Shown here: in pieces, positions 1-60,711 of the stretch | Layout: each line of letters begins with the position of its first letter | Position numbering within the stretch: the stretch's first letter is position 1 | Assembly: GCA_902762955.1 (NCBI GenBank) | Contig: CACWQH010000010.1 | Coordinates: forward strand, 1 to 60,711 | Origin: an uncultured Lachnospiraceae bacterium | GTDB lineage: Bacteria > Bacillota > Clostridia > Lachnospirales > Lachnospiraceae | Reading direction: 5' to 3' | DNA: 60,711 nucleotides | The notes under the pieces: generated by a model | What the model was told of the DNA's origin: nothing | What the model saw: only the letters and a program-made list of their open reading frames with translations | Databases searched by the model: none | Made by a program: the position numbers and the translations under genes

Positions 1-783
1 CGCTCTTTTCATAAGCAGAACAAAACCGAAAATTTCACTCCCGGATTCATCTGTGTTCTTCATACCTTTGGCAGAAGCCTCCAATGGAATCCTCATATTC
101 ACTGTCTCGTAACCGAAGGTGGTTTGGGAACTTCAAATACCTGGAGAAGAAATGTACATTTCAACTATACTTTTCTCCGCAATGCCTTCTGTACTGCTCT
201 GTTAAATGAACTTGAAGATAAAATCGGAAATTCTTTCAAACCCGTTAAAGCTTCAATATACAGAGAGCACCGTGACGGTTTTTATATTTATGCCAAGCCT
301 AACCAATGCTCTCCTTCACAGATAGCAAAATATATCGGAAGATATCTTGGCAGACCCGTTATTGCTACAAAGCGCATTGATAAATATGATGGTGAATCCG
401 TCACTTTCCATTACAACCGCCATGAGGACAACAAACTTATCATTGAAACAATCCCTACTATCGAATTTATGGAGCGTCTTATTCAGCATATACCTGAGAA
501 GAACTTTAAAATGATACGTTATTATGGTTTATATGCGAGGCACCGTTCAAGTGATTCCATTCTTATTAAAGCCGTTCCAAAGCAAAAGCATAAAATACTT
601 CTCAGTTTTAACCGCTGGCGCGAATCAATACTGCTTTCTTTTGGTTATGATCCTCTGCGTTGTCAATGCTGCAATAACGAAATGTCTATAATAGATATCT
701 ATTACAAACACAAACACGTTTCTCTGGAAGAATTATATGAAAGGTCAAAAACAAAATATCTTATCCGCCCTCCCGCTGCATAA
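1..783 (+). CDS. IS91-like Y2 transposase, 5' end outside window
   Basis: The frame is open from base 1, so the protein is cut by the window edge; an internal ATG at 124 is not the real start. The visible part (about 260 residues) carries the two signatures of IS91-type single-strand transposases. One is an HUH motif (HIH, within the run FGRSLQWNPHIHC) near base 100. The other is a YIGRY motif near base 330, giving two tyrosines spaced as expected for the catalytic Y2 pair. A CQCC-type cysteine cluster lies near the C-terminus (about base 660). IS91 elements move by rolling-circle transposition without inverted terminal repeats, so no ends can be marked here. The region just downstream is also accessory in character. 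The family call is firm; whether the element is intact cannot be seen. Confidence 0.9.
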   Translation, partial: RSFHKQNKTENFTPGFICVLHTFGRSLQWNPHIHCLVTEGGLGTSNTWRRNVHFNYTFLRNAFCTALLNELEDKIGNSFKPVKASIYREHRDGFYIYAKPNQCSPSQIAKYIGRYLGRPVIATKRIDKYDGESVTFHYNRHEDNKLIIETIPTIEFMERLIQHIPEKNFKMIRYYGLYARHRSSDSILIKAVPKQKHKILLSFNRWRESILLSFGYDPLRCQCCNNEMSIIDIYYKHKHVSLEELYERSKTKYLIRPPAA

Positions 784-843
784 TTTTCTGTCATAGACAG
801 CCTCACTATGATACAATAAAACTACACAAAGGAGGCACAATAT

Positions 844-1026
844 ATGGATGAACAAAAAAAGCTTATAGAGAAACTAAGAGAACAATATATCAAAAATCCT
901 CCGGAAGGTATGACCTCATCCATGGTCAGCAGGATGAGTGATGACGATTTACTGGATATGTCATACTTTCTTAATGAAGATTTATATGATGACGATGTAG
1001 GTGAAGAAGGGTTTTATATCTTCTAA
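844..1026 (+). CDS. small acidic hypothetical protein
   Basis: This is a 60-residue protein with a strong ribosome binding site (AAAGGAGG) a suitable distance before its ATG and an intrinsic terminator just after its stop. It is not recognised. The N-terminal third is basic and helical (MDEQKKLIEKLREQY). The C-terminal third is strongly acidic (DLYDDDVGEEGF). It starts 60 bp after the IS91-like transposase and may be transcribed with it as element cargo; that link is inference from spacing only. Confidence 0.6.
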   Translation: MDEQKKLIEKLREQYIKNPPEGMTSSMVSRMSDDDLLDMSYFLNEDLYDDDVGEEGFYIF

Positions 1027-1047
1027 AATCTATACCGTCTGTTCTCT

Positions 1048-1072
1048 ATGCCTGCTTTTGCAGGCATTTTTT
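1048..1072 (+). terminator. intrinsic terminator after the small ORF
   Basis: A perfect 8-bp stem (ATGCCTGC/GCAGGCAT) with a TTTT loop is followed by a run of T. It lies 22 bp after the stop of the 60-residue ORF. Confidence 0.85.
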
Positions 1073-1112
1073 GTTCAAGAGTTCTCCGTTAGGAGGACTT
1101 TCCTATAAAGTG

Positions 1113-1139
1113 AAAAAAGTGTGCCAATTTGGCACACTT
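1113..1139 (-). terminator. intrinsic terminator of the AAA/PD-(D/E)XK gene
   Basis: A near-perfect palindrome (stem GTGTGCC/GGCACAC with A/T extensions) is followed on the minus strand by six T. It lies about 80 bp past the stop of the minus-strand gene at 1217. Confidence 0.85.
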
Positions 1140-1216
1140 CATATCGTAATTTTCTATAACGTATTCTTCTATCATATACTGTCTGCTTTTTGATGTCATT
1201 TTGTAAAAATATATTA

Positions 1217-2947
1217 CTAATTATCATACTTCCCTACGATACAGCTCTTCTTACAGAAGCATATTCCGTAGGATTTTACACCCATATAACCGTCTTCAAG
1301 GACACCTTCTTCATACTTTTTATCTCTTATCTGGTCAAACGCTTTCTTAAGTCCTGCTTCCATCTCGTTATATTTCTTTCTTGTCTTTATCTCAAAGATG
1401 ATAGCCGGGTCTTTTGGTCGATTCGGATATAAAACTATATCCGGACGTCCATCTCCTTCCTCACGATTGGACTGCGGCATATAATTTGGTACACTATATA
1501 ACAGTGAAAGGAAAAATCCATGATAAAAGGCTTCGTCACTGTCAAATGTGCTTATGCTTTTAGCAAGTAATTCACTCACATAGTTTTCTATACCTTCTGT
1601 ATCTCCCTCCAGTACAGCCTTGTTCAGTACGCCTCTGTCCGTATCCTTTACCTGTTTGTCAAACCAGCTTCTTATCTGGGTTTCATATATACTTGCTATT
1701 TCATCGTTAGGTATCTTCATAGTTAGATAAATATATTTATCCTCTCTTCGTTCCGACACCTTCTTCATATATCCTGTAAAGAATAAGAAGTTCCAAAGGT
1801 TATCCTCTGATTCGTGGATGTCATCATAGGTGATATCTTCATGTATTTGCTTTTCTATCGTTCCACCATTTATCAGTATATCAAGCTCCCGCTTCATCTC
1901 CTCATCCGCATGCCATATCATATCCTTGATTATCTGATTAGATGAGGTATTGGCCCAGTAAGCTTCCGGAAATTTCATATGATTAATTGCTATGCTTGAT
2001 ACATACTTTATAATGCTCCATGGATTATATATTTCAGTCTGACCAAAAAGATAACCATCGTACCACTCTTTTGCTTCAGGTATCCTGTCCTCCATACCAT
2101 AATCTATGAGCATCTGTTCAGTTTCCCTTTGAGTAAAACCAAATGCTTCCTCATAGCCATTATTATATATAGAACTTATCTGAAGATGATTCAGCCCTGT
2201 AAATATACTCTCCTTGCTTATCCTTAAGCAGCCTGTAACCACACCAAACTGCAATGCATCGTTGGTTTTAAGCGCAGACTCAAACAGAGAACGTATAAAT
2301 CCAACCATCTCATCATAAAAGCCTTCATAGTAGGCATTTTCAAGCGGTACATCATATTCATCAAGAAGTATAATTACATTCTCGTTATGATACTTCTTAA
2401 GACACTCCGAAAGAGTCTTTAGTGCCGTTGCATAACGTCCTACTTCAAATTCGTATTTTTCTTTATCCAGAAATTCTTCATCATCAATCCCCATTGAAAG
2501 GTTTTTAAACATTCTTCTTTCTTCTTCAGATAATTTATTTGAATCCAATATATAATTATGCCGTGAATACTCACTCTTAATTTCATCTCTTAATGCTTTG
2601 AATGCCGCTTTAAAACCCGGTTGTTTAGCCGACTTAAGCGAAAGCTTGATAACAGGATACTTACCCATCATTGAAAGAATCTCATCAGAAGCATCCATTA
2701 TCTTCTTTCCTTCAAAGTACCTTTTTTTATCTATAATATTTCCATCCCTGTCATACTCGAGTTCAAAAAATGTACGAAGCATGGACAGTGCCAGCGTCTT
2801 ACCAAAACGTCTCGGACGTGTGAAAAGGGTTACTTTACCGCCTTTTTCCACCACGTCTCTTATAAGCATGGTTTTATCTATATAGTACATATCATTATCT
2901 ATAAATTCTTTATAGCCTTCATATCCTATACCAATCTTTTTCACCAT
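1217..2947 (-). CDS. AAA-ATPase-like / PD-(D/E)XK nuclease family protein
   Basis: This is a full-length member of the large AAA-ATPase-like family with a C-terminal PD-(D/E)XK domain (the AAA-ATPase_like/DUF1703 type), common in multiple copies in gut Clostridia and Bacteroidetes. The N-terminus has YIDKT then a P-loop-like RPRRFGKT at about residues 44-51. A Walker B-like IILLDEYDVPL lies near residue 190. The C-terminal nuclease-like motif (RPDIVLYP...FEIKTRKK) is near residues 500-520. A GTG two codons upstream (2953) is possible, but the AAGGAAAGAAGG site sits properly spaced before the ATG at 2947. The cellular role is unknown; a defence or mobile-element role is often guessed. Its position next to a transposase fits an accessory gene. 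Confidence 0.85.
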   Translation of the reverse strand: MVKKIGIGYEGYKEFIDNDMYYIDKTMLIRDVVEKGGKVTLFTRPRRFGKTLALSMLRTFFELEYDRDGNIIDKKRYFEGKKIMDASDEILSMMGKYPVIKLSLKSAKQPGFKAAFKALRDEIKSEYSRHNYILDSNKLSEEERRMFKNLSMGIDDEEFLDKEKYEFEVGRYATALKTLSECLKKYHNENVIILLDEYDVPLENAYYEGFYDEMVGFIRSLFESALKTNDALQFGVVTGCLRISKESIFTGLNHLQISSIYNNGYEEAFGFTQRETEQMLIDYGMEDRIPEAKEWYDGYLFGQTEIYNPWSIIKYVSSIAINHMKFPEAYWANTSSNQIIKDMIWHADEEMKRELDILINGGTIEKQIHEDITYDDIHESEDNLWNFLFFTGYMKKVSERREDKYIYLTMKIPNDEIASIYETQIRSWFDKQVKDTDRGVLNKAVLEGDTEGIENYVSELLAKSISTFDSDEAFYHGFFLSLLYSVPNYMPQSNREEGDGRPDIVLYPNRPKDPAIIFEIKTRKKYNEMEAGLKKAFDQIRDKKYEEGVLEDGYMGVKSYGICFCKKSCIVGKYDN

Positions 2948-3108
2948 CTGCACCTTCTTTCCTTTTACACTGATTTAACCTTTTTACTGTTCTAACTTTA
3001 ACATAAATTATTATTAATATCAATAATAATACAGTTTGCTTTTTTATGTATATTAATTACATTTTATGGAAATACTTCTTTTGAAATAAATGAAAAGGAG
3101 TATTTTTT

Positions 3109-3297
3109 ATGAACAACAATTTATCAGAACTCGAATTACAGAATCTCCGTCACCTTATAGGCGGATATGAAACTACTAACTGTAAGATGACGGCTTATGC
3201 CAACGAAGCAAGCGACCCACAGGTTAAGGCTTTCTTTCAGGAGGCAGTAACCTCTTCAAACGAAAACAAACAGACACTTATGAAGTTTCTTCACTAA
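3109..3297 (+). CDS. small helical protein, CotF/ferritin-like half
   Basis: This is a 62-residue, almost entirely helical protein (LSELELQNLRHLIGGYETTN, then VKAFFQEAVTSSNENKQTLM), with an AAAAGGAG ribosome binding site. The pattern of two amphipathic helices resembles one helical pair of CotF-type spore coat or ferritin-like proteins. The next gene, 49 bp downstream, is a clearer CotF-family member, so the two probably form one transcript ending at the terminator at 3596. Spore coat is the family name only. These proteins also occur in lineages where sporulation is not seen, so the actual role is open. Confidence 0.6.
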   Translation: MNNNLSELELQNLRHLIGGYETTNCKMTAYANEASDPQVKAFFQEAVTSSNENKQTLMKFLH

Positions 3298-3346
3298 TTT
3301 ACATCCCATAACAAATCAAAAGGTTCATTAAGAAAGGAATAATAAA

Positions 3347-3589
3347 ATGGAAGAAAAGACTATGGTTGCAGATACTTTAGATGGTATCAATTCAGAATTA
3401 AAGAAATATGCAGATATGATTCCACAGACAGAAAACAAGGAATTAAAGCAGACCTTAAAGCAGTTCAGAAATGCATGTGAGATGTCACAGGAACAGATTT
3501 ACTCCATCGCACGCGAGCGTCAGTACTATGTTCCTGCCGCAAAAGCAACTGATGAAGAAATCTCCCACGTAAGAAGCTTATTCAGCTAA
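3347..3589 (+). CDS. CotF-family spore coat-like protein
   Basis: This 80-residue protein matches the small Coat_F family in layout. It has an N-terminal DKTM-like start (MEEKTMVADTLDGINSEL), a central PQTENKELKQTLKQFRN helix and the typical tail YYVPAAKATDEEISHVRSLF. The ribosome binding site is GAAAGGAATAAT. It follows the 62-residue relative and ends 6 bp before a strong terminator. The family is known from spore coats in Bacillus and Clostridium. Location in this organism is not shown by the sequence. Confidence 0.8.
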   Translation: MEEKTMVADTLDGINSELKKYADMIPQTENKELKQTLKQFRNACEMSQEQIYSIARERQYYVPAAKATDEEISHVRSLFS

Positions 3590-3595
3590 ATGATA

Positions 3596-3632
3596 TCGAC
3601 CGGAGCATATCAATGCTCCGGTCGAAATTTCT
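3596..3632 (+). terminator. intrinsic terminator of the CotF-like pair
   Basis: A perfect 13-bp stem (TCGACCGGAGCAT and its complement) with a 4-nt loop is followed by a T-rich run (ATTTCTTT). Confidence 0.9.
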
Positions 3633-3738
3633 TTAAAAATATATTATTTATTTCTTTATTTAGACTGCAGGAATACTATCGCAAAGGATGATAAAAGATA
3701 CCGCATCCTTGTCTTTGAGATAAAGTAAATATAAGCTT

Positions 3739-3915
3739 CTAAATCTGATGTCTTACAACCTTGTATTCGTCTCCGTCCTTATAATACGGACAACCCTTGA
3801 AGTTACTCGATACAAGTCTTCCGTAGTCATCCTCATCCATATTTACATCACAATAATACTCTTCATATTCATCATCATATGCAAAATATGCACATGTATC
3901 ACAGCTTGTCTGCAT
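3739..3915 (-). CDS. DUF6472-like small CxxC protein
   Basis: This 58-residue ORF begins MQTSCDTCAYFAYDDEYEEY and has YCDVNMDEDD in the middle and GCPYYKDGDEYKVVR near the end. The four cysteines (CxxC, then C, then CPYY) suggest a small metal-binding fold. The pattern matches a short conserved Lachnospiraceae family of unknown function, DUF6472, from memory. An AAGGTGG site in the last codons of the preceding GT8-PlsC gene provides initiation, and only 14 bp separate the two, so it is the last gene of that cluster. It is easy to miss because of its length. The function is unknown. Confidence 0.8.
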   Translation of the reverse strand: MQTSCDTCAYFAYDDEYEEYYCDVNMDEDDYGRLVSSNFKGCPYYKDGDEYKVVRHQI

Positions 3916-3929
3916 AAATTAGCACCACC

Positions 3930-5732
3930 TTATTCATCACAAGTATATTTAAGCGGTATTCCGTAGGTTGTTTCATATATTTCCTTCCATACGGCATAGT
4001 TTTTATCCATCATTTCCTTTACATTGACTGCGCGGCTCTTGTCAGGATCCGGATAAATAGGTTCGGATACATGGATAGTGTATTCCTGAACCGGAAGTCC
4101 TCCTTCACCCGGCACATTGCTGTCCTCCATAGTTATAAAACAAGGGAGTACCGGAACATTATTTTTAGCTGCAAAGGTATATCCGCCCTTCTTTAAAGGC
4201 TTCGGCTTTTTATAGTTCCACCACATACTCTGTTCAGGATATATAAGTATGAAATGTCCCTTTTGAAGTATTGTATCCACAGCCTTTATAAACTTCTTCA
4301 TAGTCTCCTTGTTGGAGCTTAACGGAAGTGTGTTACAGTTACGCATCAAAAGACCATAAAAGCCCGGAAAGCTGGTATAGTTTCCCTCTCGTATAATTCT
4401 AAAGAACTTACGTCTTCTCTGTCTTGATTTTTCATAAGTTATATGCATGGCAAAGCTGTCCATGGCATTGAAATGGTTACAGGTAATAATTGCTCCGCTC
4501 TTAAGATTTCTGTAGTTTTCTATACCCTTTATCTCTTTTATGATAAACTGCTTTTTCCTAATCATAGTATTGAGAAACCACCTTGCAAGCCTAAAGGCAT
4601 ATCTGGTTCTCATACGATTGGACATATTTTTTCTAAGATAGTCAACCTCATCAGGCATAAGCTCTCTTCCCGGTGGATCATCCTCCACATCCTCGTCAAA
4701 TCTGCCTTCCTTTTCGTACTGTTCTATCTTCTTTATGATATCCTGTCTGGTTATCTTAGGCTGGTCTATACCAAGATATTTGTGGAGGTAATTATCCTCC
4801 CTTTGCATCTCGTCTATAGCGATATGCTCAAGTCTTTCTCCGACCTCATCAAAGGCTTTATTGTCAGCCGCCGTACGCTCGTCATACTCCTTTTTAAGCA
4901 TCGGATAAAACATGGTTTCCTTGGAAATGTCCCAATAAATCTTTGAATTTCTTATACCCTTACTGTGCCAAGGCTTAACTGCATAGGCATAGTGAATTAT
5001 ACTAACATCCTTTAAATCGCGGTCTACCGGATCTGAAGTCTGATAATTCCACCTCTTATCGATCCAAAGTATCTTATCCTGACATATGATATTAAGATAA
5101 TCCTCGTCCTGTGTAACTACAAAGGTATATTCATTTATCAAATCTACGAATTTCTGTAAAATGTTCTGTCTCCTGAACTGTCTGCTGTTTATAACCAGAA
5201 CTCCGGCATTAAAATAAGCCATCCTGCTTATACCAAGCACCTGTTCAACATAACTGCCAAAGATATCATGATTTACCATAACCTGTTCATTTGCGGCACC
5301 AACATAGTTTTTTCCGAGTTCATACTGATAAAGCTTTGCAACATCATCCAAAACAATTATATCCGCATCCAGATATAGAACCTTATCATACTGTGGGAAC
5401 ATATCCGCTATAAACATTCTGTAATAGGTTGTATATGAATAATAATCCCTTATTGACAGTTTCTTTCTTATCTTATCAATTCTTTTTGTTACATTTTCAA
5501 AGCTGATGGTAACATTTTCAGTTTCCATCTCCTTTATTCTTTCCTGATTCTGATTGGTTATATCCTCATGAAGAATATGTATGTTGTATTGATTTTCAGG
5601 ACTTGTATTATTGATAAGCGATTTAAGACATGCCGCAAAATACTTGACATACTTATCATCAATTGCAAAAAATACCGGGATTAACCGACTCTTTCTCATC
5701 AATCTTCTATCCATAAAATTAAGGCTGCTCAT
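3930..5732 (-). CDS. GT8 glycosyltransferase fused to PlsC-like acyltransferase
   Basis: This is a 600-residue two-domain enzyme. Residues about 15-290 are a GT8 glycosyltransferase with the metal-binding DxD in LYLDADIIV (near residue 122) and the later NAGVLVINSRQFR motif. Residues about 390-580 are a PlsC/LPLAT-type acyltransferase. It has the HX4D catalytic motif NHFNAMD near residue 419 and a YPEQSMWW motif near residue 499 at the acceptor-binding (EGT-like) position. An acidic linker joins them. No signal peptide or clear transmembrane segment is seen, so it probably works at the inner membrane face. A GGAG site precedes the ATG, and its start overlaps the upstream GT8 gene by 14 bp. 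Sugar transfer plus acylation suggests synthesis of an acylated glycolipid or surface glycan; the substrates are not known. Confidence 0.85.
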   Translation of the reverse strand: MSSLNFMDRRLMRKSRLIPVFFAIDDKYVKYFAACLKSLINNTSPENQYNIHILHEDITNQNQERIKEMETENVTISFENVTKRIDKIRKKLSIRDYYSYTTYYRMFIADMFPQYDKVLYLDADIIVLDDVAKLYQYELGKNYVGAANEQVMVNHDIFGSYVEQVLGISRMAYFNAGVLVINSRQFRRQNILQKFVDLINEYTFVVTQDEDYLNIICQDKILWIDKRWNYQTSDPVDRDLKDVSIIHYAYAVKPWHSKGIRNSKIYWDISKETMFYPMLKKEYDERTAADNKAFDEVGERLEHIAIDEMQREDNYLHKYLGIDQPKITRQDIIKKIEQYEKEGRFDEDVEDDPPGRELMPDEVDYLRKNMSNRMRTRYAFRLARWFLNTMIRKKQFIIKEIKGIENYRNLKSGAIITCNHFNAMDSFAMHITYEKSRQRRRKFFRIIREGNYTSFPGFYGLLMRNCNTLPLSSNKETMKKFIKAVDTILQKGHFILIYPEQSMWWNYKKPKPLKKGGYTFAAKNNVPVLPCFITMEDSNVPGEGGLPVQEYTIHVSEPIYPDPDKSRAVNVKEMMDKNYAVWKEIYETTYGIPLKYTCDE

Positions 5733-6549
5733 CTTCCAACTTCTCCTTCCAGTCTAAATATTCGTCTAAGATATCATCAAATTGGTTATACCTAAAAACC
5801 TTTTTCATTCTATCTATATGCCACTGCTTTACATTTTCCGTATGCGGATACGGAAGATAAAAAAGTCTCTTTGAAAAATGTCTTACCACAGTTGATTTAT
5901 GCAAAAACTTCTGGTCATTAAATTTCTGTGGAAGCATCCTCTTTCTCGTGGTACTTCTGATTATGGCACTTTGGTCCGCAAAGGTAAGCTTCTTAATCTT
6001 TATAAGCTCTCTTGCCTTATCAAATAATCCTGTTTCCCTGCATTTTTTCATGTTAAACAAAAGCACGCCCGCATTGATATAATTGGGATATATGAGGTAT
6101 TTTCCATAGTGATCCCTGGCTGCCGCATACTCATAATCCGAAACATCATGATTATAAAGAAGTGCGATATCCCTGTTAAACATGATATCTGCATCAAGGT
6201 AAAGAATTTTATCCGGTATATCGGGAAGCATATCCATAAAAAGCCTTATAAGCGTATAAGGTGAACAATAGCACTGCTCATTTGGACTGCCCGCAAATTC
6301 CCTGTTATAAATATCCGTCACATCTATGCATTTTATCTCATTATCGGAATTGTATTTTTTAGCCGCTTGGCTAAGTATATCTATCTGACGTTTTGTGATT
6401 GGAGTGTATTCCTCCTTGATAAAGGAAACATCCATTGTGAGTATATAAAAATTAAATGGTTCTTTGACCTTGGTACGCTTTAAAACAGACAGCATACTTG
6501 TCATAACTCCGTCAAAGACCTTATAATTACCGGCATATAGTATATTCAT
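5719..6549 (-). CDS. GT8-family glycosyltransferase
   Basis: This 276-residue single-domain GT8 enzyme starts with MNILYAGNYKVFDGVMTSML. It carries the DxD motif in ILYLDADIMF (near residue 115), the NAGVLLFNMKKCR stretch and a C-terminal HFSKRLFYLPYPH segment typical of the family. GT8 enzymes use UDP- or other nucleotide sugars with retention of configuration. An AAGGG site precedes the ATG. It is second in the cluster, after a PlsC-like gene, and its end overlaps the GT8-PlsC fusion gene by 14 bp, which indicates coupled translation. The acceptor is not deducible. Confidence 0.85.
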   Translation of the reverse strand: MNILYAGNYKVFDGVMTSMLSVLKRTKVKEPFNFYILTMDVSFIKEEYTPITKRQIDILSQAAKKYNSDNEIKCIDVTDIYNREFAGSPNEQCYCSPYTLIRLFMDMLPDIPDKILYLDADIMFNRDIALLYNHDVSDYEYAAARDHYGKYLIYPNYINAGVLLFNMKKCRETGLFDKARELIKIKKLTFADQSAIIRSTTRKRMLPQKFNDQKFLHKSTVVRHFSKRLFYLPYPHTENVKQWHIDRMKKVFRYNQFDDILDEYLDWKEKLEDEQP

Positions 6550-6641
6550 AACAAACCCTTTTTATAACTTATCATTTTTTTACTTAACTATCAATAATTT
6601 ATCCGGAAAAATATATCAATCCGTTATCTGTAATAATTATA

Positions 6642-7430
6642 TCAATCCGGCTTTTTTATATAACGAACCTTTTCAACCGTATTATTTTCACTTCTCTTGA
6701 CCATTATATCATACACACTGTCACGAAGCAGCTTTCTGCTTTCAACAACCGGAACATTATCCTCCGGATAAAACGGTCCGTCCACATAAGTAACCATCCT
6801 TATACCACCGAAAAAGAATCTCTTTTGATAGGTATTGGTAAAGCAAAAAACAGGAGTTTTATATTTTACCGGATACCCAAAGGATTTATCCGTAAATGGT
6901 CTGATATGTGTATAAAACGGCCATATATGAGCCTCAGGATATATGGTTATGCAATCCTTTACCTTACATACCCGCCTTTCAAGAGACTTCATAAAATTAA
7001 TCATAGCCTTTTTATCATCCGGCAACGGAATTGCACCAAGACACGGTGTAATATGTCCGAATATAGGCATGGAAACATTATCGGGATGAACAATAACCGA
7101 TACATTTTTAGGCATACATATCATGGACGGTATAAGTGCATCGGCACCCGCATTGGTATGATTGCCATATAGGAAAAAGCCCTTATCTTCCTTCTTTTTT
7201 AAATGCTCCTTTATAACCTGCCTGTTCACTATCCTGTGACCGTAGACAAGCTTAAGATATAAAAAAGCAATCGGCTTTGCAAATATTACGTAGATGATAA
7301 ATCTTGCTATCCTTCTTCCGACACCGCCGTCATAATCATAGCTTTCATCTATCCTTCTGGCATCAATTTTTGCCTTTGCAAATTCATCCTCTAATTCATT
7401 TTCATAATATATAACTTTTCTTTTTTCCAT
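6642..7430 (-). CDS. PlsC-like (1-acyl-glycerol-3-phosphate) acyltransferase
   Basis: This protein of about 262 residues has an LPLAT/PlsC core. The motif region reads FFLYGNHTNAGADALIPSM. The histidine and aspartate are separated by five residues instead of the usual four (HX5D), so activity deserves caution. YPEAHIWPFY occupies the acceptor-site position, and PVFCFTNTY is a later core strand. A hydrophobic stretch (IARFIIYVIFAKPIAFLYLKL) precedes the catalytic region. An upstream TTG (7442) is in frame, but the ATG at 7430 is the more natural start; the ribosome binding site is weak in either case. It leads the GT8/acyltransferase cluster. Confidence 0.8.
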   Translation of the reverse strand: MEKRKVIYYENELEDEFAKAKIDARRIDESYDYDGGVGRRIARFIIYVIFAKPIAFLYLKLVYGHRIVNRQVIKEHLKKKEDKGFFLYGNHTNAGADALIPSMICMPKNVSVIVHPDNVSMPIFGHITPCLGAIPLPDDKKAMINFMKSLERRVCKVKDCITIYPEAHIWPFYTHIRPFTDKSFGYPVKYKTPVFCFTNTYQKRFFFGGIRMVTYVDGPFYPEDNVPVVESRKLLRDSVYDIMVKRSENNTVEKVRYIKKPD

Positions 7431-7511
7431 ATAAATCTTCAATAAAATTTTAACAATTTTACTTTATAAACTAATGATCATATATCATTTATATCTATTA
7501 AATAATTAAAC

Positions 7512-8090
7512 TTATACATACTCCATGCCCAGAGTAAGAGCTTTCATGTTCATATCTATAAACTCCGGCTTAAGCTTACTTTTAAGAACCTTTTTTACAG
7601 ACTCTTCCGAAAGCTCTGCGGCTCCTGTTTTTATAATTGTACCCACCAAAGCCACATTTACAACCTTGGAGGAGCCACATTCCTCACATATTTTGTTGCC
7701 GTCGACAACTATAACCCTGTCAACCTTTGACTTAATATAATCAATCATCTTACGGCTGTCATACTCGATTCCCGCAAGGGAAGCAGTTACCGGACATATA
7801 GGATTGTCGCAGACGATAACTATACCCTCCGGTTTTAGATATGGAAGATTTCTTACTGCCTCTCCCGGCTCAAATGCTATAAGTATATCTGCCTTTTTAA
7901 GCGGTACAAGAGGCGAACAATCCTTACTGTCAATCCTTACATGACTGACAACACATCCTCCTCTTTGTGCCATACCGATGGTCTCGGCAGTCCTTGCAAA
8001 TTTTCCTTCCTCCATGGCTGCCTGTGCAAGTATTCTTGAGGCAAGCACAGTACCCTGTCCGCCGACACCGCAAAGTAATAAGCTCTTCAT
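7512..8090 (-). CDS. iorB: indolepyruvate oxidoreductase subunit beta
   Basis: This is a 192-residue beta (gamma-domain) subunit of 2-oxoacid:ferredoxin oxidoreductase, indolepyruvate type. The N-terminus MKSLLLCGVGGQGTVLASRI and the following ETIGMAQRGGCVVSHVRI are characteristic. With IorA it oxidatively decarboxylates arylpyruvates (indole-, phenyl- and hydroxyphenylpyruvate) to aryl-acetyl-CoA and reduces ferredoxin in the cytoplasm. Its ATG lies one base after the iorA stop, and its ribosome binding site (GAGGA) is inside the last iorA codons, so translation is coupled. Length is normal for the family. Confidence 0.93.
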   Translation of the reverse strand: MKSLLLCGVGGQGTVLASRILAQAAMEEGKFARTAETIGMAQRGGCVVSHVRIDSKDCSPLVPLKKADILIAFEPGEAVRNLPYLKPEGIVIVCDNPICPVTASLAGIEYDSRKMIDYIKSKVDRVIVVDGNKICEECGSSKVVNVALVGTIIKTGAAELSEESVKKVLKSKLKPEFIDMNMKALTLGMEYV

Positions 8091-8091
8091 A

Positions 8092-9906
8092 CTACGCTTC
8101 CTCCTTTATACATTTTACAGGACATACGGTTTTGCAAAGTCCGCAATCCGTACATAATGCCTTATCTATACAAGCCTTGCCATCCTTCATATAAAGTGCC
8201 GGACAGCCAAGCTCATTTATACATTTCTTACAGCCTATACATCTATCTCTTAAAACCTCTGCTGACTTCTTTGTCTTTACAATAGCAACACAAGGTGACT
8301 TAAATATAATTGCCTTAACTCCCGGTAAATCAGCGAGCTCCTTAACGGCACTGATTGCCTCCTCCTGATTAAGCGGGTCAACCGTTACAACCTTGGTTAA
8401 TCCGATTGCGGAAAGCACCTTAGGTATGCTTATGGCATTGGATACATCACCCATCATAGTCTTACCTATACCCGGATGTGGCTGATGTCCGGTCATGGCT
8501 GTAGTTGAATTATCAAGCACGCATACTACAATATTGGCCTTATTATATACACCGTTTATAACTCCGGTAATTCCCGAAGCAAAAAATGTGGAATCTCCGA
8601 CAAATGCAAATTTCACGCTTCTGTCATCCTTATCAAACTCCGCATAATCAAGTCCCTCGGCTATGGTTATACCTGCACCCATACAAAGACAGGTATCCGT
8701 CATATCAAGAGGTGCGGCATTGCCGAGAGTATAACAGCCTATATCTCCGCAGAAAATTGCTTTCCTTCCCTTCATAGCCTGCTTTACCGCATAAAAGGAT
8801 GCCCTGTGAGGACAACCGGCACATAGCACCGGCGGTCTGCCCGGTATATCCGGCAAATCCGCAAATCTTTCCTGTGATTCCGTGTATTCCTTACCTATAA
8901 GCCCGGCAAGGATCTTTGTTATACTTACGACACCAAGCTCACCTGCATTAGGTACATCCATCGTTCTCTTACCCAGTATATCAAGCTTTATATTATGCTT
9001 TCCGCAAAGGTATGTAAATGCATCCTCGATAACAGGGTCAAGCTCCTCAAAGCATATAAGCTTATCAATACTTTTTATAAATTCAAGTGCTGCGTCCTCC
9101 GGAAACGGATACGGTGTTCCGACATTAAATATACTGAATATATCTTTATTTTCATCCAAATCATTTACAGCTTCACACACATACGCACGACTTACACCGC
9201 CACAGGCAATTCCTATCCTGCCTGTACCCGTTGTAAAATTATACTTTAACTTTGAGAATTCCTTCGCAAGCTCAACCTCTCTTGCCTCAAGCTTCTTCTT
9301 ACTCTCATAAGAAAGCTTTGGAAATATAACCCATCTTGAAGTGTCCTTGATAAATCCCTCGCCCTCTGTCGGTTCAGGAAATTCTCCCACATCAATGGTT
9401 GCACAGCTGTGGCAAACCCTTGTGGTTGCTCTAAAGAATACAGGCATGCCATACTTTTCGGAATAAGCAAATGCATCCTGTATCATTTCATATGCTTCCT
9501 CCGGTGTAGCAGGATCAAATACGGGAATTTTTGCATATTTGCCGAAATGCCTTGTGTCCTGCTCGGTCTGTGAGGATATAGGGCCCGGATCATCCGCTAC
9601 ATATACAACCATTCCGCCCTTTACACCTACATAATTAAGGCTCATAAGCGGATCAGAAGCAACATTTAATCCAACCTGCTTCATGGTAACTATCGAACGA
9701 GCTCCCGTATATGCTGCTCCGGCAGCTACTTCAAGGGCAGACTTTTCATTGGTAGACCACTCTACGTGTATCTTGCCCGGATTCCTCTTTGCTATGGTTT
9801 CCAAAACCTCTGTAGATGGTGTGCCCGGATAACCGGCAACCACCTTAACTCCTGCCATAATCGCACCAAGCGCTATGGCTTCATTTCCCATTAATAATTC
9901 TTTCAT
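8092..9906 (-). CDS. iorA: indolepyruvate:ferredoxin oxidoreductase subunit alpha
   Basis: This is a 604-residue catalytic subunit. The N-terminal pyrimidine-binding domain has AGYPGTPSTEVLE and KQVGLNVASDPLM. The thiamine diphosphate domain has GDIGCYTLG and FVGDSTFFASGI. The C-terminus carries two 4Fe-4S sets (CIGCKKC...C and CTDCGLCKTVCPVKC). It converts aryl-2-oxoacids from aromatic amino acid transamination to aryl-acetyl-CoA with ferredoxin reduction. The phenylacetate-CoA ligase at 21.4 kb acts on related aryl-acetates, so both may serve the same fermentation route, although they are 11 kb apart. An AAGGA site lies somewhat far (about 12 nt) from the ATG. Confidence 0.95.
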   Translation of the reverse strand: MKELLMGNEAIALGAIMAGVKVVAGYPGTPSTEVLETIAKRNPGKIHVEWSTNEKSALEVAAGAAYTGARSIVTMKQVGLNVASDPLMSLNYVGVKGGMVVYVADDPGPISSQTEQDTRHFGKYAKIPVFDPATPEEAYEMIQDAFAYSEKYGMPVFFRATTRVCHSCATIDVGEFPEPTEGEGFIKDTSRWVIFPKLSYESKKKLEAREVELAKEFSKLKYNFTTGTGRIGIACGGVSRAYVCEAVNDLDENKDIFSIFNVGTPYPFPEDAALEFIKSIDKLICFEELDPVIEDAFTYLCGKHNIKLDILGKRTMDVPNAGELGVVSITKILAGLIGKEYTESQERFADLPDIPGRPPVLCAGCPHRASFYAVKQAMKGRKAIFCGDIGCYTLGNAAPLDMTDTCLCMGAGITIAEGLDYAEFDKDDRSVKFAFVGDSTFFASGITGVINGVYNKANIVVCVLDNSTTAMTGHQPHPGIGKTMMGDVSNAISIPKVLSAIGLTKVVTVDPLNQEEAISAVKELADLPGVKAIIFKSPCVAIVKTKKSAEVLRDRCIGCKKCINELGCPALYMKDGKACIDKALCTDCGLCKTVCPVKCIKEEA

Positions 9907-10006
9907 TTTTAATCATGTCCTTTTATGTAAATCATTTTGAATTCTATCTTATAGAATTTTAATATTATAGCTTTATGAAAATTGTCAATTATCTTCTATT
10001 ATTTTT

Positions 10007-10672
10007 TTATGTAATCCCCGCTGCTTCCTTGGCAAGCTTGTCGGCTTCCTCGTTTCCTTCTATGCCCGAGTGTCCCTTAACCTTGATAAAATTAAGCTTT
10101 ATCTTATCCTTGATGCTCTGCATGTATTCATAGTAAGCAACCGTTCCCTTTTTATTTCTCTTCCACGCTCCGGTTGCCCACATCTCTATACCCATGTAAT
10201 CATAGTATATATCAAGCTCTTTAACACCCTTTTCTATAGCAAGCTTAACTGCTGCCGCAGAACCTTCTATCTCGCCGGCTACATTTCTCATGGCTGCCAT
10301 CTCTTCATCATTGCCCGAACCCTGGACGATGAATTTCTCATTATCTATAACAAGAAATCCTCCGTATCCGTATATATTTGTAGCAACATTAAATGAACCG
10401 TCCACAAAAGCATAGCAGGCTGACTTGCCGCTCAAAGAGATGTTATTATCTTCTGATATATACTTTGATTCATTATTTGACGGATTATCGTTTTTAGCCT
10501 TTTTCAACTTTTCTCTATCGATCTTTACCCCTGCATAAGCTTCCGCTTCTTCAACGGTTTTAAAGCTCTTATATAATGCACCCGGAAACCCGTTTACATT
10601 GTCCTTACACTCGTCCCATGTAAGATAAATTCCCGGATTTTTTCCTACCTTTACAGCATAATATTTTGCCAT
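10007..10672 (-). CDS. rnhA: ribonuclease H with N-terminal viroplasmin domain
   Basis: This 221-residue protein has a viroplasmin/RNase H1 hybrid-binding domain at residues 1-48 (YYAVKVGKNPGIYLTWDECK). A linker and an RNase HI catalytic domain follow from about residue 75. The catalytic acidic residues can be placed at VDGS, GEIEGS, YYDYMGIE and GNEEAD. It cleaves RNA in RNA-DNA hybrids. The start is supported by AAGGTGATTAT before the ATG. This two-domain layout is usual in Firmicutes. It is a single-gene unit, about 100 bp from iorA. Confidence 0.92.
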   Translation of the reverse strand: MAKYYAVKVGKNPGIYLTWDECKDNVNGFPGALYKSFKTVEEAEAYAGVKIDREKLKKAKNDNPSNNESKYISEDNNISLSGKSACYAFVDGSFNVATNIYGYGGFLVIDNEKFIVQGSGNDEEMAAMRNVAGEIEGSAAAVKLAIEKGVKELDIYYDYMGIEMWATGAWKRNKKGTVAYYEYMQSIKDKIKLNFIKVKGHSGIEGNEEADKLAKEAAGIT

Positions 10673-10820
10673 ATAATCACCTTAATTTTTATATTGTTTT
10701 ATAACAGCACATAACTATTAGTCATTATACCCAATTTACGTTTTATGGTCAAGCAAAGGAACAAATACATAGGGCATATTTAACATGTTTGTTATATTCT
10801 TTAAAATATTCTATTTTATC

Positions 10821-10849
10821 TTGATAAACGCAGCTTAAAATGTTATAAT
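10821..10849 (+). promoter_or_regulatory. near-consensus sigma-A promoter with extended -10
   Basis: TTGATA (10821-10826), an exact 17-nt spacer and TATAAT (10844-10849). A TG one base before the -10 gives an extended -10. Transcription would start near 10856, about 97 bp before the ATG of the DUF234 ATPase. Confidence 0.8.
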
Positions 10850-10857
10850 TGCATAAA

Positions 10858-10934
10858 TTCAGACCATTAAACAATTATTTTTGTACTATAATGGGCTGAA
10901 ATATATATTTTTTTCTTTATTTCAGACCATTATA
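10858..10934 (+). repeat. three copies of a CAGACCATTA-type motif in a 5' leader, possible operator
   Basis: TTCAGACCATTA occurs at 10858-10869 (on the predicted start site) and again, as a direct repeat, within 10918-10934. Between them, 10887-10903 is the reverse complement of 10918-10934 over 17 bp with one mismatch, so the two can form a hairpin with a 14-nt loop. The arrangement overlaps the start site and leader of the DUF234 ATPase gene. Regulation by a repressor or RNA structure is inference. Confidence 0.5.
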
Positions 10935-10952
10935 AAAGGGAGATGAAATTTT

Positions 10953-12374
10953 ATGGCTATAATCGGACGAAAAAATGAACAATTAATTCTTCAGGACTGT
11001 CTTGAATCAAACAAATCCGAATTTGTTGTTATCTACGGACGTCGTCGTGTTGGCAAAACATTTTTAGTTAAGGAATTCTTTGATAATAGATTTTCGTTTT
11101 ATGCAACCGGCGTTGATAACGTTAAGCTATCTGAAGAATTAGAATACTTCAATGACAGTCTTATGGAATATGGCAGTAAAGAAACAGATTGTCCAAAGAG
11201 CTGGCGCGAGGCATTTAACAGATTAAAACACTTACTAATGAACGATACCATTTTAAGAGATCCTATTACCAACAAAAGGATTATATTTCTTGACGAGCTT
11301 CCGTGGATGGATACGCCAAGATCAAACTTTAGATCTGCTCTGGATTATTTCTGGAACAGTTGGGCATCAGCTCAAAAGGATATCATAATGATAGTATGCG
11401 GTTCAGCTACATCGTGGATAATAAGCAATATTCTTTCAGATAAAGGTGGTCTTTATAATCGTATAACCAGACAGATACACCTTATTCCTTTTACCCTTGG
11501 TGAGTGCAAAAAATTTTTCGACGCAAACAACATTATTATATCCAAAGATGACATAATTACAAGCTATATGGTTTTCGGCGGAATTCCTTATTATCTTGAC
11601 TTATTTAGTAGACGACTTAGTCTGACGCAAAATATTGATGCACTTATATTCAACGAAAACGGCCAACTACATTATGAATATAACCGACTTTTTAAATCTC
11701 TTTTTAAAAATGCAGAAAAGCATTATGCTATTATAAATTCCTTAGCAAAAAAACGTGGAGGACTTACCAGAACCGAGATAATTAAAGATACTAAAATAGG
11801 TGACGGAAAACACCTTACGGAAACATTAGAAGAATTGGAACAATGTGGTTTTATCAGAAAATACAAAAACTTCGTTAAAGATAAAACAAATGCATATTTT
11901 CAGATTATTGATCCTTTTACTTTATTCTGTCATACATTTTTACTTAATGAAAAAATCAATTCATGGATTAAATACATTCGTACACCTGCTTATAATTCAT
12001 GGAGCGGGCTTGCTTTTGAAATTGTATGTTTATTGCACACTGCTCAAATTAAACATGCACTGGGAATTTCAGGAGTGGACAGCTTCGAATACGCTTGGAG
12101 AAGTGAAAAGTCCTCTCCGGGTGCTCAGATAGATCTTGTGATTGACAGAATGGATAATGTTATCAACTTATGCGAGGCAAAGCATTCTAACCAAAAATAC
12201 TCGTTGGATGCCAAAGTCGCGGATAACCTTAGCAATAAACTTAATGCATTTCAAAATGAAACAAAATCAAAAAAAGCGTTGCATCTTACAATGATTTGCT
12301 CCAATGGTTTAAGCTACAACAACTACAGTTCTATAGTCACAAACGAGATAACCGGCGAAGATCTATTTTCGTAG
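10953..12374 (+). CDS. archaeal-type AAA ATPase with C-terminal DUF234 nuclease-like domain
   Basis: This 473-residue protein belongs to the ATPase_2 plus DUF234 family. The Walker A motif is GRRRVGKT (residues 29-36) and a Walker B-like segment is IIFLDELPWMD (near 112). A winged-helix region (GGLTRTEIIKDTKIGDGKHL) follows. The C-terminal DUF234 has a PD-(D/E)XK-like pattern, QIDLVIDR and then CEAKHS, near residues 392-412. The biological role is not established; such genes are frequent and scattered in Lachnospiraceae. It is a single gene on the plus strand behind its own strong promoter and an unusual repeated leader motif, with a GGGAG ribosome binding site. It is a distant functional analogue of the minus-strand ATPase/nuclease at 1.2 kb, not a copy. 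Confidence 0.85.
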   Translation: MAIIGRKNEQLILQDCLESNKSEFVVIYGRRRVGKTFLVKEFFDNRFSFYATGVDNVKLSEELEYFNDSLMEYGSKETDCPKSWREAFNRLKHLLMNDTILRDPITNKRIIFLDELPWMDTPRSNFRSALDYFWNSWASAQKDIIMIVCGSATSWIISNILSDKGGLYNRITRQIHLIPFTLGECKKFFDANNIIISKDDIITSYMVFGGIPYYLDLFSRRLSLTQNIDALIFNENGQLHYEYNRLFKSLFKNAEKHYAIINSLAKKRGGLTRTEIIKDTKIGDGKHLTETLEELEQCGFIRKYKNFVKDKTNAYFQIIDPFTLFCHTFLLNEKINSWIKYIRTPAYNSWSGLAFEIVCLLHTAQIKHALGISGVDSFEYAWRSEKSSPGAQIDLVIDRMDNVINLCEAKHSNQKYSLDAKVADNLSNKLNAFQNETKSKKALHLTMICSNGLSYNNYSSIVTNEITGEDLFS

Positions 12375-12399
12375 TTCTTTAAATATATCGTTATGAGTA

Positions 12400-12432
12400 C
12401 AGGGAAGTGTATCATTGAGACACACTTCCCTG
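12400..12432. terminator. stem-loop between convergent genes
   Basis: A perfect 11-bp stem (CAGGGAAGTGT/ACACTTCCCTG) has an 11-nt loop. It lies between the stops of the plus-strand ATPase and the minus-strand sigma factor. There is no clear T-run on either side, so its use as a terminator is probable but not certain. Confidence 0.5.
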
Positions 12433-12440
12433 CACTTATA

Positions 12441-13760
12441 CTATTCAGAAATATCCGACCAATAAAAATTACCATCCTTATCAAATATATTAAATACGTA
12501 TTTAACAGTATTCTTATTATTTAAAGGAACAGTTTTTACACTAATTTCACCGTTTATTGCAAAGCCTACATATGCCTCCGACATTCCTTCCCATTTATCA
12601 AACGGCAGTATATTGCCATTCTCGTCATAGGCTATGTTTCTCATAAAGGCAAACGGATGAATTACCGTACCGTCTTTAAATTGATATTCGGTCATTATAT
12701 ATTCCCCGTCCTTATTACGAAGATTTGTACCGACAATTACAGGATTACCGTAATCAAGGTCTGTCTTTACATCAAGCTTTATCCAGTCGGTCTTAAAAGA
12801 CTCTCCTGACAAATCATCTACATAAAGTGTAATCTCATATATATAATAATCTGTACCGATTTCCTTTTGAACAGCCGTACATTCACTTTCCTGACCTGAG
12901 GAATCCGTAATAATAAACTGTTTTTCAGGAAGACTTGCCCGCAATATATTTTCAACAGTGTCCATATCCTTTGAATTCATCTTATCCTTTTTAACATCAT
13001 AGGAGTCAAGCTTCATAACATATGAACCGTTTTCCTCATCCACACATTCCCAAACCGATAATTTACCTTTCTCAATTATCATCTCACTTCCGTCCGGAAG
13101 CTTTATTATACATTCATTTTCAGCCACAAAAGGTATAATAGTCTGTATATCCTCCCTTAAATTATCAGAGGTATATGTGTTTTTTTCGCTGTCCATTTTA
13201 TTTTTATTTATCTTGCTTTTTATAAAAAGGATAGAACCAAGCAAAATTATTATAAATATTACACCGGCTATAATCATAGCCGCAAGCCTTTGTTTAGCCC
13301 TCTTAAGCCTCGTCTTAACTGTATTTTCATTCATATCAAGAAGTTTGGCAATCTCCTTAATCGAATAATCCTCATAGTAATATAAAAGAACTACCTCATG
13401 ATACTTTGCGGGAAGCTTTTTTATCTTAAGATATATGTCGTCCTCCGAAAGCCTGTCCCATTCTTCACAGGCAGTCTTTTCGATGTAACTTATATCTCCG
13501 ACAGATGTTTCATACTGTCTGTATGCCTTTCTTGCCTTTGAATGGCACTCATTTACAGTAACTCTTATAAGCCATGCCTTAAGATGCTCCTCACTGTTTA
13601 TGTGTTCCTCATTGCAAAAAAGCTTGAGAAACACATCCTGAAATATATCCTCGGCATCCTGCATCGTCTGCATATTAAGCCTGGCAAGCTTACATACCAG
13701 CTCGCCGTATTTTTTAATTGCTTCCTCAGTTGTGAATTTAAAATCGTTTTGCTCGTTCAT
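12441..13760 (-). CDS. ECF-type sigma factor fused to a membrane-anchored extracytoplasmic domain
   Basis: This is 439 residues, more than twice the usual ECF sigma length. Residues 15-75 are sigma region 2 (QDAEDIFQDVFLKLF, then LKAWLIRVTVNECHSKARK). Residues about 110-160 are region 4 (LPAKYHEVVLLYYYEDYSIK, then MNENTVKTRLKRAKQRL). Immediately after the last region 4 helix comes a transmembrane segment (residues about 162-182, MIIAGVIFIIILLGSILFI). A 250-residue predicted outside domain follows, with repeated beta-strand-like segments (DENGNILPFDKWEGM, DKDGNFYWSDIS). In most Clostridia the membrane partner is a separate gene after the sigma gene; here both are one frame. Release by proteolysis, or a tethered mode of action, is inference. 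The next two genes upstream at 13.8 and 14.5 kb (membrane protein, lipoprotein) may be partners. Confidence 0.8.
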   Translation of the reverse strand: MNEQNDFKFTTEEAIKKYGELVCKLARLNMQTMQDAEDIFQDVFLKLFCNEEHINSEEHLKAWLIRVTVNECHSKARKAYRQYETSVGDISYIEKTACEEWDRLSEDDIYLKIKKLPAKYHEVVLLYYYEDYSIKEIAKLLDMNENTVKTRLKRAKQRLAAMIIAGVIFIIILLGSILFIKSKINKNKMDSEKNTYTSDNLREDIQTIIPFVAENECIIKLPDGSEMIIEKGKLSVWECVDEENGSYVMKLDSYDVKKDKMNSKDMDTVENILRASLPEKQFIITDSSGQESECTAVQKEIGTDYYIYEITLYVDDLSGESFKTDWIKLDVKTDLDYGNPVIVGTNLRNKDGEYIMTEYQFKDGTVIHPFAFMRNIAYDENGNILPFDKWEGMSEAYVGFAINGEISVKTVPLNNKNTVKYVFNIFDKDGNFYWSDISE

Positions 13761-13794
13761 ATAGTCACTCTTTTAATTTATTTAGTCGTACTAT

Positions 13795-14436
13795 TTAGCC
13801 CTTTAGCTTAAGTAAAAGCTCGTAAAGCTCCTTATAATCATTTATTCCCTTATAAATTCTTACAACATCTTCTCTTTCAAAATTATTCTGTCCGTTAGGC
13901 AGATAGGAATATGTCATTTTAATGCAGTTAGATTTCTTTGAAAGCTCTTTAATGCTATATATTCTTTTTCCGTAATAATCTTCAGTTCCATTAGCTATGA
14001 TATTTTCAAATATTTGTCTCTTATCAATTTCTCTTAATAACAGCTTTTGTTTTGTGTGTTGACGGCTTAAAGAATAGTTTATTGAAAAATATCCTCCATT
14101 TGCCGGATAAATCTTATAATCCATCAAATTAAAGCCTGCAAGAAAGCTGTCATCATTTACATCATAGATATAAAGCCCCTTTGCCTGATTATATGTAATC
14201 GCAAGAGTTGAGTACATGGTATCAGAGGATTTAATCCACTGCACAATAAATGAAATTATAACATATACAATGGCTGTTATAGCCCAGGCAAGAAAATATC
14301 CGGTATCTTCTTCATTTATCTGCTTGGAAGTATATAGTCCCAGAATTCCTATGCCCAATATCATCAGTGCACTAATTAATGTAACTATTGTTTCACTCCC
14401 TTTTGTTCTTGGGTGACTCTTATATTTAAAAATCAT
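13795..14436 (-). CDS. membrane protein of unknown function, two N-terminal TM segments
   Basis: This 213-residue protein has two transmembrane helices, TIVTLISALMILGIGILGLY and FLAWAITAIVYVIISFIVQW (about residues 17-65). A soluble domain of about 140 residues follows with no recognised motif; features include TYNQAKGLYIYDVNDDSF and an ELYELLLKLKG end. The start is supported by AAGGAG seven bases before the ATG. It lies 34 bp before the fused sigma factor gene on the same strand, so co-transcription is likely. The soluble part resembles small bPH-like domains in size and position after paired helices, but that is a guess. Confidence 0.65.
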   Translation of the reverse strand: MIFKYKSHPRTKGSETIVTLISALMILGIGILGLYTSKQINEEDTGYFLAWAITAIVYVIISFIVQWIKSSDTMYSTLAITYNQAKGLYIYDVNDDSFLAGFNLMDYKIYPANGGYFSINYSLSRQHTKQKLLLREIDKRQIFENIIANGTEDYYGKRIYSIKELSKKSNCIKMTYSYLPNGQNNFEREDVVRIYKGINDYKELYELLLKLKG

Positions 14437-14528
14437 TTGCTTTCTCCTTTTTTATATATTTCTTATTGCTTATGTTTTTAATTTTTATGTTTTTGTTGCT
14501 TGTACATCTATCTTGTAAATTTTTTCTT

Positions 14529-15317
14529 CTATGGCATATATTCAATATTTATATATTTTAATTTCCCACCGATAAATTCAAATTTGTAGCTGCATGCACG
14601 AATATATTTCTCCGATTGTTTTTCATATTCTAATTGATCAACATATCTTTCATCTTCAAAATCCGTATGCTTTTCATTTGTTGGTTCACCGGAATTTTCC
14701 TTTAATTCCTCCATTGTCATATCCGTAGGAAAATTAAAGGTTAAAATATTAGGCTCTTCATCTTCTTTTACGGGAAGATAAACATAATTAATATAACATT
14801 CTGATATTGGCTTATTTTCTTCTGTATCATTAAATGCAAACACCTGTGCAGTATAATATTCTCCCAATCTTATCCTGAATCCCTGTGACTTATAATCAGG
14901 ATTCAGATTATTACCTGCATTTGCCAAATCATTTTCATCAAAGGGCACTCCATCATCTATCATTTCCTGAAGCGTAGTTTTACCAAGTACATATTTCTTG
15001 TCATTTACATAAAAGCACATCTCATCAAAATCAACGTATTTTCCTGATTTTCCCGATATTTTTTCAACATCATTATCGCTTGTCTCTGAAGTTTCTTCTG
15101 TGTTTTCTTCTGAAACCTCTTCGGATAATTCTTCTTCGTTTTCCTTTGACTCATCCTCTGTATCATCTGTTGTCCCGGTATCCTTGCTTTCAGTTATAAT
15201 TTCTGTAGTCTGCTTTGGTACAGTATTATCAACTGAATCATCTTTTTCACCACAAGCCGTAAACCCCACAGTCATACAAAATGCTGCGATAATACAAATA
15301 ATCTTTTTCTTTAACAT
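14529..15317 (-). CDS. lipoprotein with acidic Ser/Thr/Glu-rich linker
   Basis: The protein has about 262 residues. A basic signal (MLKKKIICIIAAFCMTVGFT) ends in a lipobox-like GFTAC, with lipidation expected on that cysteine. A spacer of about 65 residues rich in E, D, S and T (around residues 25-85) follows, then a folded domain (KYVDFDEMCFYVNDKKYVLG to the end). A TTG at 15347 would add ten residues, but the AAAGGAG site is inside that extension and correctly spaced for the ATG at 15317. No family is recognised. Repeated YVLGKTTLQEMIDDGVPF-like elements are typical of small Clostridial surface lipoproteins. It is upstream of the membrane protein and fused sigma factor on the same strand. 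Confidence 0.75.
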   Translation of the reverse strand: MLKKKIICIIAAFCMTVGFTACGEKDDSVDNTVPKQTTEIITESKDTGTTDDTEDESKENEEELSEEVSEENTEETSETSDNDVEKISGKSGKYVDFDEMCFYVNDKKYVLGKTTLQEMIDDGVPFDENDLANAGNNLNPDYKSQGFRIRLGEYYTAQVFAFNDTEENKPISECYINYVYLPVKEDEEPNILTFNFPTDMTMEELKENSGEPTNEKHTDFEDERYVDQLEYEKQSEKYIRACSYKFEFIGGKLKYINIEYMP

Positions 15318-15417
15318 ATCATTATTCTCCTTTTGTCTATCCGGCAAGTCTGCATATTATAATGTTGCAATTAACTATGCCTAAAATTTATCCAAAAGTA
15401 AAACGTTTTTATACTTA

Positions 15418-15449
15418 AAAAAGTTTCAAAAATATTTTTGAAACTTTTT
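15418..15449. terminator. perfect palindromic terminator after the toxin gene
   Basis: This is a 32-bp perfect palindrome (arm AAAAAGTTTCAAAAAT). It starts 6 bp past the stop of the toxin gene and ends in T-runs on both strands. Confidence 0.75.
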
Positions 15450-15454
15450 CAAAT

Positions 15455-15778
15455 TCAATATTTTTTTCTTCTTTTTTCTGCTTCTTTGTAAACCTGCTCA
15501 TCCGTTCTTGTAGATATAACAATTATTTTCATAACATCATCTACACGTTCAAGCTTATATACAACTCTGATTCCTATATTTTTAAATTTTATCTTGTATA
15601 ATGTGGTTAAATTAATGTCTTTTTTATTGCCAAGCGGTTTACCATATCCTCCTTCATTGGCTGAAAGAGGATTTTTACTAACCTTCATAATCCCTTTAAT
15701 AACTTGAATCTGTGTAGAATGATCTAATTTATCTAAATCTTTTTCAGCTTCCTCGATAAACTCTACACTCCAAGTCAT
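15455..15778 (-). CDS. RelE/ParE-type toxin of a type II toxin-antitoxin pair
   Basis: This 107-residue protein has the RelE/ParE-fold layout: MTWSVEFIEEAEKDLDKLD at the start, IKGIMKVSKNPL in the middle and a C-terminal IGIRVVYKLERVDDVMKIIVI followed by a basic tail. Members of this family are mostly ribosome-dependent mRNA interferases or gyrase poisons; the target here is not shown. Its ATG overlaps the antitoxin stop (ATGA), the usual coupled arrangement. A perfect palindromic terminator lies 6 bp downstream. Confidence 0.88.
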   Translation of the reverse strand: MTWSVEFIEEAEKDLDKLDHSTQIQVIKGIMKVSKNPLSANEGGYGKPLGNKKDINLTTLYKIKFKNIGIRVVYKLERVDDVMKIIVISTRTDEQVYKEAEKRRKKY

Positions 15779-16098
15779 TCTATATCAACATCCTCCGATC
15801 CCTCAAGTTCTTCTTTTTTTATTCCACGTTTCTTTATAATAACATCCATTGGAATTGTATCTTTGTTACCATTATCAATAAGTCTTTTTTCGGCTTCAAT
15901 AAGTAAATAATAATCTTCTTCAATTTCTGTAAGTCGTCTATATTCTTCAGGTGATAGAATTATAGCAGAAGGTTGATTGTTTTTTAATACAATTAATTCC
16001 TTTTCTTTATTTAATCTATCAAATATCTTTGAAGCCTGCCCTTTATTAAATTGAGAAATCGGAACCATACTCTGTAAAACATTTGCTACATTTGACAT
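15775..16098 (-). CDS. Phd/YefM-family antitoxin
   Basis: This protein of about 107 residues has an N-terminal Phd/YefM-like DNA-binding domain (VPISQFNKGQASKIFDRLNK, then LIVLKNNQPSAIILSPEEYRRL). An acidic C-terminus would wrap and neutralise the toxin. A GTG at 16107 is in frame, but it lies inside the ribosome binding site (AAAGGGGTGA) that serves the ATG at 16098. The gene precedes and overlaps the toxin gene by 4 bp, and such operons are usually autorepressed. The promoter region upstream is very A/T-rich. Confidence 0.88.
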   Translation of the reverse strand: MSNVANVLQSMVPISQFNKGQASKIFDRLNKEKELIVLKNNQPSAIILSPEEYRRLTEIEEDYYLLIEAEKRLIDNGNKDTIPMDVIIKKRGIKKEELEGSEDVDIE

Positions 16099-16216
16099 AT
16101 ACTTCACCCCTTTTTAATATTTTATTCTATAAATCATTATAATCAAAATCAAAATATATATCAATAATTATTTTAAAATTTGTTGTAAAATTTTACAATA
16201 TATTTTAATTAATATT

Positions 16217-17284
16217 TTATTTAGTTCCCATCAAAAACTTCAAAAACGGTATTCTTATACAAACCTCCGAGCAGATAAATGTTACCGGATATGCTAATAT
16301 AACAGGGACAAAATACAGCAATACAGTATTGTTTATGAGTACATCAGAAAACCAATATTGAAACAAAACAACCCAAATAAAATGAATACTAAAGAATAGA
16401 AATGACCGTGATGAAAGATATTTTGATACCTTACCATGAAAATCAAATTTCTTTTTTCCGATACCAATCAAAGCAAGAATCATAAACCATTCGGTAAATG
16501 ATTTTGCAATCGTATTTAGAAGTCCATAATCCTTTCCCGACCATATAAACATATATACATCTAAAATTCCCGCAAAAAGACCGATTAACAAAGTAATCCA
16601 TCTGTATTTTTCTGCTTTTTCTATAATCTTTTCATTCGACAAAATATAATAGCCTATCAAAAATATATAAAGATACTCCGCAAAGCTCTTTCCACCAACC
16701 ACGAGCAGGTCATACAAAAGCGGAAGCGGCACAATAAAAAGACATATTACAAGGAACGGAATATCTCCGCCGCTATTCTTATTCCTGCCAATCCGATTTA
16801 CTAACGCAACTATTCCTAAACCAACAAATGAAATTATAAAAAGAAAATAAAGAAACCAGAACTGACCTACGCCGAATCCACCATCAAATCCCGATAAGTC
16901 TGTCCACTTGGTAAAGAATACTTTATAATGTCCGAAAAAGCTTCCGTCATAACCAAAATTTGTCTTATCTCCTATGTATGCCATAATCGGGCAAAAGAAA
17001 ACAGTACCAAACACAAAAGGAATCAGAAGTCTTTTTATTCTCTCCATAATAAACTGACTGTATGAACGCTTCTTAAGTGCATATCTTGTACTCATTCCCG
17101 CCAGCAAAAACATAATCGGCATATAAAACGGACTAAGAAAAACAACAATACTGCTTATAGCCTTATTGGGCTCAAATACTATATAATTCAATTCTCCCCA
17201 CGTATTAAACGCCTGTGCGGCATGATACGGAACCAGAAGAAGAATCACCATCCATCTTAAATTATCAATAAAGTGTTTTCTCAA
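16217..17284 (-). CDS. acyltransferase-3 family membrane protein
   Basis: This is a 355-residue integral membrane protein of the acyltransferase-3 (OafA/NodX-like) family. The N-terminus (MRKHFIDNLRWMVILLLVPY followed by HAAQ) has the conserved R and H of the first helix. About ten hydrophobic segments follow, with an RIKRLLIPF motif. Such enzymes move acetyl or other acyl groups onto surface carbohydrate or lipid. The start is a TTG, supported by GGAG ten bases upstream; no ATG is placed as well. It lies downstream of the flavin reductase gene, separated by a hairpin. The substrate is unknown. Confidence 0.85.
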   Translation of the reverse strand: MRKHFIDNLRWMVILLLVPYHAAQAFNTWGELNYIVFEPNKAISSIVVFLSPFYMPIMFLLAGMSTRYALKKRSYSQFIMERIKRLLIPFVFGTVFFCPIMAYIGDKTNFGYDGSFFGHYKVFFTKWTDLSGFDGGFGVGQFWFLYFLFIISFVGLGIVALVNRIGRNKNSGGDIPFLVICLFIVPLPLLYDLLVVGGKSFAEYLYIFLIGYYILSNEKIIEKAEKYRWITLLIGLFAGILDVYMFIWSGKDYGLLNTIAKSFTEWFMILALIGIGKKKFDFHGKVSKYLSSRSFLFFSIHFIWVVLFQYWFSDVLINNTVLLYFVPVILAYPVTFICSEVCIRIPFLKFLMGTK

Positions 17285-17316
17285 TTATTTTGTACTCCTA
17301 TCTTTTTATGTGACAC

Positions 17317-17350
17317 GGGGACAGGCACCTTGTCACACGTACCTGTCCCC
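17317..17350. repeat. intergenic hairpin with alternative pairing
   Basis: A perfect 9-bp stem (GGGGACAGG/CCTGTCCCC) encloses 16 nt. TGTGACA just before the first arm can pair instead with TGTCACA in the loop, so two exclusive folds are possible. It lies between the flavin reductase stop and the acyltransferase start. It is similar in feel to dispersed REP-like intergenic repeats, and no T-run follows. Confidence 0.55.
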
Positions 17351-17363
17351 ATAAAATAAATTA

Positions 17364-17837
17364 TTACTCTATAATTCCAACAACCTCACCTATATACATA
17401 TCATGAGGTGCATCACCTGAATATAAGCTTTCGGCAATTTCTTTCGGCATATTGGCTACCGATAACTCCTGTTTAAAAAGTTTATTACATACAAGGGTTA
17501 CCTCTGCTTCTTCAAAACCAACGGAAGCATCCAGCTCTTTGGCAGTAAGTCCTGAATCATTTATCTTATCCATGTCCCTGCCTGATTTTGAGCCGAGCAC
17601 ACCGAGTACTCTTTTATACTCCTCCGGAAAAAAGCTTATTGTAAAATATTCATTATTATCCATAAAGTCATGTGTATATCTTGAGGTTCTCACATACACT
17701 GTTGCCACAGGCTTATTCCATAAGGTTCCGAGTCCGCCCCAGCTTATCGTCATCATATTGAAGCTTTCCTTGTTGCCTGCAGTAAGAAGCGCCCACTTCT
17801 TATCAAATGTCTTGAAAATATCTGTTTTGAATTCCAT
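17364..17837 (-). CDS. flavin reductase-like (split-barrel FMN-binding) protein
   Basis: This 157-residue protein is of the flavin reductase-like split-barrel family. Recognisable segments are KKWALLTAGNKESFNMMTIS, WGGLGTLWNKPVATVYVRTS and RYTHDFMDNNEYFTISFFP. It likely binds FMN; the electron partner and substrate are unknown. Length is normal for the short form of the family. AAAGGTG precedes the ATG. It starts 6 bp after the Na/Pi cotransporter gene on the same strand, which suggests a shared transcript although no functional link is obvious. Confidence 0.85.
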   Translation of the reverse strand: MEFKTDIFKTFDKKWALLTAGNKESFNMMTISWGGLGTLWNKPVATVYVRTSRYTHDFMDNNEYFTISFFPEEYKRVLGVLGSKSGRDMDKINDSGLTAKELDASVGFEEAEVTLVCNKLFKQELSVANMPKEIAESLYSGDAPHDMYIGEVVGIIE

Positions 17838-17843
17838 ATTTTT

Positions 17844-19955
17844 TCACCTTTCTTCTTTATTTTCTTTACTATCTTTATCCTTTTCTTCTGTATTCTTCTC
17901 TTTCTTACTTTCCTTATCCTTACTCTTTTTTTCAGACTTTTCCTTCTTTTCAGCCTTACTCTTCTTTTCTGCCTTTTCTTTCTCTTTTTCAGCCTTTTCT
18001 TCTTTCTTTTTTCTTTCCTTATCAGCTTTATCAGCTTGTTTCTTACTTTCCTTACCGGCCTGCTTTTTACTGTCTTTTCCTGTTAATTCAGCTTCTGCGA
18101 AAACGTCACTTTCCTCTGTCTTTTTTACTTCGCCGTCTTTCATTCCTTCTTCCGCCTTCTTTACCTCCTCTGACTTCTTTACAATAACAGGCAGCTTGTA
18201 TTTATCCTTAAGTTCATCAATCTTCTTGTAGAAGTCCTCATTTTCAGCATTGAGATTTTCCTGAAACTCATGTATGTCATAGCCTTCCTCATCTGTCTGA
18301 AGCACATTTAGAGCTATATTGGAGCAATGGTCTGATATACGCTCGTAATTGGTTATAAGATCAGCAAGCACAAAGCCCATCTCGACGGAGCATTTGCCTT
18401 TACGAAGTCTCTTCATATGTCGTTTACGAACCTCAACGGACAAATCATCTATAAGCTCCTCCAAAGGCTCTACGTTAAGCGCATAGCTCATATTCTCATC
18501 CTCAAAAATCTGGAAGGTCATATTGACTATATCCTTAACGGCTTGCGTAAATACAGTAAATTCCTCTACGCCTTTATTGGAAAATGCAAGCTCCTTTTCA
18601 CTCATTTCCTTGGCAGAATCCGAGATATTAATCGCATGGTCGGAAATTCTTTCTATATCGGATATGCTATGCATAAGCACAGCAAGCTGCTGTGAGGATT
18701 TCGGCGAAAGATGCGCTGTCGAAAGCTTTACAAAATAATTATCAAGCACGTCCTCATAATGGTCTACCAGATCCTCATAGTATAATACCTTTTCGGCAAC
18801 AGCTACATCATATGCTCCTATCATATCTATCGCTTCAAATAATCCGTCCTTTGCATATCGTGACATCTCGATACAAGCAGTTTTGCACTGGCTTAAAGCA
18901 AATTCAGGTGTATTTAAAAATCTGTCATCAAGCATCTTGGAAATGTGCTTTTTCATATCATCGTCCCTGCTCTCATCCTCGGTTCTCGGAATCGTAAGAT
19001 AAGCAAGCTTTTCCAACAAACCTGAAAACGGGAAGAAAACAATAACCGCTACGATGCTTAATACAGTATCAAACAAAGCAACACCCGTACCGTGTGCGGT
19101 TTTATTCAAAAGCTCGAATTCCGCAAAGCTGTTGATACTATAGAATATTATCATAAATGTAACTGATTTAATTATATTATAATAAAGGTGAATTAATGCC
19201 GAACGCCTTGCATTTTTGCCTGCACCTATACTTGAGAGCATAGCGGTTGCACAGGTTCCGATATTGGCACCGAGTACAATAGGTATTGCCGTCGCATAGG
19301 TAATCATACCGGTTGCACAAAGGGATATAAGGATACCGATGGTAGCCGATGAGGACTGGATAACAGCCGTAAGCAAAAATCCCACCAAAAGACCAAGTAT
19401 CGGATTTGAGAACATAGACATGAGCTGTTTAAACTGTGGTACCTCCGATAAAGGAGCCGCTGCACCGGACATCATGCTCATACCAAACATAATCACGGAA
19501 AAGCCTATCATAATCTGTGCTACATTTTTATTCTTTTCCTTTTTACCAAACATAAGGATTGCCACGCCTATTATAGAAATTATAGGTGCAAATACCGTCG
19601 GTTTCAAAAGCTTAAGTATGGTTCCTGTTCCTTCGATACCGGACAAACTGAGTAACCAAGGTGTAATAGTCGCACCTATGGAAGCACCGAGTATAACTCC
19701 GACAGCATTGGAAAGCGCCATTATGCCGGAATTAACAAAACCGACTACCATTACCGTTGTAGCCGACGAGGACTGCATGATTGCAGTAACTACCATTCCG
19801 AGAATAACCGCCATAAACTTATTGGCTGTGAATTTTTCCAGGATAATTTCAAGCTTCCCGCCTGAAGCCTTCTTAAGACCGTCTCCCATGGTGGTCATAC
19901 CATAGAGAAACAAAGAGAGTCCGCCAATTAACTCAAGAATACTGAAAATGTCCAT
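17844..19955 (-). CDS. Na/Pi cotransporter family protein with PhoU-like domain and charged tail
   Basis: This protein of about 703 residues has two Na/Pi cotransporter repeats, each with a QSSSAT signature (MQSSSATTVMVVGFVNSGI and IQSSSATIGILISLCATGMI). About eight to ten membrane segments fill the first 310 residues. A PhoU-like helical domain follows (about residues 330-550). The last 110 residues are an extreme K/E-rich, probably unfolded or coiled tail. Family members end near residue 560, so the tail is an addition. The ATG at 19955 matches the family N-terminus (MDIFSILELIGGLSLFLYGM); a GGAGG site lies 15 nt upstream, which is far. A TTG at 20003 is less likely. It transports phosphate with sodium, or regulates it. 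Confidence 0.88.
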   Translation of the reverse strand: MDIFSILELIGGLSLFLYGMTTMGDGLKKASGGKLEIILEKFTANKFMAVILGMVVTAIMQSSSATTVMVVGFVNSGIMALSNAVGVILGASIGATITPWLLSLSGIEGTGTILKLLKPTVFAPIISIIGVAILMFGKKEKNKNVAQIMIGFSVIMFGMSMMSGAAAPLSEVPQFKQLMSMFSNPILGLLVGFLLTAVIQSSSATIGILISLCATGMITYATAIPIVLGANIGTCATAMLSSIGAGKNARRSALIHLYYNIIKSVTFMIIFYSINSFAEFELLNKTAHGTGVALFDTVLSIVAVIVFFPFSGLLEKLAYLTIPRTEDESRDDDMKKHISKMLDDRFLNTPEFALSQCKTACIEMSRYAKDGLFEAIDMIGAYDVAVAEKVLYYEDLVDHYEDVLDNYFVKLSTAHLSPKSSQQLAVLMHSISDIERISDHAINISDSAKEMSEKELAFSNKGVEEFTVFTQAVKDIVNMTFQIFEDENMSYALNVEPLEELIDDLSVEVRKRHMKRLRKGKCSVEMGFVLADLITNYERISDHCSNIALNVLQTDEEGYDIHEFQENLNAENEDFYKKIDELKDKYKLPVIVKKSEEVKKAEEGMKDGEVKKTEESDVFAEAELTGKDSKKQAGKESKKQADKADKERKKKEEKAEKEKEKAEKKSKAEKKEKSEKKSKDKESKKEKNTEEKDKDSKENKEER

Positions 19956-20098
19956 ATAATGTTTAAATATCCTCCGTAATAATAAAAATTCTTTCCAATT
20001 CAAAAATATATCATAAGCAGGTTAATCGTCAATAACTTTTTATCATGTTCTAAATAAAATACATTTTAATCCCCTAAACTTCTGCTTATCGCTGTAGG

Positions 20099-20408
20099 GT
20101 GTAAGTGAAAATACTTATATATTTCACACCGCCAATACTGTTTTTGCAGGAAAGCATATGAAAAAGGCTGATACACAACTGCCATCAATTTGTGAAATCA
20201 ATAAGCTCAAATCCTTTTAATTCGCACGAAACCGAAAACTCGCTACGCTCAAACAGTTCGGTTTCTGAGCGAATTAATTCGGATTTTCACTTTTGATTTT
20301 ACACAAATCGGGCAAATGTTGTTGTATCAGCCTTTTTCATATGCTTTTCCTGCCCATAGGTAAATAAAGTGTGAAATATATGTATTTTCAATGTATTTTC
20401 ACTTACAC
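20099..20408. repeat. 310-bp nested imperfect palindrome
   Basis: This sequence can fold on itself from end to end. Matched arms are 20099-20113 with 20394-20408 (15 bp, perfect), 20118-20129 with 20369-20380 (12 bp), 20152-20175 with 20323-20346 (24 bp, perfect) and 20228-20236 with 20257-20265 (9 bp), around an apex CTCGCTACGCTC. There is no ORF or transposase. It is the leftmost element of a gene-free 1.4-kb region and could be a non-autonomous mobile element (MITE-like) or a structured RNA. Confidence 0.75.
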
Positions 20409-20447
20409 AGCTTAAAACCGCTCATAATTGTAAAGTTTTAAGCTGTG
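20406..20447. repeat. 13-bp perfect stem-loop
   Basis: CACAGCTTAAAAC (20406-20418) pairs with 20435-20447 over a 16-nt loop. It abuts the end of the 310-bp palindrome, and there is no T-run. Confidence 0.5.
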
Positions 20448-20523
20448 GGTATCATTTCACCACACATATACGATTTCACACCGTAAACATGGCAAACATC
20501 TGACAACATGACAAAATCCTTGA

Positions 20524-20790
20524 TTTACATATAAGACTGCAAAACATCACTCGATTTATAGGTAAAATAATCAATAATCTGTCTGATATAATTCGTAATT
20601 TACCTATAAGTACAGGAGGTGTATCAAATCTTATAGGTAAAATATCCAATAATCTGTCAAAAAAAGCACTTATTTTACCTATAAATCTGCTATATATCAC
20701 TTATCTTATAGGTAATAGTTTCAATCATTAACCAAATTTGCTTCATAAATTACGTATAAATCTTTTTATACTGCTTTCATTATAGGTAAA
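20524..20790. repeat. 75-bp tandem array of alternating inverted TTATAGGTAAA motifs
   Basis: TTATAGGTAAA begins at 20556, 20631, 20706 (last base changed) and 20780. Its reverse complement TTTACCTATAA begins at 20599 and 20674, with degenerate copies at 20524 and 20750. Same-orientation copies are 74-76 bp apart and opposite ones alternate at about 43 and 32 bp. The segment CAATAATCTGTC is also shared by the first two units. Each unit can form a hairpin. A 74-residue frame crosses this array, but it only translates the repeats and has no ribosome binding site. Confidence 0.75.
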
Positions 20791-20889
20791 GCGATTATTG
20801 AAAAGCAATTTTTCTCTTGTATTTAGCTTTTTTCTTGATTTTTAGAGATGAATTTACACACAAATTTAGACTTGACTCATGATTTGAAA

Positions 20890-21001
20890 CAGGTAACAAA
20901 CTCTCCTTTTTTGCCCCTTTTGTTACCGGTTTGCCTCCTTTTGATGCTTGGGTTTTCTTTAAGCAGGTAACAAACCATCCTTTTTTACTGCTTTTGTTAC
21001 C
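20890..21001. repeat. two-unit 74-bp repeat, each with a GGTAACAAA/TTTGTTACC hairpin
   Basis: CAGGTAACAAAC occurs at 20890 and again at 20964, 74 bp apart. Each copy pairs with a TTTTGTTACC 36 bp on, with a CCTTTTTT run in between. The spacing matches the neighbouring 75-bp array although the motif differs. The remaining bases from here to 21100 show nothing recognisable beyond A/T-rich sequence. Confidence 0.65.
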
Positions 21002-21103
21002 ATTTTGTCTTCTTTTTTTACTTTGATATAATCTTATGTAAACCAAGTGTTCTAACTGACATTAACGATAGAATAAGTATAAAAAAAGGTCAGCTTTAAA
21101 TAA

Positions 21104-21187
21104 TAGTTAAATATTAAATATTATTAAATATTAAATATTATTAAATATCAAGTATATCATCATAGTTAAATATCAAGTATATCATCA
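21104..21187. repeat. A/T-rich short tandem repeats
   Basis: TTAAATATTA-type units occupy 21112-21145. A 22-bp direct repeat then begins at 21141 and 21166 (period 25). Confidence 0.7.
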
Positions 21188-21197
21188 CGCGAAGCGT

Positions 21198-21323
21198 GTC
21201 GATTATAGAGCGGTATGTACGAGACCGGCTATAAGCAAGGTACTAAGCATAGCCGTTTGAAACGTGCTATGCGTGTAACTTTGCTTATAGCCGGCTTCGT
21301 GCATACCATACTCTATAATCGAC
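21198..21323. repeat. 126-bp hairpin element, type 2
   Basis: A nearly continuous hairpin. The 13-bp outer arms (21198-21210 with 21311-21323) are perfect. Inside are GGTATG/CATACC, a 14-bp stem (CCGGCTATAAGCAA and its complement) and a 7-bp stem (GCATAGC/GCTATGC) capped by CGTTTGAAACG. It contains GGTACTAAGC, which is also present in the three type 1 elements in this window, but the rest of the sequence is unrelated to them. It ends 35 bp before the paaK promoter. Confidence 0.8.
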
Positions 21324-21357
21324 CCCCTTGCCCGATAAACAGAAGTTTATAATTTAA

Positions 21358-21386
21358 TTGAAAAATAACAGATTTCTTTATATAAT
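21358..21386 (+). promoter_or_regulatory. sigma-A promoter of paaK
   Basis: TTGAAA (21358-21363), a 17-nt spacer and TATAAT (21381-21386). The expected transcript start is near 21393, giving a leader of about 33 nt. Confidence 0.8.
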
Positions 21387-21425
21387 GGATTTTATAAAAT
21401 GCACTAAAGGGGGAAATACAAAAAA

Positions 21426-22661
21426 ATGATAATTTCAGAGCAACAATTGGCGCAGGTAAATGATAGAATCAAGGCTTTGGAAGCTTCGGGAAGCTTCTAC
21501 GGAAAAAAACTTAAGGATGCCGGTATAAGCAGCGTAAACTCACCGGAGGATTTCACTAAGCTTCCGTTTTCAGAGAAAAAGGATTTGCGTGACGCATATC
21601 CGCTCGGTCTTATGACAGCTTCCGAGAAAGATATTGTAAGAATACATTCGTCATCAGGAACTACCGGTAAACCGGTTATAATACCTTATACTGCAAAGGA
21701 TGTTGACGATTGGGCTATTATGTTCAAACGATGCTACGAGATGGCAGGCATAACCAGTATGGATAGAATACATATAACTCCGGGATACGGTCTTTGGACA
21801 GCAGGTATAGGCTTCCAGCTTGGCTGTGAGAAGCTCGGTGCTATGGCAATTCCTATGGGTCCCGGTAATACCGACAAACAGCTTGAAATGATGATGGCTT
21901 TAAAGAGTACGGTTCTTTGTTCCACATCCTCCTATGCTCTTTTGCTTGCCGAAGAAATTAAAAAACGTGGAATCAAGGATAAGATACATCTTAAAAAGGG
22001 TGTAATCGGTTCAGAGCGTTGGAGCGATAAGATGCGTGAAAGTATCAAAAATGAGCTTGGCATAGAGCTTTACGACATCTACGGACTTACTGAAATATAT
22101 GGTCCGGGTATCGGTATCAACTGTCCGGGGGAAACCGCTATGCACTACTGGGATGACTATATCTATCTTGAAATAATCGATCCTGTAACCGGAGAAAATG
22201 TTCCTGACGGAGAGCTTGGCGAAATTGTTATAACTACTCTCGTTAAGGAAGGAGCACCGCTTATCAGATACCGTACACATGATTTATCAAGAATCGTACC
22301 GGGCGAATGTCCATGCGGCTGCAAATATCCTCGCATAGATGTCATTATGGGACGTACTGATGATATGATGAAGATTAAGGGTGTAAATGTATTTCCAAGC
22401 CAGATTGAAGAAATACTCGGTACATTTACAGAGATATCCAGTGAGTACCAGATTCGTATCTCACACCTTGACGGCAAGGATACCATGCGAATATATGTTG
22501 AAACCAACGGAACAGTTGACTTCAATGACTTAAGTAAACGTATCGCTGAAAAGGTAAAGAGCAAAATCGGCTTCACTCCTATTGTTAAGGTAGTCGAAAT
22601 CGGTGTGCTTCCAAGGAGCGAGAAGAAAACAAAGCGTGTAATCGACGAGCGTTACGATTAG
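21426..22661 (+). CDS. paaK: phenylacetate-CoA ligase
   Basis: This 411-residue adenylate-forming ligase is of the PaaK type. Motifs are the ATP-binding SSGTTGKPVIIPYT (near residue 75), DIYGLTEIYGPGIG (near 217), LIRYRTHDLSRI (near 280) and the C-terminal GRTDDMMKIKGVNVFPSQIE (near 311). It makes aryl-acetyl-CoA from phenylacetate or related aryl acids with ATP and CoA; in gut anaerobes it usually pairs with indolepyruvate oxidoreductase, which is present at 8-10 kb. It has its own promoter and a GGGGG-type ribosome binding site. The following TIR protein gene starts 18 bp after its stop, so both are probably one transcript. Confidence 0.92.
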   Translation: MIISEQQLAQVNDRIKALEASGSFYGKKLKDAGISSVNSPEDFTKLPFSEKKDLRDAYPLGLMTASEKDIVRIHSSSGTTGKPVIIPYTAKDVDDWAIMFKRCYEMAGITSMDRIHITPGYGLWTAGIGFQLGCEKLGAMAIPMGPGNTDKQLEMMMALKSTVLCSTSSYALLLAEEIKKRGIKDKIHLKKGVIGSERWSDKMRESIKNELGIELYDIYGLTEIYGPGIGINCPGETAMHYWDDYIYLEIIDPVTGENVPDGELGEIVITTLVKEGAPLIRYRTHDLSRIVPGECPCGCKYPRIDVIMGRTDDMMKIKGVNVFPSQIEEILGTFTEISSEYQIRISHLDGKDTMRIYVETNGTVDFNDLSKRIAEKVKSKIGFTPIVKVVEIGVLPRSEKKTKRVIDERYD

Positions 22662-22679
22662 AATTTTCAGGAGGATTTT

Positions 22680-25600
22680 ATGATAGAACATTACAATGCA
22701 TTTATATCATATAAGCATGCCAAGGAAGATATAAAGGTTGCAGAGGCCGTTCAGCACGGACTTGAGCACTTTCATATTCCAGAAAAAATCAAGAAAAAAA
22801 CCGGTAAAAAACGCATAGAGCGAATATTCAGAGATAAGGAGGAGCTTCCTATAACAAGTGACTTAAGTGAAAATATTGCTTATGCACTTGAGCATTCCGA
22901 TTACCTTATAGTTATCTGCTCTACCAATACCAAGGAATCCATGTGGGTTCCACGCGAAATTGAATTTTTCTTAAGAAATCATTCTCCAAGACAGATTCTT
23001 ACTGTCTTGGTAAATGGTGAACCTCAGGATGTAATACCTGAAATCCTGCTTCATGAAAATCGCATTGTAACTAATGAAAATGGAGAGCAACAGACCATCA
23101 GAATTCCACTTGAGCCGCTCTCCTGCGACTATCGTATGTCTATAAAAAAGGCAAATAAAACAGAGCTTACGAGACTTGCAAGTGCAGTTATCGGCTGTTC
23201 CTATGATGAGCTTATGAACAGACAAAGGCAGTATAAAATGAGACGTCTTACTCTTACCTTTTCCTGTTTTCTTGCCCTTGCACTGGCATTTAGCGGATAT
23301 ATGCTATATAGCCGTAACCAAATAAAAAAGAACTATCTTGAATCACTCAGAAACCAGTCCCGTTATCTTGCTTCCGAATCCGAACAGTTCTTTAAAAATG
23401 AGCAAAGAATGACGGCTATTCAGCTTGCCCTTGCGGCACTTCCGTCGGACAAAAATGATGAAAGGCCTGTTACCGCTGAAGCAATACGTGCACTTACTGA
23501 TGCAACACTTGCATATACTTCGCTTAGCGGAAACAACATATATGCCGAATGGAGTTATCAGATGCCAAATCCTATCTTGGAATTTATGATTTCACCGGAT
23601 GGCACCTATCTCGCTGCTAGAGATTCTTCAGACAATGTTAAGGTATGGAAGACAGCTTCTCACAATGAAACGTTTTCTATTGATAATATCAGCGAAATCA
23701 TCGGCATGACATTTATATCCGATGATAAGCTTTTGATATGGTCCGATAAAAAGGCCACTCTTTATAATTCAGAATCCGGAAATGAAAGCTGGAGCTACAG
23801 CCTGTCCGAAGGATATTTTGCTTATGATGACATTATGCTTAAAAGTGACGGAGAAATATTATTAAATGTATCCAATACCAAGCTTATAACCTTAAGTTCA
23901 TCAGACGGAAAACCGGGTAAGGAATATACCTTCCCTGAAAAGGAAGGAGACTCATACCTTCGCTTTGCTGATTTTACACTTTCTCCTGATGAAAGCTCTG
24001 CCGCATTTACGGCAAACGACTTTGGAGATAGCTATCGCATCGGTACAATAACATTTAAAACAAGTGATATAAAATTATCAGACGTTTCAAATGACAGAAT
24101 CAAGAATATAAGTTGGGCTGATGCATCACATATTGTAGCTGCTTATGCAACCAACGATTTAGATTCAAATGTTTCAATGTTTAACAACTCATATCTTTCA
24201 ACAGACCACACACTTATAGAGTGCTATGAAAAGAAGGATTTAAACAAGATATGGGATTATGATTTTACAAGTACAGAGGTTAATATCTATGATGAATTCC
24301 TCTCTCTTCCACCTATGGAGGCAGTTGCTTTTTGTAATGGCAATATCGCAAAGATGTTTGATATAAAAACAGGTGAGGTTCTTTATGATCACAATGTCAA
24401 TGATTCTATTGTTGATATCAGCGACAGAGATGGTGACGGTTGGCCTATATACATAACAAAAAATGGTGGACTTGTAACACCTTCTCCTTCAAGCGGAACC
24501 GATTCGGTAATCCTTACCCAATTATTTACTGATGATATAAGCGATGTGGCTATAAGCAGCGGCGTATATGCACATCAACGTTTAGGCAAGGAAATAATAT
24601 ATTATGGTCTGTATGTATCAGATCCTGAGTGGGTGGAAATAAATGAAGAACTTGTACTGGGACGTCTGCTGGATAGCTTTTACATGATTGAGGATACTCT
24701 GGCTATAATAACTTCCGAAAACGATGAACCGACACTAACAGTTATTAATCTTGAAAATAATGATTACTCACAGATGGTTATCGGTGAAATGGGAACCTCT
24801 GTTTCACAATATAAAATATTGGGTATCAATTCAGAAAAGCTTTATATCCTTTCAACAAACTATATAAGCTTTAACATAATTACGATTGATTTGGGAAGCA
24901 AAAAAATGGCGGTTTCAGAGGACTTTGATTCCTACTCATATTCATCAATGTTATGCAGCTTCAATGCCGGCAAATTTGTATACATTGTCGAGAAGGGTGG
25001 AAAGCAGGCTGTTGTAACCTATGATGTAGAAAAAGGCGATTCAACTTCAGTCGAAATACCTTATGAAATTAATAATTTTTCCGCAGCTCCGGTTTATATA
25101 AATAATGCTGATAAGGTTTATTTTGCCGGTGAAAATGATTGTATTATTGATTTAAAATCAGAAACCGTAAATGAGGTTAAGCTTCCTGATGAATGGGTTA
25201 CCACTAACATTATCTCTCCTAACGATTCAGGAAATGAGATTGCGGTTTCAGACGGTTCAAACATATTATTGGTAAACCAAAGCGGTGATATAATATTTAC
25301 AATCCAATGTCCGGGAACTGAACCGATTGGAATAGCATTCTTAAAGGATAAAAAGGATGAAGAAAAAGAGCTCCTCGTTGCCTATAATAACGGTTCACTT
25401 TACAGATACAGCACAAAGGACGGACATTTTATAAGTAAATCCGATCTTTCAACCTACCAAAATATGGAATACAAAGCAAGCTTTAGCTTTGACTATGACA
25501 ACGATATATTATATGTTCAGGTCGGTATGCTTACTGATGTAATTGATTTGGAAAGCATGTATGAAACAGCATGTATCGAAAACAGCCTTGGACATCATAT

Positions 25601-25763
25601 GGCAACCGACAGATTTTACACCACTTCTTACACAAAAAGCGGTGAAAATCACATCGGATACTTCAAACACTACACTACTGATGAGTTAATCCAAAAAGCA
25701 CATGATATCATAAGAAACGCAGAATTAAGCGATGAACTCAAATCAGAGTACGGAATCAAATAA
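22680..25763 (+). CDS. TIR domain - transmembrane - beta-propeller-like protein
   Basis: This 1027-residue protein starts with a TIR domain (residues 1-130): NAFISYKHAKEDIKVAEAV, then DYLIVICSTNTKESMWVPRE. E93 in the WVPRE motif fits the position of the catalytic glutamate of NAD-cleaving TIR domains. Residues 190-210 form one membrane helix. A short helical segment (SRYLASESEQFFKNEQRMTA) and a long repetitive beta-rich region (about 270-1020) with WD40/PQQ-like blades follow (SPDGTYLAARDSSDNVKVWK is a clear WD-type blade). Such TIR-propeller proteins are widespread in Lachnospiraceae, with an unproven role. The ribosome binding site is AGGAGG. The cytoplasmic TIR and outside propeller suggest a sensor; a defence or signalling role is inference. 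Confidence 0.85.
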   Translation: MIEHYNAFISYKHAKEDIKVAEAVQHGLEHFHIPEKIKKKTGKKRIERIFRDKEELPITSDLSENIAYALEHSDYLIVICSTNTKESMWVPREIEFFLRNHSPRQILTVLVNGEPQDVIPEILLHENRIVTNENGEQQTIRIPLEPLSCDYRMSIKKANKTELTRLASAVIGCSYDELMNRQRQYKMRRLTLTFSCFLALALAFSGYMLYSRNQIKKNYLESLRNQSRYLASESEQFFKNEQRMTAIQLALAALPSDKNDERPVTAEAIRALTDATLAYTSLSGNNIYAEWSYQMPNPILEFMISPDGTYLAARDSSDNVKVWKTASHNETFSIDNISEIIGMTFISDDKLLIWSDKKATLYNSESGNESWSYSLSEGYFAYDDIMLKSDGEILLNVSNTKLITLSSSDGKPGKEYTFPEKEGDSYLRFADFTLSPDESSAAFTANDFGDSYRIGTITFKTSDIKLSDVSNDRIKNISWADASHIVAAYATNDLDSNVSMFNNSYLSTDHTLIECYEKKDLNKIWDYDFTSTEVNIYDEFLSLPPMEAVAFCNGNIAKMFDIKTGEVLYDHNVNDSIVDISDRDGDGWPIYITKNGGLVTPSPSSGTDSVILTQLFTDDISDVAISSGVYAHQRLGKEIIYYGLYVSDPEWVEINEELVLGRLLDSFYMIEDTLAIITSENDEPTLTVINLENNDYSQMVIGEMGTSVSQYKILGINSEKLYILSTNYISFNIITIDLGSKKMAVSEDFDSYSYSSMLCSFNAGKFVYIVEKGGKQAVVTYDVEKGDSTSVEIPYEINNFSAAPVYINNADKVYFAGENDCIIDLKSETVNEVKLPDEWVTTNIISPNDSGNEIAVSDGSNILLVNQSGDIIFTIQCPGTEPIGIAFLKDKKDEEKELLVAYNNGSLYRYSTKDGHFISKSDLSTYQNMEYKASFSFDYDNDILYVQVGMLTDVIDLESMYETACIENSLGHHMATDRFYTTSYTKSGENHIGYFKHYTTDELIQKAHDIIRNAELSDELKSEYGIK

Positions 25764-25771
25764 AAATAGAG

Positions 25772-25800
25772 GGACAGGTATATTTACCTGTCCTTCTTTC
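25772..25800. terminator. terminator shared by convergent genes
   Basis: A 9-bp perfect stem (GGACAGGTA/TACCTGTCC) with a 4-nt loop is followed by TTCTTTC on the plus strand. It lies 8 bp after the TIR gene stop and next to the stop of the minus-strand DHH gene. Confidence 0.8.
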
Positions 25801-27298
25801 ATACTTCATTGTATAATTGATTGAACAATCTTTCTTTAATTATATATATGTCGTGTTCGTCATCTTCACGAACAGCTATATAATCTCCCGGTTTTCCCGA
25901 GTAATATTTTTCATCATCCCAGGCTGTAAAAAGCTTAACATATCTTTCAAGCGGCTTAGCATATATGTAAGAAGTGCCTGTGCTTATTACTCCCCTTGCA
26001 TATGGCATGACAGTCTTTTTTTCTCCGGAAAACATGTCTTTAATGCTTGGTTCATATTCAAAGTTTCGTTGGTAAGCCATGCCGGTTTCCTTATAGCTTC
26101 TTTCAAGCTTTTCCTTTGTAATAGGATAGACCTCTCCTTCTATTCCAACCATAAGGTATTTATCATCCTCAACACGAACATTTACATCGCCCTCAAGGGT
26201 ACGGATTTCAACTATGGTATTTATAGGAAATACATCGGATAGCTTTAAATATCCAAGCTCCTGTTTTCTCTTTTCATATTTTTTAAGACCTGTTTTTTCA
26301 AGAACGGTATCCTTTGCATATATTATTTGATATTTTTCATAATATGCATCCATTCTCTCTTTAAAAAACTGCTTTATATCTTTGTTTGCACCATTATCGG
26401 AAGCATTAAGCTTTTCCGGTCTTATGCTTCCACCGGCTTTGTATATATGACCTCCGCCACCGCCGATTCCAACAGATAAAAATTCAGCCAGTTCATTAGC
26501 ATGAACCTCTTTTACACAGCTTCTTACCGAGTACTTAATCTCGGCAGGACTGACATAAAATGCCAGACACACATCAACACCTGTTGTTTCCATGGAAAAA
26601 TCACTTATTACACCCAATATATTAGGATCACACTGTTCAGCCTGGATAATAAGATACTTATTATCATCATAATAATCATATTCCAAAATAGCCTTTCCGG
26701 TAATCTTAAGCTCATCAAGAGAAATATTGGAATTACTCATATTGGTAACAATGCTTTTATTAATCACAAGTGAATCAAGCATATCTCTGTCAAGAGGATG
26801 CGATACCTCCGAAAGTCTGTTAGTATCAGTATAAAGGCCATAATATAAGGCTGTGGACAAGAGTCTTTCATCATGAAAATAAAGTCCCTCATCACGAATC
26901 ATATCCCAAAGAATAGTTGAACAGCTTCCGATGTTACTTCTTACCTCTGAAAGCTTTGGTACATCAACCGTAAGTTGATGATGATCAATAACCGCAACAT
27001 TTTTTGCTTTGGTCATGGTAACATTTTTCTGTCCGTACTGACAGTCAACCGTAACAAGAAGCTCCGGCTCTTTATCATAATCCGGCTCATAATTTACAGG
27101 TACCTCAAGTGCACTTAACATAATCATAAGATTACTCTTTTGTATCTTATTTATGCCCCTGTACATAAAATACGGCTTTTTACCCATTTTCTTTAAATAC
27201 CAATACAGTGCATAGCCTGATGCCAAAGCATCAGCATCCGGATTGTCATGACACTGAATCACTATATCATTAAATTTTAACAGTTCATTTAATTTCAT
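25799..27298 (-). CDS. DHH-family phosphoesterase with C-terminal extension
   Basis: This protein has about 499 residues. The N-terminal DHH domain has CHDNPDADALASGYALYWYL, VTVDCQYGQ and AVIDHHQL, the metal-binding set of the family. A DHHA1 domain with the GGGGGHIYKAGGSI motif lies near residue 290. Relatives such as oligoribonucleases and c-di-AMP phosphodiesterases end about there. The remaining 170 residues (from IYAKDTVLEKTGLKKYEKRK) are a separate domain of unknown type. The ATG at 27298 is chosen because TTGGAG lies six bases before it; an in-frame extension to 27334 has no such site. It is the last gene of the fhs-folD-rimO-pgsA run. The substrate is unknown. Confidence 0.82.
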   Translation of the reverse strand: MKLNELLKFNDIVIQCHDNPDADALASGYALYWYLKKMGKKPYFMYRGINKIQKSNLMIMLSALEVPVNYEPDYDKEPELLVTVDCQYGQKNVTMTKAKNVAVIDHHQLTVDVPKLSEVRSNIGSCSTILWDMIRDEGLYFHDERLLSTALYYGLYTDTNRLSEVSHPLDRDMLDSLVINKSIVTNMSNSNISLDELKITGKAILEYDYYDDNKYLIIQAEQCDPNILGVISDFSMETTGVDVCLAFYVSPAEIKYSVRSCVKEVHANELAEFLSVGIGGGGGHIYKAGGSIRPEKLNASDNGANKDIKQFFKERMDAYYEKYQIIYAKDTVLEKTGLKKYEKRKQELGYLKLSDVFPINTIVEIRTLEGDVNVRVEDDKYLMVGIEGEVYPITKEKLERSYKETGMAYQRNFEYEPSIKDMFSGEKKTVMPYARGVISTGTSYIYAKPLERYVKLFTAWDDEKYYSGKPGDYIAVREDDEHDIYIIKERLFNQLYNEV

Positions 27299-27354
27299 AC
27301 ACTTCTCCAAAAACAAATAATACTTATGTGACAAAGCTCACACTCTACAACACA

Positions 27355-27888
27355 TTAATCCTTAAGTACATCCTTATTTTTAGCAAGATAATCTATAAGG
27401 GAAATAATTGTAAGTGCAAGAGCCGCATATATAAATACCTGTTCGATTACCCATACAGTATCTCCGCCAAAATCACATATAAGTATAATTATCATAACCA
27501 TTTGGACAACAGTTTTTATCTTGCCCCACCAGCCTGCAGCTATAACAATTCCTTTATCTGCAGCTATAAGTCTGAACCCGCTTATTATAAATTCTCTGGC
27601 AATTATTATTATTACAACCCATGCAGGGATTCTGTCAAGCTCGATAAGTGCAATCATAGCTGAACATACAAGAAGCTTGTCCGCAAGGGGATCCATGAAC
27701 TTGCCAAAGTTGGTAATCAGATTATATTTCCTTGCAATTTGTCCGTCCAAGGTATCGGTTATTGCCGCCACACAAAAGATTGCAAGTGCTATCCATTTCC
27801 CATACGGAATGTCCGGCACCATAAGTGCAACAAGAAAAAACGGTATAAGTATAACTCTTAAAATTGTAAGCTTATTTGGTAAATTCAT
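27355..27888 (-). CDS. pgsA: CDP-diacylglycerol-glycerol-3-phosphate 3-phosphatidyltransferase
   Basis: This 177-residue membrane enzyme makes phosphatidylglycerol phosphate from CDP-diacylglycerol. The CDP-alcohol phosphotransferase motif reads DTLDGQIARKYNLITNFGKF followed by MDPLAD, matching the pattern D-G-x2-A-R-x8-G-x3-D-x3-D. The start MNLPNKLTILRVILIPFF is typical of PgsA. About five hydrophobic segments are seen. It follows rimO, separated by a large hairpin element that ends 24 bp before its ATG; the ribosome binding site (AGGAAAGG) lies between the element and the ATG. Confidence 0.93.
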   Translation of the reverse strand: MNLPNKLTILRVILIPFFLVALMVPDIPYGKWIALAIFCVAAITDTLDGQIARKYNLITNFGKFMDPLADKLLVCSAMIALIELDRIPAWVVIIIIAREFIISGFRLIAADKGIVIAAGWWGKIKTVVQMVMIIILICDFGGDTVWVIEQVFIYAALALTIISLIDYLAKNKDVLKD

Positions 27889-27912
27889 ATTAGTTTTCCT
27901 TTCCTACTTACG

Positions 27913-28050
27913 GTTGTGTATGAATTTATGTATATATCGCAGGCACGCTCTCGCTACTCTCACACGCAGCGGTACTAAGCTCGGTTATACCTCGCTAAGT
28001 ACCGGCGTGTTCAAAGTACCTGCTTATATATACATAAATTCATACACAAC
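27913..28050 (+). repeat. fixed-core/variable-stem hairpin element, type 1, copy 1
   Basis: The outer arms, 27913-27937 and 28026-28050, are perfectly complementary over 25 bp. The core at 27939-28023 contains GGCACGCTCTCGCTAC, GCGGTACTAAGCTCG, ACCTCGCTAAGTACCG and AAAGTACC. An inner stem ACACGC/GCGTGT joins the fixed parts. The core is almost identical to the copy at 30309, while the outer arms are unrelated to it. It lies between the rimO stop and the pgsA start. Confidence 0.85.
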
Positions 28051-28068
28051 CTGTTTATTATTAAAAAT

Positions 28069-29442
28069 TTAATTTAAAATACATCCAATTAAATCATAAG
28101 GTCCGGCCTCATTTATTATTACATCAACTATGGAACCTGAAATAAGCTCGTAATCGCATTCCACGAAGACCAGGCCGTCGACACCTGGTGCATCCTTGTA
28201 GGTTCTTCCTACATATACGTCTTCCTCAGGTGAGTATCCCTCGATAATAACCTTAACGGTTTTACCAATCATTGTTTCATTTTTATCAAGTGAAATCTCC
28301 TGGCAAAGCACCATGATTTCATCCCGCCATCTTTCTGCGGTTTCTTCCTCGATTTGATTATCAAATCCGGCAGCAGGCGTTCCTTCCTCTCTGGAATATG
28401 TAAATACTCCGACTCTGTCAAGCTCTACTTCATCCAGGAATTCACAAAGTCCTGTATGGTCTTCCTCGGTTTCTCCCGGAAATCCGGCTATAAGCGAGGT
28501 TCTTATAGCAATATCGGGAACAGTGCTTCTTAATTTTCCTATTACTTCTATAATGGATTTTCTATCTGTTTTTCTGCCCATTCTTCTAAGTATATTATCT
28601 TCAGAATGCTGTATCGGCATATCTATGTAATGAAGCAGCTTTGGTTCTTTTACAAAAGCATCAATCAACTCATCATAAACTTCTTCAGGATAACAATACA
28701 TTACTCTTATCCACTCAATCCCGTCAATAAGAGCAAGCTTATGTATAAGCTCATGGAGACATTTCTTTCCGTAGATGTCCTTACCGTAGCAGGTGGTTTC
28801 CTGTGCTACAAGAACCAGCTCCTTTATACCGTTTTCAGCCATATATGAAGCCTCATCAATAAGCTTTTCCATCGGCACACTTCTGTATCTGCCACGCATA
28901 AGTGGAATTGCACAGTAGGTGCAACGCTTGTCACAGCCCTCAGCAATCTTGAGATAACCCATAAATGTGCCTGAAGTTATAGCCTTGTGATAATCAGAAG
29001 TTGTAAGTCTGTCGATGCTGTCATAAGCAACCACCTTATTGTTTTTAATAAGCATTACGGTTGAATCTTCCTTTACATCTTCCTTACCGTTAACTTCTTC
29101 AAGCTTATTTATAACCTCGACTATTCGGTCAAAGCTTGTTGTTCCGACACAGGCATCTATCTCGGGAATTTCATCAAATATTTCATTTTTATATCTTTCT
29201 GCCAGGCAGCCTGCCACGATGATATATTTAAGTCTTCCTTCCTTAAGCTTTGCCATTTCTAGAATAGTATTTATACTTTCCTCCATGGCATCCTTTATAA
29301 AGGAACAGGTATTTATTATAACCGCATCCGCTTCATTTTCATCATTTGTAAGGTTATAATTATATGCACTTAAAATGCCCATCATGGTTTCACTGTCACA
29401 CAGATTTTTATCACATCCAAGTGATACCATAAGTATATTCAT
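28069..29442 (-). CDS. rimO: ribosomal protein S12 methylthiotransferase
   Basis: This 457-residue radical-SAM methylthiotransferase modifies an aspartate of ribosomal protein S12. The N-terminal MTTase domain starts MNILMVSLGCDKNLCDSETM, with the three cluster cysteines in GCDKN, NTCSF and AGCLAE. The radical SAM motif is EGCDKRCTYCAIP. A TRAM domain closes the protein (TVKVIIEGYSPEEDVYVGRT). The GCDKNLCDSE start marks RimO rather than MiaB. Its ATG is one base after the folD stop. A hairpin element follows before pgsA. Confidence 0.95.
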   Translation of the reverse strand: MNILMVSLGCDKNLCDSETMMGILSAYNYNLTNDENEADAVIINTCSFIKDAMEESINTILEMAKLKEGRLKYIIVAGCLAERYKNEIFDEIPEIDACVGTTSFDRIVEVINKLEEVNGKEDVKEDSTVMLIKNNKVVAYDSIDRLTTSDYHKAITSGTFMGYLKIAEGCDKRCTYCAIPLMRGRYRSVPMEKLIDEASYMAENGIKELVLVAQETTCYGKDIYGKKCLHELIHKLALIDGIEWIRVMYCYPEEVYDELIDAFVKEPKLLHYIDMPIQHSEDNILRRMGRKTDRKSIIEVIGKLRSTVPDIAIRTSLIAGFPGETEEDHTGLCEFLDEVELDRVGVFTYSREEGTPAAGFDNQIEEETAERWRDEIMVLCQEISLDKNETMIGKTVKVIIEGYSPEEDVYVGRTYKDAPGVDGLVFVECDYELISGSIVDVIINEAGPYDLIGCILN

Positions 29443-29443
29443 A

Positions 29444-30286
29444 TTATATATTCATTCCTGCTTCTACACAATTATTCATAAGCATAGCTATAGTCATAGG
29501 TCCTACTCCACCCGGTACAGGTGTGATCGCGCTGCAGATTGGCTCAACTGATTCAAAATCAACATCACCACAGAGCTTGCCGTTTTCATTTCTATGTATA
29601 CCTACATCTATAACTACAGCACCCTCTTTTACATAAGATGCATCTATCATTTTAGGCTTACCAACAGCAGCTATAAGTATATCTGCACGCTTGCAAACCT
29701 CTTTAAGATTTTTGGTTCTAGAATGGCAAACTGTAACAGTACCATTTTCCCTAAGAAGGAGCATTGCCATAGGTTTTCCGACTATATTGCTTCTGCCTAC
29801 AACCACACATTCCTTACCCTCGATATCAATATTTGAACGTTTAAGAAGCTGAATTATTCCGGCAGGAGTACATGACAAAAAGCCCTTTTGTCCGATACTT
29901 AATGCTCCGACACTTGCAGGAGAAAATCCATCAACATCCTTAAGTGGTGATATGGCATTTATAATTTTCTCATCATTTATTTGCTTTGGAACCGGAAGCT
30001 GTACAAGGATACCGTTTACACTGTCATCCTTATTAAGCTTATCAATTATCTGCAAAAGCTCTTCTTCTGTTGTCTCTTCAGGGAGCTCATAAGCAAGTGA
30101 TTTTATACCAATGTACTCGCAGGCCTTTTTCTTATTACCGACATAAACCGTTGATGCCGGATCATTACCGACCTGAATAACTGCAAGACAAATCTCCCTT
30201 CCCGCCGCTTTTAGCCCGGCAACCTTTTCCTTTAACTCATCCTTAATCTGCTTGGAAATAAGCTTTCCGTCAATTATCTGTGCCAT
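29444..30286 (-). CDS. folD: methylenetetrahydrofolate dehydrogenase/cyclohydrolase
   Basis: This bifunctional enzyme of about 280 residues interconverts 5,10-methylene-, methenyl- and 10-formyl-THF. The substrate motif has the catalytic lysine in VYVGNKKKACEYIG. The NADP site is VVGRSNIVGKPMA. The end has ITPVPGGVGPMTIAML. The ATG at 30286 is chosen for the AGGAGG site five bases upstream; a GTG at 30313 would lie inside a hairpin element. It lies downstream of fhs (formyl-THF synthesis), the next step in the same one-carbon pathway, with a hairpin element between them. Confidence 0.95.
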   Translation of the reverse strand: MAQIIDGKLISKQIKDELKEKVAGLKAAGREICLAVIQVGNDPASTVYVGNKKKACEYIGIKSLAYELPEETTEEELLQIIDKLNKDDSVNGILVQLPVPKQINDEKIINAISPLKDVDGFSPASVGALSIGQKGFLSCTPAGIIQLLKRSNIDIEGKECVVVGRSNIVGKPMAMLLLRENGTVTVCHSRTKNLKEVCKRADILIAAVGKPKMIDASYVKEGAVVIDVGIHRNENGKLCGDVDFESVEPICSAITPVPGGVGPMTIAMLMNNCVEAGMNI

Positions 30287-30308
30287 GTTTTCCTCCTTCT
30301 TTACACAC

Positions 30309-30450
30309 GCCACTTTATTGTTTTTAACAAATCTATAGCAGGCACGCTCTCGCTACTCTCGGACGCAGCGGTACTAAGCTCGGTAAACCTCACTAAGTAC
30401 CGGCGTCCTCAAAGTACCTGCTTATAGATTGTTAAAAACAATAAAGTGGC
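30309..30450 (+). repeat. fixed-core/variable-stem hairpin element, type 1, copy 2
   Basis: The outer arms 30309-30330 and 30429-30450 are perfectly complementary over 22 bp. They continue as TCTATA/TATAGA after a one-base bulge. The core at 30338-30421 matches copy 1 (27913) with few changes. Two of these changes fall on opposite arms of the inner stem and keep pairing (GGACGC/GCGTCC here, ACACGC/GCGTGT there). It sits between the fhs stop and the folD ribosome binding site. Confidence 0.85.
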
Positions 30451-30467
30451 TTCTATTATAACCAACT

Positions 30468-32135
30468 TTAAAACAGCCCGTTAATTACTCCGTCCTCGTC
30501 AACATATATGCGTTCTGCAGCAGGAACCTTTGGAAGTCCCGGCATGGTCATAATGGTGCCTGTTATAGCTACAATGAATCCTGCACCGGCACTCACATAT
30601 ACTTCTCTGATGTTTATATCAAAGTCTGTTGGACGTCCGAGTTTTGTTGCATCATCTGAAAGCGAATATTGGTTCTTTGCCATACAAACCGGCATATTGG
30701 AAAAGCCCATTGCCTCAATCTTTGCAATAGCCTTATCTGCCTCACTGCTGTATGTAACTGCCCTTGCGCCATATATCTTTTTAGCTACTGTTTCTATCTT
30801 TTCTTTTATCGATAAATCATCTTCATAAAGGAGCTTGAAATTGCTCTTTTTGGTGTCAATTGTATCTACAACAGCCTGAGCCAGTGAAAGACCGCCTTCT
30901 CCACCCTTTTCCCATACATTTGCAAGCGCAAAGTCACAATCTCTTTCCTTACAAAAGCTTTCAACAAAGGAAAGCTCGGCATCTGTATCGGATACAAATC
31001 TGTTAAGTGTTACAACTACAGGTACTCCGTAATTTTGAAGATTTTCTATATGCTTTTCAAGGTTAACAATACCCTTTTTAAGGGCATCAAGATTTTCTTT
31101 ATTTAATTCATCCTTTGGTACGCCGCCGTTATATTTTAAAGCTCTTACTGTTGCTACAAGAACAACTGCATCCGGCTTAAGTCCTGTCATACGACACTTT
31201 ATATCAAAGAATTTTTCAGCTCCAAGATCTGCACCAAAGCCTGCCTCTGTAATTACATAATCTGCCATCTTTAAAGCAGTTCTTGTTGCTCTTACGGAAT
31301 TACATCCGTGTGCAATATTGGCAAATGGACCGCCATGCACAAGAGCCGGTGTATGCTCAAGCGTCTGTATAAGGTTTGGCTTTATAGCATCCTTAAGAAG
31401 TGCTGTCATAGCTCCGACAGCCTTCAAATCATCAGCTGTTACAGGCTCATTATCATAGTTATATGCAACGATGATTCTTGCAAGTCTGTCATGTAAATCC
31501 TTTATATCCGATGCAAGACAAAGAATAGCCATAACCTCTGAAGCAACAGTTATGATAAATCCATCCTGTCTTACAACTCCGTCCATTTTAGCGCCCATAC
31601 CGATTACGATATTTCTTAATGCTCTGTCATTCATATCGAGACATCTTTTTATAACAACTCTCTTTGGATCGATACGCAGAGCATTTCCCTGCTGCATATG
31701 ATTATCGAGCATAGCACAAAGAAGATTATTGGCAGAGGTTATAGCATGAAAATCTCCTGTAAAATGAAGATTAAGCTCCTCCATAGGTACAACCTGAGAA
31801 TATCCTCCTCCTGCTGCGCCTCCCTTTATACCAAAACAAGGTCCAAGAGATGGTTCCCTTAATGCTATAATTGATTTCTTGCCAAGCTTTGCCATAGCCT
31901 GCCCCAGACCAACCGTAACAGTTGTTTTTCCTTCGCCAGCAGGTGTAGGATTGATAGCTGTTACCAATATAAGCTTTCCATCCTTATTATCCTTTATTTT
32001 TTCTAAATATTCATCACTAAGCTTTGCCTTATACTTACCGTACATCTCAAGGTCATCCTCGGATATATCAAGCTTTGCGGCAACATCCTTGATATTTTCA
32101 AGCTTTGCAGCCTGAACGATTTCAATATCAGTCAT
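30468..32135 (-). CDS. fhs: formate-tetrahydrofolate ligase
   Basis: This 555-residue enzyme makes 10-formyl-THF from formate, THF and ATP. The ATP loop is [19 protein letters not shown], and [33 protein letters not shown] and a C-terminal [19 protein letters not shown] are diagnostic. Length is normal. The ribosome binding site is AGGAGAG. It begins a folate/one-carbon run (fhs, folD) that continues into rimO, pgsA and a DHH protein. Abundant in acetogenic and purine-degrading Clostridia, it also supplies formyl groups for purines and initiator tRNA. Confidence 0.96.
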
Positions 32136-32243
32136 ATTTCTCTCCTATTTTTCCCTTTTTATATTATTATAATTATTTTTATAATTAATCATCTTCCATC
32201 ATTCAACGAAAGACCATTATTAAATACATTATCACATGTTATA

Positions 32244-34913
32244 TTACAGATTGTTCTCTACATAGTTTTCGAATTCTTCCATAACCATAAGAACCTTTCT
32301 CGGCTTTGTACCTTCTTCAGGACCTACAACACCCGCTTCCTCGAGCTGATCCATAATTCTTGCTGCCCTGTTAAAGCCAATCTTATAAACTCTTTGAAGC
32401 ATTCCTATGGAAGCCTTTTCTTTACCTATGATAAATTTACCTGCATCAACAAAATATTCATCCACATCATTTGATGCCGAAGCCCCTGCAGAACCACCGC
32501 CTGCCTTAGAGCTGTCAATCTCGGCGGAAACCTTATCGTCATAAACGACCTCTCCGCTTTGATCCTTTAAATATCCTGTAACATTGGCAATTTCCTCATC
32601 GGACAGATATGCACCCTGAACTCTGACAGGTTTAGGATATCCTGTTGGATAATAAAGCATATCACCCTTACCTAAGAGTTTCTCGGCTCCATTCATATCT
32701 ATAATGGTTCTTGAATCCGTACCGGATGATACCGTCATCGCTATACGTGATGGAACATTTGCCTTGATAAGTCCGGTGATAACATCTACCGAAGGACGCT
32801 GTGTAGCAATTACAAGGTGAATACCTGCCGCTCTTGCAAGCTGTGTAAGACGGACAATAGCATCCTCAACCTCTCCATGTGCTACCATCATGAGGTCTGC
32901 AAGCTCATCTACGATAACAACTATCTGAGGCAGCTTCTTTAATTCCTCTACGCCTTCCTCAGTTCCTGTTACATTTTTAACCTTTTCATTATATCCCTCA
33001 AGATTACGTACATTATACTGGGCAAAAAGCTGATATCTGTTGGTCATCTCCATAACTGCCCAATTAAGAGCTCCTGCCGCCTTTTTAGGATCTGTGACAA
33101 CAGGTATAAGCAGATGAGGAATGCCATTGTAGACACCAAGTTCAACCTGCTTTGGATCTACCATAATAAGCTTTACCTCATCCGGCTTTGCTTTATATAA
33201 AATACTCATTATAAGCGAATTAATAAGAACGGATTTACCCGAACCTGTTGCACCGGCTACAAGCAAATGTGGCATCTTGGCAATATCAGCAACTATAACC
33301 TTACCGCTTATATCCTTACCTACCGCAAAAGCGATTTTGGATTTCATTTTAGCAAATTCATCTGATTCAAGCAATTCCCTAAAGGTTACCGAAGTGCTTT
33401 CTTTATTTGGAACCTCGATACCGATAGCCGCCTTGCCCGGTATAGGAGCCTCAATTCTTATATCTGCAGCAGCAAGGTTAAGCTTGATATCGTCAGCAAG
33501 ATTAACTATCCTGCTTACCTTTACACCCTGTTCAGGCTGAAGCTCATACCTTGTAACAGAAGGACCACAGCTGTAATCGGTAACTGTTACATTTACTCCG
33601 AAATTCTCCAGTGTACTCTTTAACTTTTGAGCTGTTTCCCTTATGGCTGCCTCGTTGTTCTTACCACCGCCTTTTCCAGCCTTAAGTAATGTAAGAGGCG
33701 GATATTTGTATTCTGCGCCGCCTATAACCTGATCACCATTTGGAATACTAATTTTTTCATTGTCCGTTTTTTCCGAAACATCTTTTGCTGAAACATCTTT
33801 TGCTGAAAACTCTTTTGCTGAAAACTCTTTTGCTGAAAACTCTTTTGCTGAAAACTCTTTTGCTGAAAACTCTTTTGCTGAAAGCTCTTTTGCTATTGCA
33901 TTTCTTTCTTCAAGCATCTCACGATTGGATTCCTTTGTTTTCTTTCTTCTTCGTTTTACAGGCTCAAGCTCTGTAACTGCTTCTTCAGAAATCTGATTTT
34001 CCTGTTCCTGAGGCACATATGTAGCCTCATTTGCCATCGGAATATCAAAGAAATCTCTGGATTTATTAAATTCATTACTATCAAGTTCAAGTCTGTCACT
34101 TGGTCTTAACTCATGTATTTCTTCATCCTTAACAATACGGTTTTTCTTCTTTTTTCTTGCCTTTCTATCCTCTTCAGACTCCAGAACCTTAATTTTACTT
34201 AACACATTTTGGTCATCATTAAGATTATTATTTCTTATGTCTGAAAGCTCTTCAAAGTCAAATTCATCATCAAAGTCATCGTCATCAATGTTTGGCTTAT
34301 ACTTAAGTGTTTCTATAATAGACACATCCAAAACCACAATAATTCCAATTATAATAAGTAATGCTGTTACTATAATCGAACCTGTTAGTCCAATAAGCTT
34401 ATACAGCAAAATAAGTATTCCGCCAAGGATAACTCCTCCACCCTTTTTATCATCTGCTCCTGCATGATAAAGAGTCTTCACTGATGCAGTATCGAGCTCA
34501 TTTAACATCTGGCATATAAATGCAATAGCTACAAGGAATATAGATATACAAACCACTCTTTTAACAAGCTTCTTTTGAGCGCCGTTAGATAAAAGAAATG
34601 CTGCGGTAAAGAATATGTAAATCGGTAATATGTAAGATATTGTTCCAAATAATCCAAATAAAATATTTGAAAAGAACCTTCCTATCGGACCGCACCATCC
34701 AAAATTGCTGAGAAGTAAAAATACAGTTACTGCGAGATATACAAAAAGATATATCTCATTACGTCTTGGATCGTATTCTTTTTTATTTTTTACATTTCTT
34801 GAATTACCTCTGCTGTTACTGTTATTTCTGCTATTTGTTCTGTTTCTATTACTATTATTTACGGTATTTCTGCGGTTTTGACTACTGCTTCCGTTTCTTC
34901 CCGTAGTTGCCAT
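32244..34913 (-). CDS. ftsK: FtsK/SpoIIIE DNA translocase
   Basis: This protein of about 889 residues begins with an Asn/Arg/Ser-rich cytoplasmic tail (1-45). Four to five membrane segments (about 53-205) and a charged linker with a pentapeptide repeat (around residues 345-380) follow. The motor domain has Walker A GATGSGKSVLIN near residue 555 and Walker B IVVIVDELADLMM. The C-terminus is the winged-helix gamma domain (GMLQRVYKIGFNRAARIMDQ). It pumps DNA at the division or sporulation septum. The ATG at 34913 is preferred because AAGGAG lies nine bases upstream; 34946 lacks a site. It follows tepA, as in Bacillus. Confidence 0.95.
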   Translation of the reverse strand: MATTGRNGSSSQNRRNTVNNSNRNRTNSRNNSNSRGNSRNVKNKKEYDPRRNEIYLFVYLAVTVFLLLSNFGWCGPIGRFFSNILFGLFGTISYILPIYIFFTAAFLLSNGAQKKLVKRVVCISIFLVAIAFICQMLNELDTASVKTLYHAGADDKKGGGVILGGILILLYKLIGLTGSIIVTALLIIIGIIVVLDVSIIETLKYKPNIDDDDFDDEFDFEELSDIRNNNLNDDQNVLSKIKVLESEEDRKARKKKKNRIVKDEEIHELRPSDRLELDSNEFNKSRDFFDIPMANEATYVPQEQENQISEEAVTELEPVKRRRKKTKESNREMLEERNAIAKELSAKEFSAKEFSAKEFSAKEFSAKEFSAKDVSAKDVSEKTDNEKISIPNGDQVIGGAEYKYPPLTLLKAGKGGGKNNEAAIRETAQKLKSTLENFGVNVTVTDYSCGPSVTRYELQPEQGVKVSRIVNLADDIKLNLAAADIRIEAPIPGKAAIGIEVPNKESTSVTFRELLESDEFAKMKSKIAFAVGKDISGKVIVADIAKMPHLLVAGATGSGKSVLINSLIMSILYKAKPDEVKLIMVDPKQVELGVYNGIPHLLIPVVTDPKKAAGALNWAVMEMTNRYQLFAQYNVRNLEGYNEKVKNVTGTEEGVEELKKLPQIVVIVDELADLMMVAHGEVEDAIVRLTQLARAAGIHLVIATQRPSVDVITGLIKANVPSRIAMTVSSGTDSRTIIDMNGAEKLLGKGDMLYYPTGYPKPVRVQGAYLSDEEIANVTGYLKDQSGEVVYDDKVSAEIDSSKAGGGSAGASASNDVDEYFVDAGKFIIGKEKASIGMLQRVYKIGFNRAARIMDQLEEAGVVGPEEGTKPRKVLMVMEEFENYVENNL
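33781..33894. repeat. 15-bp tandem repeat within ftsK
   Basis: TCTTTTGCTGAAAAC occurs as five identical copies (33796-33870), flanked by two near-identical copies and a partial one. On the coding strand it gives FSAKE-type pentapeptides in the FtsK linker. The lack of divergence suggests recent expansion and length variation between strains. Confidence 0.9.
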
Positions 34914-34961
34914 ATTATTACACTCCTTATCTATATGTAGCGCCATTTTTAAAATGGCAGC

Positions 34962-35702
34962 TTAATAGTTCTCATACTGATTCATTTTACTATTTTTCTT
35001 CTCATTAATCAAGTCATATAAACAATTAAGAGCACTATTTATTCCTCCTACGCGGTCTATTATACCCTTTTCTACAGCATCCGCTCCAACCAGCATAGTA
35101 CCGATATCCTTTGTCAGTTCGGTTGTGTTAAACATAAGTGCCTTAAAATCCTCTTCACTTATGGAGCTGTGATTTGAAGTAAAATCAATAATTCTGTCCT
35201 GCATTCGTTCAATATATTCAAAATTCTGCTTAACTCCAAGCACTGTATCATTAAATCTTATCGGATGAACCACCATCGTTGCAGTAGGAACAATATAAGT
35301 CACATCCCCTGAAACGGCAAGCGGTACCCCTATAGAATGTCCACCTCCCAACACCAGACAAACCTTCGGCTTGCTGAGTGAAGCTATCATCTCCGCTATA
35401 GCAAGTCCTGCCTCCACATCACCACCAACAGTATTTAAAAGCACCATAAGCCCGTCGATATTTTCATTATCTTCAACAGCGGCAAGCTGTGGAAGTATGT
35501 GTTCATATTTACTTGTCTTAGTATTGATACCCAGATTATCATGACCTTCAATTTCACCGATTATATTTAAAAGATGTATCTTTTGTCTGTACTTATTGTT
35601 AGCAAGTGTTATCTGACCGTAATCCTCTATAAGCTGTGACCTCTTTTCACTAATATTTGATCCGTTTGATTTTTCAACATCATTTCCTTTATCCTGATAC
35701 AT
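34962..35702 (-). CDS. tepA: ClpP-like serine protease (translocation-enhancing protein TepA)
   Basis: This protein of about 246 residues has a ClpP/crotonase-type fold. The strand VLLNTVGGDVEAGLAIAEMI gives the oxyanion GG. The catalytic serine is in GGGHSIGVPLAVSGD and the histidine in MVVHPIRF. It matches the TepA (YmfB) family linked to protein translocation in Bacillus, where it also neighbours spoIIIE. The ATG at 35702 has GGAGG seven bases upstream; an in-frame extension to 35840 encodes an atypical leader without such a site. The ftsK gene follows 48 bp downstream, so they are probably one operon. Confidence 0.88.
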   Translation of the reverse strand: MYQDKGNDVEKSNGSNISEKRSQLIEDYGQITLANNKYRQKIHLLNIIGEIEGHDNLGINTKTSKYEHILPQLAAVEDNENIDGLMVLLNTVGGDVEAGLAIAEMIASLSKPKVCLVLGGGHSIGVPLAVSGDVTYIVPTATMVVHPIRFNDTVLGVKQNFEYIERMQDRIIDFTSNHSSISEEDFKALMFNTTELTKDIGTMLVGADAVEKGIIDRVGGINSALNCLYDLINEKKNSKMNQYENY

Positions 35703-35935
35703 AAAAAATCCTCCATAATAAAATATAAATATATTATGCAGGATTTTTATATTTTTATTCATTATAAACAATTGAAAAAAGACTTTAGCAAGAACTCCCC
35801 ATAAATTCATACTAAAGTCTTTAATCTTTAAATTGAACACCCCTAATGTTTCAAATTTATAATGAAATTATACAGCAGTTTTAACAAAATATCCAGTATT
35901 TTTATTGCAATTTGCATAAAATTGTCATTTTATAC

Positions 35936-35977
35936 AAAAAAACATGTCACCGGAAAGCAAATCCGGTGACATGTTTT
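35936..35977 (-). terminator. terminator of the pnp-GH94 operon
   Basis: A perfect 14-bp stem (AACATGTCACCGGA at 35941-35954 with 35962-35975) is followed on the minus strand by seven T. It lies 10 bp past the stop of the GH94 gene. Confidence 0.9.
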
Positions 35978-35986
35978 GTATAATAA

Positions 35987-38386
35987 TTACATATTTATTA
36001 TAATATCGTTATTGTCAGAAAGAGACTCAAAAGGAATATAATTTGATTCCATATTCTTTCCGTTTAATAATACTTCCTTGTATCCGCTTTCACATCCGTT
36101 TGGATTGTTTACAGTGATATGAAGCTTTTTGCCTCTGTAATCCTTATCCATCTCAAAGCTCTTCCACTCTGAAGGAATAGATGGCGCAAGCTTAATACCG
36201 TAGAAATCAGGTCTAAGACCAAGTATACCTTCTACACATCCTACCATAACTGTAGATGCTGTACCGGTAAGCCAATGTACATGTGAACGTCCTGCAAACG
36301 GACTGTCATTACTTTCTGTAAACTGTCCGTGGCAGTACGGCTCAAGCTTTCTTATCTCTGCCTTATCATTCATAGCAGCAGGTGAACTTTCTGTAAAGTA
36401 TTCAAAAGCTCTGTTACCATGTCCCATAAGGGATTCTGCAAGAATTATCCAACCCTGAGTCTGGGAGAATATACCACTGTTTTCTTTAGTACCAGGATTA
36501 AACAAAAGCATAAGTGCTCCTTCAAACGCATGGTCAACATATGGAGGATCCATAAGCTTAACACCATAAGGTGTATTTAATTTACTATGTACAGATTCAA
36601 GTGACTTTTCAGCCTGTTCCTTTGAAGCGAGACCACTTATAACGCCCCATGACTGAGGGTTAAGCCACATAGAAGCTTCCTTGTCATTTCTTGATCCGAT
36701 AACCTGTCCGTCTTCTGTAAAGCCACGAACATATCTGTCCTCATCCCAGCACTTATCCTGAAGAATTGTACCAAGTGCAGTCTGTATGTCGTCGAGATAC
36801 TTGATATAATCTGTATCCTTCTTAATTTCAGCAAAGCCCTTAAGCACTGTCATTGCATAATAAAGCTGCATTGCAACAAAGGTTGACTCACCCTTCTTAC
36901 CGAGTCTTAAGCAGTCATTCCAGTCTGCATGAAGACCTGCCGGCATATTGTGATTGCCAAGTCTGTTCATAGAGAAATCTATAGCTCTCTTAAGATGCTC
37001 ATAAACAGTTCCTTCACCACCGTTGGCAAATACTATAACCTCGTCTATAAAGTCAACATTTCCTGTTTCAGCAATGTACTTATAAATTGTAGGGAAGAGC
37101 CACAATGCATCATCCGCTCTGTATGCCGGATGTCCTGTTGCTCTGACATAGGACTCATCATCAGGTGTATCCTCATGTCCTGCATTGTGGTCAAACTTTA
37201 CAAGTGGAAGTCCACCGCCGTTATCAACCTGAGCGGAAAGCATAAATCTTATCTTTTCAAGTGCCATTTCAGGAGCAAGATGAATTACCCCCTGTATATC
37301 CTGAACAGTATCTCTGTAGCCATATCCGTTTCTTAAGCCACAGTAAGAAAAGGAGGCTGCTCTTGACCAGATAAAAGTCATAAAGCACTGATATGCATTC
37401 CATGTATTTATCATAGCATTGAAGGCTTCACTCGGAGTCTTAACCTGAAGATGATTAAGCTTGCTGTGCCAATAATCCTTTAACTTATCAATCTCATCAG
37501 CCGACTTTTTAGCCACTTCCTTATAAGAAGCCATAATCTCATCAGCCTCATCATCACTTTTCATACCAAGTATAAATGCAAACTCCTTTGACTCTCCCGG
37601 CTTTAATGTAAGCTTTGTTTCCAAAGCACCACAGGCATTTAAGTTATAATTAAGCTTATTACCGCAGTTACCGTTTTCAATAGCTACCGGATTGGCATAA
37701 GAATGATATCTTCCCAAAAACTCCTCCTTATCACCACAGTAGCTTTCTACCTCTGCTCCTACAAGTCCAAAAACTCTGTTGACAACCTTACTGTCATTAA
37801 CGGCATTTTTCGTAACATTTTCATTGATAACCTGTTTAATTCTGTTATTTGAAAAATAAGTCTTTGTAATAAATAATGTATACTGAAGGTTTACCTGATC
37901 CTGCTCGTAGTTATTGTCGTTCGTAAACTCACAATAACCAAATACAGAAAGATCTCTTTCTTCATTTGAATTATTGGTAACCTTAACCTTCCAAACCTCA
38001 TGAGTTTTATCAAGAGGAACATAATATAGAGCCTCTGAATCTATACCACTGTAAGAAGCCTTTATGTTGGTATAACCGGTTCCATGGCGGCACTCACTCT
38101 TATATACATCAAGTGGCTTTCCTACCGGCTGCCAGGATGCCGACCAATAATCCTTACTTTTATTATCTCTTATATAAATGTATCTTCCCGGCTGATCAAA
38201 ATTATTAAATACATATCTTATAATTCTGCCGTTTGCACCGGATTTTACAAAGCTGTAACCACCCGCATTGTTGGATATTATAGCACCGTATTCCGGTGAA
38301 CCAAGATAATTGGCCCAAGGTGCCGGAGTGTCAGGTCTGTCTATAACATATTCCTTGTTCGCTTCGTCAAAATATCCAAATCTCAT
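35987..38386 (-). CDS. GH94 family sugar phosphorylase (cellobiose/chitobiose phosphorylase-like)
   Basis: This 799-residue inverting phosphorylase of family GH94 has an N-terminal beta-sandwich (MRFGYFDEANKEYVIDRPDT), a helical linker and an (alpha/alpha)6 barrel. The catalytic aspartate is in LHADWNDCLRLG near residue 490. HWLTGTAS and GIKLAPSIPSEWKSF are the phosphate-side and C-terminal motifs. It splits a beta-linked disaccharide with phosphate to sugar-1-phosphate plus a free sugar in the cytoplasm. By memory of the family the sequence sits among cellobiose and diacetylchitobiose phosphorylases, but the exact disaccharide cannot be set. No signal peptide is present. It starts 15 bp after pnp, with GGGAGG, so the two are co-transcribed. 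Confidence 0.88.
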   Translation of the reverse strand: MRFGYFDEANKEYVIDRPDTPAPWANYLGSPEYGAIISNNAGGYSFVKSGANGRIIRYVFNNFDQPGRYIYIRDNKSKDYWSASWQPVGKPLDVYKSECRHGTGYTNIKASYSGIDSEALYYVPLDKTHEVWKVKVTNNSNEERDLSVFGYCEFTNDNNYEQDQVNLQYTLFITKTYFSNNRIKQVINENVTKNAVNDSKVVNRVFGLVGAEVESYCGDKEEFLGRYHSYANPVAIENGNCGNKLNYNLNACGALETKLTLKPGESKEFAFILGMKSDDEADEIMASYKEVAKKSADEIDKLKDYWHSKLNHLQVKTPSEAFNAMINTWNAYQCFMTFIWSRAASFSYCGLRNGYGYRDTVQDIQGVIHLAPEMALEKIRFMLSAQVDNGGGLPLVKFDHNAGHEDTPDDESYVRATGHPAYRADDALWLFPTIYKYIAETGNVDFIDEVIVFANGGEGTVYEHLKRAIDFSMNRLGNHNMPAGLHADWNDCLRLGKKGESTFVAMQLYYAMTVLKGFAEIKKDTDYIKYLDDIQTALGTILQDKCWDEDRYVRGFTEDGQVIGSRNDKEASMWLNPQSWGVISGLASKEQAEKSLESVHSKLNTPYGVKLMDPPYVDHAFEGALMLLFNPGTKENSGIFSQTQGWIILAESLMGHGNRAFEYFTESSPAAMNDKAEIRKLEPYCHGQFTESNDSPFAGRSHVHWLTGTASTVMVGCVEGILGLRPDFYGIKLAPSIPSEWKSFEMDKDYRGKKLHITVNNPNGCESGYKEVLLNGKNMESNYIPFESLSDNNDIIINM

Positions 38387-38401
38387 TAAACTTCCTCCCG
38401 C

Positions 38402-40486
38402 TTATTCAGCATCCTTAAGGCTAAGACTAATCTTACCCATTCTATCGATGTCAAGGACCTTAACTCTTACCTCATCACCGATATTTACAACATCCTCAAC
38501 CTTTTCAACTCTCTTGTCAGAAAGCTTTGAAATGTGGATAAGACCATCCTTGTTAGGTGAAAGCTCAACAAATGCACCGAAGTTCATTATTCTTACAACC
38601 TTACCCTCATATGTCTTTCCAACCTCAATAGGATCAACAATCGAACGGATAATCTTAACTGCCTTATCAATTCCTGCCTGATCAACACCACATACAGAAA
38701 CTCTTCCGTCATCATCTATATCAATCTTGACACCTGTTTCTTCAATGATTGCATTGATAGTCTTACCACGCTGACCGATAATCTCGCCAATCTTCTCAGG
38801 ATCAACTGTAAGCTGTACAATCTTTGGAGCAAGAGCACTAACTGTCTCACGAGGAGCTGATATAGCAGGCTTCATACAAGTATCCATAATGAACAATCTT
38901 GCCTCACGACATCTTGCGATTGCACCCTCAACGATAGGTCTTGTAAGACCATGAATCTTGATATCCATCTGAATAGCTGTGATACCCTCGGTAGTACCTG
39001 TTACCTTAAAGTCCATGTCTCCAAAGAAATCCTCAAGTCCCTGGATATCAGTTAAAAGGATATAATCATCATCAGTTTCACCGGTTACAAGACCACAGGA
39101 AATACCTGCAACCATCTTCTTAATAGGTACACCGGCTGCCATAAGAGCCATACATGATGAACAGGTTGAACCCATAGAGGTTGAACCGTTTGATTCAAAG
39201 GTCTCTGATACGGAACGGATTGCATATGGGAACTCCTCCTCACTTGGAAGTACAGGAAGAAGTGCTCTTTCTGCAAGTGCACCATGTCCGATTTCACGAC
39301 GTCCCGGTCCTCTTGATGGTTTAGTCTCACCAACAGAGTATGAAGGGAAATTATAATGATGCATATATCTTTTAGATACAACATTTTCATCAAGCCCATC
39401 TAACTTCTGTGCCTCAGATAAGGGAGCAAGAGTTACAACATTACAAATCTGGGTCTGTCCTCTTGTAAACATAGCTGAACCATGAACTCTAGGAATTATA
39501 TCAACTTCAGCTGCAAGAGGTCTTATCTGGGTAATCTCTCTTCCGTCAGGTCTCTTGTGATCCTTAAGAATCATCTTACGAACTGTCTTCTTCTGATACT
39601 GGTAAACAGCCTCATCCAAAACCGCAAGCCACTCCTCATTTTCAGCAAAAGCTTCAGTAAGCTTGTCCTTAATCTGTCTGATATTTTCTTCTCTAACCTG
39701 CTTTTCATCAGTAAATACTGCTTCTTCCATCTGGGCAGGTGGAACAATCTCTTTAATAGCTGCAAACAATTCTTCAGGAACTGCACAGCTTGTATATTCA
39801 TGCTTAGCCTTACCGCACTCAGCAACTATCTGGTCTATAAATGCGATAACCTTCTGGTTTAACTCATGAGCAGCATAAATAGCTTCAATCATCTTTGCTT
39901 CAGGTATCTCATTAGCACCTGCTTCAATCATGATAACCTTATCTCTTGTTGATGCAACTGTAAGCTTAAGATCTGACTCAAGGTTCTGAGCAGAATTCGG
40001 ATTAAATATAAACTCACCATTTATCATACCAACCTGTGTAGTTGCACATGGACCGTCAAACGGAATATCTGATATGGCTACTGCTATAGCTGAACCAAGC
40101 ATAGCTGTAAGCTCAGGTGAACACTCAGGATCAACTGACATAACCATGTTATTGAGTGTAACATCATTTCTGTAATCCTTTGGGAAAAGAGGTCTCATAG
40201 GACGGTCAATAACTCTTGAAGTAAGGATAGCATTTTCACTTGCCTTACCTTCTCTTTTATTAAATCCACCCGGGATTTTTCCTACTGCATAAAGCTTCTC
40301 CTCATACTCAACTGAAAGTGGGAAGAAATCGATTCCTTCTCTTGGCTTTTCAGATGCTGTTGCAGTTGATAAAACAACAGTATCGCCATAGTGCATAAGC
40401 GCAGCACCATTAGCCTGCTTAGCAACACGTCCGACATCAACGCGAAGTGTTCTGCCTGCAAGTTCCATTTCAAACTTCTTAAACAT
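38402..40486 (-). CDS. pnp: polyribonucleotide nucleotidyltransferase (PNPase)
   Basis: This 694-residue 3'-5' phosphorolytic exoribonuclease has two RNase PH domains flanking a helical domain. GQTQICNVVTLAP and FPYAIRSVSETFESNGSTSM belong to the second, with the active site near TDIQGLEDFFGDMDFKV. A KH domain (IGEIIGQRGKTINAIIEETG) and an S1 domain (GKVVRIMNFGAFVELSPNKD) follow. It acts in mRNA decay, usually in the degradosome. The start has AAGGAG ten bases upstream. A long hairpin in the leader suggests autoregulation. GH94 is co-transcribed downstream. Confidence 0.97.
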   Translation of the reverse strand: MFKKFEMELAGRTLRVDVGRVAKQANGAALMHYGDTVVLSTATASEKPREGIDFFPLSVEYEEKLYAVGKIPGGFNKREGKASENAILTSRVIDRPMRPLFPKDYRNDVTLNNMVMSVDPECSPELTAMLGSAIAVAISDIPFDGPCATTQVGMINGEFIFNPNSAQNLESDLKLTVASTRDKVIMIEAGANEIPEAKMIEAIYAAHELNQKVIAFIDQIVAECGKAKHEYTSCAVPEELFAAIKEIVPPAQMEEAVFTDEKQVREENIRQIKDKLTEAFAENEEWLAVLDEAVYQYQKKTVRKMILKDHKRPDGREITQIRPLAAEVDIIPRVHGSAMFTRGQTQICNVVTLAPLSEAQKLDGLDENVVSKRYMHHYNFPSYSVGETKPSRGPGRREIGHGALAERALLPVLPSEEEFPYAIRSVSETFESNGSTSMGSTCSSCMALMAAGVPIKKMVAGISCGLVTGETDDDYILLTDIQGLEDFFGDMDFKVTGTTEGITAIQMDIKIHGLTRPIVEGAIARCREARLFIMDTCMKPAISAPRETVSALAPKIVQLTVDPEKIGEIIGQRGKTINAIIEETGVKIDIDDDGRVSVCGVDQAGIDKAVKIIRSIVDPIEVGKTYEGKVVRIMNFGAFVELSPNKDGLIHISKLSDKRVEKVEDVVNIGDEVRVKVLDIDRMGKISLSLKDAE

Positions 40487-40517
40487 TTGTACTTTTCTCC
40501 TTGAAAATATATTTTGA

Positions 40518-40600
40518 ATTAAGACTCCGAAACAACTGAAAATGTCACTTTAAATAAATACCTAAAATACCATTTTCAGAAGTCTCGGTTTTGTCTTAAT
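40518..40600 (-). promoter_or_regulatory. long hairpin in the pnp leader
   Basis: ATTAAGAC (40518-40525) pairs with 40593-40600, and CTGAAAATG (40536-40544) pairs with 40571-40579. CCGA/TCGG between them gives further partial pairing. The hairpin ends 32 bp before the pnp ATG. In enterobacteria a leader hairpin of pnp is cut by RNase III and used for autoregulation; the same use here is inference. Confidence 0.55.
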
Positions 40601-40730
40601 ACAATCTAAAATATTATATCATTCTTATGTGAAATCTTCAAGAGTGGATTTTAATCGAATATGCTTTTAAAATATAAAAAACAGATATGATTTATTCTAT
40701 CTTAAATTATAAAGACTAAAGGAAAACAAA

Positions 40731-41303
40731 ATGAGTAATTCAAATTATTTCAATCAGGCATTACACGATATGGTATTTGAAACCGCCTGTGGTGCTGCCA
40801 TAAAAAGGCTTGCCGATAAAAGCTTTCCTGTATCATATATAATAAAAGAGCTTGACTATCCTGTCTCGTTTGAGCGGGTTCAAAGATACGTATGGCAGTA
40901 CTATCTGGACAACAAAACACTCATATATCTTGATAATGAAACAAACTATCGAGAAGAAAACGGTATAATCATAATAAAAGAGTCAAATATAAAAAAGACC
41001 TATGTTAAAGAACAGGGACCTTACGGAAAGACAACCTTTAGACAGGTTACTTCTTCCGAAGCTGATAATACAGACAGTAATCAAAAAAGTATAAATGGTA
41101 GGAAATACGTCTCCTGTGATTTTGGAATATTAAAAAGAAATAATTCCAAAGAGTTTGAAAACTTACTTAACAGACTTGATGCTTATGATAAAGCTTATAT
41201 TATGGATTTGCCTTGGGAGAATAAAATTGTTTATCATATATTAAACGACAGGATGTTGTCCGTAAAAAGAGTAAATATATCAAATTTAAAAAATATTATG
41301 TAA
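40731..41303 (+). CDS. conserved-looking hypothetical protein
   Basis: This 190-residue soluble protein has an AAAGGA ribosome binding site and a strong terminator after the stop. It is divergent from pnp and convergent with the pilin gene. The N-terminal half (ALHDMVFETACGAAIKRLAD, then VSYIIKELDYPVSFERVQRY) is helical and could be a winged-helix-like DNA-binding domain. The middle is low complexity (SSEADNTDSNQKS). The end (DFGILKRNNSKEFENLLNRL) is again structured. No family is recognised and no function is assigned. Confidence 0.65.
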   Translation: MSNSNYFNQALHDMVFETACGAAIKRLADKSFPVSYIIKELDYPVSFERVQRYVWQYYLDNKTLIYLDNETNYREENGIIIIKESNIKKTYVKEQGPYGKTTFRQVTSSEADNTDSNQKSINGRKYVSCDFGILKRNNSKEFENLLNRLDAYDKAYIMDLPWENKIVYHILNDRMLSVKRVNISNLKNIM

Positions 41304-41334
41304 TTAAACTATTATCAATATACTATAAAAAAGA

Positions 41335-41364
41335 AAAGCTGCGATTTAATCGCAGCTTTTTCTT
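41335..41364. terminator. bidirectional terminator
   Basis: A 12-bp perfect stem (AAAGCTGCGATT/AATCGCAGCTTT) has a minimal loop. T-runs follow on both strands (TTTTTCTTT and TTTTCTTTTTT). It serves the plus-strand hypothetical gene and the pilin gene. Confidence 0.92.
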
Positions 41365-41372
41365 TAAAACAA

Positions 41373-41825
41373 CTATTTAATTGTATATGTTGCAGCCGGA
41401 ACTGTTGGAACCACTGTATCCCAAGATTTACCATCATAATAGATTGTCTTACCACCTTCTGTATATGCTACATAAGTAATTGTATATGCAGCATGCTTAG
41501 TCTTATCTGCAGAAGCACATCCAACAATAAGTGCAGTGCAGTTAGGTACATCTGCTGTTGTAAGTACATCATTAGCATAAGCTCCACTTGCTTTAGATTT
41601 ATCAATTTGATCAGGATCAGCACTCTTTGCATAGAGTGATGACATCTCAGCCTGTGCAGCTGTTAGTGCGCTCTTTGCATTAAGAACTATCTGCTGCTGT
41701 TTAGCCTTATCAATGTAACCAAGCAAAGCCGGAACAAGAATTGCTGCCAAGATAGCAAGAATAACAATAACTACAATTAATTCAACAAGAGTAAAACCCT
41801 TATTATCCTTTCTTATTTTTTTCAT
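41373..41825 (-). CDS. type IV prepilin, probable major pilin
   Basis: This 150-residue prepilin has a short basic leader cut after G10. The mature part begins FTLVELIVVIVILAILAAIL, with the conserved E5, and a long N-terminal helix continues (IDKAKQQQIVLNAKSALTAA). The globular part has two cysteines (NCTALIVGC). The compact size, the last position in the pilus operon and a separate strong promoter (41873-41901) suggest that it is the main subunit. The ribosome binding site is AGGAGG. Retraction by the PilT encoded upstream would give twitching or adhesion. Confidence 0.92.
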   Translation of the reverse strand: MKKIRKDNKGFTLVELIVVIVILAILAAILVPALLGYIDKAKQQQIVLNAKSALTAAQAEMSSLYAKSADPDQIDKSKASGAYANDVLTTADVPNCTALIVGCASADKTKHAAYTITYVAYTEGGKTIYYDGKSWDTVVPTVPAATYTIK

Positions 41826-41872
41826 AGTACATCCTCCTCATATTATTTTTTTCGTTCTATTTGGATAATATA

Positions 41873-41901
41873 ATTATACCAAAAAATACAGCTCACTTCA
41901 A
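41873..41901 (-). promoter_or_regulatory. extended -10 promoter of the major pilin gene
   Basis: On the minus strand: TTGAAG, a 17-nt spacer and TATAAT. TG is placed one base before the -10. Transcription would begin near 41866, about 40 bp before the ATG. It allows pilin expression above the level of the rest of the operon. Confidence 0.75.
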
Positions 41902-41995
41902 GTTTTCTATAACATTTATCGGTATTTTTTATAATTTAAATAATACTTTCATACATATATTTTTTTTAAACCTTTAACTTTATATGTTTTATTTA

Positions 41996-43255
41996 TTATT
42001 CTTCATTAAAATCTTTTAATATAATAAAATTCTCATGATTAGATTTTGTAGGCAATTTATAATTATTTTGATTGGATTTTGCCATATATACTATATTTTC
42101 TTCTTCCGAGTAATATAACTTTCCTGCCATATTATTTACGAAAATAACTCTGGCATCCTCTCCCCAATTAGGATATGGCGAAAAATCTTCTTTTGTCAAA
42201 ACATGCTCATAGTCAATTCTATATACAAGTTCCCATCCCATATCACAAATTACATCAGCACCATTATGTGCCAACGTATAATAATCTAAATTACGATCCT
42301 GAACCACATAATACACACTATCATTATATGTAAAAACATCACCCGCTTTTAATGGAATAGTATCATGATCAGACTTTACACCATTATCAATATCAGCTTT
42401 TGCTATATCCTTTTGCGGCCAATACATACTATCTTCAATGGTTATTCCGGTATTAATATCTGAATCCTTATAAATAAGCACCAGATCTCCGGAAGGTTTA
42501 TTTATATTTTCACGATTATCATCTGTCGGATCTGTGTCGTCAGCAGGATCTGTGCTGTCAGCAGGGTCTGTATTGTCTGTCGGGTCTGTGTTATCTGTTG
42601 GATCTGTATTATCCGATGGATCCGTATTGTCAGCAGGATCTGTATTATCTGATGGATTTGTGCTATCTGCAGGATCTGTGTTATCTGAAGGATTTGTATT
42701 GTCAGCAGGTTCAGATGAATCCTTTTTTGTCTTATCAACATTAGGTATATCTAAATCATTATTAACTATTCCAGATGAACTTCCACCGTCACCATTCTTA
42801 ATTCCGGCCTTCTCTTCAAAATTATCCTCATCACTATACATCCATTTTGCTTCTTCCATCTTCCATACGGCAGTTATACCATTTTCGGTATATCTGAATT
42901 CATGTATAGTATATAAATCCTTACCTTTTGAACCATATTCAACATATGTTATGGCACCAATCTTGTTTGAACCTGTAAGTTCAAGACTTGTCGCTTTTCC
43001 AACATCCTGATTTAATGCATCCAAAGAGCTGTATATAGGCTGTCCATATATATACTTTTCACTTGATAAGCTCTGAGAAACCATAAGGCAATCCTTAGCA
43101 TTTACCATAACCTGCTCTCTTTTTTGCTTATCCATATAGCCCATAAAAGCAGGCACAACAATAGCCGCCATAATGGCAATTATAACTATAACAACCACAA
43201 GCTCAACAAGAGTAAAACCACTATTCTTCTTATCATGCTTCTTTAAGTTATTCAT
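41996..43255 (-). CDS. prepilin with Asp/Thr/Pro repeat linker
   Basis: This protein of about 419 residues has a prepilin leader cut after G13, then FTLVELVVVIVIIAIMAAIV and a pilin-like globular part to about residue 170. A linker of about 65 residues follows, made of repeated D-N-T-D-P-type pentapeptides. A separate C-terminal domain (LVLIYKDSDINTGITIEDSM onward) is unlike pilins and may be displayed on the fibre. The ATG at 43255 has AGGAGG upstream; an extension to 43285 has none. It lies between pilT and the major pilin; a large hairpin element separates it from pilT. It is probably a minor or adhesive pilin; which ligand it binds is unknown. Confidence 0.88.
   Translation of the reverse strand: MNNLKKHDKKNSGFTLVELVVVIVIIAIMAAIVVPAFMGYMDKQKREQVMVNAKDCLMVSQSLSSEKYIYGQPIYSSLDALNQDVGKATSLELTGSNKIGAITYVEYGSKGKDLYTIHEFRYTENGITAVWKMEEAKWMYSDEDNFEEKAGIKNGDGGSSSGIVNNDLDIPNVDKTKKDSSEPADNTNPSDNTDPADSTNPSDNTDPADNTDPSDNTDPTDNTDPTDNTDPADSTDPADDTDPTDDNRENINKPSGDLVLIYKDSDINTGITIEDSMYWPQKDIAKADIDNGVKSDHDTIPLKAGDVFTYNDSVYYVVQDRNLDYYTLAHNGADVICDMGWELVYRIDYEHVLTKEDFSPYPNWGEDARVIFVNNMAGKLYYSEEENIVYMAKSNQNNYKLPTKSNHENFIILKDFNEE
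42530..42720. repeat. 15-bp-type repeats encoding the D-N-T-D-P linker
   Basis: GGATCTGTATTATCTG-like units repeat about 12 times with many silent and A/S/T/P-changing differences. They encode the acidic linker of the prepilin. Confidence 0.8.
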
Positions 43256-43410
43256 AATGTGCCTCCTTTCTGAAATACTAATCACATCTCATTATATATA
43301 TCGACATTCCAAACAATAAAACTCAATCATCATTACACTTTTCTTTAAAAATATATTTACAAAAATATATATCTAAACATAACTACCTAACATCTTTTCC
43401 AATAGAGTGA

Positions 43411-43549
43411 GTTGTCTGTACATAAGCTGCCTATAAAAAGGTACTTTAAAAACGTCGGTACTTAGCGAGGTATTTTCGAGCTTAGTACCGCTACGTTTTT
43501 AACGTAGCGAGAGCGTGCCTTTTTATAGGCAGTCTTATGTACAGACAAC
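43411..43549 (-). repeat. fixed-core/variable-stem hairpin element, type 1, copy 3 (inverted)
   Basis: Read on the minus strand, the fixed parts GGCACGCTCTCGCTAC, GCGGTACTAAGCTCG, ACCTCGCTAAGTACCG and AAAGTACC are all present. The inner stem is TTAAAAACGT/ACGTTTTTAA (43493-43502 with 43446-43455), unrelated to the stems of copies 1 and 2. The outer arms are about 31 bp with one bulge. The element lies 8 bp after the pilT stop, before the repeat-linker prepilin. Confidence 0.85.
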
Positions 43550-43557
43550 GTATTATA

Positions 43558-44601
43558 TTATAGGTATTGATCCAGCTCCGCTCTGTCGTTGGAATAGCGA
43601 TATGCATTTTCTCTTGTGATCACTCCCATGCTTACATATCTTGCAAGCTCGTTATTGAGCGTATGCATTCCAAATGCTGAACCGGACTGCATAAGCGTAC
43701 CAAGCTGATGACACTTATTTTCTCTTATCTGATTGCAAACTGCATCTGTTCCTATAAGGATTTCTGTTGCAGCTACTCTTCCGTTTCCTCTTGCATTTGG
43801 TACAAGACACTGGGTAATAACTCCGTTAAGTACACCTGCAAGCTGTGTTCTTATCTGATTTTGTATATTTGCAGGACAAGCATCTATAATTCTGTCGATG
43901 GTCTGTGGCGCACCTGTAGTATGAAGTGTAGACATAACGAGGTGTCCTGTTTCAGCTGCGGTAAGGGCTGCTGAAATAGTCTCATAATCACGCATTTCTC
44001 CTACGAGAATGATATCCGGATCTTCACGAAGTGCACTTCTTAATGCAGATGCAAAATCCTTAACATCTCTTCCGACCTCTCTTTGATGTATAAGTGCTAA
44101 CTTTTTATCATACTTATACTCAACAGGGTCTTCTATAGTTATTATATGATCAGGTCTTGTTTCATTGATACTGTCTATCATAGATGCAAGAGTTGTTGAC
44201 TTACCCGAACCTGTAGGTCCGGTTACAAGGATAAGTCCTCTTGGCTTTGCTGCAAGCTCTTTTAATACCGGTGGAAGGCCAAGCATATCAAGTGATGGTA
44301 TAGTTGAATTAAGAAGTCTTATGGTAGCAGCAAGCTTTCCATCCTGTTTAAATACATTTACACGCTGTCTGTTACCATCAGAAGAACAAATGGCAAAATC
44401 TGCATCAAGACCTTCCTCCAAATCTGCTCTTTGCTCATCCGTAAGCATCTCAACTATCATTGAAAGCTTTTCAGCATTATTGTTACTATCAGCCTCCTGA
44501 AGCTTTCCGTTTATACGAAACATAGTCGGAAGTCCTACGGAAAGATGTATATCCGAACATCCCATGCTCCTTGCCTTAAGTATCATCTCATCAATCATCA
44601 T
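43558..44601 (-). CDS. pilT: type IV pilus retraction ATPase PilT
   Basis: This 347-residue ATPase has the PilT N-terminus (ILKARSMGCSDIHLSVGLPT) with the SDIHL motif. Walker A is ILVTGPTGSGKSTTLASM near residue 128. The Walker B region is DPDIILVGEMRDYETI, and the AALTAAETGHLVMSTLHTTG His-box follows. The C-terminus carries the retraction-type region (NRAELDQYL end). It disassembles the pilus at the inner membrane. It follows pilB by 26 bp in the operon, with a GGGGG ribosome binding site. Confidence 0.95.
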   Translation of the reverse strand: MMIDEMILKARSMGCSDIHLSVGLPTMFRINGKLQEADSNNNAEKLSMIVEMLTDEQRADLEEGLDADFAICSSDGNRQRVNVFKQDGKLAATIRLLNSTIPSLDMLGLPPVLKELAAKPRGLILVTGPTGSGKSTTLASMIDSINETRPDHIITIEDPVEYKYDKKLALIHQREVGRDVKDFASALRSALREDPDIILVGEMRDYETISAALTAAETGHLVMSTLHTTGAPQTIDRIIDACPANIQNQIRTQLAGVLNGVITQCLVPNARGNGRVAATEILIGTDAVCNQIRENKCHQLGTLMQSGSAFGMHTLNNELARYVSMGVITRENAYRYSNDRAELDQYL

Positions 44602-44627
44602 AATTTTTTGCCCCCTTTTTCTGCATA

Positions 44628-46313
44628 CTATTCATAATATGAAACCTTAATAAGCTCATCAATGGTTGTAACACCCTGTTCAACAAGCTCAAGCGCACTT
44701 TTCTTAAGTGTACTCATACCCTGTTCATTTATGGCATATTCCTTAATTTCTTCAACTGATGCACCCTTGGTTATCATTGAACGAACATTCTTATCTATAA
44801 CAAGAATCTCATGTATGGAAATTCTTCCCTTATATCCGGTGTTATTACACTGTCTGCAGCCTACGGCATGCTTTACCTCAGGTATATGCACACCGGCGAT
44901 TGCTTCTTCATCAGGAGTCATAGGACCGCTGGTTGCACAGAAAGGACATACCTTTCTTACAAGTCTCTGGGCTACTATTCCAACCAGTGAGCTCGCTATC
45001 ATATAAGGTTCAACTCCCATATCTACAAGTCTGACAACCGAAGATGCAGCATCATTGGTATGGAGCGTTGAAAGAACCAAGTGACCGGTTATAGCGGCTC
45101 TTACCGATATGGAAGCCGTTTCGGAGTCACGTGTCTCACCAACCATTATGATATCCGGATCCTGACGAAGCAAGGCTCTAAGTCCAACCTCAAAGGTAAG
45201 TCCGGCAATGTTATTAACCTGCATCTGATTTAACTTAGCCACATTTTTTTCTACAGGGTCTTCTATTGTTGATATATTAACACTTCTCTTTGAAAGCTCC
45301 TCAAGTATCATATAGAGAGTTGTTGACTTACCTGAACCTGTAGGTCCCGTAAGATATATGATACCGTTAGGAGACTGAAGCATCTTCTTAACTATCATAT
45401 AGTTTTTATCTGTCATACCAAAGGTTCCCATATGGTCTATAGTAGATGCTGAAGCAAGAAGTCTTAAAACCGCCTTCTCACCAAACACCGTAGGTATAAC
45501 AGAAACTCTGACGTTAAGGTTTACACCCTCTATGTTGATTCTAAAGTGACCGTCCTGTGGTACCCTTCGTTCTGCAATATCCAAATCACCAAGTATCTTG
45601 ATTCTGGCTATAAGTGAATTGTGAATATTTTTTTGAAGTGTCATGAAATCGGCGATTACACCGTCCATTCTCATACGAACACTGGTATGATTTTCAAAGG
45701 GTTCAATATGTATATCTGAAGCATTAGAATTATAAGCTCTGATAAGTATACTGTTAAAAAGGTTGATGATAGGAGTATCATCATCCCCCTCCTCTATACT
45801 TATCTCTACCGTTTCACTAACCTGTGTACTGTTGGCAGCCGCCTTTTTAGCAGCCTCCCTTGCAGACACTTCAGAATAATAGTACTGGATAGAGTTTTCA
45901 AGTGGTGCCTGCTCACAAAGAGCAATATTTAATTCCATACCTACTATCTGTCTGATATCCTCAATTCCATAGAAATTAAGAGGATCATTTACGATAATGT
46001 AATAAACATTATCTACAACCTTATAACCCATCATACAGTACTTCTCAGCGAGCATCCTCGGAATCATCTCAACTGCCTCGATATTGACAGATAAATCAGA
46101 TACATTTACCATTTCGTAATTAAGCCTTTTCGCTAAAGCCTCAAGCATCTGCTTTTCTGTGATAAAACCAAGTGCTATAAGTGCGCCACCAAGTCTGACA
46201 CCCTTATTTTCCTTCTGGTAGGCAATAGCCTGGCCAACCTGGTCATCATTTACATATCCAAGCTCCTGAAGTACATCACCAATTCTTATGTTTTTATTAT
46301 TTCTTGCTTCCAT
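44628..46313 (-). CDS. pilB: type IV pilus assembly ATPase PilB
   Basis: This 561-residue extension ATPase has an N-terminal MshEN-like domain (IGDVLQELGYVNDDQVGQAI), which binds c-di-GMP in some relatives. A linker follows, then the GspE/PilB core. Walker A is LTGPTGSGKSTTLYMI near residue 322 and the Walker B region is DPDIIMVGETRDSETA. A zinc-binding tetracysteine (CPFC...CRQC) lies at about 457-487. It powers pilin polymerisation. GAGGAA within the end of pilO provides its ribosome binding site, and pilT follows. Confidence 0.95.
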   Translation of the reverse strand: MEARNNKNIRIGDVLQELGYVNDDQVGQAIAYQKENKGVRLGGALIALGFITEKQMLEALAKRLNYEMVNVSDLSVNIEAVEMIPRMLAEKYCMMGYKVVDNVYYIIVNDPLNFYGIEDIRQIVGMELNIALCEQAPLENSIQYYYSEVSAREAAKKAAANSTQVSETVEISIEEGDDDTPIINLFNSILIRAYNSNASDIHIEPFENHTSVRMRMDGVIADFMTLQKNIHNSLIARIKILGDLDIAERRVPQDGHFRINIEGVNLNVRVSVIPTVFGEKAVLRLLASASTIDHMGTFGMTDKNYMIVKKMLQSPNGIIYLTGPTGSGKSTTLYMILEELSKRSVNISTIEDPVEKNVAKLNQMQVNNIAGLTFEVGLRALLRQDPDIIMVGETRDSETASISVRAAITGHLVLSTLHTNDAASSVVRLVDMGVEPYMIASSLVGIVAQRLVRKVCPFCATSGPMTPDEEAIAGVHIPEVKHAVGCRQCNNTGYKGRISIHEILVIDKNVRSMITKGASVEEIKEYAINEQGMSTLKKSALELVEQGVTTIDELIKVSYYE

Positions 46314-46316
46314 AGA

Positions 46317-47069
46317 TTATTCCTCGCACATATATATTTCAAAAGCAACATCTAAAGTCATGTTAGACTTTATATCATAACTTCCTTCCCCCTCTTCATC
46401 GGAAGAATCGTTATATTCTATACTTCTTTCCTCAGAAAATGAGTAGCTTACAACTCTAAGTTTCTTATCAGTATTACAAAGCGAATCAAGAAATGCTATA
46501 AGCTTTTCCTCATCACCGCCAATTTTCATGGAAATGCTGGCAGTATAAATTCCGGTTGCAGAAAAAGCTTCTTCTTCATCAAACAATTCATCCGAATCAT
46601 CTTCATCCTCTGAATCATCAAGATAATCCTCGGCACTTTCTTCTTCATATTCATCATAAAGCTCTTCATCAACTATTCCCAACGCCTTCTTGGAATACTG
46701 ATATGGTCCCAAGTCCGTAGGAGTGGCTGAAATTGAAATATTAAGGTCATATGAATAGAGACCTGATGTAAGAACAAGATTAGTGAAATGTTTATCAATC
46801 TCATTACTCGTCATTATCTCGTAATAACCATTTCGTGCCGTTGTTATTTCATCATTCATTTTTTCATTTTCCGCCTCTATCATAGGAAGCTGAGCAACCT
46901 TCATCTCGTTCATTTCCTTAAGGTCTTTTTCTGCCTGCGTCTTTTCTTTTATGGAATTTATATCCTTGATTACGGGATACACTCCCCAATACCCTATACA
47001 TACAACTATTACAAATACGGATAGGAATATAAGTAACTTTTTATCTCTTTCAGTCATTTCAAATTTCAT
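46317..47069 (-). CDS. pilO: PilO-like inner-membrane alignment protein with acidic insert
   Basis: This 250-residue single-pass protein has a short cytoplasmic start, a membrane helix (LLIFLSVFVIVVCIGYWGVY, about 12-34) and a coiled coil (SIKEKTQAEKDLKEMNEMKV). A ferredoxin-like periplasm-type domain follows. This is the layout of PilO, which with PilN bridges PilM to the rest of the machine. A highly acidic stretch (about residues 133-170, rich in D/E) splits the domain and is not usual. It lies between the pilM-pilN fusion and pilB. Sequence identity to PilO is low; assignment rests on layout and position. Confidence 0.75.
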   Translation of the reverse strand: MKFEMTERDKKLLIFLSVFVIVVCIGYWGVYPVIKDINSIKEKTQAEKDLKEMNEMKVAQLPMIEAENEKMNDEITTARNGYYEIMTSNEIDKHFTNLVLTSGLYSYDLNISISATPTDLGPYQYSKKALGIVDEELYDEYEEESAEDYLDDSEDEDDSDELFDEEEAFSATGIYTASISMKIGGDEEKLIAFLDSLCNTDKKLRVVSYSFSEERSIEYNDSSDEEGEGSYDIKSNMTLDVAFEIYMCEE

Positions 47070-47080
47070 TATATCCCCTC

Positions 47081-48520
47081 CTATCTTCCTGCTGATTCAG
47101 CTAATGTACAGTTTACATGAATATCCCAGTTTTCAGTGCCTTCATTATAAGAATATCCCGAATAATCCACACTATTAAATATATCCTGTTTATTAAGTTC
47201 TGCTATAAACAAGTTTATCTCATCAACCGTTCCCGAAGTTGCTGTAAAGGATACAACACCCGAATCGGCATCAAAGGATTCAAAGCTTACCTCAGCATAA
47301 TTTCCGGCACATTTATTGATAAGATTTCTTACCTCTGTATTACAAACCGGATATGTATATATATTCTCATCAAGTCCGACTATTGAATTATATTGTGCAC
47401 TTATAAATGTATTCTCTGCTACAACCATATCATACCATGTTACCTGCATAGCCATTGACTGATTGGCTTCCTCAGCTTCTTTTAATTCTCTCTGTTTTAA
47501 AATTTTAACCGTAAATGCAGCCGCAAGTGCAGTCAACATAACCGCCACTGCACCGATAATGATAAACATTCCTGCCTTACTTCCGGTCTTTTCTTCATCC
47601 TTCTTTTTAGAAGTTCGAAATAATGTAAGGAAATTTTGAAACTTACCTGTACTGATCAAACCACTTGTCGCATGTATACTGTTTTGTATGTCAACTCCTG
47701 CCTGAATCTTGTCATCTGAAAAAATCTGAACAGGTGCCTGTATACCTTGCTGAAGAATAGCCTCACTATATGTATATATATTAAGAGGATTCACCCCCGC
47801 CAGGATAATCGTCTCAAGAGGATATTCAATCTGATGAGCCTGCATAAACTGAATAATCTGGCTGGCAGAACGAGCCATATCCTGTGCATACTCCTCGGAT
47901 TCCTGTTCATGGAAGCATCTGGTGCTGTTGAAGTAATAAAATGCACCGTTTACAAAAAGGAGTGTCGTTATCATCATCCTATCGGCAATTTCAAGTATAA
48001 AGGTTCCGTATTTTTTACCGGCAGTCTGTGCAACAAAATTTATAATGCTGCTTTCTCCGGAATATATAGCCTTTACTTTAATTCCTGCTTCCGTAAAGAT
48101 ATCCAGATAATCCTTTATAAAATCTGTAGGAATATTTTCGGCATATACCCTTTTTGTTTTTCCTTCTACAGCAAGAGGAATATATCCGTAGCAATAGCTG
48201 TCACCCTTATTGATATCAGTAAACTCTCTTTCAATAAACTCAAGAGTCTTACTGTCCTTTAATACAGGCATCTCTATATTTTTGCCGACAAACTTTGAAC
48301 TGTTTATAACGACTATTACATCCTTTGCCGGTAGTCTTAATGAAACCCATGTTTCGCGTAAAAAACCTATAAAGGAATCAGCATCCATTACTATACCATT
48401 GATTATACTTCCCTCGGGAGCATCAAGTGTATAGCTCTGGTTAATAGTTATTTTCTTTCCGTTTGAATTTCCTGTAACAATCTGTACCTGCTGATTGGCA
48501 AGATATATAACTGTACTCAT
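47081..48520 (-). CDS. PilM-PilN fusion protein
   Basis: This is 479 residues. The first 300 form an actin-like PilM domain (MSTVIYLANQQVQIVTGNSN, then FVGKNIEMPVLKDSKTLEFI and YGTFILEIADRMMITTLLFV). A linker with KKKDEEK leads to a membrane helix (about 318-340, AGMFIIIGAVAVMLTALAAA). A coiled segment and a PilN-like small alpha/beta domain close the protein (SFESFDADSGVVSFTATSGT, then VDEINLFIAELNKQDIFNSV). In proteobacteria PilM and PilN are separate and PilN's N-terminal tail binds PilM; here both are covalently joined. PilO follows, 11 bp downstream. The ribosome binding site is AAGGGGTG. Confidence 0.85.
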   Translation of the reverse strand: MSTVIYLANQQVQIVTGNSNGKKITINQSYTLDAPEGSIINGIVMDADSFIGFLRETWVSLRLPAKDVIVVINSSKFVGKNIEMPVLKDSKTLEFIEREFTDINKGDSYCYGYIPLAVEGKTKRVYAENIPTDFIKDYLDIFTEAGIKVKAIYSGESSIINFVAQTAGKKYGTFILEIADRMMITTLLFVNGAFYYFNSTRCFHEQESEEYAQDMARSASQIIQFMQAHQIEYPLETIILAGVNPLNIYTYSEAILQQGIQAPVQIFSDDKIQAGVDIQNSIHATSGLISTGKFQNFLTLFRTSKKKDEEKTGSKAGMFIIIGAVAVMLTALAAAFTVKILKQRELKEAEEANQSMAMQVTWYDMVVAENTFISAQYNSIVGLDENIYTYPVCNTEVRNLINKCAGNYAEVSFESFDADSGVVSFTATSGTVDEINLFIAELNKQDIFNSVDYSGYSYNEGTENWDIHVNCTLAESAGR

Positions 48521-48537
48521 CTATGTTCACCCCTTTT

Positions 48538-49740
48538 TTATTGATAAGATTGCGATATCTGTGCATAAGATCCGTAAATAGGCTGTATAACGGAAATTAT
48601 TATAAATCCGACTATGACCGCCATAACCACTATCATGGCCGGCTCCAGATAAGAAACCAGCTTATTGAGTGCCACCTCAGAATCATATTCCATCTGATTT
48701 GCTGTGGAAACAAGCATGGAATCAAGAGCACCCGTTTCTTCACCAACCATTATTGATGAAGAAAGCTTTTTGGTAAAGCCATCAACCTTATCAATCGCTT
48801 CACTTAAGTTTGAACCCGACTTTACATCTGCTATAACCTGATCAAATTGCTTTTCAATATATAGGTTACCTATCGTATTTCTTGAAATCAAAAGGCAGTT
48901 TATAATAGATATACCGGCAGAATAAAGACTTGAAAGGGTTCTCGCAAATCTTGCAGTATATATAACCTTCCTAAGCTTTCCGAAAACCGGAAGATGTATC
49001 TCAAGCTTATCCTTATAATACTTAACCGAAGGAATTGAAAATATTATCTTAAAGGCTATGTAAAGAATGGCCGCTACTATAAGAAGCACATACCATTTAT
49101 TTTTTACATAATTACTTATACCAAGTAAAAGTGTCGTTGATGCAGGCAAGCTTTCCATCTGTGAAAACAAGCTGTCAAACTGCGGTATAACATATCCCAT
49201 GATAATAGCAACAACTATTACGATAAGCACACCAAGGATTTTAGGATATGTCATAGAGCTTTTAACCTTTTGTCCAAGTCTGTATTCCTTATCATAATGC
49301 GATGCCATCTGCATGGCTATCTTGTCAAGATTACCGCTGGTTTCTGCACTCTTTACCATATTGATAAACAGCGGTGGAAATGCATCGCCCTGCTCAAGCA
49401 TGGCATCCGAAAGCGATATACCTGAACGAACAAGCTTAAGTATTGATGCATATATCTCCTGTTCTTTAGGCTTAATTGATTCATCCTCTGAAATAATCTT
49501 AAGTGCCTTTACAAGGGAAACACCCGCAGCCGTAAGCTCTCCGATATTTCTTGCAAAATCAGAGATAGCATCTGATTTTATCCTTTTAATATTCTTTTTT
49601 TCGACTACAGCCTTTGACTCGATAAGCAGCTTATTATCCTGCTTAAGCTTATCATGAAGATCAAATTCGTCATTTGCCATAACGACTCCCGATACGATTT
49701 TTCCTTCCTCGTCCTGGGCCTTATATTTGTAACGAACCAA
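48538..49740 (-). CDS. pilC: type IV pilus platform protein PilC/GspF
   Basis: This 400-residue polytopic membrane protein has two T2SSF domains (FARNIGELTAAGVSLVKALK near residue 63; FARTLSSLYSAGISIINCLL near 264). Three main membrane segments are seen (ILGVLIVIVVAIIMGYVIPQ; WYVLLIVAAILYIAFKIIF; the C-terminal MIVVMAVIVGFIIISVIQPI). It couples PilB/PilT to the pilus base. The start codon is TTG, supported by GGAGG eight bases upstream; no ATG fits. It begins three bases after the prepilin-peptidase-like gene. Confidence 0.95.
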   Translation of the reverse strand: MVRYKYKAQDEEGKIVSGVVMANDEFDLHDKLKQDNKLLIESKAVVEKKNIKRIKSDAISDFARNIGELTAAGVSLVKALKIISEDESIKPKEQEIYASILKLVRSGISLSDAMLEQGDAFPPLFINMVKSAETSGNLDKIAMQMASHYDKEYRLGQKVKSSMTYPKILGVLIVIVVAIIMGYVIPQFDSLFSQMESLPASTTLLLGISNYVKNKWYVLLIVAAILYIAFKIIFSIPSVKYYKDKLEIHLPVFGKLRKVIYTARFARTLSSLYSAGISIINCLLISRNTIGNLYIEKQFDQVIADVKSGSNLSEAIDKVDGFTKKLSSSIMVGEETGALDSMLVSTANQMEYDSEVALNKLVSYLEPAMIVVMAVIVGFIIISVIQPIYGSYAQISQSYQ

Positions 49741-49743
49741 GGC

Positions 49744-50247
49744 TTATTCCTCCTTATTCTTGTATTTATCATCATATTCTATTAAAGCAATATCATCATT
49801 TTCTTCTCTGCCTTCTTTAAACTCATCTACCAGTTTTTCATCCCAAATCAAACGCGGCGTATAAATATAAGCCAAAATAAGCATACCGGCTATAACTGCC
49901 GCAATCATAATCGCTGCCGAATGAAATATCGGAAGCTTAAAAACAAAATAAAGCAGTACATAAATCAAAACCGCAAAAAAACCGCCTGAAACCTCGGTAT
50001 AAAATCCCCTTTTTGAAAATTCGGCATCACAAAAACGGCATTTTCCTTTATTTATAAATCTTGAAACCACCGGAAATGTATCCTTAATTCTTAATCTGTG
50101 TCCGCATTCCCGACAGGTTGAATATTTTCTTTTTAATATATCTATATCTTTTATCCTGCAATAAGCTATTTCATCAGCCAATGAAAAAACATCAGCTCCT
50201 ATAAAAAAAACTAAAACTATGCATAAAGCATTAAGAAAAATTAACAT
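49744..50247 (-). CDS. prepilin peptidase-like protein lacking the catalytic half
   Basis: This 167-residue membrane protein corresponds to the N-terminal part of A24 prepilin peptidases. It has one membrane helix, a cytoplasmic zinc-type domain (CRECGHRL...FPVVSRFINKGKCRFCDAEF; two CxxC pairs) and two to three more hydrophobic segments. Full enzymes are about 250 residues and have two catalytic aspartates, the second in GxGD. Here only RLIWDEKLVDEF is present near the end and no GxGD follows. The gene ends three bases before pilC, so no missing piece is hidden downstream. It may be a degenerate or accessory homologue, with the true peptidase elsewhere. Confidence 0.75.
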   Translation of the reverse strand: MLIFLNALCIVLVFFIGADVFSLADEIAYCRIKDIDILKRKYSTCRECGHRLRIKDTFPVVSRFINKGKCRFCDAEFSKRGFYTEVSGGFFAVLIYVLLYFVFKLPIFHSAAIMIAAVIAGMLILAYIYTPRLIWDEKLVDEFKEGREENDDIALIEYDDKYKNKEE

Positions 50248-50282
50248 AATCTACCCTTCTGACCGGTTATTAACCTTTTTTT

Positions 50283-50744
50283 TTAGTAATCAAACAGATT
50301 TATAAAGAAATCAACATCCCACTTATCCTCTCCGTCCTCATAACGGTAAGTTACTTTATAATTATCTATCTGATATGTAAAGCAGGTAACAAGCTTAAGC
50401 TCTTTGTCATAAGAGATGATATCAACCACTCCGTCATTTTCGAGTATACCCCTTATTCGTTCTATGCTTTCATTTGATAAGCCGTGTTTCTTTCCCGGCT
50501 CATAAACGCATTTATCCTTTGCATAATATTCCACATCGAGCATATTAAGAGCAAGCTTTACATTTTTTGCTTCTTTAAATGCCGTCCTTCCGTTATGCGT
50601 TATTTTGAAATAATTAAACAAAACTACAAATAAGATAACCGCACAAAGTACAATTAAAACTGTTAAACGTATTCTTTTTTTTACTACTCTGTTATATTCC
50701 TTATCCAACTCCATCACCCCTGATGTATTATATAATCCGACCAC
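50283..50744 (-). CDS. single-pass pilus-operon protein of unknown function
   Basis: This protein has up to 153 residues: a basic N-terminus, one membrane helix (TVLIVLCAVILFVVLFNYF) and a soluble domain (KEAKNVKLALNMLDVEYYAK to the end). The organisation resembles a pseudopilin without a recognisable prepilin leader. It lies between a minor pilin gene and the peptidase-like gene. The start is uncertain: a GTG at 50744 has no good ribosome binding site, and an ATG at 50714 has AGGGG only two bases before it. No family is recognised. Confidence 0.6.
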   Translation of the reverse strand: MVGLYNTSGVMELDKEYNRVVKKRIRLTVLIVLCAVILFVVLFNYFKITHNGRTAFKEAKNVKLALNMLDVEYYAKDKCVYEPGKKHGLSNESIERIRGILENDGVVDIISYDKELKLVTCFTYQIDNYKVTYRYEDGEDKWDVDFFINLFDY

Positions 50745-50755
50745 TCAAACAAATA

Positions 50756-51415
50756 TCAATTTTCAACTATACGCGAATAATCCGCCGCATCTCTGAAATT
50801 ATAACATTCTATATAGGTTTTGGTTGTAAAATCCCCATACTTCGGACTGTCAATCGTAAGCGTCATACGAATAATATTTCCGGGATATTTATTATAATCC
50901 GGATCTGATGTATCAGATAAATCCGAAAGTTTTTCAAATTTCAACTCTTTAATTTTATATCCCATATAGCTTTTTTTATCAAAAGTCCAGTTCGAACCTT
51001 CACCCTGGATTTCTTCTCCGGTTTCCTCATCATACTCAACAGAAGGATAATAATATATAAGCATATATCCCTCGGATTCACCGTCTTCGACATTGTTGGT
51101 TATATATATATGACATCCCGAATTGTTATTAAGCTCAATCTTATGTCCGTCCTCGGAAATATATATGGATATATTTGAATCATCGGCAACCGAACCCTCT
51201 CTTAAGGCACTTTCTATCTCACCGGATATCTTTGTATTAATAACAGAGGATACCTGCATACCAGTCTGAACTCCTTTAGCCTTATAATATATGCTGACGG
51301 TATCGGATATTACCTTTGTGGCAGCCACGATAAAAAGTCCAAGCAATGCAAAGGTTACGATAAGCTCAATAAGGGTTAAACCTTCATTATTAATTTTAAA
51401 TTTTTTTCTTTTCAA
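50756..51415 (-). CDS. minor pilin / pseudopilin (GspJ/ComGF-like)
   Basis: This protein of about 219 residues has a basic leader ending in G, then LTLIELIVTFALLGLFIVAA with the conserved E5. A soluble domain follows (IYYKAKGVQTGMQVSSVINT onward). In size and position it fits a GspJ/PilW-like minor pilin. The ATG at 51424 directly abuts AAAGGAG, which is too close; a TTG at 51415 has the same site eight bases upstream and is the better start. It lies after the GspI-like gene in the minor pilin set. Confidence 0.82.
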   Translation of the reverse strand: MKRKKFKINNEGLTLIELIVTFALLGLFIVAATKVISDTVSIYYKAKGVQTGMQVSSVINTKISGEIESALREGSVADDSNISIYISEDGHKIELNNNSGCHIYITNNVEDGESEGYMLIYYYPSVEYDEETGEEIQGEGSNWTFDKKSYMGYKIKELKFEKLSDLSDTSDPDYNKYPGNIIRMTLTIDSPKYGDFTTKTYIECYNFRDAADYSRIVEN

Positions 51416-51429
51416 AGAGCTCATCTCCT

Positions 51430-51813
51430 TTACTCATCCTTAAAGAATAATTTATATATGGATAATCCGGCAGTATCACTGTAAAACTTCTTAAGCTCGG
51501 CACTCAAAACAATCTGTACCGGCTTGGCCTGGTTAGCCGAAACATTTGTCTTTTCTTCATCAAGCAAAATCACGGCTTTTGCTCCGTCAATATCTATATA
51601 ATTTGCATCCTTTTGATACATTTCCCTGTTTACCGTCATACGGTCATTTTGCATATCCACACTCTTTTCAACCATTTCACTTGATACGCCGACTATATGA
51701 ACCATACATTCAACCAATACAAAAACAAGTATGGTAAAGCCAACAAGAACCTCAACCATAGTTGAACCCTGATTATTTATTTTTTTTACCTTGTTCATAA
51801 AATATCTAATCAT
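51430..51813 (-). CDS. minor pilin / pseudopilin (GspI/PilV-like)
   Basis: This 127-residue protein has a prepilin leader (MNKVKKINNQG or longer) cut before STMVEVLVGFTILVFVLVEC, with E5 conserved. A short soluble domain follows. The small size and STMVEVL pattern are typical of GspI/PilV-type minor pilins that initiate the fibre. AAGGAATGATTAT gives the ribosome site for the ATG at 51813. It lies between the PilX-like and GspJ-like genes. Confidence 0.82.
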   Translation of the reverse strand: MIRYFMNKVKKINNQGSTMVEVLVGFTILVFVLVECMVHIVGVSSEMVEKSVDMQNDRMTVNREMYQKDANYIDIDGAKAVILLDEEKTNVSANQAKPVQIVLSAELKKFYSDTAGLSIYKLFFKDE

Positions 51814-51878
51814 ATAATCATTCCTTTTTCTTATTGAATGTCACACCCAAAAGTCCGTTACAAGCTATATTTAAATCA

Positions 51879-52589
51879 TTAATTAACTCTCGTCCATTTC
51901 CAATTCTCATTAAGATTTATTTTATTTCCCGCAGGATTATAAGCATCATTTGATGTATTATTCTCAGTCTCGCCATCTGCCGCATCAGGAAAATCACTTA
52001 CACTCAATTCATAATAAGAAGTTGTTGTACTTGTCTGATCTCCTTTCGTAACGGTAACCTCTACCGTAAGCAACGCCTCGTCCTTTATGGAAAAATCTTC
52101 GCATTCCCAATACATGCAGATTGATATATCATCGGCCATTGCCGAATATGCAGAGGTATCTCCACCCGTAAAATTCATTTTGAAGTATCTGAATGAATTT
52201 GACTTTATATGTCCGGCAGCGGTTTCATCTCTGTAATACGGCCAGTTTGTCTGAAAAACATTATATCTTACATAATACCACATATTATAATCCGGAGCAC
52301 AATACTTAGCTCCTTCTTTATTATTTATACCATCTATAAGTGCCTGCTTTGAATCAAATTGAGGGCACGTAAGCTCATCGCCTATTTCAATGCTTATAGA
52401 CTTCGAAAGCTCCTTAACCTGTGATTGCGTTACCTTTCTTTCATTAGACACAAAAAGAGAATATGAGACCAAAAGCAAAGATAAGGTAAAAGTAATCACT
52501 ATAATACTGACAACAATAGCCACAATCATTGCCGAACCGCGATTATCTTTATACAATTTTGAGTTCCGTATCTTTTTATTCAGTCTCAT
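51879..52589 (-). CDS. PilX/GspK-like minor pilin
   Basis: This 236-residue protein has a basic leader ending in RG, then SAMIVAIVVSIIVITFTLSL (the GSAM pattern of PilX/GspK-type proteins, without the usual E5). A soluble domain follows that ends in a Ser/Asn-rich segment. GGGGAGAG precedes the ATG. It starts 12 bp after the giant GLUG protein gene. In known systems GspK/PilX caps the pilus tip complex, and its adjacency to a giant surface protein makes a tip-adhesin partnership plausible; that is inference. Confidence 0.78.
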   Translation of the reverse strand: MRLNKKIRNSKLYKDNRGSAMIVAIVVSIIVITFTLSLLLVSYSLFVSNERKVTQSQVKELSKSISIEIGDELTCPQFDSKQALIDGINNKEGAKYCAPDYNMWYYVRYNVFQTNWPYYRDETAAGHIKSNSFRYFKMNFTGGDTSAYSAMADDISICMYWECEDFSIKDEALLTVEVTVTKGDQTSTTTSYYELSVSDFPDAADGETENNTSNDAYNPAGNKINLNENWKWTRVN

Positions 52590-52601
52590 ATTCTCTCCCC
52601 A

Positions 52602-55600
52602 TTATGGTTCCACAGGAACCTTATCCCCTATTCCGGTTTTTGAAAAATACCACTCCTCGGACCAATCGGATATACCGTTTTGATCCGATACATTTGCAAC
52701 ACTTATATAAAGCTTATAATTTGCATTATCAAGGAAGTCACTCAATATTGCCATATTTCCGGTATATGCAGTAACTTCACCGCTCACGATATCCGTTTTT
52801 TCCGAATCGGCAACCAGGTAACAGGTTCCCGCAAGTACAGGTTCAGCACCCGATTCATCCATAACTCTTATACAATAAACAGCCTTTGATGAGCTTGAAA
52901 ATGTTACATTATAATAACGCTTAGTCTCACTTCCGACAACCTTATCAAGCGAAGCATCAATATTATCAAGTCCGCTAAATGTTCTTCCGCTCTTGATATC
53001 CGTAATAATATCAGCTACAGGCATATTATTGTTTATGCTTCCCGCATCCACATTGCTGCTTCTGCTCCAGCTGTTTACAGGCGATGCCACATAACTATTT
53101 TCATTTCCTTCATTTATAAGTGCCTGAACGGTTATCTGTTTTGTGAAGTTATTATTTCCCTCCAAAGTTCTTTCTTCATTCCCATCATTGACAACCGAAC
53201 CAATCAAATCAGGAAGAACAAGCTTAATCTCTCCTTCACTGTAGCATATCGTTGCAGGTATAAACAGTCTATCCGATACCGATGTATCCTCTACATAAGC
53301 TTTAGGATTAATGGTTGCACCATAAGGTATATTGATATTATTTTCACTGTTTACAACTCCGTATCCGGTCATATATCTGTTATTAACAAGAATATACGAA
53401 GTATCAGCTTCAAGATATTGAGTATCCTCATCACCGCTTATTGTTCCGTAAACCGTAAACGAAGATTTTGCCACATCATTAGGAACAAGATAAATATATT
53501 GTACCTTTCCGTCAAATCCAAGATACTTGATTTCAAATGCATCCGCATAATCAACAACATCAAAATCAAATGTCTTCTTTCTTATCTGAATATGACAAAG
53601 TGTTGCATCCTGCTCAACATTTGTCCATTCATTGTTTGACGGAACATAATAATACTTTTCAATGTAATCATCTGTTGTCGCAAGTCCCGGACTGTCAAGC
53701 TTAACCTTAGGAATCTGTACCCAATAGTAATTTACGGTTGCTCCGTCAGGATCCTCGTCTGTCCACCATGAACTGATCTTACTGTCAGATCTTGCTCTTA
53801 ATGTAATCTTAAGCCACTTTCCTGCATAGTCGGAAGGTGTATATCCGTTACCAAGCTTAAATGAATATGTTGCACTTTCAAGCTTATTTCCGGACATCTT
53901 ATTCTTCTCCGACTTCTTGACAAGAGTTTCCAGCGCTCCAAAGTTCCAATATCCGGTCGCAGCCGCGTTAGCTCCGTCACCTGATTTAAGAACCTTGTTC
54001 GTTCCTCCGATTTTTGCTGCCTCATCATCCTGCTGAGCTTCTTTTCCTTCTTCATCATATACAGCTATTGCTATATCATAATATCCGCTTTCGCTTCCCT
54101 TGGAAGCATCCGTGTATGTGAATGTTATACCGGTATTATTTATTTCGGATATTGTAAGTGTTGTTGCAGCCAAATCATCACTAAGGTTTTTGATTAACGG
54201 CGTGTCAAGTCTTTCACTTAAGATTATTTCTTCAGCCTCGCTGTCAGGTCCGTCAATATAATTAACCGAATTGGTTCTTGCTATTGCACGAATCTTAATG
54301 CTAAGCTTATCTCCACCGTTAAAGTCAGCCAAATCTATAAATGCCCTATGCTGATTTGCTACGGAGTAGTCCGCATCATATGTGCTGTTCTCATCTTCCT
54401 TAAGATTAATTACAATATTATTTCCGCCGTCAGCCAAAGCTACAAGATCAAGACCGATAGTATCGTCATGACTCAATGCATTTGCATCCGTTACATAATA
54501 GTAATGAGTCTTTGCTACTACATTTTCATCTTTTGGCTCTATAACCTTTATTGCTATAAGATATCCGCCAAGATCGGTCTTTTCATATGCATCGGTTATC
54601 GAGCTCCATGTTACATCATAAAGCTGATGATCTTTATCAAATTCAATTGTTCCCGAGCCGTCCTCTGTTGAATGAAGTTCAACCGTAGGCTGAGGAAGCT
54701 GTGAAAGCTTAAGCATGCTCTTACATGTTTCCGATGCTATGCTTGGTAAAATAATGGACTTATTGTCCGCATCTACCGTTCCGAGTCTGGTTACCTTAAT
54801 CGTATATCTGATATAATTCCAGTTATTCTGTGTATCTGTAAATGTTATCTCATTTGTATCCACAACCTGAGGTGTGGTAAGTATTACTTCCTCACCGCTC
54901 AAGGTAGTACCGATAAGAATCGCGGAGTAATTTGCCCCATCATAATTTGCACCCGATTTTCCGACATCCCACTTAAATGTATAAGTGCTGCATCCGTTAG
55001 AATCCTTGCCAAGTTCAAGAGTATCTTCAATCTCAGGCTTTGGCTGAATAAGCTGCTCTTTTGCATTTTTATCAAGATAATAATTATATCCGGTAGTATC
55101 AAACTTATCAGTTTTGTATTCGCACGGCATACGATTTACCTGATAATGGCCTGTATTTCCCGCAAGCTGTTCATCAGCATCTAAGGATGCGGAATAGTAT
55201 ACATCATAAGTTCCGTCATGGTTATCATATATTACATATCCCGGTTTAAGCTTATGATTTGCCTCATCATATATACTTGGTGAGCTGTCCAAATCCGAAG
55301 CTCTTATACCATCTTCGTTGAAATATCCGTCGTCGGTTACAGCCTTGACATCATCAACACTTGAAAGCTCAACATTCGATACAACCTCATGTCCGTAACG
55401 AAGTATATAATTTTGCGAAGCATAAAGGTATGATCTTGCCTCATAATCTCTTTCAAGTAAATCCTCAGGAAGTCCGGACAGCGATATTGTCGTATATGAA
55501 GTAACACCGCTGTTTCTTGATGCACTATGAATATTACCTCTGTCATAAGCCACATCAACTCCAAGCTTCTCATCATATGAAACCAAATCACCAACCGCAT

Positions 55601-58600
55601 AAAGATCAATATTATAAGCAGCAATCTGAATATTGTATGTCAATTCTTCCATTTGAGTTCCGTAGAAGCCGAGGAAGTTGGAAGTTTCTGCATATAATTT
55701 ACCGTCTTTTCCGTTAGCATGCTCCTCGCTATTCATAATTGCACCCGCAAAATATGAATATACGGAATTAATATACTTATTCTTATAAGAAGCTGTAGGC
55801 CGAGCATATGCATCAATATTAATATTTTCGGTTGAGGAACCTGCAGTAATCTTAAACGGCTCGCTGTAGTTTCTTCCTGATGCAAAAGAAACAACCACCT
55901 CTGATGCTCCGTCAAACATTTTCGGTGCACTGATTACAACTTCTATTGCATCACGATAATCCTCAAATTCCTGATATTCATCAAAATTATCTACCACGAT
56001 AACAGCTTTGTTACCTGTAATATTCTCTATATGGAACTCAGGTAAAGGAAGAACCTGTAAAGCATCTACGGTCTTGGTAAAGTAGTCCGAATCATATTTA
56101 TTTTCGTCAGCTGCTCCGGCATTAAGTCTGTGATATGCACTTACAGCCTTTGCATAAAATTCTATCTTATAATCCCCGGTTCCTCCGTTAGCCTTAAACA
56201 AGGAATCTATCTTTGCTGCACTGTAGCTTGCAAAGCAACCGGTTGTTTCTGCAGCGATAAGCGCTTCGGTATCCTCCGATGTATAAACCGTCCTTCCGCT
56301 TTCATCTATCAAAGCAAAGTGTGTAAAGTAACCTGTAGCGTTATTTACCCTGGTCCACTTGAGATTATACTGTCCCTTTTTGTTTTCAACAACAAAGTTC
56401 GCTGAAATAGGAAGCTTTACATAAGGATCATATGTCTGTGAGTAAAGGAACTCTTCATATTTCGGATCAAGCTCCTTATATATGGCAACCTTGGTATTCG
56501 GAGCCCATGTATCCTTTCCCGCCTCCGTATCAAATACAGGATCATACTCGGAAAAATCATTATAATAGGTATCCGACTTTATATCATTAACCATCGTTAT
56601 TCCATAAGTTTCTTTATCGTCAAGACCGAAAATATTCGGATAAAGCTTTATGGTTCCGTCTGATTCTTTCTTATATATAAGCTCATTGGCAACAGAATTC
56701 TGGAAAAGGTTAAGCTTCGACGAACCTGAATTAAACGGTATCAGGAGTCTCTCGCTGCTTCCTTTTTCAGACCATCTGAAGCCTGCCATATTCATCCAGT
56801 CTCTTTCCATACACTTAAAGTATACGGTGACGCTTGTAACCTTCTTTGTACACTCCGCAGGAACACTTATTTCGGCTTCCTGATGTCTTGTTGCTTTATT
56901 TACTACTACCGGCGCACTCTGTGAACCTACATAGAATTTATTTCCGTCTTCATCGGTAAACTCGGCATAATATGCATAATTATGTTTGTTACCCGATGCT
57001 TTACCGTTTTGGGTATTAAGGTACAGACAGATTGCACCCAGGCCTTTAGCACTATCCGTATAATTAAAGTCAAAATCAAATTTAAGCCAGCCTGTTGCCG
57101 ATCTCCATGATGTAAGCTGGTATGAAAGTCTTAAATTATCATCCGCTCCCGGAGTATTTAAATAATCTCCGAGTAAAACATTTTCATATCCGGTGGCAAC
57201 AGCTTTTGCATCACCGTCACTTGAAATCTGGATAGCTCCCGAGGTTCTGAAGTCTACACTTGTACCTGTTACCTTCTCAACATAATTGTTAATTTCATCA
57301 AGACTTGCAACCAATGAAGCATTAGCTGAAGGAATATAACCAAATCCATGGAATACCGAATAATTATTAGTTGTACTTCCGCTTCCTTTATTTATGGTTT
57401 CAAGCCTTACCTTTGCAACCTGCTTACCCTTATATGCACCGAAATCAAGTACAACCTTTCCGGCATCAAGCGAGTTGTTGTCAGCAACCGTAACGGAACC
57501 TGTTACGGTATCCCCAAGCACGTTTCCGCTTGCGTCATATAAGGTATAACTATATTCATTTACCTGATTTTTGGTATTATTATCAATATTTGCAAAATAA
57601 ACTACTATAGCATCAGCACCTGAAGAGCTTTCATCATATGCCATATTAAAGTCAATTACCATCTTAGGTGAACCGCTGATTTTATTTGAACTTCTTATTC
57701 GCTTATTCTTATCAGCAGGCTCATATACGGAATAAATATTATTTCCGCTCGATGCCCAAATGAAATGATAATTTGATACAATCGAAGTATAAACTCCATA
57801 TTTTGCATTTGCGGAAGGTTCCGAACTATCTCTTAATACATAATAATTATTTGTTGATTTACTCTTATCCGAATACTGTTTAGCCAGTGTTCCGATATAT
57901 TGATTTGCATTGGTTGTATTTACATTTTGAGAAATATCAAGACTGTCCTTTGAATGGATTCCGTTTGATCCCAAACCATAAATATTACCGTTTCCGTAAT
58001 TACGACAATTTGTAAAATAAGCCTGGGAACCGTCAGACGAAAATCCTGTCGCATTTTTCGAGGCTGCCTGTGAATAATCCGGAGCCTTGTCATTATTCCT
58101 AAGTCTTCCGATTGAACCTGTATTTACGCAATTTACATATCTTTGAAGTGCACCGTCACCCTTGCACTCTATACGTCTTGCATAGAAACCGGCACCATTT
58201 TCATTAGGTGATAAAATATTACCATGGTTACAGCAATTTATAAATTCAACGTCATAACCACCCTGCCAGATAGCCTGAACAAATCCGGCTGCAGCTTCGT
58301 TTATGCCTCTTACGGTTCCGTAATTTGTACAATTTTCAAAACGAATACCGCTGAATGAAAGGTGAGATACTATACCTCCGGTTCTGGTATATCCAAGCAT
58401 ATTTCCATAATTGTTACAGTATGTCAATTTAACCTTGGTATCATAGCTTTGATTAATAAAGCCGACAATACCGCTTACACTTGTATTTGCCTTAAATACA
58501 CATTCAACATCCGCATAGTTATCACAATAATCAATATCGTTGGTACACTTATAGAAACCGATTATTCCTCCGTTTCCTCTGTCGTTATCCGTACTTCTTG

Positions 58601-60711
58601 ATAAAACCTTCCAATCCTTACCTGTTGTAAGATACTCTTCCTTCGTACCCGTTACATATGAATCAGGGAAAGAATATCCTACTATACCACCTGATGATGA
58701 TATAAATGAATATACTCTTACAGGCTCCGTAGACTTGGCATAATTATCGCATGAAGCAACCCTGCCGTAATTTACACCCGCAACTCCGCCTATATATGCA
58801 TAGGACATCTTATCATAAGAAGAATTAATTACCTTAACCTCGTAAGCTGTACCCTTATTTCTGTATTCAATTCCCGGATCAACAGTCATAACGGTCTGTC
58901 CGGACGAATTTGTTGTCTCCTGCTTGCCTGCATATATTTTTGTTACTCTCTGAATTTCATTTGAGCTTGTATCATCCACGATAACACCGATATAGCAATG
59001 CTCTATCTCACCACCGTATGCATTATTTCCGGAAATACCTCCGATATATGCAATACCGGCACCCGAGCCTTCTCCGAATACCTCTCCGTCAAATGTACAA
59101 TTGGAAATCTTTGCAGTATATCCGTCAATATCAGGATTTACCTTTTTAGCTTCCTTAAGTGCATCCGCTGCTTCCCTGGATGTAAGATATCCGTTAATTC
59201 CCGCTATACCGCCGTAACCAATGGTTTCCGATCCCAAGTCGCCTATTACGGTTCCGTCTACGGAAAGATTTGATATTTCTCCTAAATTCACACCGGCAAC
59301 TCCGCCAAAGCTTGCTACCGCAGCCGAATTAGGCATAAATCCAACTTCAGCTTCAATAACGGTAGAAGGAAGTGATGCACTGTTTAAGTCAGCACCTTTT
59401 ATACTTCCCTTATTTGTTCCGGCAACTCCACCTACAAAACTGTTATCCGTATATGTTCTTGCCGAACAATTAATTATACTCTTTCCGTTAATTGAAGAGT
59501 CTGCAAATTTAACCTTACCTGTTTTCTCATTAATACCTACAACTACACCGATACTACTGTCTTTGCTGGTAGTATAATTGTATACATTAACATTTTTCAG
59601 ATTATTGTTTTCAATGACTCCGCTGTTTATAGCCGAAATTCCTCCAACCGCATCTTTTGATGCAAAATTAAGAGATGTTTTTCCCGGTTTCGGTTCAACA
59701 AGACAATACGAAACAGAAGCCCCTTCATTGTTCAATGCGGTAATACCTCCGCACATACCCGAAGACGCCTTGATTTCGGCATAATTATTACATTTTGTGA
59801 TTATGCTGTTATTTGTGGATGTTATACCTCCGGCATGTCCTGCATTCGCAGCCGTAACAACCTCATAATTATCACAGAACGCTATAATATTTCCCGATGC
59901 ATTATCACCGATTATACCGCCTGCAAGTCCCTTTTTAGCCGTTACAACGGAATTATTGGAAAATCCGCAAATTATATTTGATGTGTTGGTTCCGATATTC
60001 TTACCGATAAGACCACCTACCGAAGTAAGACCTTCAACAACACCCGTTATCTTCACAAGTTTGTCATCATAAACAGACTTATCATCCGTAACATCAACAT
60101 TCGAAGGCATATCTGTATTGGTAACATAACCGTTTGCAGCATTGATTCCGACTGCAGCTCCGGTATAGTTTCCCTTTGATGATATGTCAACATTTATTTC
60201 TTTATTTAATCCTACAAAGCCTTCGTTATAGGCTGCTATCGCGGCAGACACGCCATCTATAGTCGACTCACCGGATTCCGTATCAATTACATTTTCTCCG
60301 GATACGAGAATCCTTAATTTTGAAACATTACTGCTAACGATATTTCCGAAGTTTTCGGCAGCAATTCCCGAAACAATATTTCTTCCGCTTATGGTTACAT
60401 TTTCAGCATGACAATTTGTAATATTACCCGAAAGTTTGTTAAGTCCGCAAATACCTCCGACATAATCATCGGAGCTCTTACCGAATGAATTGGTCTTACA
60501 ATTTATAACAAGACCTTCATTTACTTCAACAAGTCCGCCGGTATATGTTCCCAATGTGGAAACAGTTCCCGAGGAAGCATTCGAACATGTATCGATAGTC
60601 ATATCCCTGCTTGCTTTTCCGATAATACCGCCGGCATAGGAATAAGTAAAATTATGCGTTCTGCCCGCGTAATCCGTATTTCTTCCGTTTTGCTCATCAT
60701 AAGCAATCGCG
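52602..60711 (-). CDS. giant GLUG-repeat / FN3-like surface protein, 5' end outside window
   Basis: The frame stays open to the right edge, so the ATG at 60602 is internal and at least 2,702 residues are visible. The N-terminal ~940 visible residues are GLUG-type repeats (patterns GGICGLN, GGIIGKA, GGVAGTNKGS, CDNYAxV). A carbohydrate-binding-like beta domain (about 57.8-56.6 kb) and a series of FN3-like modules (for example KKGQYNLKWTRVNNATGYF) continue to the end. There is no LPXTG or SLH anchor at the C-terminus (SKTGIGDKVPVEP), so attachment must be at the N-terminus or through the pilus. It is the first visible gene of the type IV pilus operon, which suggests a pilus-linked adhesin. Confidence 0.85.
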   Translation of the reverse strand, partial: AIAYDEQNGRNTDYAGRTHNFTYSYAGGIIGKASRDMTIDTCSNASSGTVSTLGTYTGGLVEVNEGLVINCKTNSFGKSSDDYVGGICGLNKLSGNITNCHAENVTISGRNIVSGIAAENFGNIVSSNVSKLRILVSGENVIDTESGESTIDGVSAAIAAYNEGFVGLNKEINVDISSKGNYTGAAVGINAANGYVTNTDMPSNVDVTDDKSVYDDKLVKITGVVEGLTSVGGLIGKNIGTNTSNIICGFSNNSVVTAKKGLAGGIIGDNASGNIIAFCDNYEVVTAANAGHAGGITSTNNSIITKCNNYAEIKASSGMCGGITALNNEGASVSYCLVEPKPGKTSLNFASKDAVGGISAINSGVIENNNLKNVNVYNYTTSKDSSIGVVVGINEKTGKVKFADSSINGKSIINCSARTYTDNSFVGGVAGTNKGSIKGADLNSASLPSTVIEAEVGFMPNSAAVASFGGVAGVNLGEISNLSVDGTVIGDLGSETIGYGGIAGINGYLTSREAADALKEAKKVNPDIDGYTAKISNCTFDGEVFGEGSGAGIAYIGGISGNNAYGGEIEHCYIGVIVDDTSSNEIQRVTKIYAGKQETTNSSGQTVMTVDPGIEYRNKGTAYEVKVINSSYDKMSYAYIGGVAGVNYGRVASCDNYAKSTEPVRVYSFISSSGGIVGYSFPDSYVTGTKEEYLTTGKDWKVLSRSTDNDRGNGGIIGFYKCTNDIDYCDNYADVECVFKANTSVSGIVGFINQSYDTKVKLTYCNNYGNMLGYTRTGGIVSHLSFSGIRFENCTNYGTVRGINEAAAGFVQAIWQGGYDVEFINCCNHGNILSPNENGAGFYARRIECKGDGALQRYVNCVNTGSIGRLRNNDKAPDYSQAASKNATGFSSDGSQAYFTNCRNYGNGNIYGLGSNGIHSKDSLDISQNVNTTNANQYIGTLAKQYSDKSKSTNNYYVLRDSSEPSANAKYGVYTSIVSNYHFIWASSGNNIYSVYEPADKNKRIRSSNKISGSPKMVIDFNMAYDESSSGADAIVVYFANIDNNTKNQVNEYSYTLYDASGNVLGDTVTGSVTVADNNSLDAGKVVLDFGAYKGKQVAKVRLETINKGSGSTTNNYSVFHGFGYIPSANASLVASLDEINNYVEKVTGTSVDFRTSGAIQISSDGDAKAVATGYENVLLGDYLNTPGADDNLRLSYQLTSWRSATGWLKFDFDFNYTDSAKGLGAICLYLNTQNGKASGNKHNYAYYAEFTDEDGNKFYVGSQSAPVVVNKATRHQEAEISVPAECTKKVTSVTVYFKCMERDWMNMAGFRWSEKGSSERLLIPFNSGSSKLNLFQNSVANELIYKKESDGTIKLYPNIFGLDDKETYGITMVNDIKSDTYYNDFSEYDPVFDTEAGKDTWAPNTKVAIYKELDPKYEEFLYSQTYDPYVKLPISANFVVENKKGQYNLKWTRVNNATGYFTHFALIDESGRTVYTSEDTEALIAAETTGCFASYSAAKIDSLFKANGGTGDYKIEFYAKAVSAYHRLNAGAADENKYDSDYFTKTVDALQVLPLPEFHIENITGNKAVIVVDNFDEYQEFEDYRDAIEVVISAPKMFDGASEVVVSFASGRNYSEPFKITAGSSTENINIDAYARPTASYKNKYINSVYSYFAGAIMNSEEHANGKDGKLYAETSNFLGFYGTQMEELTYNIQIAAYNIDLYAVGDLVSYDEKLGVDVAYDRGNIHSASRNSGVTSYTTISLSGLPEDLLERDYEARSYLYASQNYILRYGHEVVSNVELSSVDDVKAVTDDGYFNEDGIRASDLDSSPSIYDEANHKLKPGYVIYDNHDGTYDVYYSASLDADEQLAGNTGHYQVNRMPCEYKTDKFDTTGYNYYLDKNAKEQLIQPKPEIEDTLELGKDSNGCSTYTFKWDVGKSGANYDGANYSAILIGTTLSGEEVILTTPQVVDTNEITFTDTQNNWNYIRYTIKVTRLGTVDADNKSIILPSIASETCKSMLKLSQLPQPTVELHSTEDGSGTIEFDKDHQLYDVTWSSITDAYEKTDLGGYLIAIKVIEPKDENVVAKTHYYYVTDANALSHDDTIGLDLVALADGGNNIVINLKEDENSTYDADYSVANQHRAFIDLADFNGGDKLSIKIRAIARTNSVNYIDGPDSEAEEIILSERLDTPLIKNLSDDLAATTLTISEINNTGITFTYTDASKGSESGYYDIAIAVYDEEGKEAQQDDEAAKIGGTNKVLKSGDGANAAATGYWNFGALETLVKKSEKNKMSGNKLESATYSFKLGNGYTPSDYAGKWLKITLRARSDSKISSWWTDEDPDGATVNYYWVQIPKVKLDSPGLATTDDYIEKYYYVPSNNEWTNVEQDATLCHIQIRKKTFDFDVVDYADAFEIKYLGFDGKVQYIYLVPNDVAKSSFTVYGTISGDEDTQYLEADTSYILVNNRYMTGYGVVNSENNINIPYGATINPKAYVEDTSVSDRLFIPATICYSEGEIKLVLPDLIGSVVNDGNEERTLEGNNNFTKQITVQALINEGNENSYVASPVNSWSRSSNVDAGSINNNMPVADIITDIKSGRTFSGLDNIDASLDKVVGSETKRYYNVTFSSSSKAVYCIRVMDESGAEPVLAGTCYLVADSEKTDIVSGEVTAYTGNMAILSDFLDNANYKLYISVANVSDQNGISDWSEEWYFSKTGIGDKVPVEP

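Follow-up and report, generated by a model that had tools for sequence, protein, structure and literature searches.

The window analyzed here is a 60,711-nucleotide stretch of contig CACWQH010000010.1 from an uncultured Lachnospiraceae bacterium (assembly GCA_902762955.1). It contains three intergenic copies of a hairpin element, all of them where the preliminary description had placed them. Two of the fixed segments said to be shared by the copies were searched in the window, and each gave exactly three matches against 0.1 to 0.4 expected (≤3 mismatches); one of the two had three further 3-mismatch matches elsewhere. The features are as follows, with arms named in the sense direction.

27912..27937, minus strand: copy 1, 3' arm of the outer stem, 26 nt
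27938..28025, minus strand: copy 1, conserved core with three-way junction, GNRA hairpin, and apical hairpin; sense AAGCAGG...CCTGCG
27932-28031, minus strand: copy 1, covariance-model match, E 1.5e-26
28026..28051, minus strand: copy 1, 5' arm of the outer stem, complementary to 27912-27937
30309..30336, minus strand: copy 2, 3' arm, one base longer than the 5' arm
30337..30423, minus strand: copy 2, conserved core; model match at 30331-30429, minus strand, E 5.3e-25
30424..30450, minus strand: copy 2, 5' arm
43411..43437, plus strand: copy 3, 5' arm; copy reversed relative to the neighboring genes
43438..43523, plus strand: copy 3, conserved core, inner stem lengthened by A-T pairs
43429-43530, plus strand: copy 3, covariance-model match, E 5.8e-22
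43524..43549, plus strand: copy 3, 3' arm

Copies 1 and 2 lie directly upstream of a start codon, their cores oriented alike with respect to the genes; copy 3 has the reverse orientation. RNA folding placed all three far below dinucleotide shuffles in energy (z scores of -11.9, -12.5, and -13.1). One copy comprises a core of ∼88 nt, closed by a stem of ∼26 bp and made up of a three-way junction, a GNRA-loop hairpin, and an apical CTTAGCGAGG...CGAGCTTAG hairpin; an additional outer stem or apical hairpin is present in some copies.

The covariance-model search that the preliminary description had proposed recovered copies well beyond the window, with 25 in the window's genome and 1 to 56 per genome in 37 genomes of the genus (the maximum in G043), all copy numbers being model hits. 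In a sample of the order, 12 of 196 genomes matched, all of them Lachnospiraceae according to their record titles. Our genus arm set holds 95 copies (97 hits in 80 loci, minus two that repeat a place, L058 and L096) and includes 20 of the 25 hits from the window's genome. The set for other genera was hand-picked as 54 of 92 hits, omitting locus-end hits, low scorers, hits from genomes that the genus set already covered, and some hits without a stated reason; 49 of the 54 were used for the arm G.U/A.C count and 53 in one further analysis. Rfam gave no match above the gathering score in the window (the best hit, with an E of 7.6, fell over copies 1 and 2), the searched plasmid sequences gave no match, viral contigs held no exact match to the apical pattern, and 3 of 50,697 phage records contained partial, unannotated matches (36 to 42% of the query; E, 2e-4 to 6e-3). 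We did not find the element described in the literature searched.

Across the genus, the 5' arm measures 24 to 27 nt in 68 of 95 copies, and the 3' arm frequently has a one-base bulge 8 to 10 nt from the core (40 bulges of this kind among the 95 copies). The small loop is GNRA (GAGA, GAAA, GCAA, GGGA, GGAA, or GCGA) in 139 of the 144 copies scored, the script having left 5 of 149 tetraloops unplaced. Based on gene directions taken from longest open frames rather than a gene caller, 81 of the 95 copies lie between codirectional genes and 6 between convergent genes. The sense strand runs along the genes at 40 loci and against them at 17 (P = 0.003), and sense copies end a median of 24 nt upstream of the next open frame. 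This orientation bias is absent outside the genus (17 sense, 19 antisense).

The arms vary almost without limit in sequence and still pair. Across 65 loci, defined by ortholog grouping on flanking sequence within the fetched sequence, arm positions 3 to 24 each show three or four Watson-Crick pair types, and mutual information between paired positions is 1.0 to 1.7 bits versus ∼0.1 in shuffles. In 94 of the 95 genus copies, pairing between the copy's own arms exceeds the 95th percentile for swapped arms, a control that may draw on orthologs or arm families and whose maximum is accordingly high (31.5). The core alignment, with 93 distinct rows, also covaries (score of 0.437 versus 0.149 shuffled, a value reached in none of 500 shuffles). 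The arms had been called wholly unrelated; they are indeed extremely diverged, and between copies of the same genome they are only slightly more alike than shuffled arms (0.67 versus 0.58), but an outer GG(T/C)TTG and an inner ..TCTAT or ..CAT can be made out by eye in many of them, and in other clades and genera recognizable arm families are common to several copies. These comparisons show an outer stem of 24 to 27 bp constrained almost solely to pair. Stems that change freely yet keep pairing point to selection on a folded shape, most likely of RNA.

The two strands are not equivalent. A C-A mismatch beside the outer stem (GGCAC/GTACC), previously reported as conserved, is present as read but is a G.U pair on the opposite strand, which folds more stably: the sense strand is ∼8 to 10 kcal/mol more stable in both window copies folded both ways (-80.9 versus -70.5 kcal/mol for copy 1 and -80.2 versus -72.5 kcal/mol for copy 3). 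In genus arms read on the sense strand, G.U outnumbers A.C 57 to 14 among 86 distinct copies (P = 2.7e-7) and 43 to 11 with one copy per locus (P = 1.4e-5); outside the genus the arm bias is weaker (38 to 19; P = 0.016). When three near-fixed non-Watson-Crick pairs, one of which is C.A in 16 of 93 rows, are dropped, G.U is not in excess in the core (27 to 20; P = 0.38). Because the strand richer in G.U (4 to 1 in the genus) is also the strand with the GNRA small loop, selection probably acts on a folded single strand, of which RNA is the likeliest form. The 65-locus covariation, the arm asymmetry, and the restricted loops thus give strong support to the earlier suggestion of a conserved structure.

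We conclude, with a probability of about 50%, that this is an undescribed, apparently noncoding interspersed repeat of Lachnospiraceae, under selection for its folded single-stranded form (most likely RNA) and serving as an mRNA-processing or stability element. The selected strand would be the one reading AAGCAGG...CCTGCG, transcribed within a polycistronic mRNA, with the ∼26-bp double-stranded stem acting in processing or stability and the conserved core possibly acting as the recognition point for a protein or for the spreading machinery. RNase III-type recognition requires about two helical turns but little in the way of sequence. At 16 loci with the sense strand opposed to the genes, the bias in the arms is unreversed (∼10.5 G.U versus 2.5 A.C), which argues against selection through the host mRNA alone, since that predicts a reversal; at four convergent loci the bias leans the opposite way (∼1 G.U to 2.4 A.C). 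The fold may instead be kept for the element's own sake, with spread through the folded sense single strand, either RNA or one strand of DNA, by host machinery and with no element-coded protein. Such spread would keep pairing, wobble tolerance, and the GNRA loop whatever the direction of the host genes, and we consider it unlikely but deserving of some weight.

Pairing could also persist with no selection on the fold if template switching during replication perfected imperfect palindromes, a process known in Escherichia coli (PMC7202029). Near-perfect palindromes do outlast the core at two places (in G024 at C24 site 1 and in G023 at folD-fhs). Template switching should not, however, produce a one-strand preference for G.U rather than A.C (57 to 14), and it leaves both the GNRA-restricted loops and the bulge kept 8 to 10 nt from the core unexplained; we regard it as an unlikely source of the pairing.

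Comparison of orthologous sites bears on whether the core alone moves, its arms being made at each new site by fold-back copying of adjacent target DNA. The narrow arm length would fit such copying, and in the best copy pair of the window's genome the cores are 0.99 alike and the arms only 0.68 to 0.72 (0.56 shuffled), which weakly favors arm creation but is also explained by core exchange. Some relatives whose flanks are 92 to 97% identical carry unrelated arms at one and the same site, which slow drift alone does not predict. Copying from the target is weakly favored as well by G024, where only a single arm-like stretch lies at folD-fhs; five sites show no arm. At these five sites, in relatives lacking the element, none of seven intervals matches either arm above the 95th percentile of shuffled arms, with the ancestral state assumed, since a site lacking the element may itself be a complete deletion; site comparisons other than this shuffled-arm test were made by eye. 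Other single-arm states keep core ends and are deletion remnants. Same-site arms in relatives diverge by paired changes; the arms belong to the element and drift in this way, and arm families recur among copies in other genera. Fold-back arm formation is therefore quite unlikely, and the earlier proposal of a mobile element creating its own palindromic arms on insertion is not supported. The pair G013_L158 and G019_L110, with identical arms and a swapped core, shows at least one clear case of core exchange among copies, and the site comparisons likewise show frequent loss of whole elements by deletion. In the sites compared, no consistent direct repeat of the target-site-duplication type was seen by eye next to the arms.

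The one-strand asymmetry would fit a single-stranded DNA hairpin too, recognized by a Y1 (REP-type) transposase or by an integron-like or Xer-type recombinase. A Y1 transposase (PF01797), however, was found in only 8 of 37 genus genomes and in none of G000, G019, G042, and G043, the last with 56 copies (control search positive in 5 of 14 genomes). A tyrosine recombinase (best family, XerA/integron-type) adjoins related hairpins in Hungatella effluvii, and this gene beside the L233 hairpins prompted its trial as a partner; tyrosine recombinases of some kind, distant ones, occur in 36 of the 37 genomes, but a close homolog (61%) occurs in 1, between frames that we read as hsdS-like and without the hairpin motif. 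We therefore consider a DNA hairpin of this kind highly unlikely. A retroelement-borne RNA (retron or group II intron) was rejected as well, because reverse transcriptase (PF00078) does not track the element across the 37 genomes: it was found in 14, including G000, and not in G043, G042, G048, or G019 (positive in 3 of 14 control genomes). Neither the Y1 transposase nor the reverse transcriptase family, the two that were tried as partners in this way, tracks the element.

A stand-alone multicopy small RNA gene with its own promoter on the sense strand would account for an arm G.U bias that holds both along and against neighboring genes. Against it, no position upstream of the element is conserved, promoter-like sites occur in 12 of 95 upstream stretches versus 7.6 ± 2.6 in shuffles, and sense copies stop close to the next open frame, making this reading highly unlikely too. 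Ordinary intrinsic terminators, although also intergenic hairpins, are extremely improbable given that neither arm is followed by a consistent T-run by eye, that a scan covering loops of 3 to 8 bases found no terminator-like site around copies 1 and 2, and that so few copies separate convergent genes.

Several known systems resemble the element in part. Integron attC sites, which act as a folded strand, resemble the element in that their stems vary while the positions of extrahelical bases are conserved; however, attC is not known to have a conserved core of the present kind, and here we saw no attC core sites by eye, no cassette array, and no linked or tracking integrase for the one recombinase tried. 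REP stems repeat in sequence and have a Y1 transposase (RAYT) partner, whereas the stems here do not repeat and the search for that partner was negative in 29 of the 37 genomes. Like the present element, REP/REPIN and ERIC-type repeats are short, dispersed, and fold as transcripts into long stem-loops (PMC2229807). A Firmicute interspersed repeat of similar size and likewise conserved fold is bcr1 of the Bacillus cereus group, with 167 nt and 31 copies in B. anthracis; the same source tabulates stem-loop repeat families of Clostridium perfringens and C. tetani, and its main text contains no word starting with lachnospir-, compensatory, or covaria- (PMC2267715). The Correia repeat enclosed elements (NEMIS) of Neisseria similarly have many intergenic copies with long symmetric arms, of 26 bp, around a conserved core, and their transcript hairpin is reported to bind RNase III, with cleavage dependent on arm symmetry (PMC2649163). 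Their 26-bp arm repeats a single sequence that has few variants, whereas the arms here are nearly sequence-free and covary, with no conserved 26-bp terminal repeat among the three or four pair types per position at positions 3 to 24; we saw no relation in sequence, either of the core or of the host. By analogy, we infer that the Lachnospiraceae element may work like the Correia/NEMIS hairpins, in mRNA processing, but with sequence-free stems.

Because the shape is kept and the stems are free, the element offers a natural covariation experiment, repeated at numerous loci in each genome, in a bacterial family common in the gut. Should it prove to be an mRNA-processing or stability element, many housekeeping operons would be under a single RNA signal. 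Should the fold instead serve the element's propagation, this would be a mobile nucleic acid without a protein, whose signature is structural rather than one of sequence, the kind that sequence-based repeat finders tend to miss.

The hairpin elements lay where the preliminary description had placed them in the window sequence, and both of the shared segments that we searched for exceeded chance expectation. Genes flanking the three copies are of housekeeping or pilus type by Pfam (pgsA, rimO, folD, fhs, pilT, and leuB-like are labels given in this analysis):

About 27912-28051, minus strand: copy 1; neighbors, a CDP-alcohol phosphatidyltransferase and a radical-SAM/UPF0004/TRAM protein
About 30309-30450, minus strand: copy 2; neighbors, a tetrahydrofolate dehydrogenase/cyclohydrolase and a formate-tetrahydrofolate ligase
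About 43411-43549, plus strand: copy 3, reversed relative to the genes; neighbors, a T2SSE-family ATPase and an N-methyl pilin-like protein

An N-methyl pilin-like protein (41996-43285, minus strand) carries a long Asp/Pro/Asn/Thr-rich repeat run. Elsewhere in the window, a 1,027-aa protein (22680-25763, plus strand) looks, from its translation inspected by eye, to have a TIR-like domain ahead of a repeat region.

The covariance-model search proposed earlier for the genome and its relatives returned further copies both in the genome itself and in 37 of 37 genomes of the genus, with 1 to 56 matches each. The model, built from 15 own-genome copies, gave 25 matches there at an E value of 0.01 or better; a 15-base pattern allowing up to 2 mismatches hit 23 places, chance matches among them. 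Across a sample of the order, 12 of 196 genomes matched at E 1e-4 under stricter filters, all within the family of the window and in 7 of 101 genera. A search for exact matches to an apical-hairpin pattern hit at least 118 stretches in named genomes; among the 80 matches listed, most record titles were Lachnospiraceae, including Butyrivibrio, Hungatella, and Clostridium symbiosum, and a few were MAGs labeled Bacteroides or Bacteroidales. These 80 stretches yielded 92 covariance-model matches, and 3 (two Hungatella, one MAG) held the apical motif CTTAGCGAGG...CGAGCTTAG alone, without the rest of the element. Tandem short hairpins of this motif-only kind, with differing stems, occur as follows:

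Locus L205, about 575-675
Locus L233, about 6210-6335
Locus L268, about 1236-1279

The L205 array, in our reading, adjoins a tRNA gene. Searches of Rfam and of the full text of an open-access subset of the literature listed nothing relevant to the element.

Read on its sense strand (AAGCAGG...CCTGCG), the element opens with the 5' arm, AA, GCAGG, a UACUUU/AGAGUA stem, and a variable inner stem; GGUACU-U-AGC closes the apical GAGGUNUUUUCGA loop, and the strand returns down the stems to the junction, where a hairpin of two base pairs carries a GNRA loop, and continues through CCUGC, G, and the 3' arm. Predicted RNA folds of all three window copies largely follow this plan (z, -11.9 to -13.1), and the antisense strand was predicted to fold more weakly as RNA than the sense strand in both copies compared; as DNA, both strands were predicted to fold in the two copies tried. 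A GNRA tetraloop occurs in 139 of 144 scored copies; the script left the loop unplaced in 5 of 149. Its closing pairs vary between GC/GC and GU/AC and are AC/GU in three of the five unplaced copies. The C-A mismatch previously described beside the outer stem is rightly positioned, but on the sense strand it is a G.U pair. In several copies, the apical loop contains an additional long hairpin, several of these topped by a TTTACGAAGTAA loop; at three shared loci with nearly the same arms it is found in one species and not the other (G000_L015/G019_L097, G000_L002/G019_L103, and G000_L010/G019_L105, G000 and G019 being two genomes of the genus).

The 5' arm measures 24 to 27 nt in 68 of 95 genus copies (median, 26), and arm pairing exceeds the 95th percentile of a control with arms exchanged among copies in 94 of the 95, with perfect pairing in 21. 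Over 65 loci defined by flank grouping, arm positions 3 to 24 are Watson-Crick in 88 to 100% of cells, and each position shows 3 or 4 pair types; mutual information reaches 1.0 to 1.7 bits versus about 0.1 when shuffled, which supports covariation of the stems beyond chance. Within a genome, arm likeness is barely above shuffled (0.67 versus 0.58 over 20 copies of the own genome; 0.65 versus 0.59 over 26 copies of G019), and this extends even to the pair with cores 0.99 alike. Other genera share the arm plan (median, 24; 53 copies), and several arm families there, judged by eye, are common to multiple copies. Of 95 genus copies, 15 have a second, outer stem that scores beyond the 99th percentile of swapped flanks (1 expected), and 14 of these have loops of 11 to 21 nt per side. 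In other genera, 12 of 51 copies score above an arbitrary cutoff of 12.5 (8 of the 12 with 13- to 20-nt loops), most not significant singly because the control 99th percentile there is 17.

Strand-neutral alignment of imperfect arm pairs points to the sense strand as the folded one. Among 86 distinct genus copies, G.U outnumbers A.C by 57 to 14 (other mismatches, 50); the counts are 43 to 11 when each locus contributes a single copy and 38 to 19 in other genera. The bias is about 28 to 5.5 where the sense strand runs along the genes (38 loci) and about 10.5 to 2.5 where it runs against them (16 loci; P = 0.02); the only 4 convergent loci show no excess (about 1 to 2.4). The core outside three near-fixed pairs has no G.U excess (27 to 20; P = 0.38), which leaves the arms, the GNRA loop, and the fold energies to carry the strand argument. 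Since G.T is a milder mismatch than A.C in DNA, single-stranded DNA is also a possible folded form. As to placement, the 95 genus copies comprise 57 co-directional sense, 24 co-directional antisense, 6 convergent, 7 divergent, and 1 undetermined; by locus, co-directional sense outnumbers antisense 40 to 17. In sense copies, the median distance from the end of the 3' arm to the following open frame is 24 nt. Outside the genus there is no orientation preference (17 sense and 19 antisense of 54 copies).

Occupancy of individual sites varies, with the element present in 2 of 29 genomes compared at the pgsA-rimO gap and 2 of 27 at folD-fhs. By eye, relatives include clean element-free sites, arms joined without a core (G023 at folD-fhs; G024 at C24 site 1), core remnants that keep a single arm (G000 and G024 at L097:2785; G024 at L102:3619), and arm scraps at pilT (G019 and G015). 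At five sites, none of the 7 intervals from relatives lacking the element scored past the 95th percentile of shuffled arms against either arm, read in both directions. Among 14 pairs of G000 and G019 copies that occupy the same site, 9 have both arms 0.88 to 1.00 alike. Loci L023 and L111 have flanks 95% identical and arms 0.64 to 0.68 alike; either separate insertions into one gap or turnover of the arms may account for this. Copies G013_L158 and G019_L110 have identical arms and cores 0.83 alike, and the core of G013_L158 is 0.98 similar to that of a second copy within the same genome, which indicates core exchange. A different, larger nested palindrome occupies the folD-fhs gap of G050, G041, and G006 (L089, L090, and L091), in L091 without its inner half, as if one hairpin had inserted into or been lost from another's loop. 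Upstream of the leuB-like gene in G000 and G023 (L145 and L146) are tandem repeats of roughly 70 to 80 nt (AAGATTTGTTACCTGTTTAGG and following); relatives carry either the hairpin element or nothing there.

We interpret the folded sense strand as the target of selection. An RNase III-type enzyme could recognize a ∼26-bp stem with unconstrained sequence within a polycistronic transcript. Correia elements have 26-bp arms around a core and are described as bound and cleaved by RNase III depending on arm symmetry (PMC2649163); by analogy, the stem within polycistronic mRNA may be recognized by such an enzyme. Against a purely host-mRNA role, the main fact is that the strand bias persists in reversed loci. 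The same persistence is the main fact favoring a less likely reading, a fold selected for the element's own spread, which would proceed through the folded single-stranded sense strand and host machinery, with no element-coded protein.
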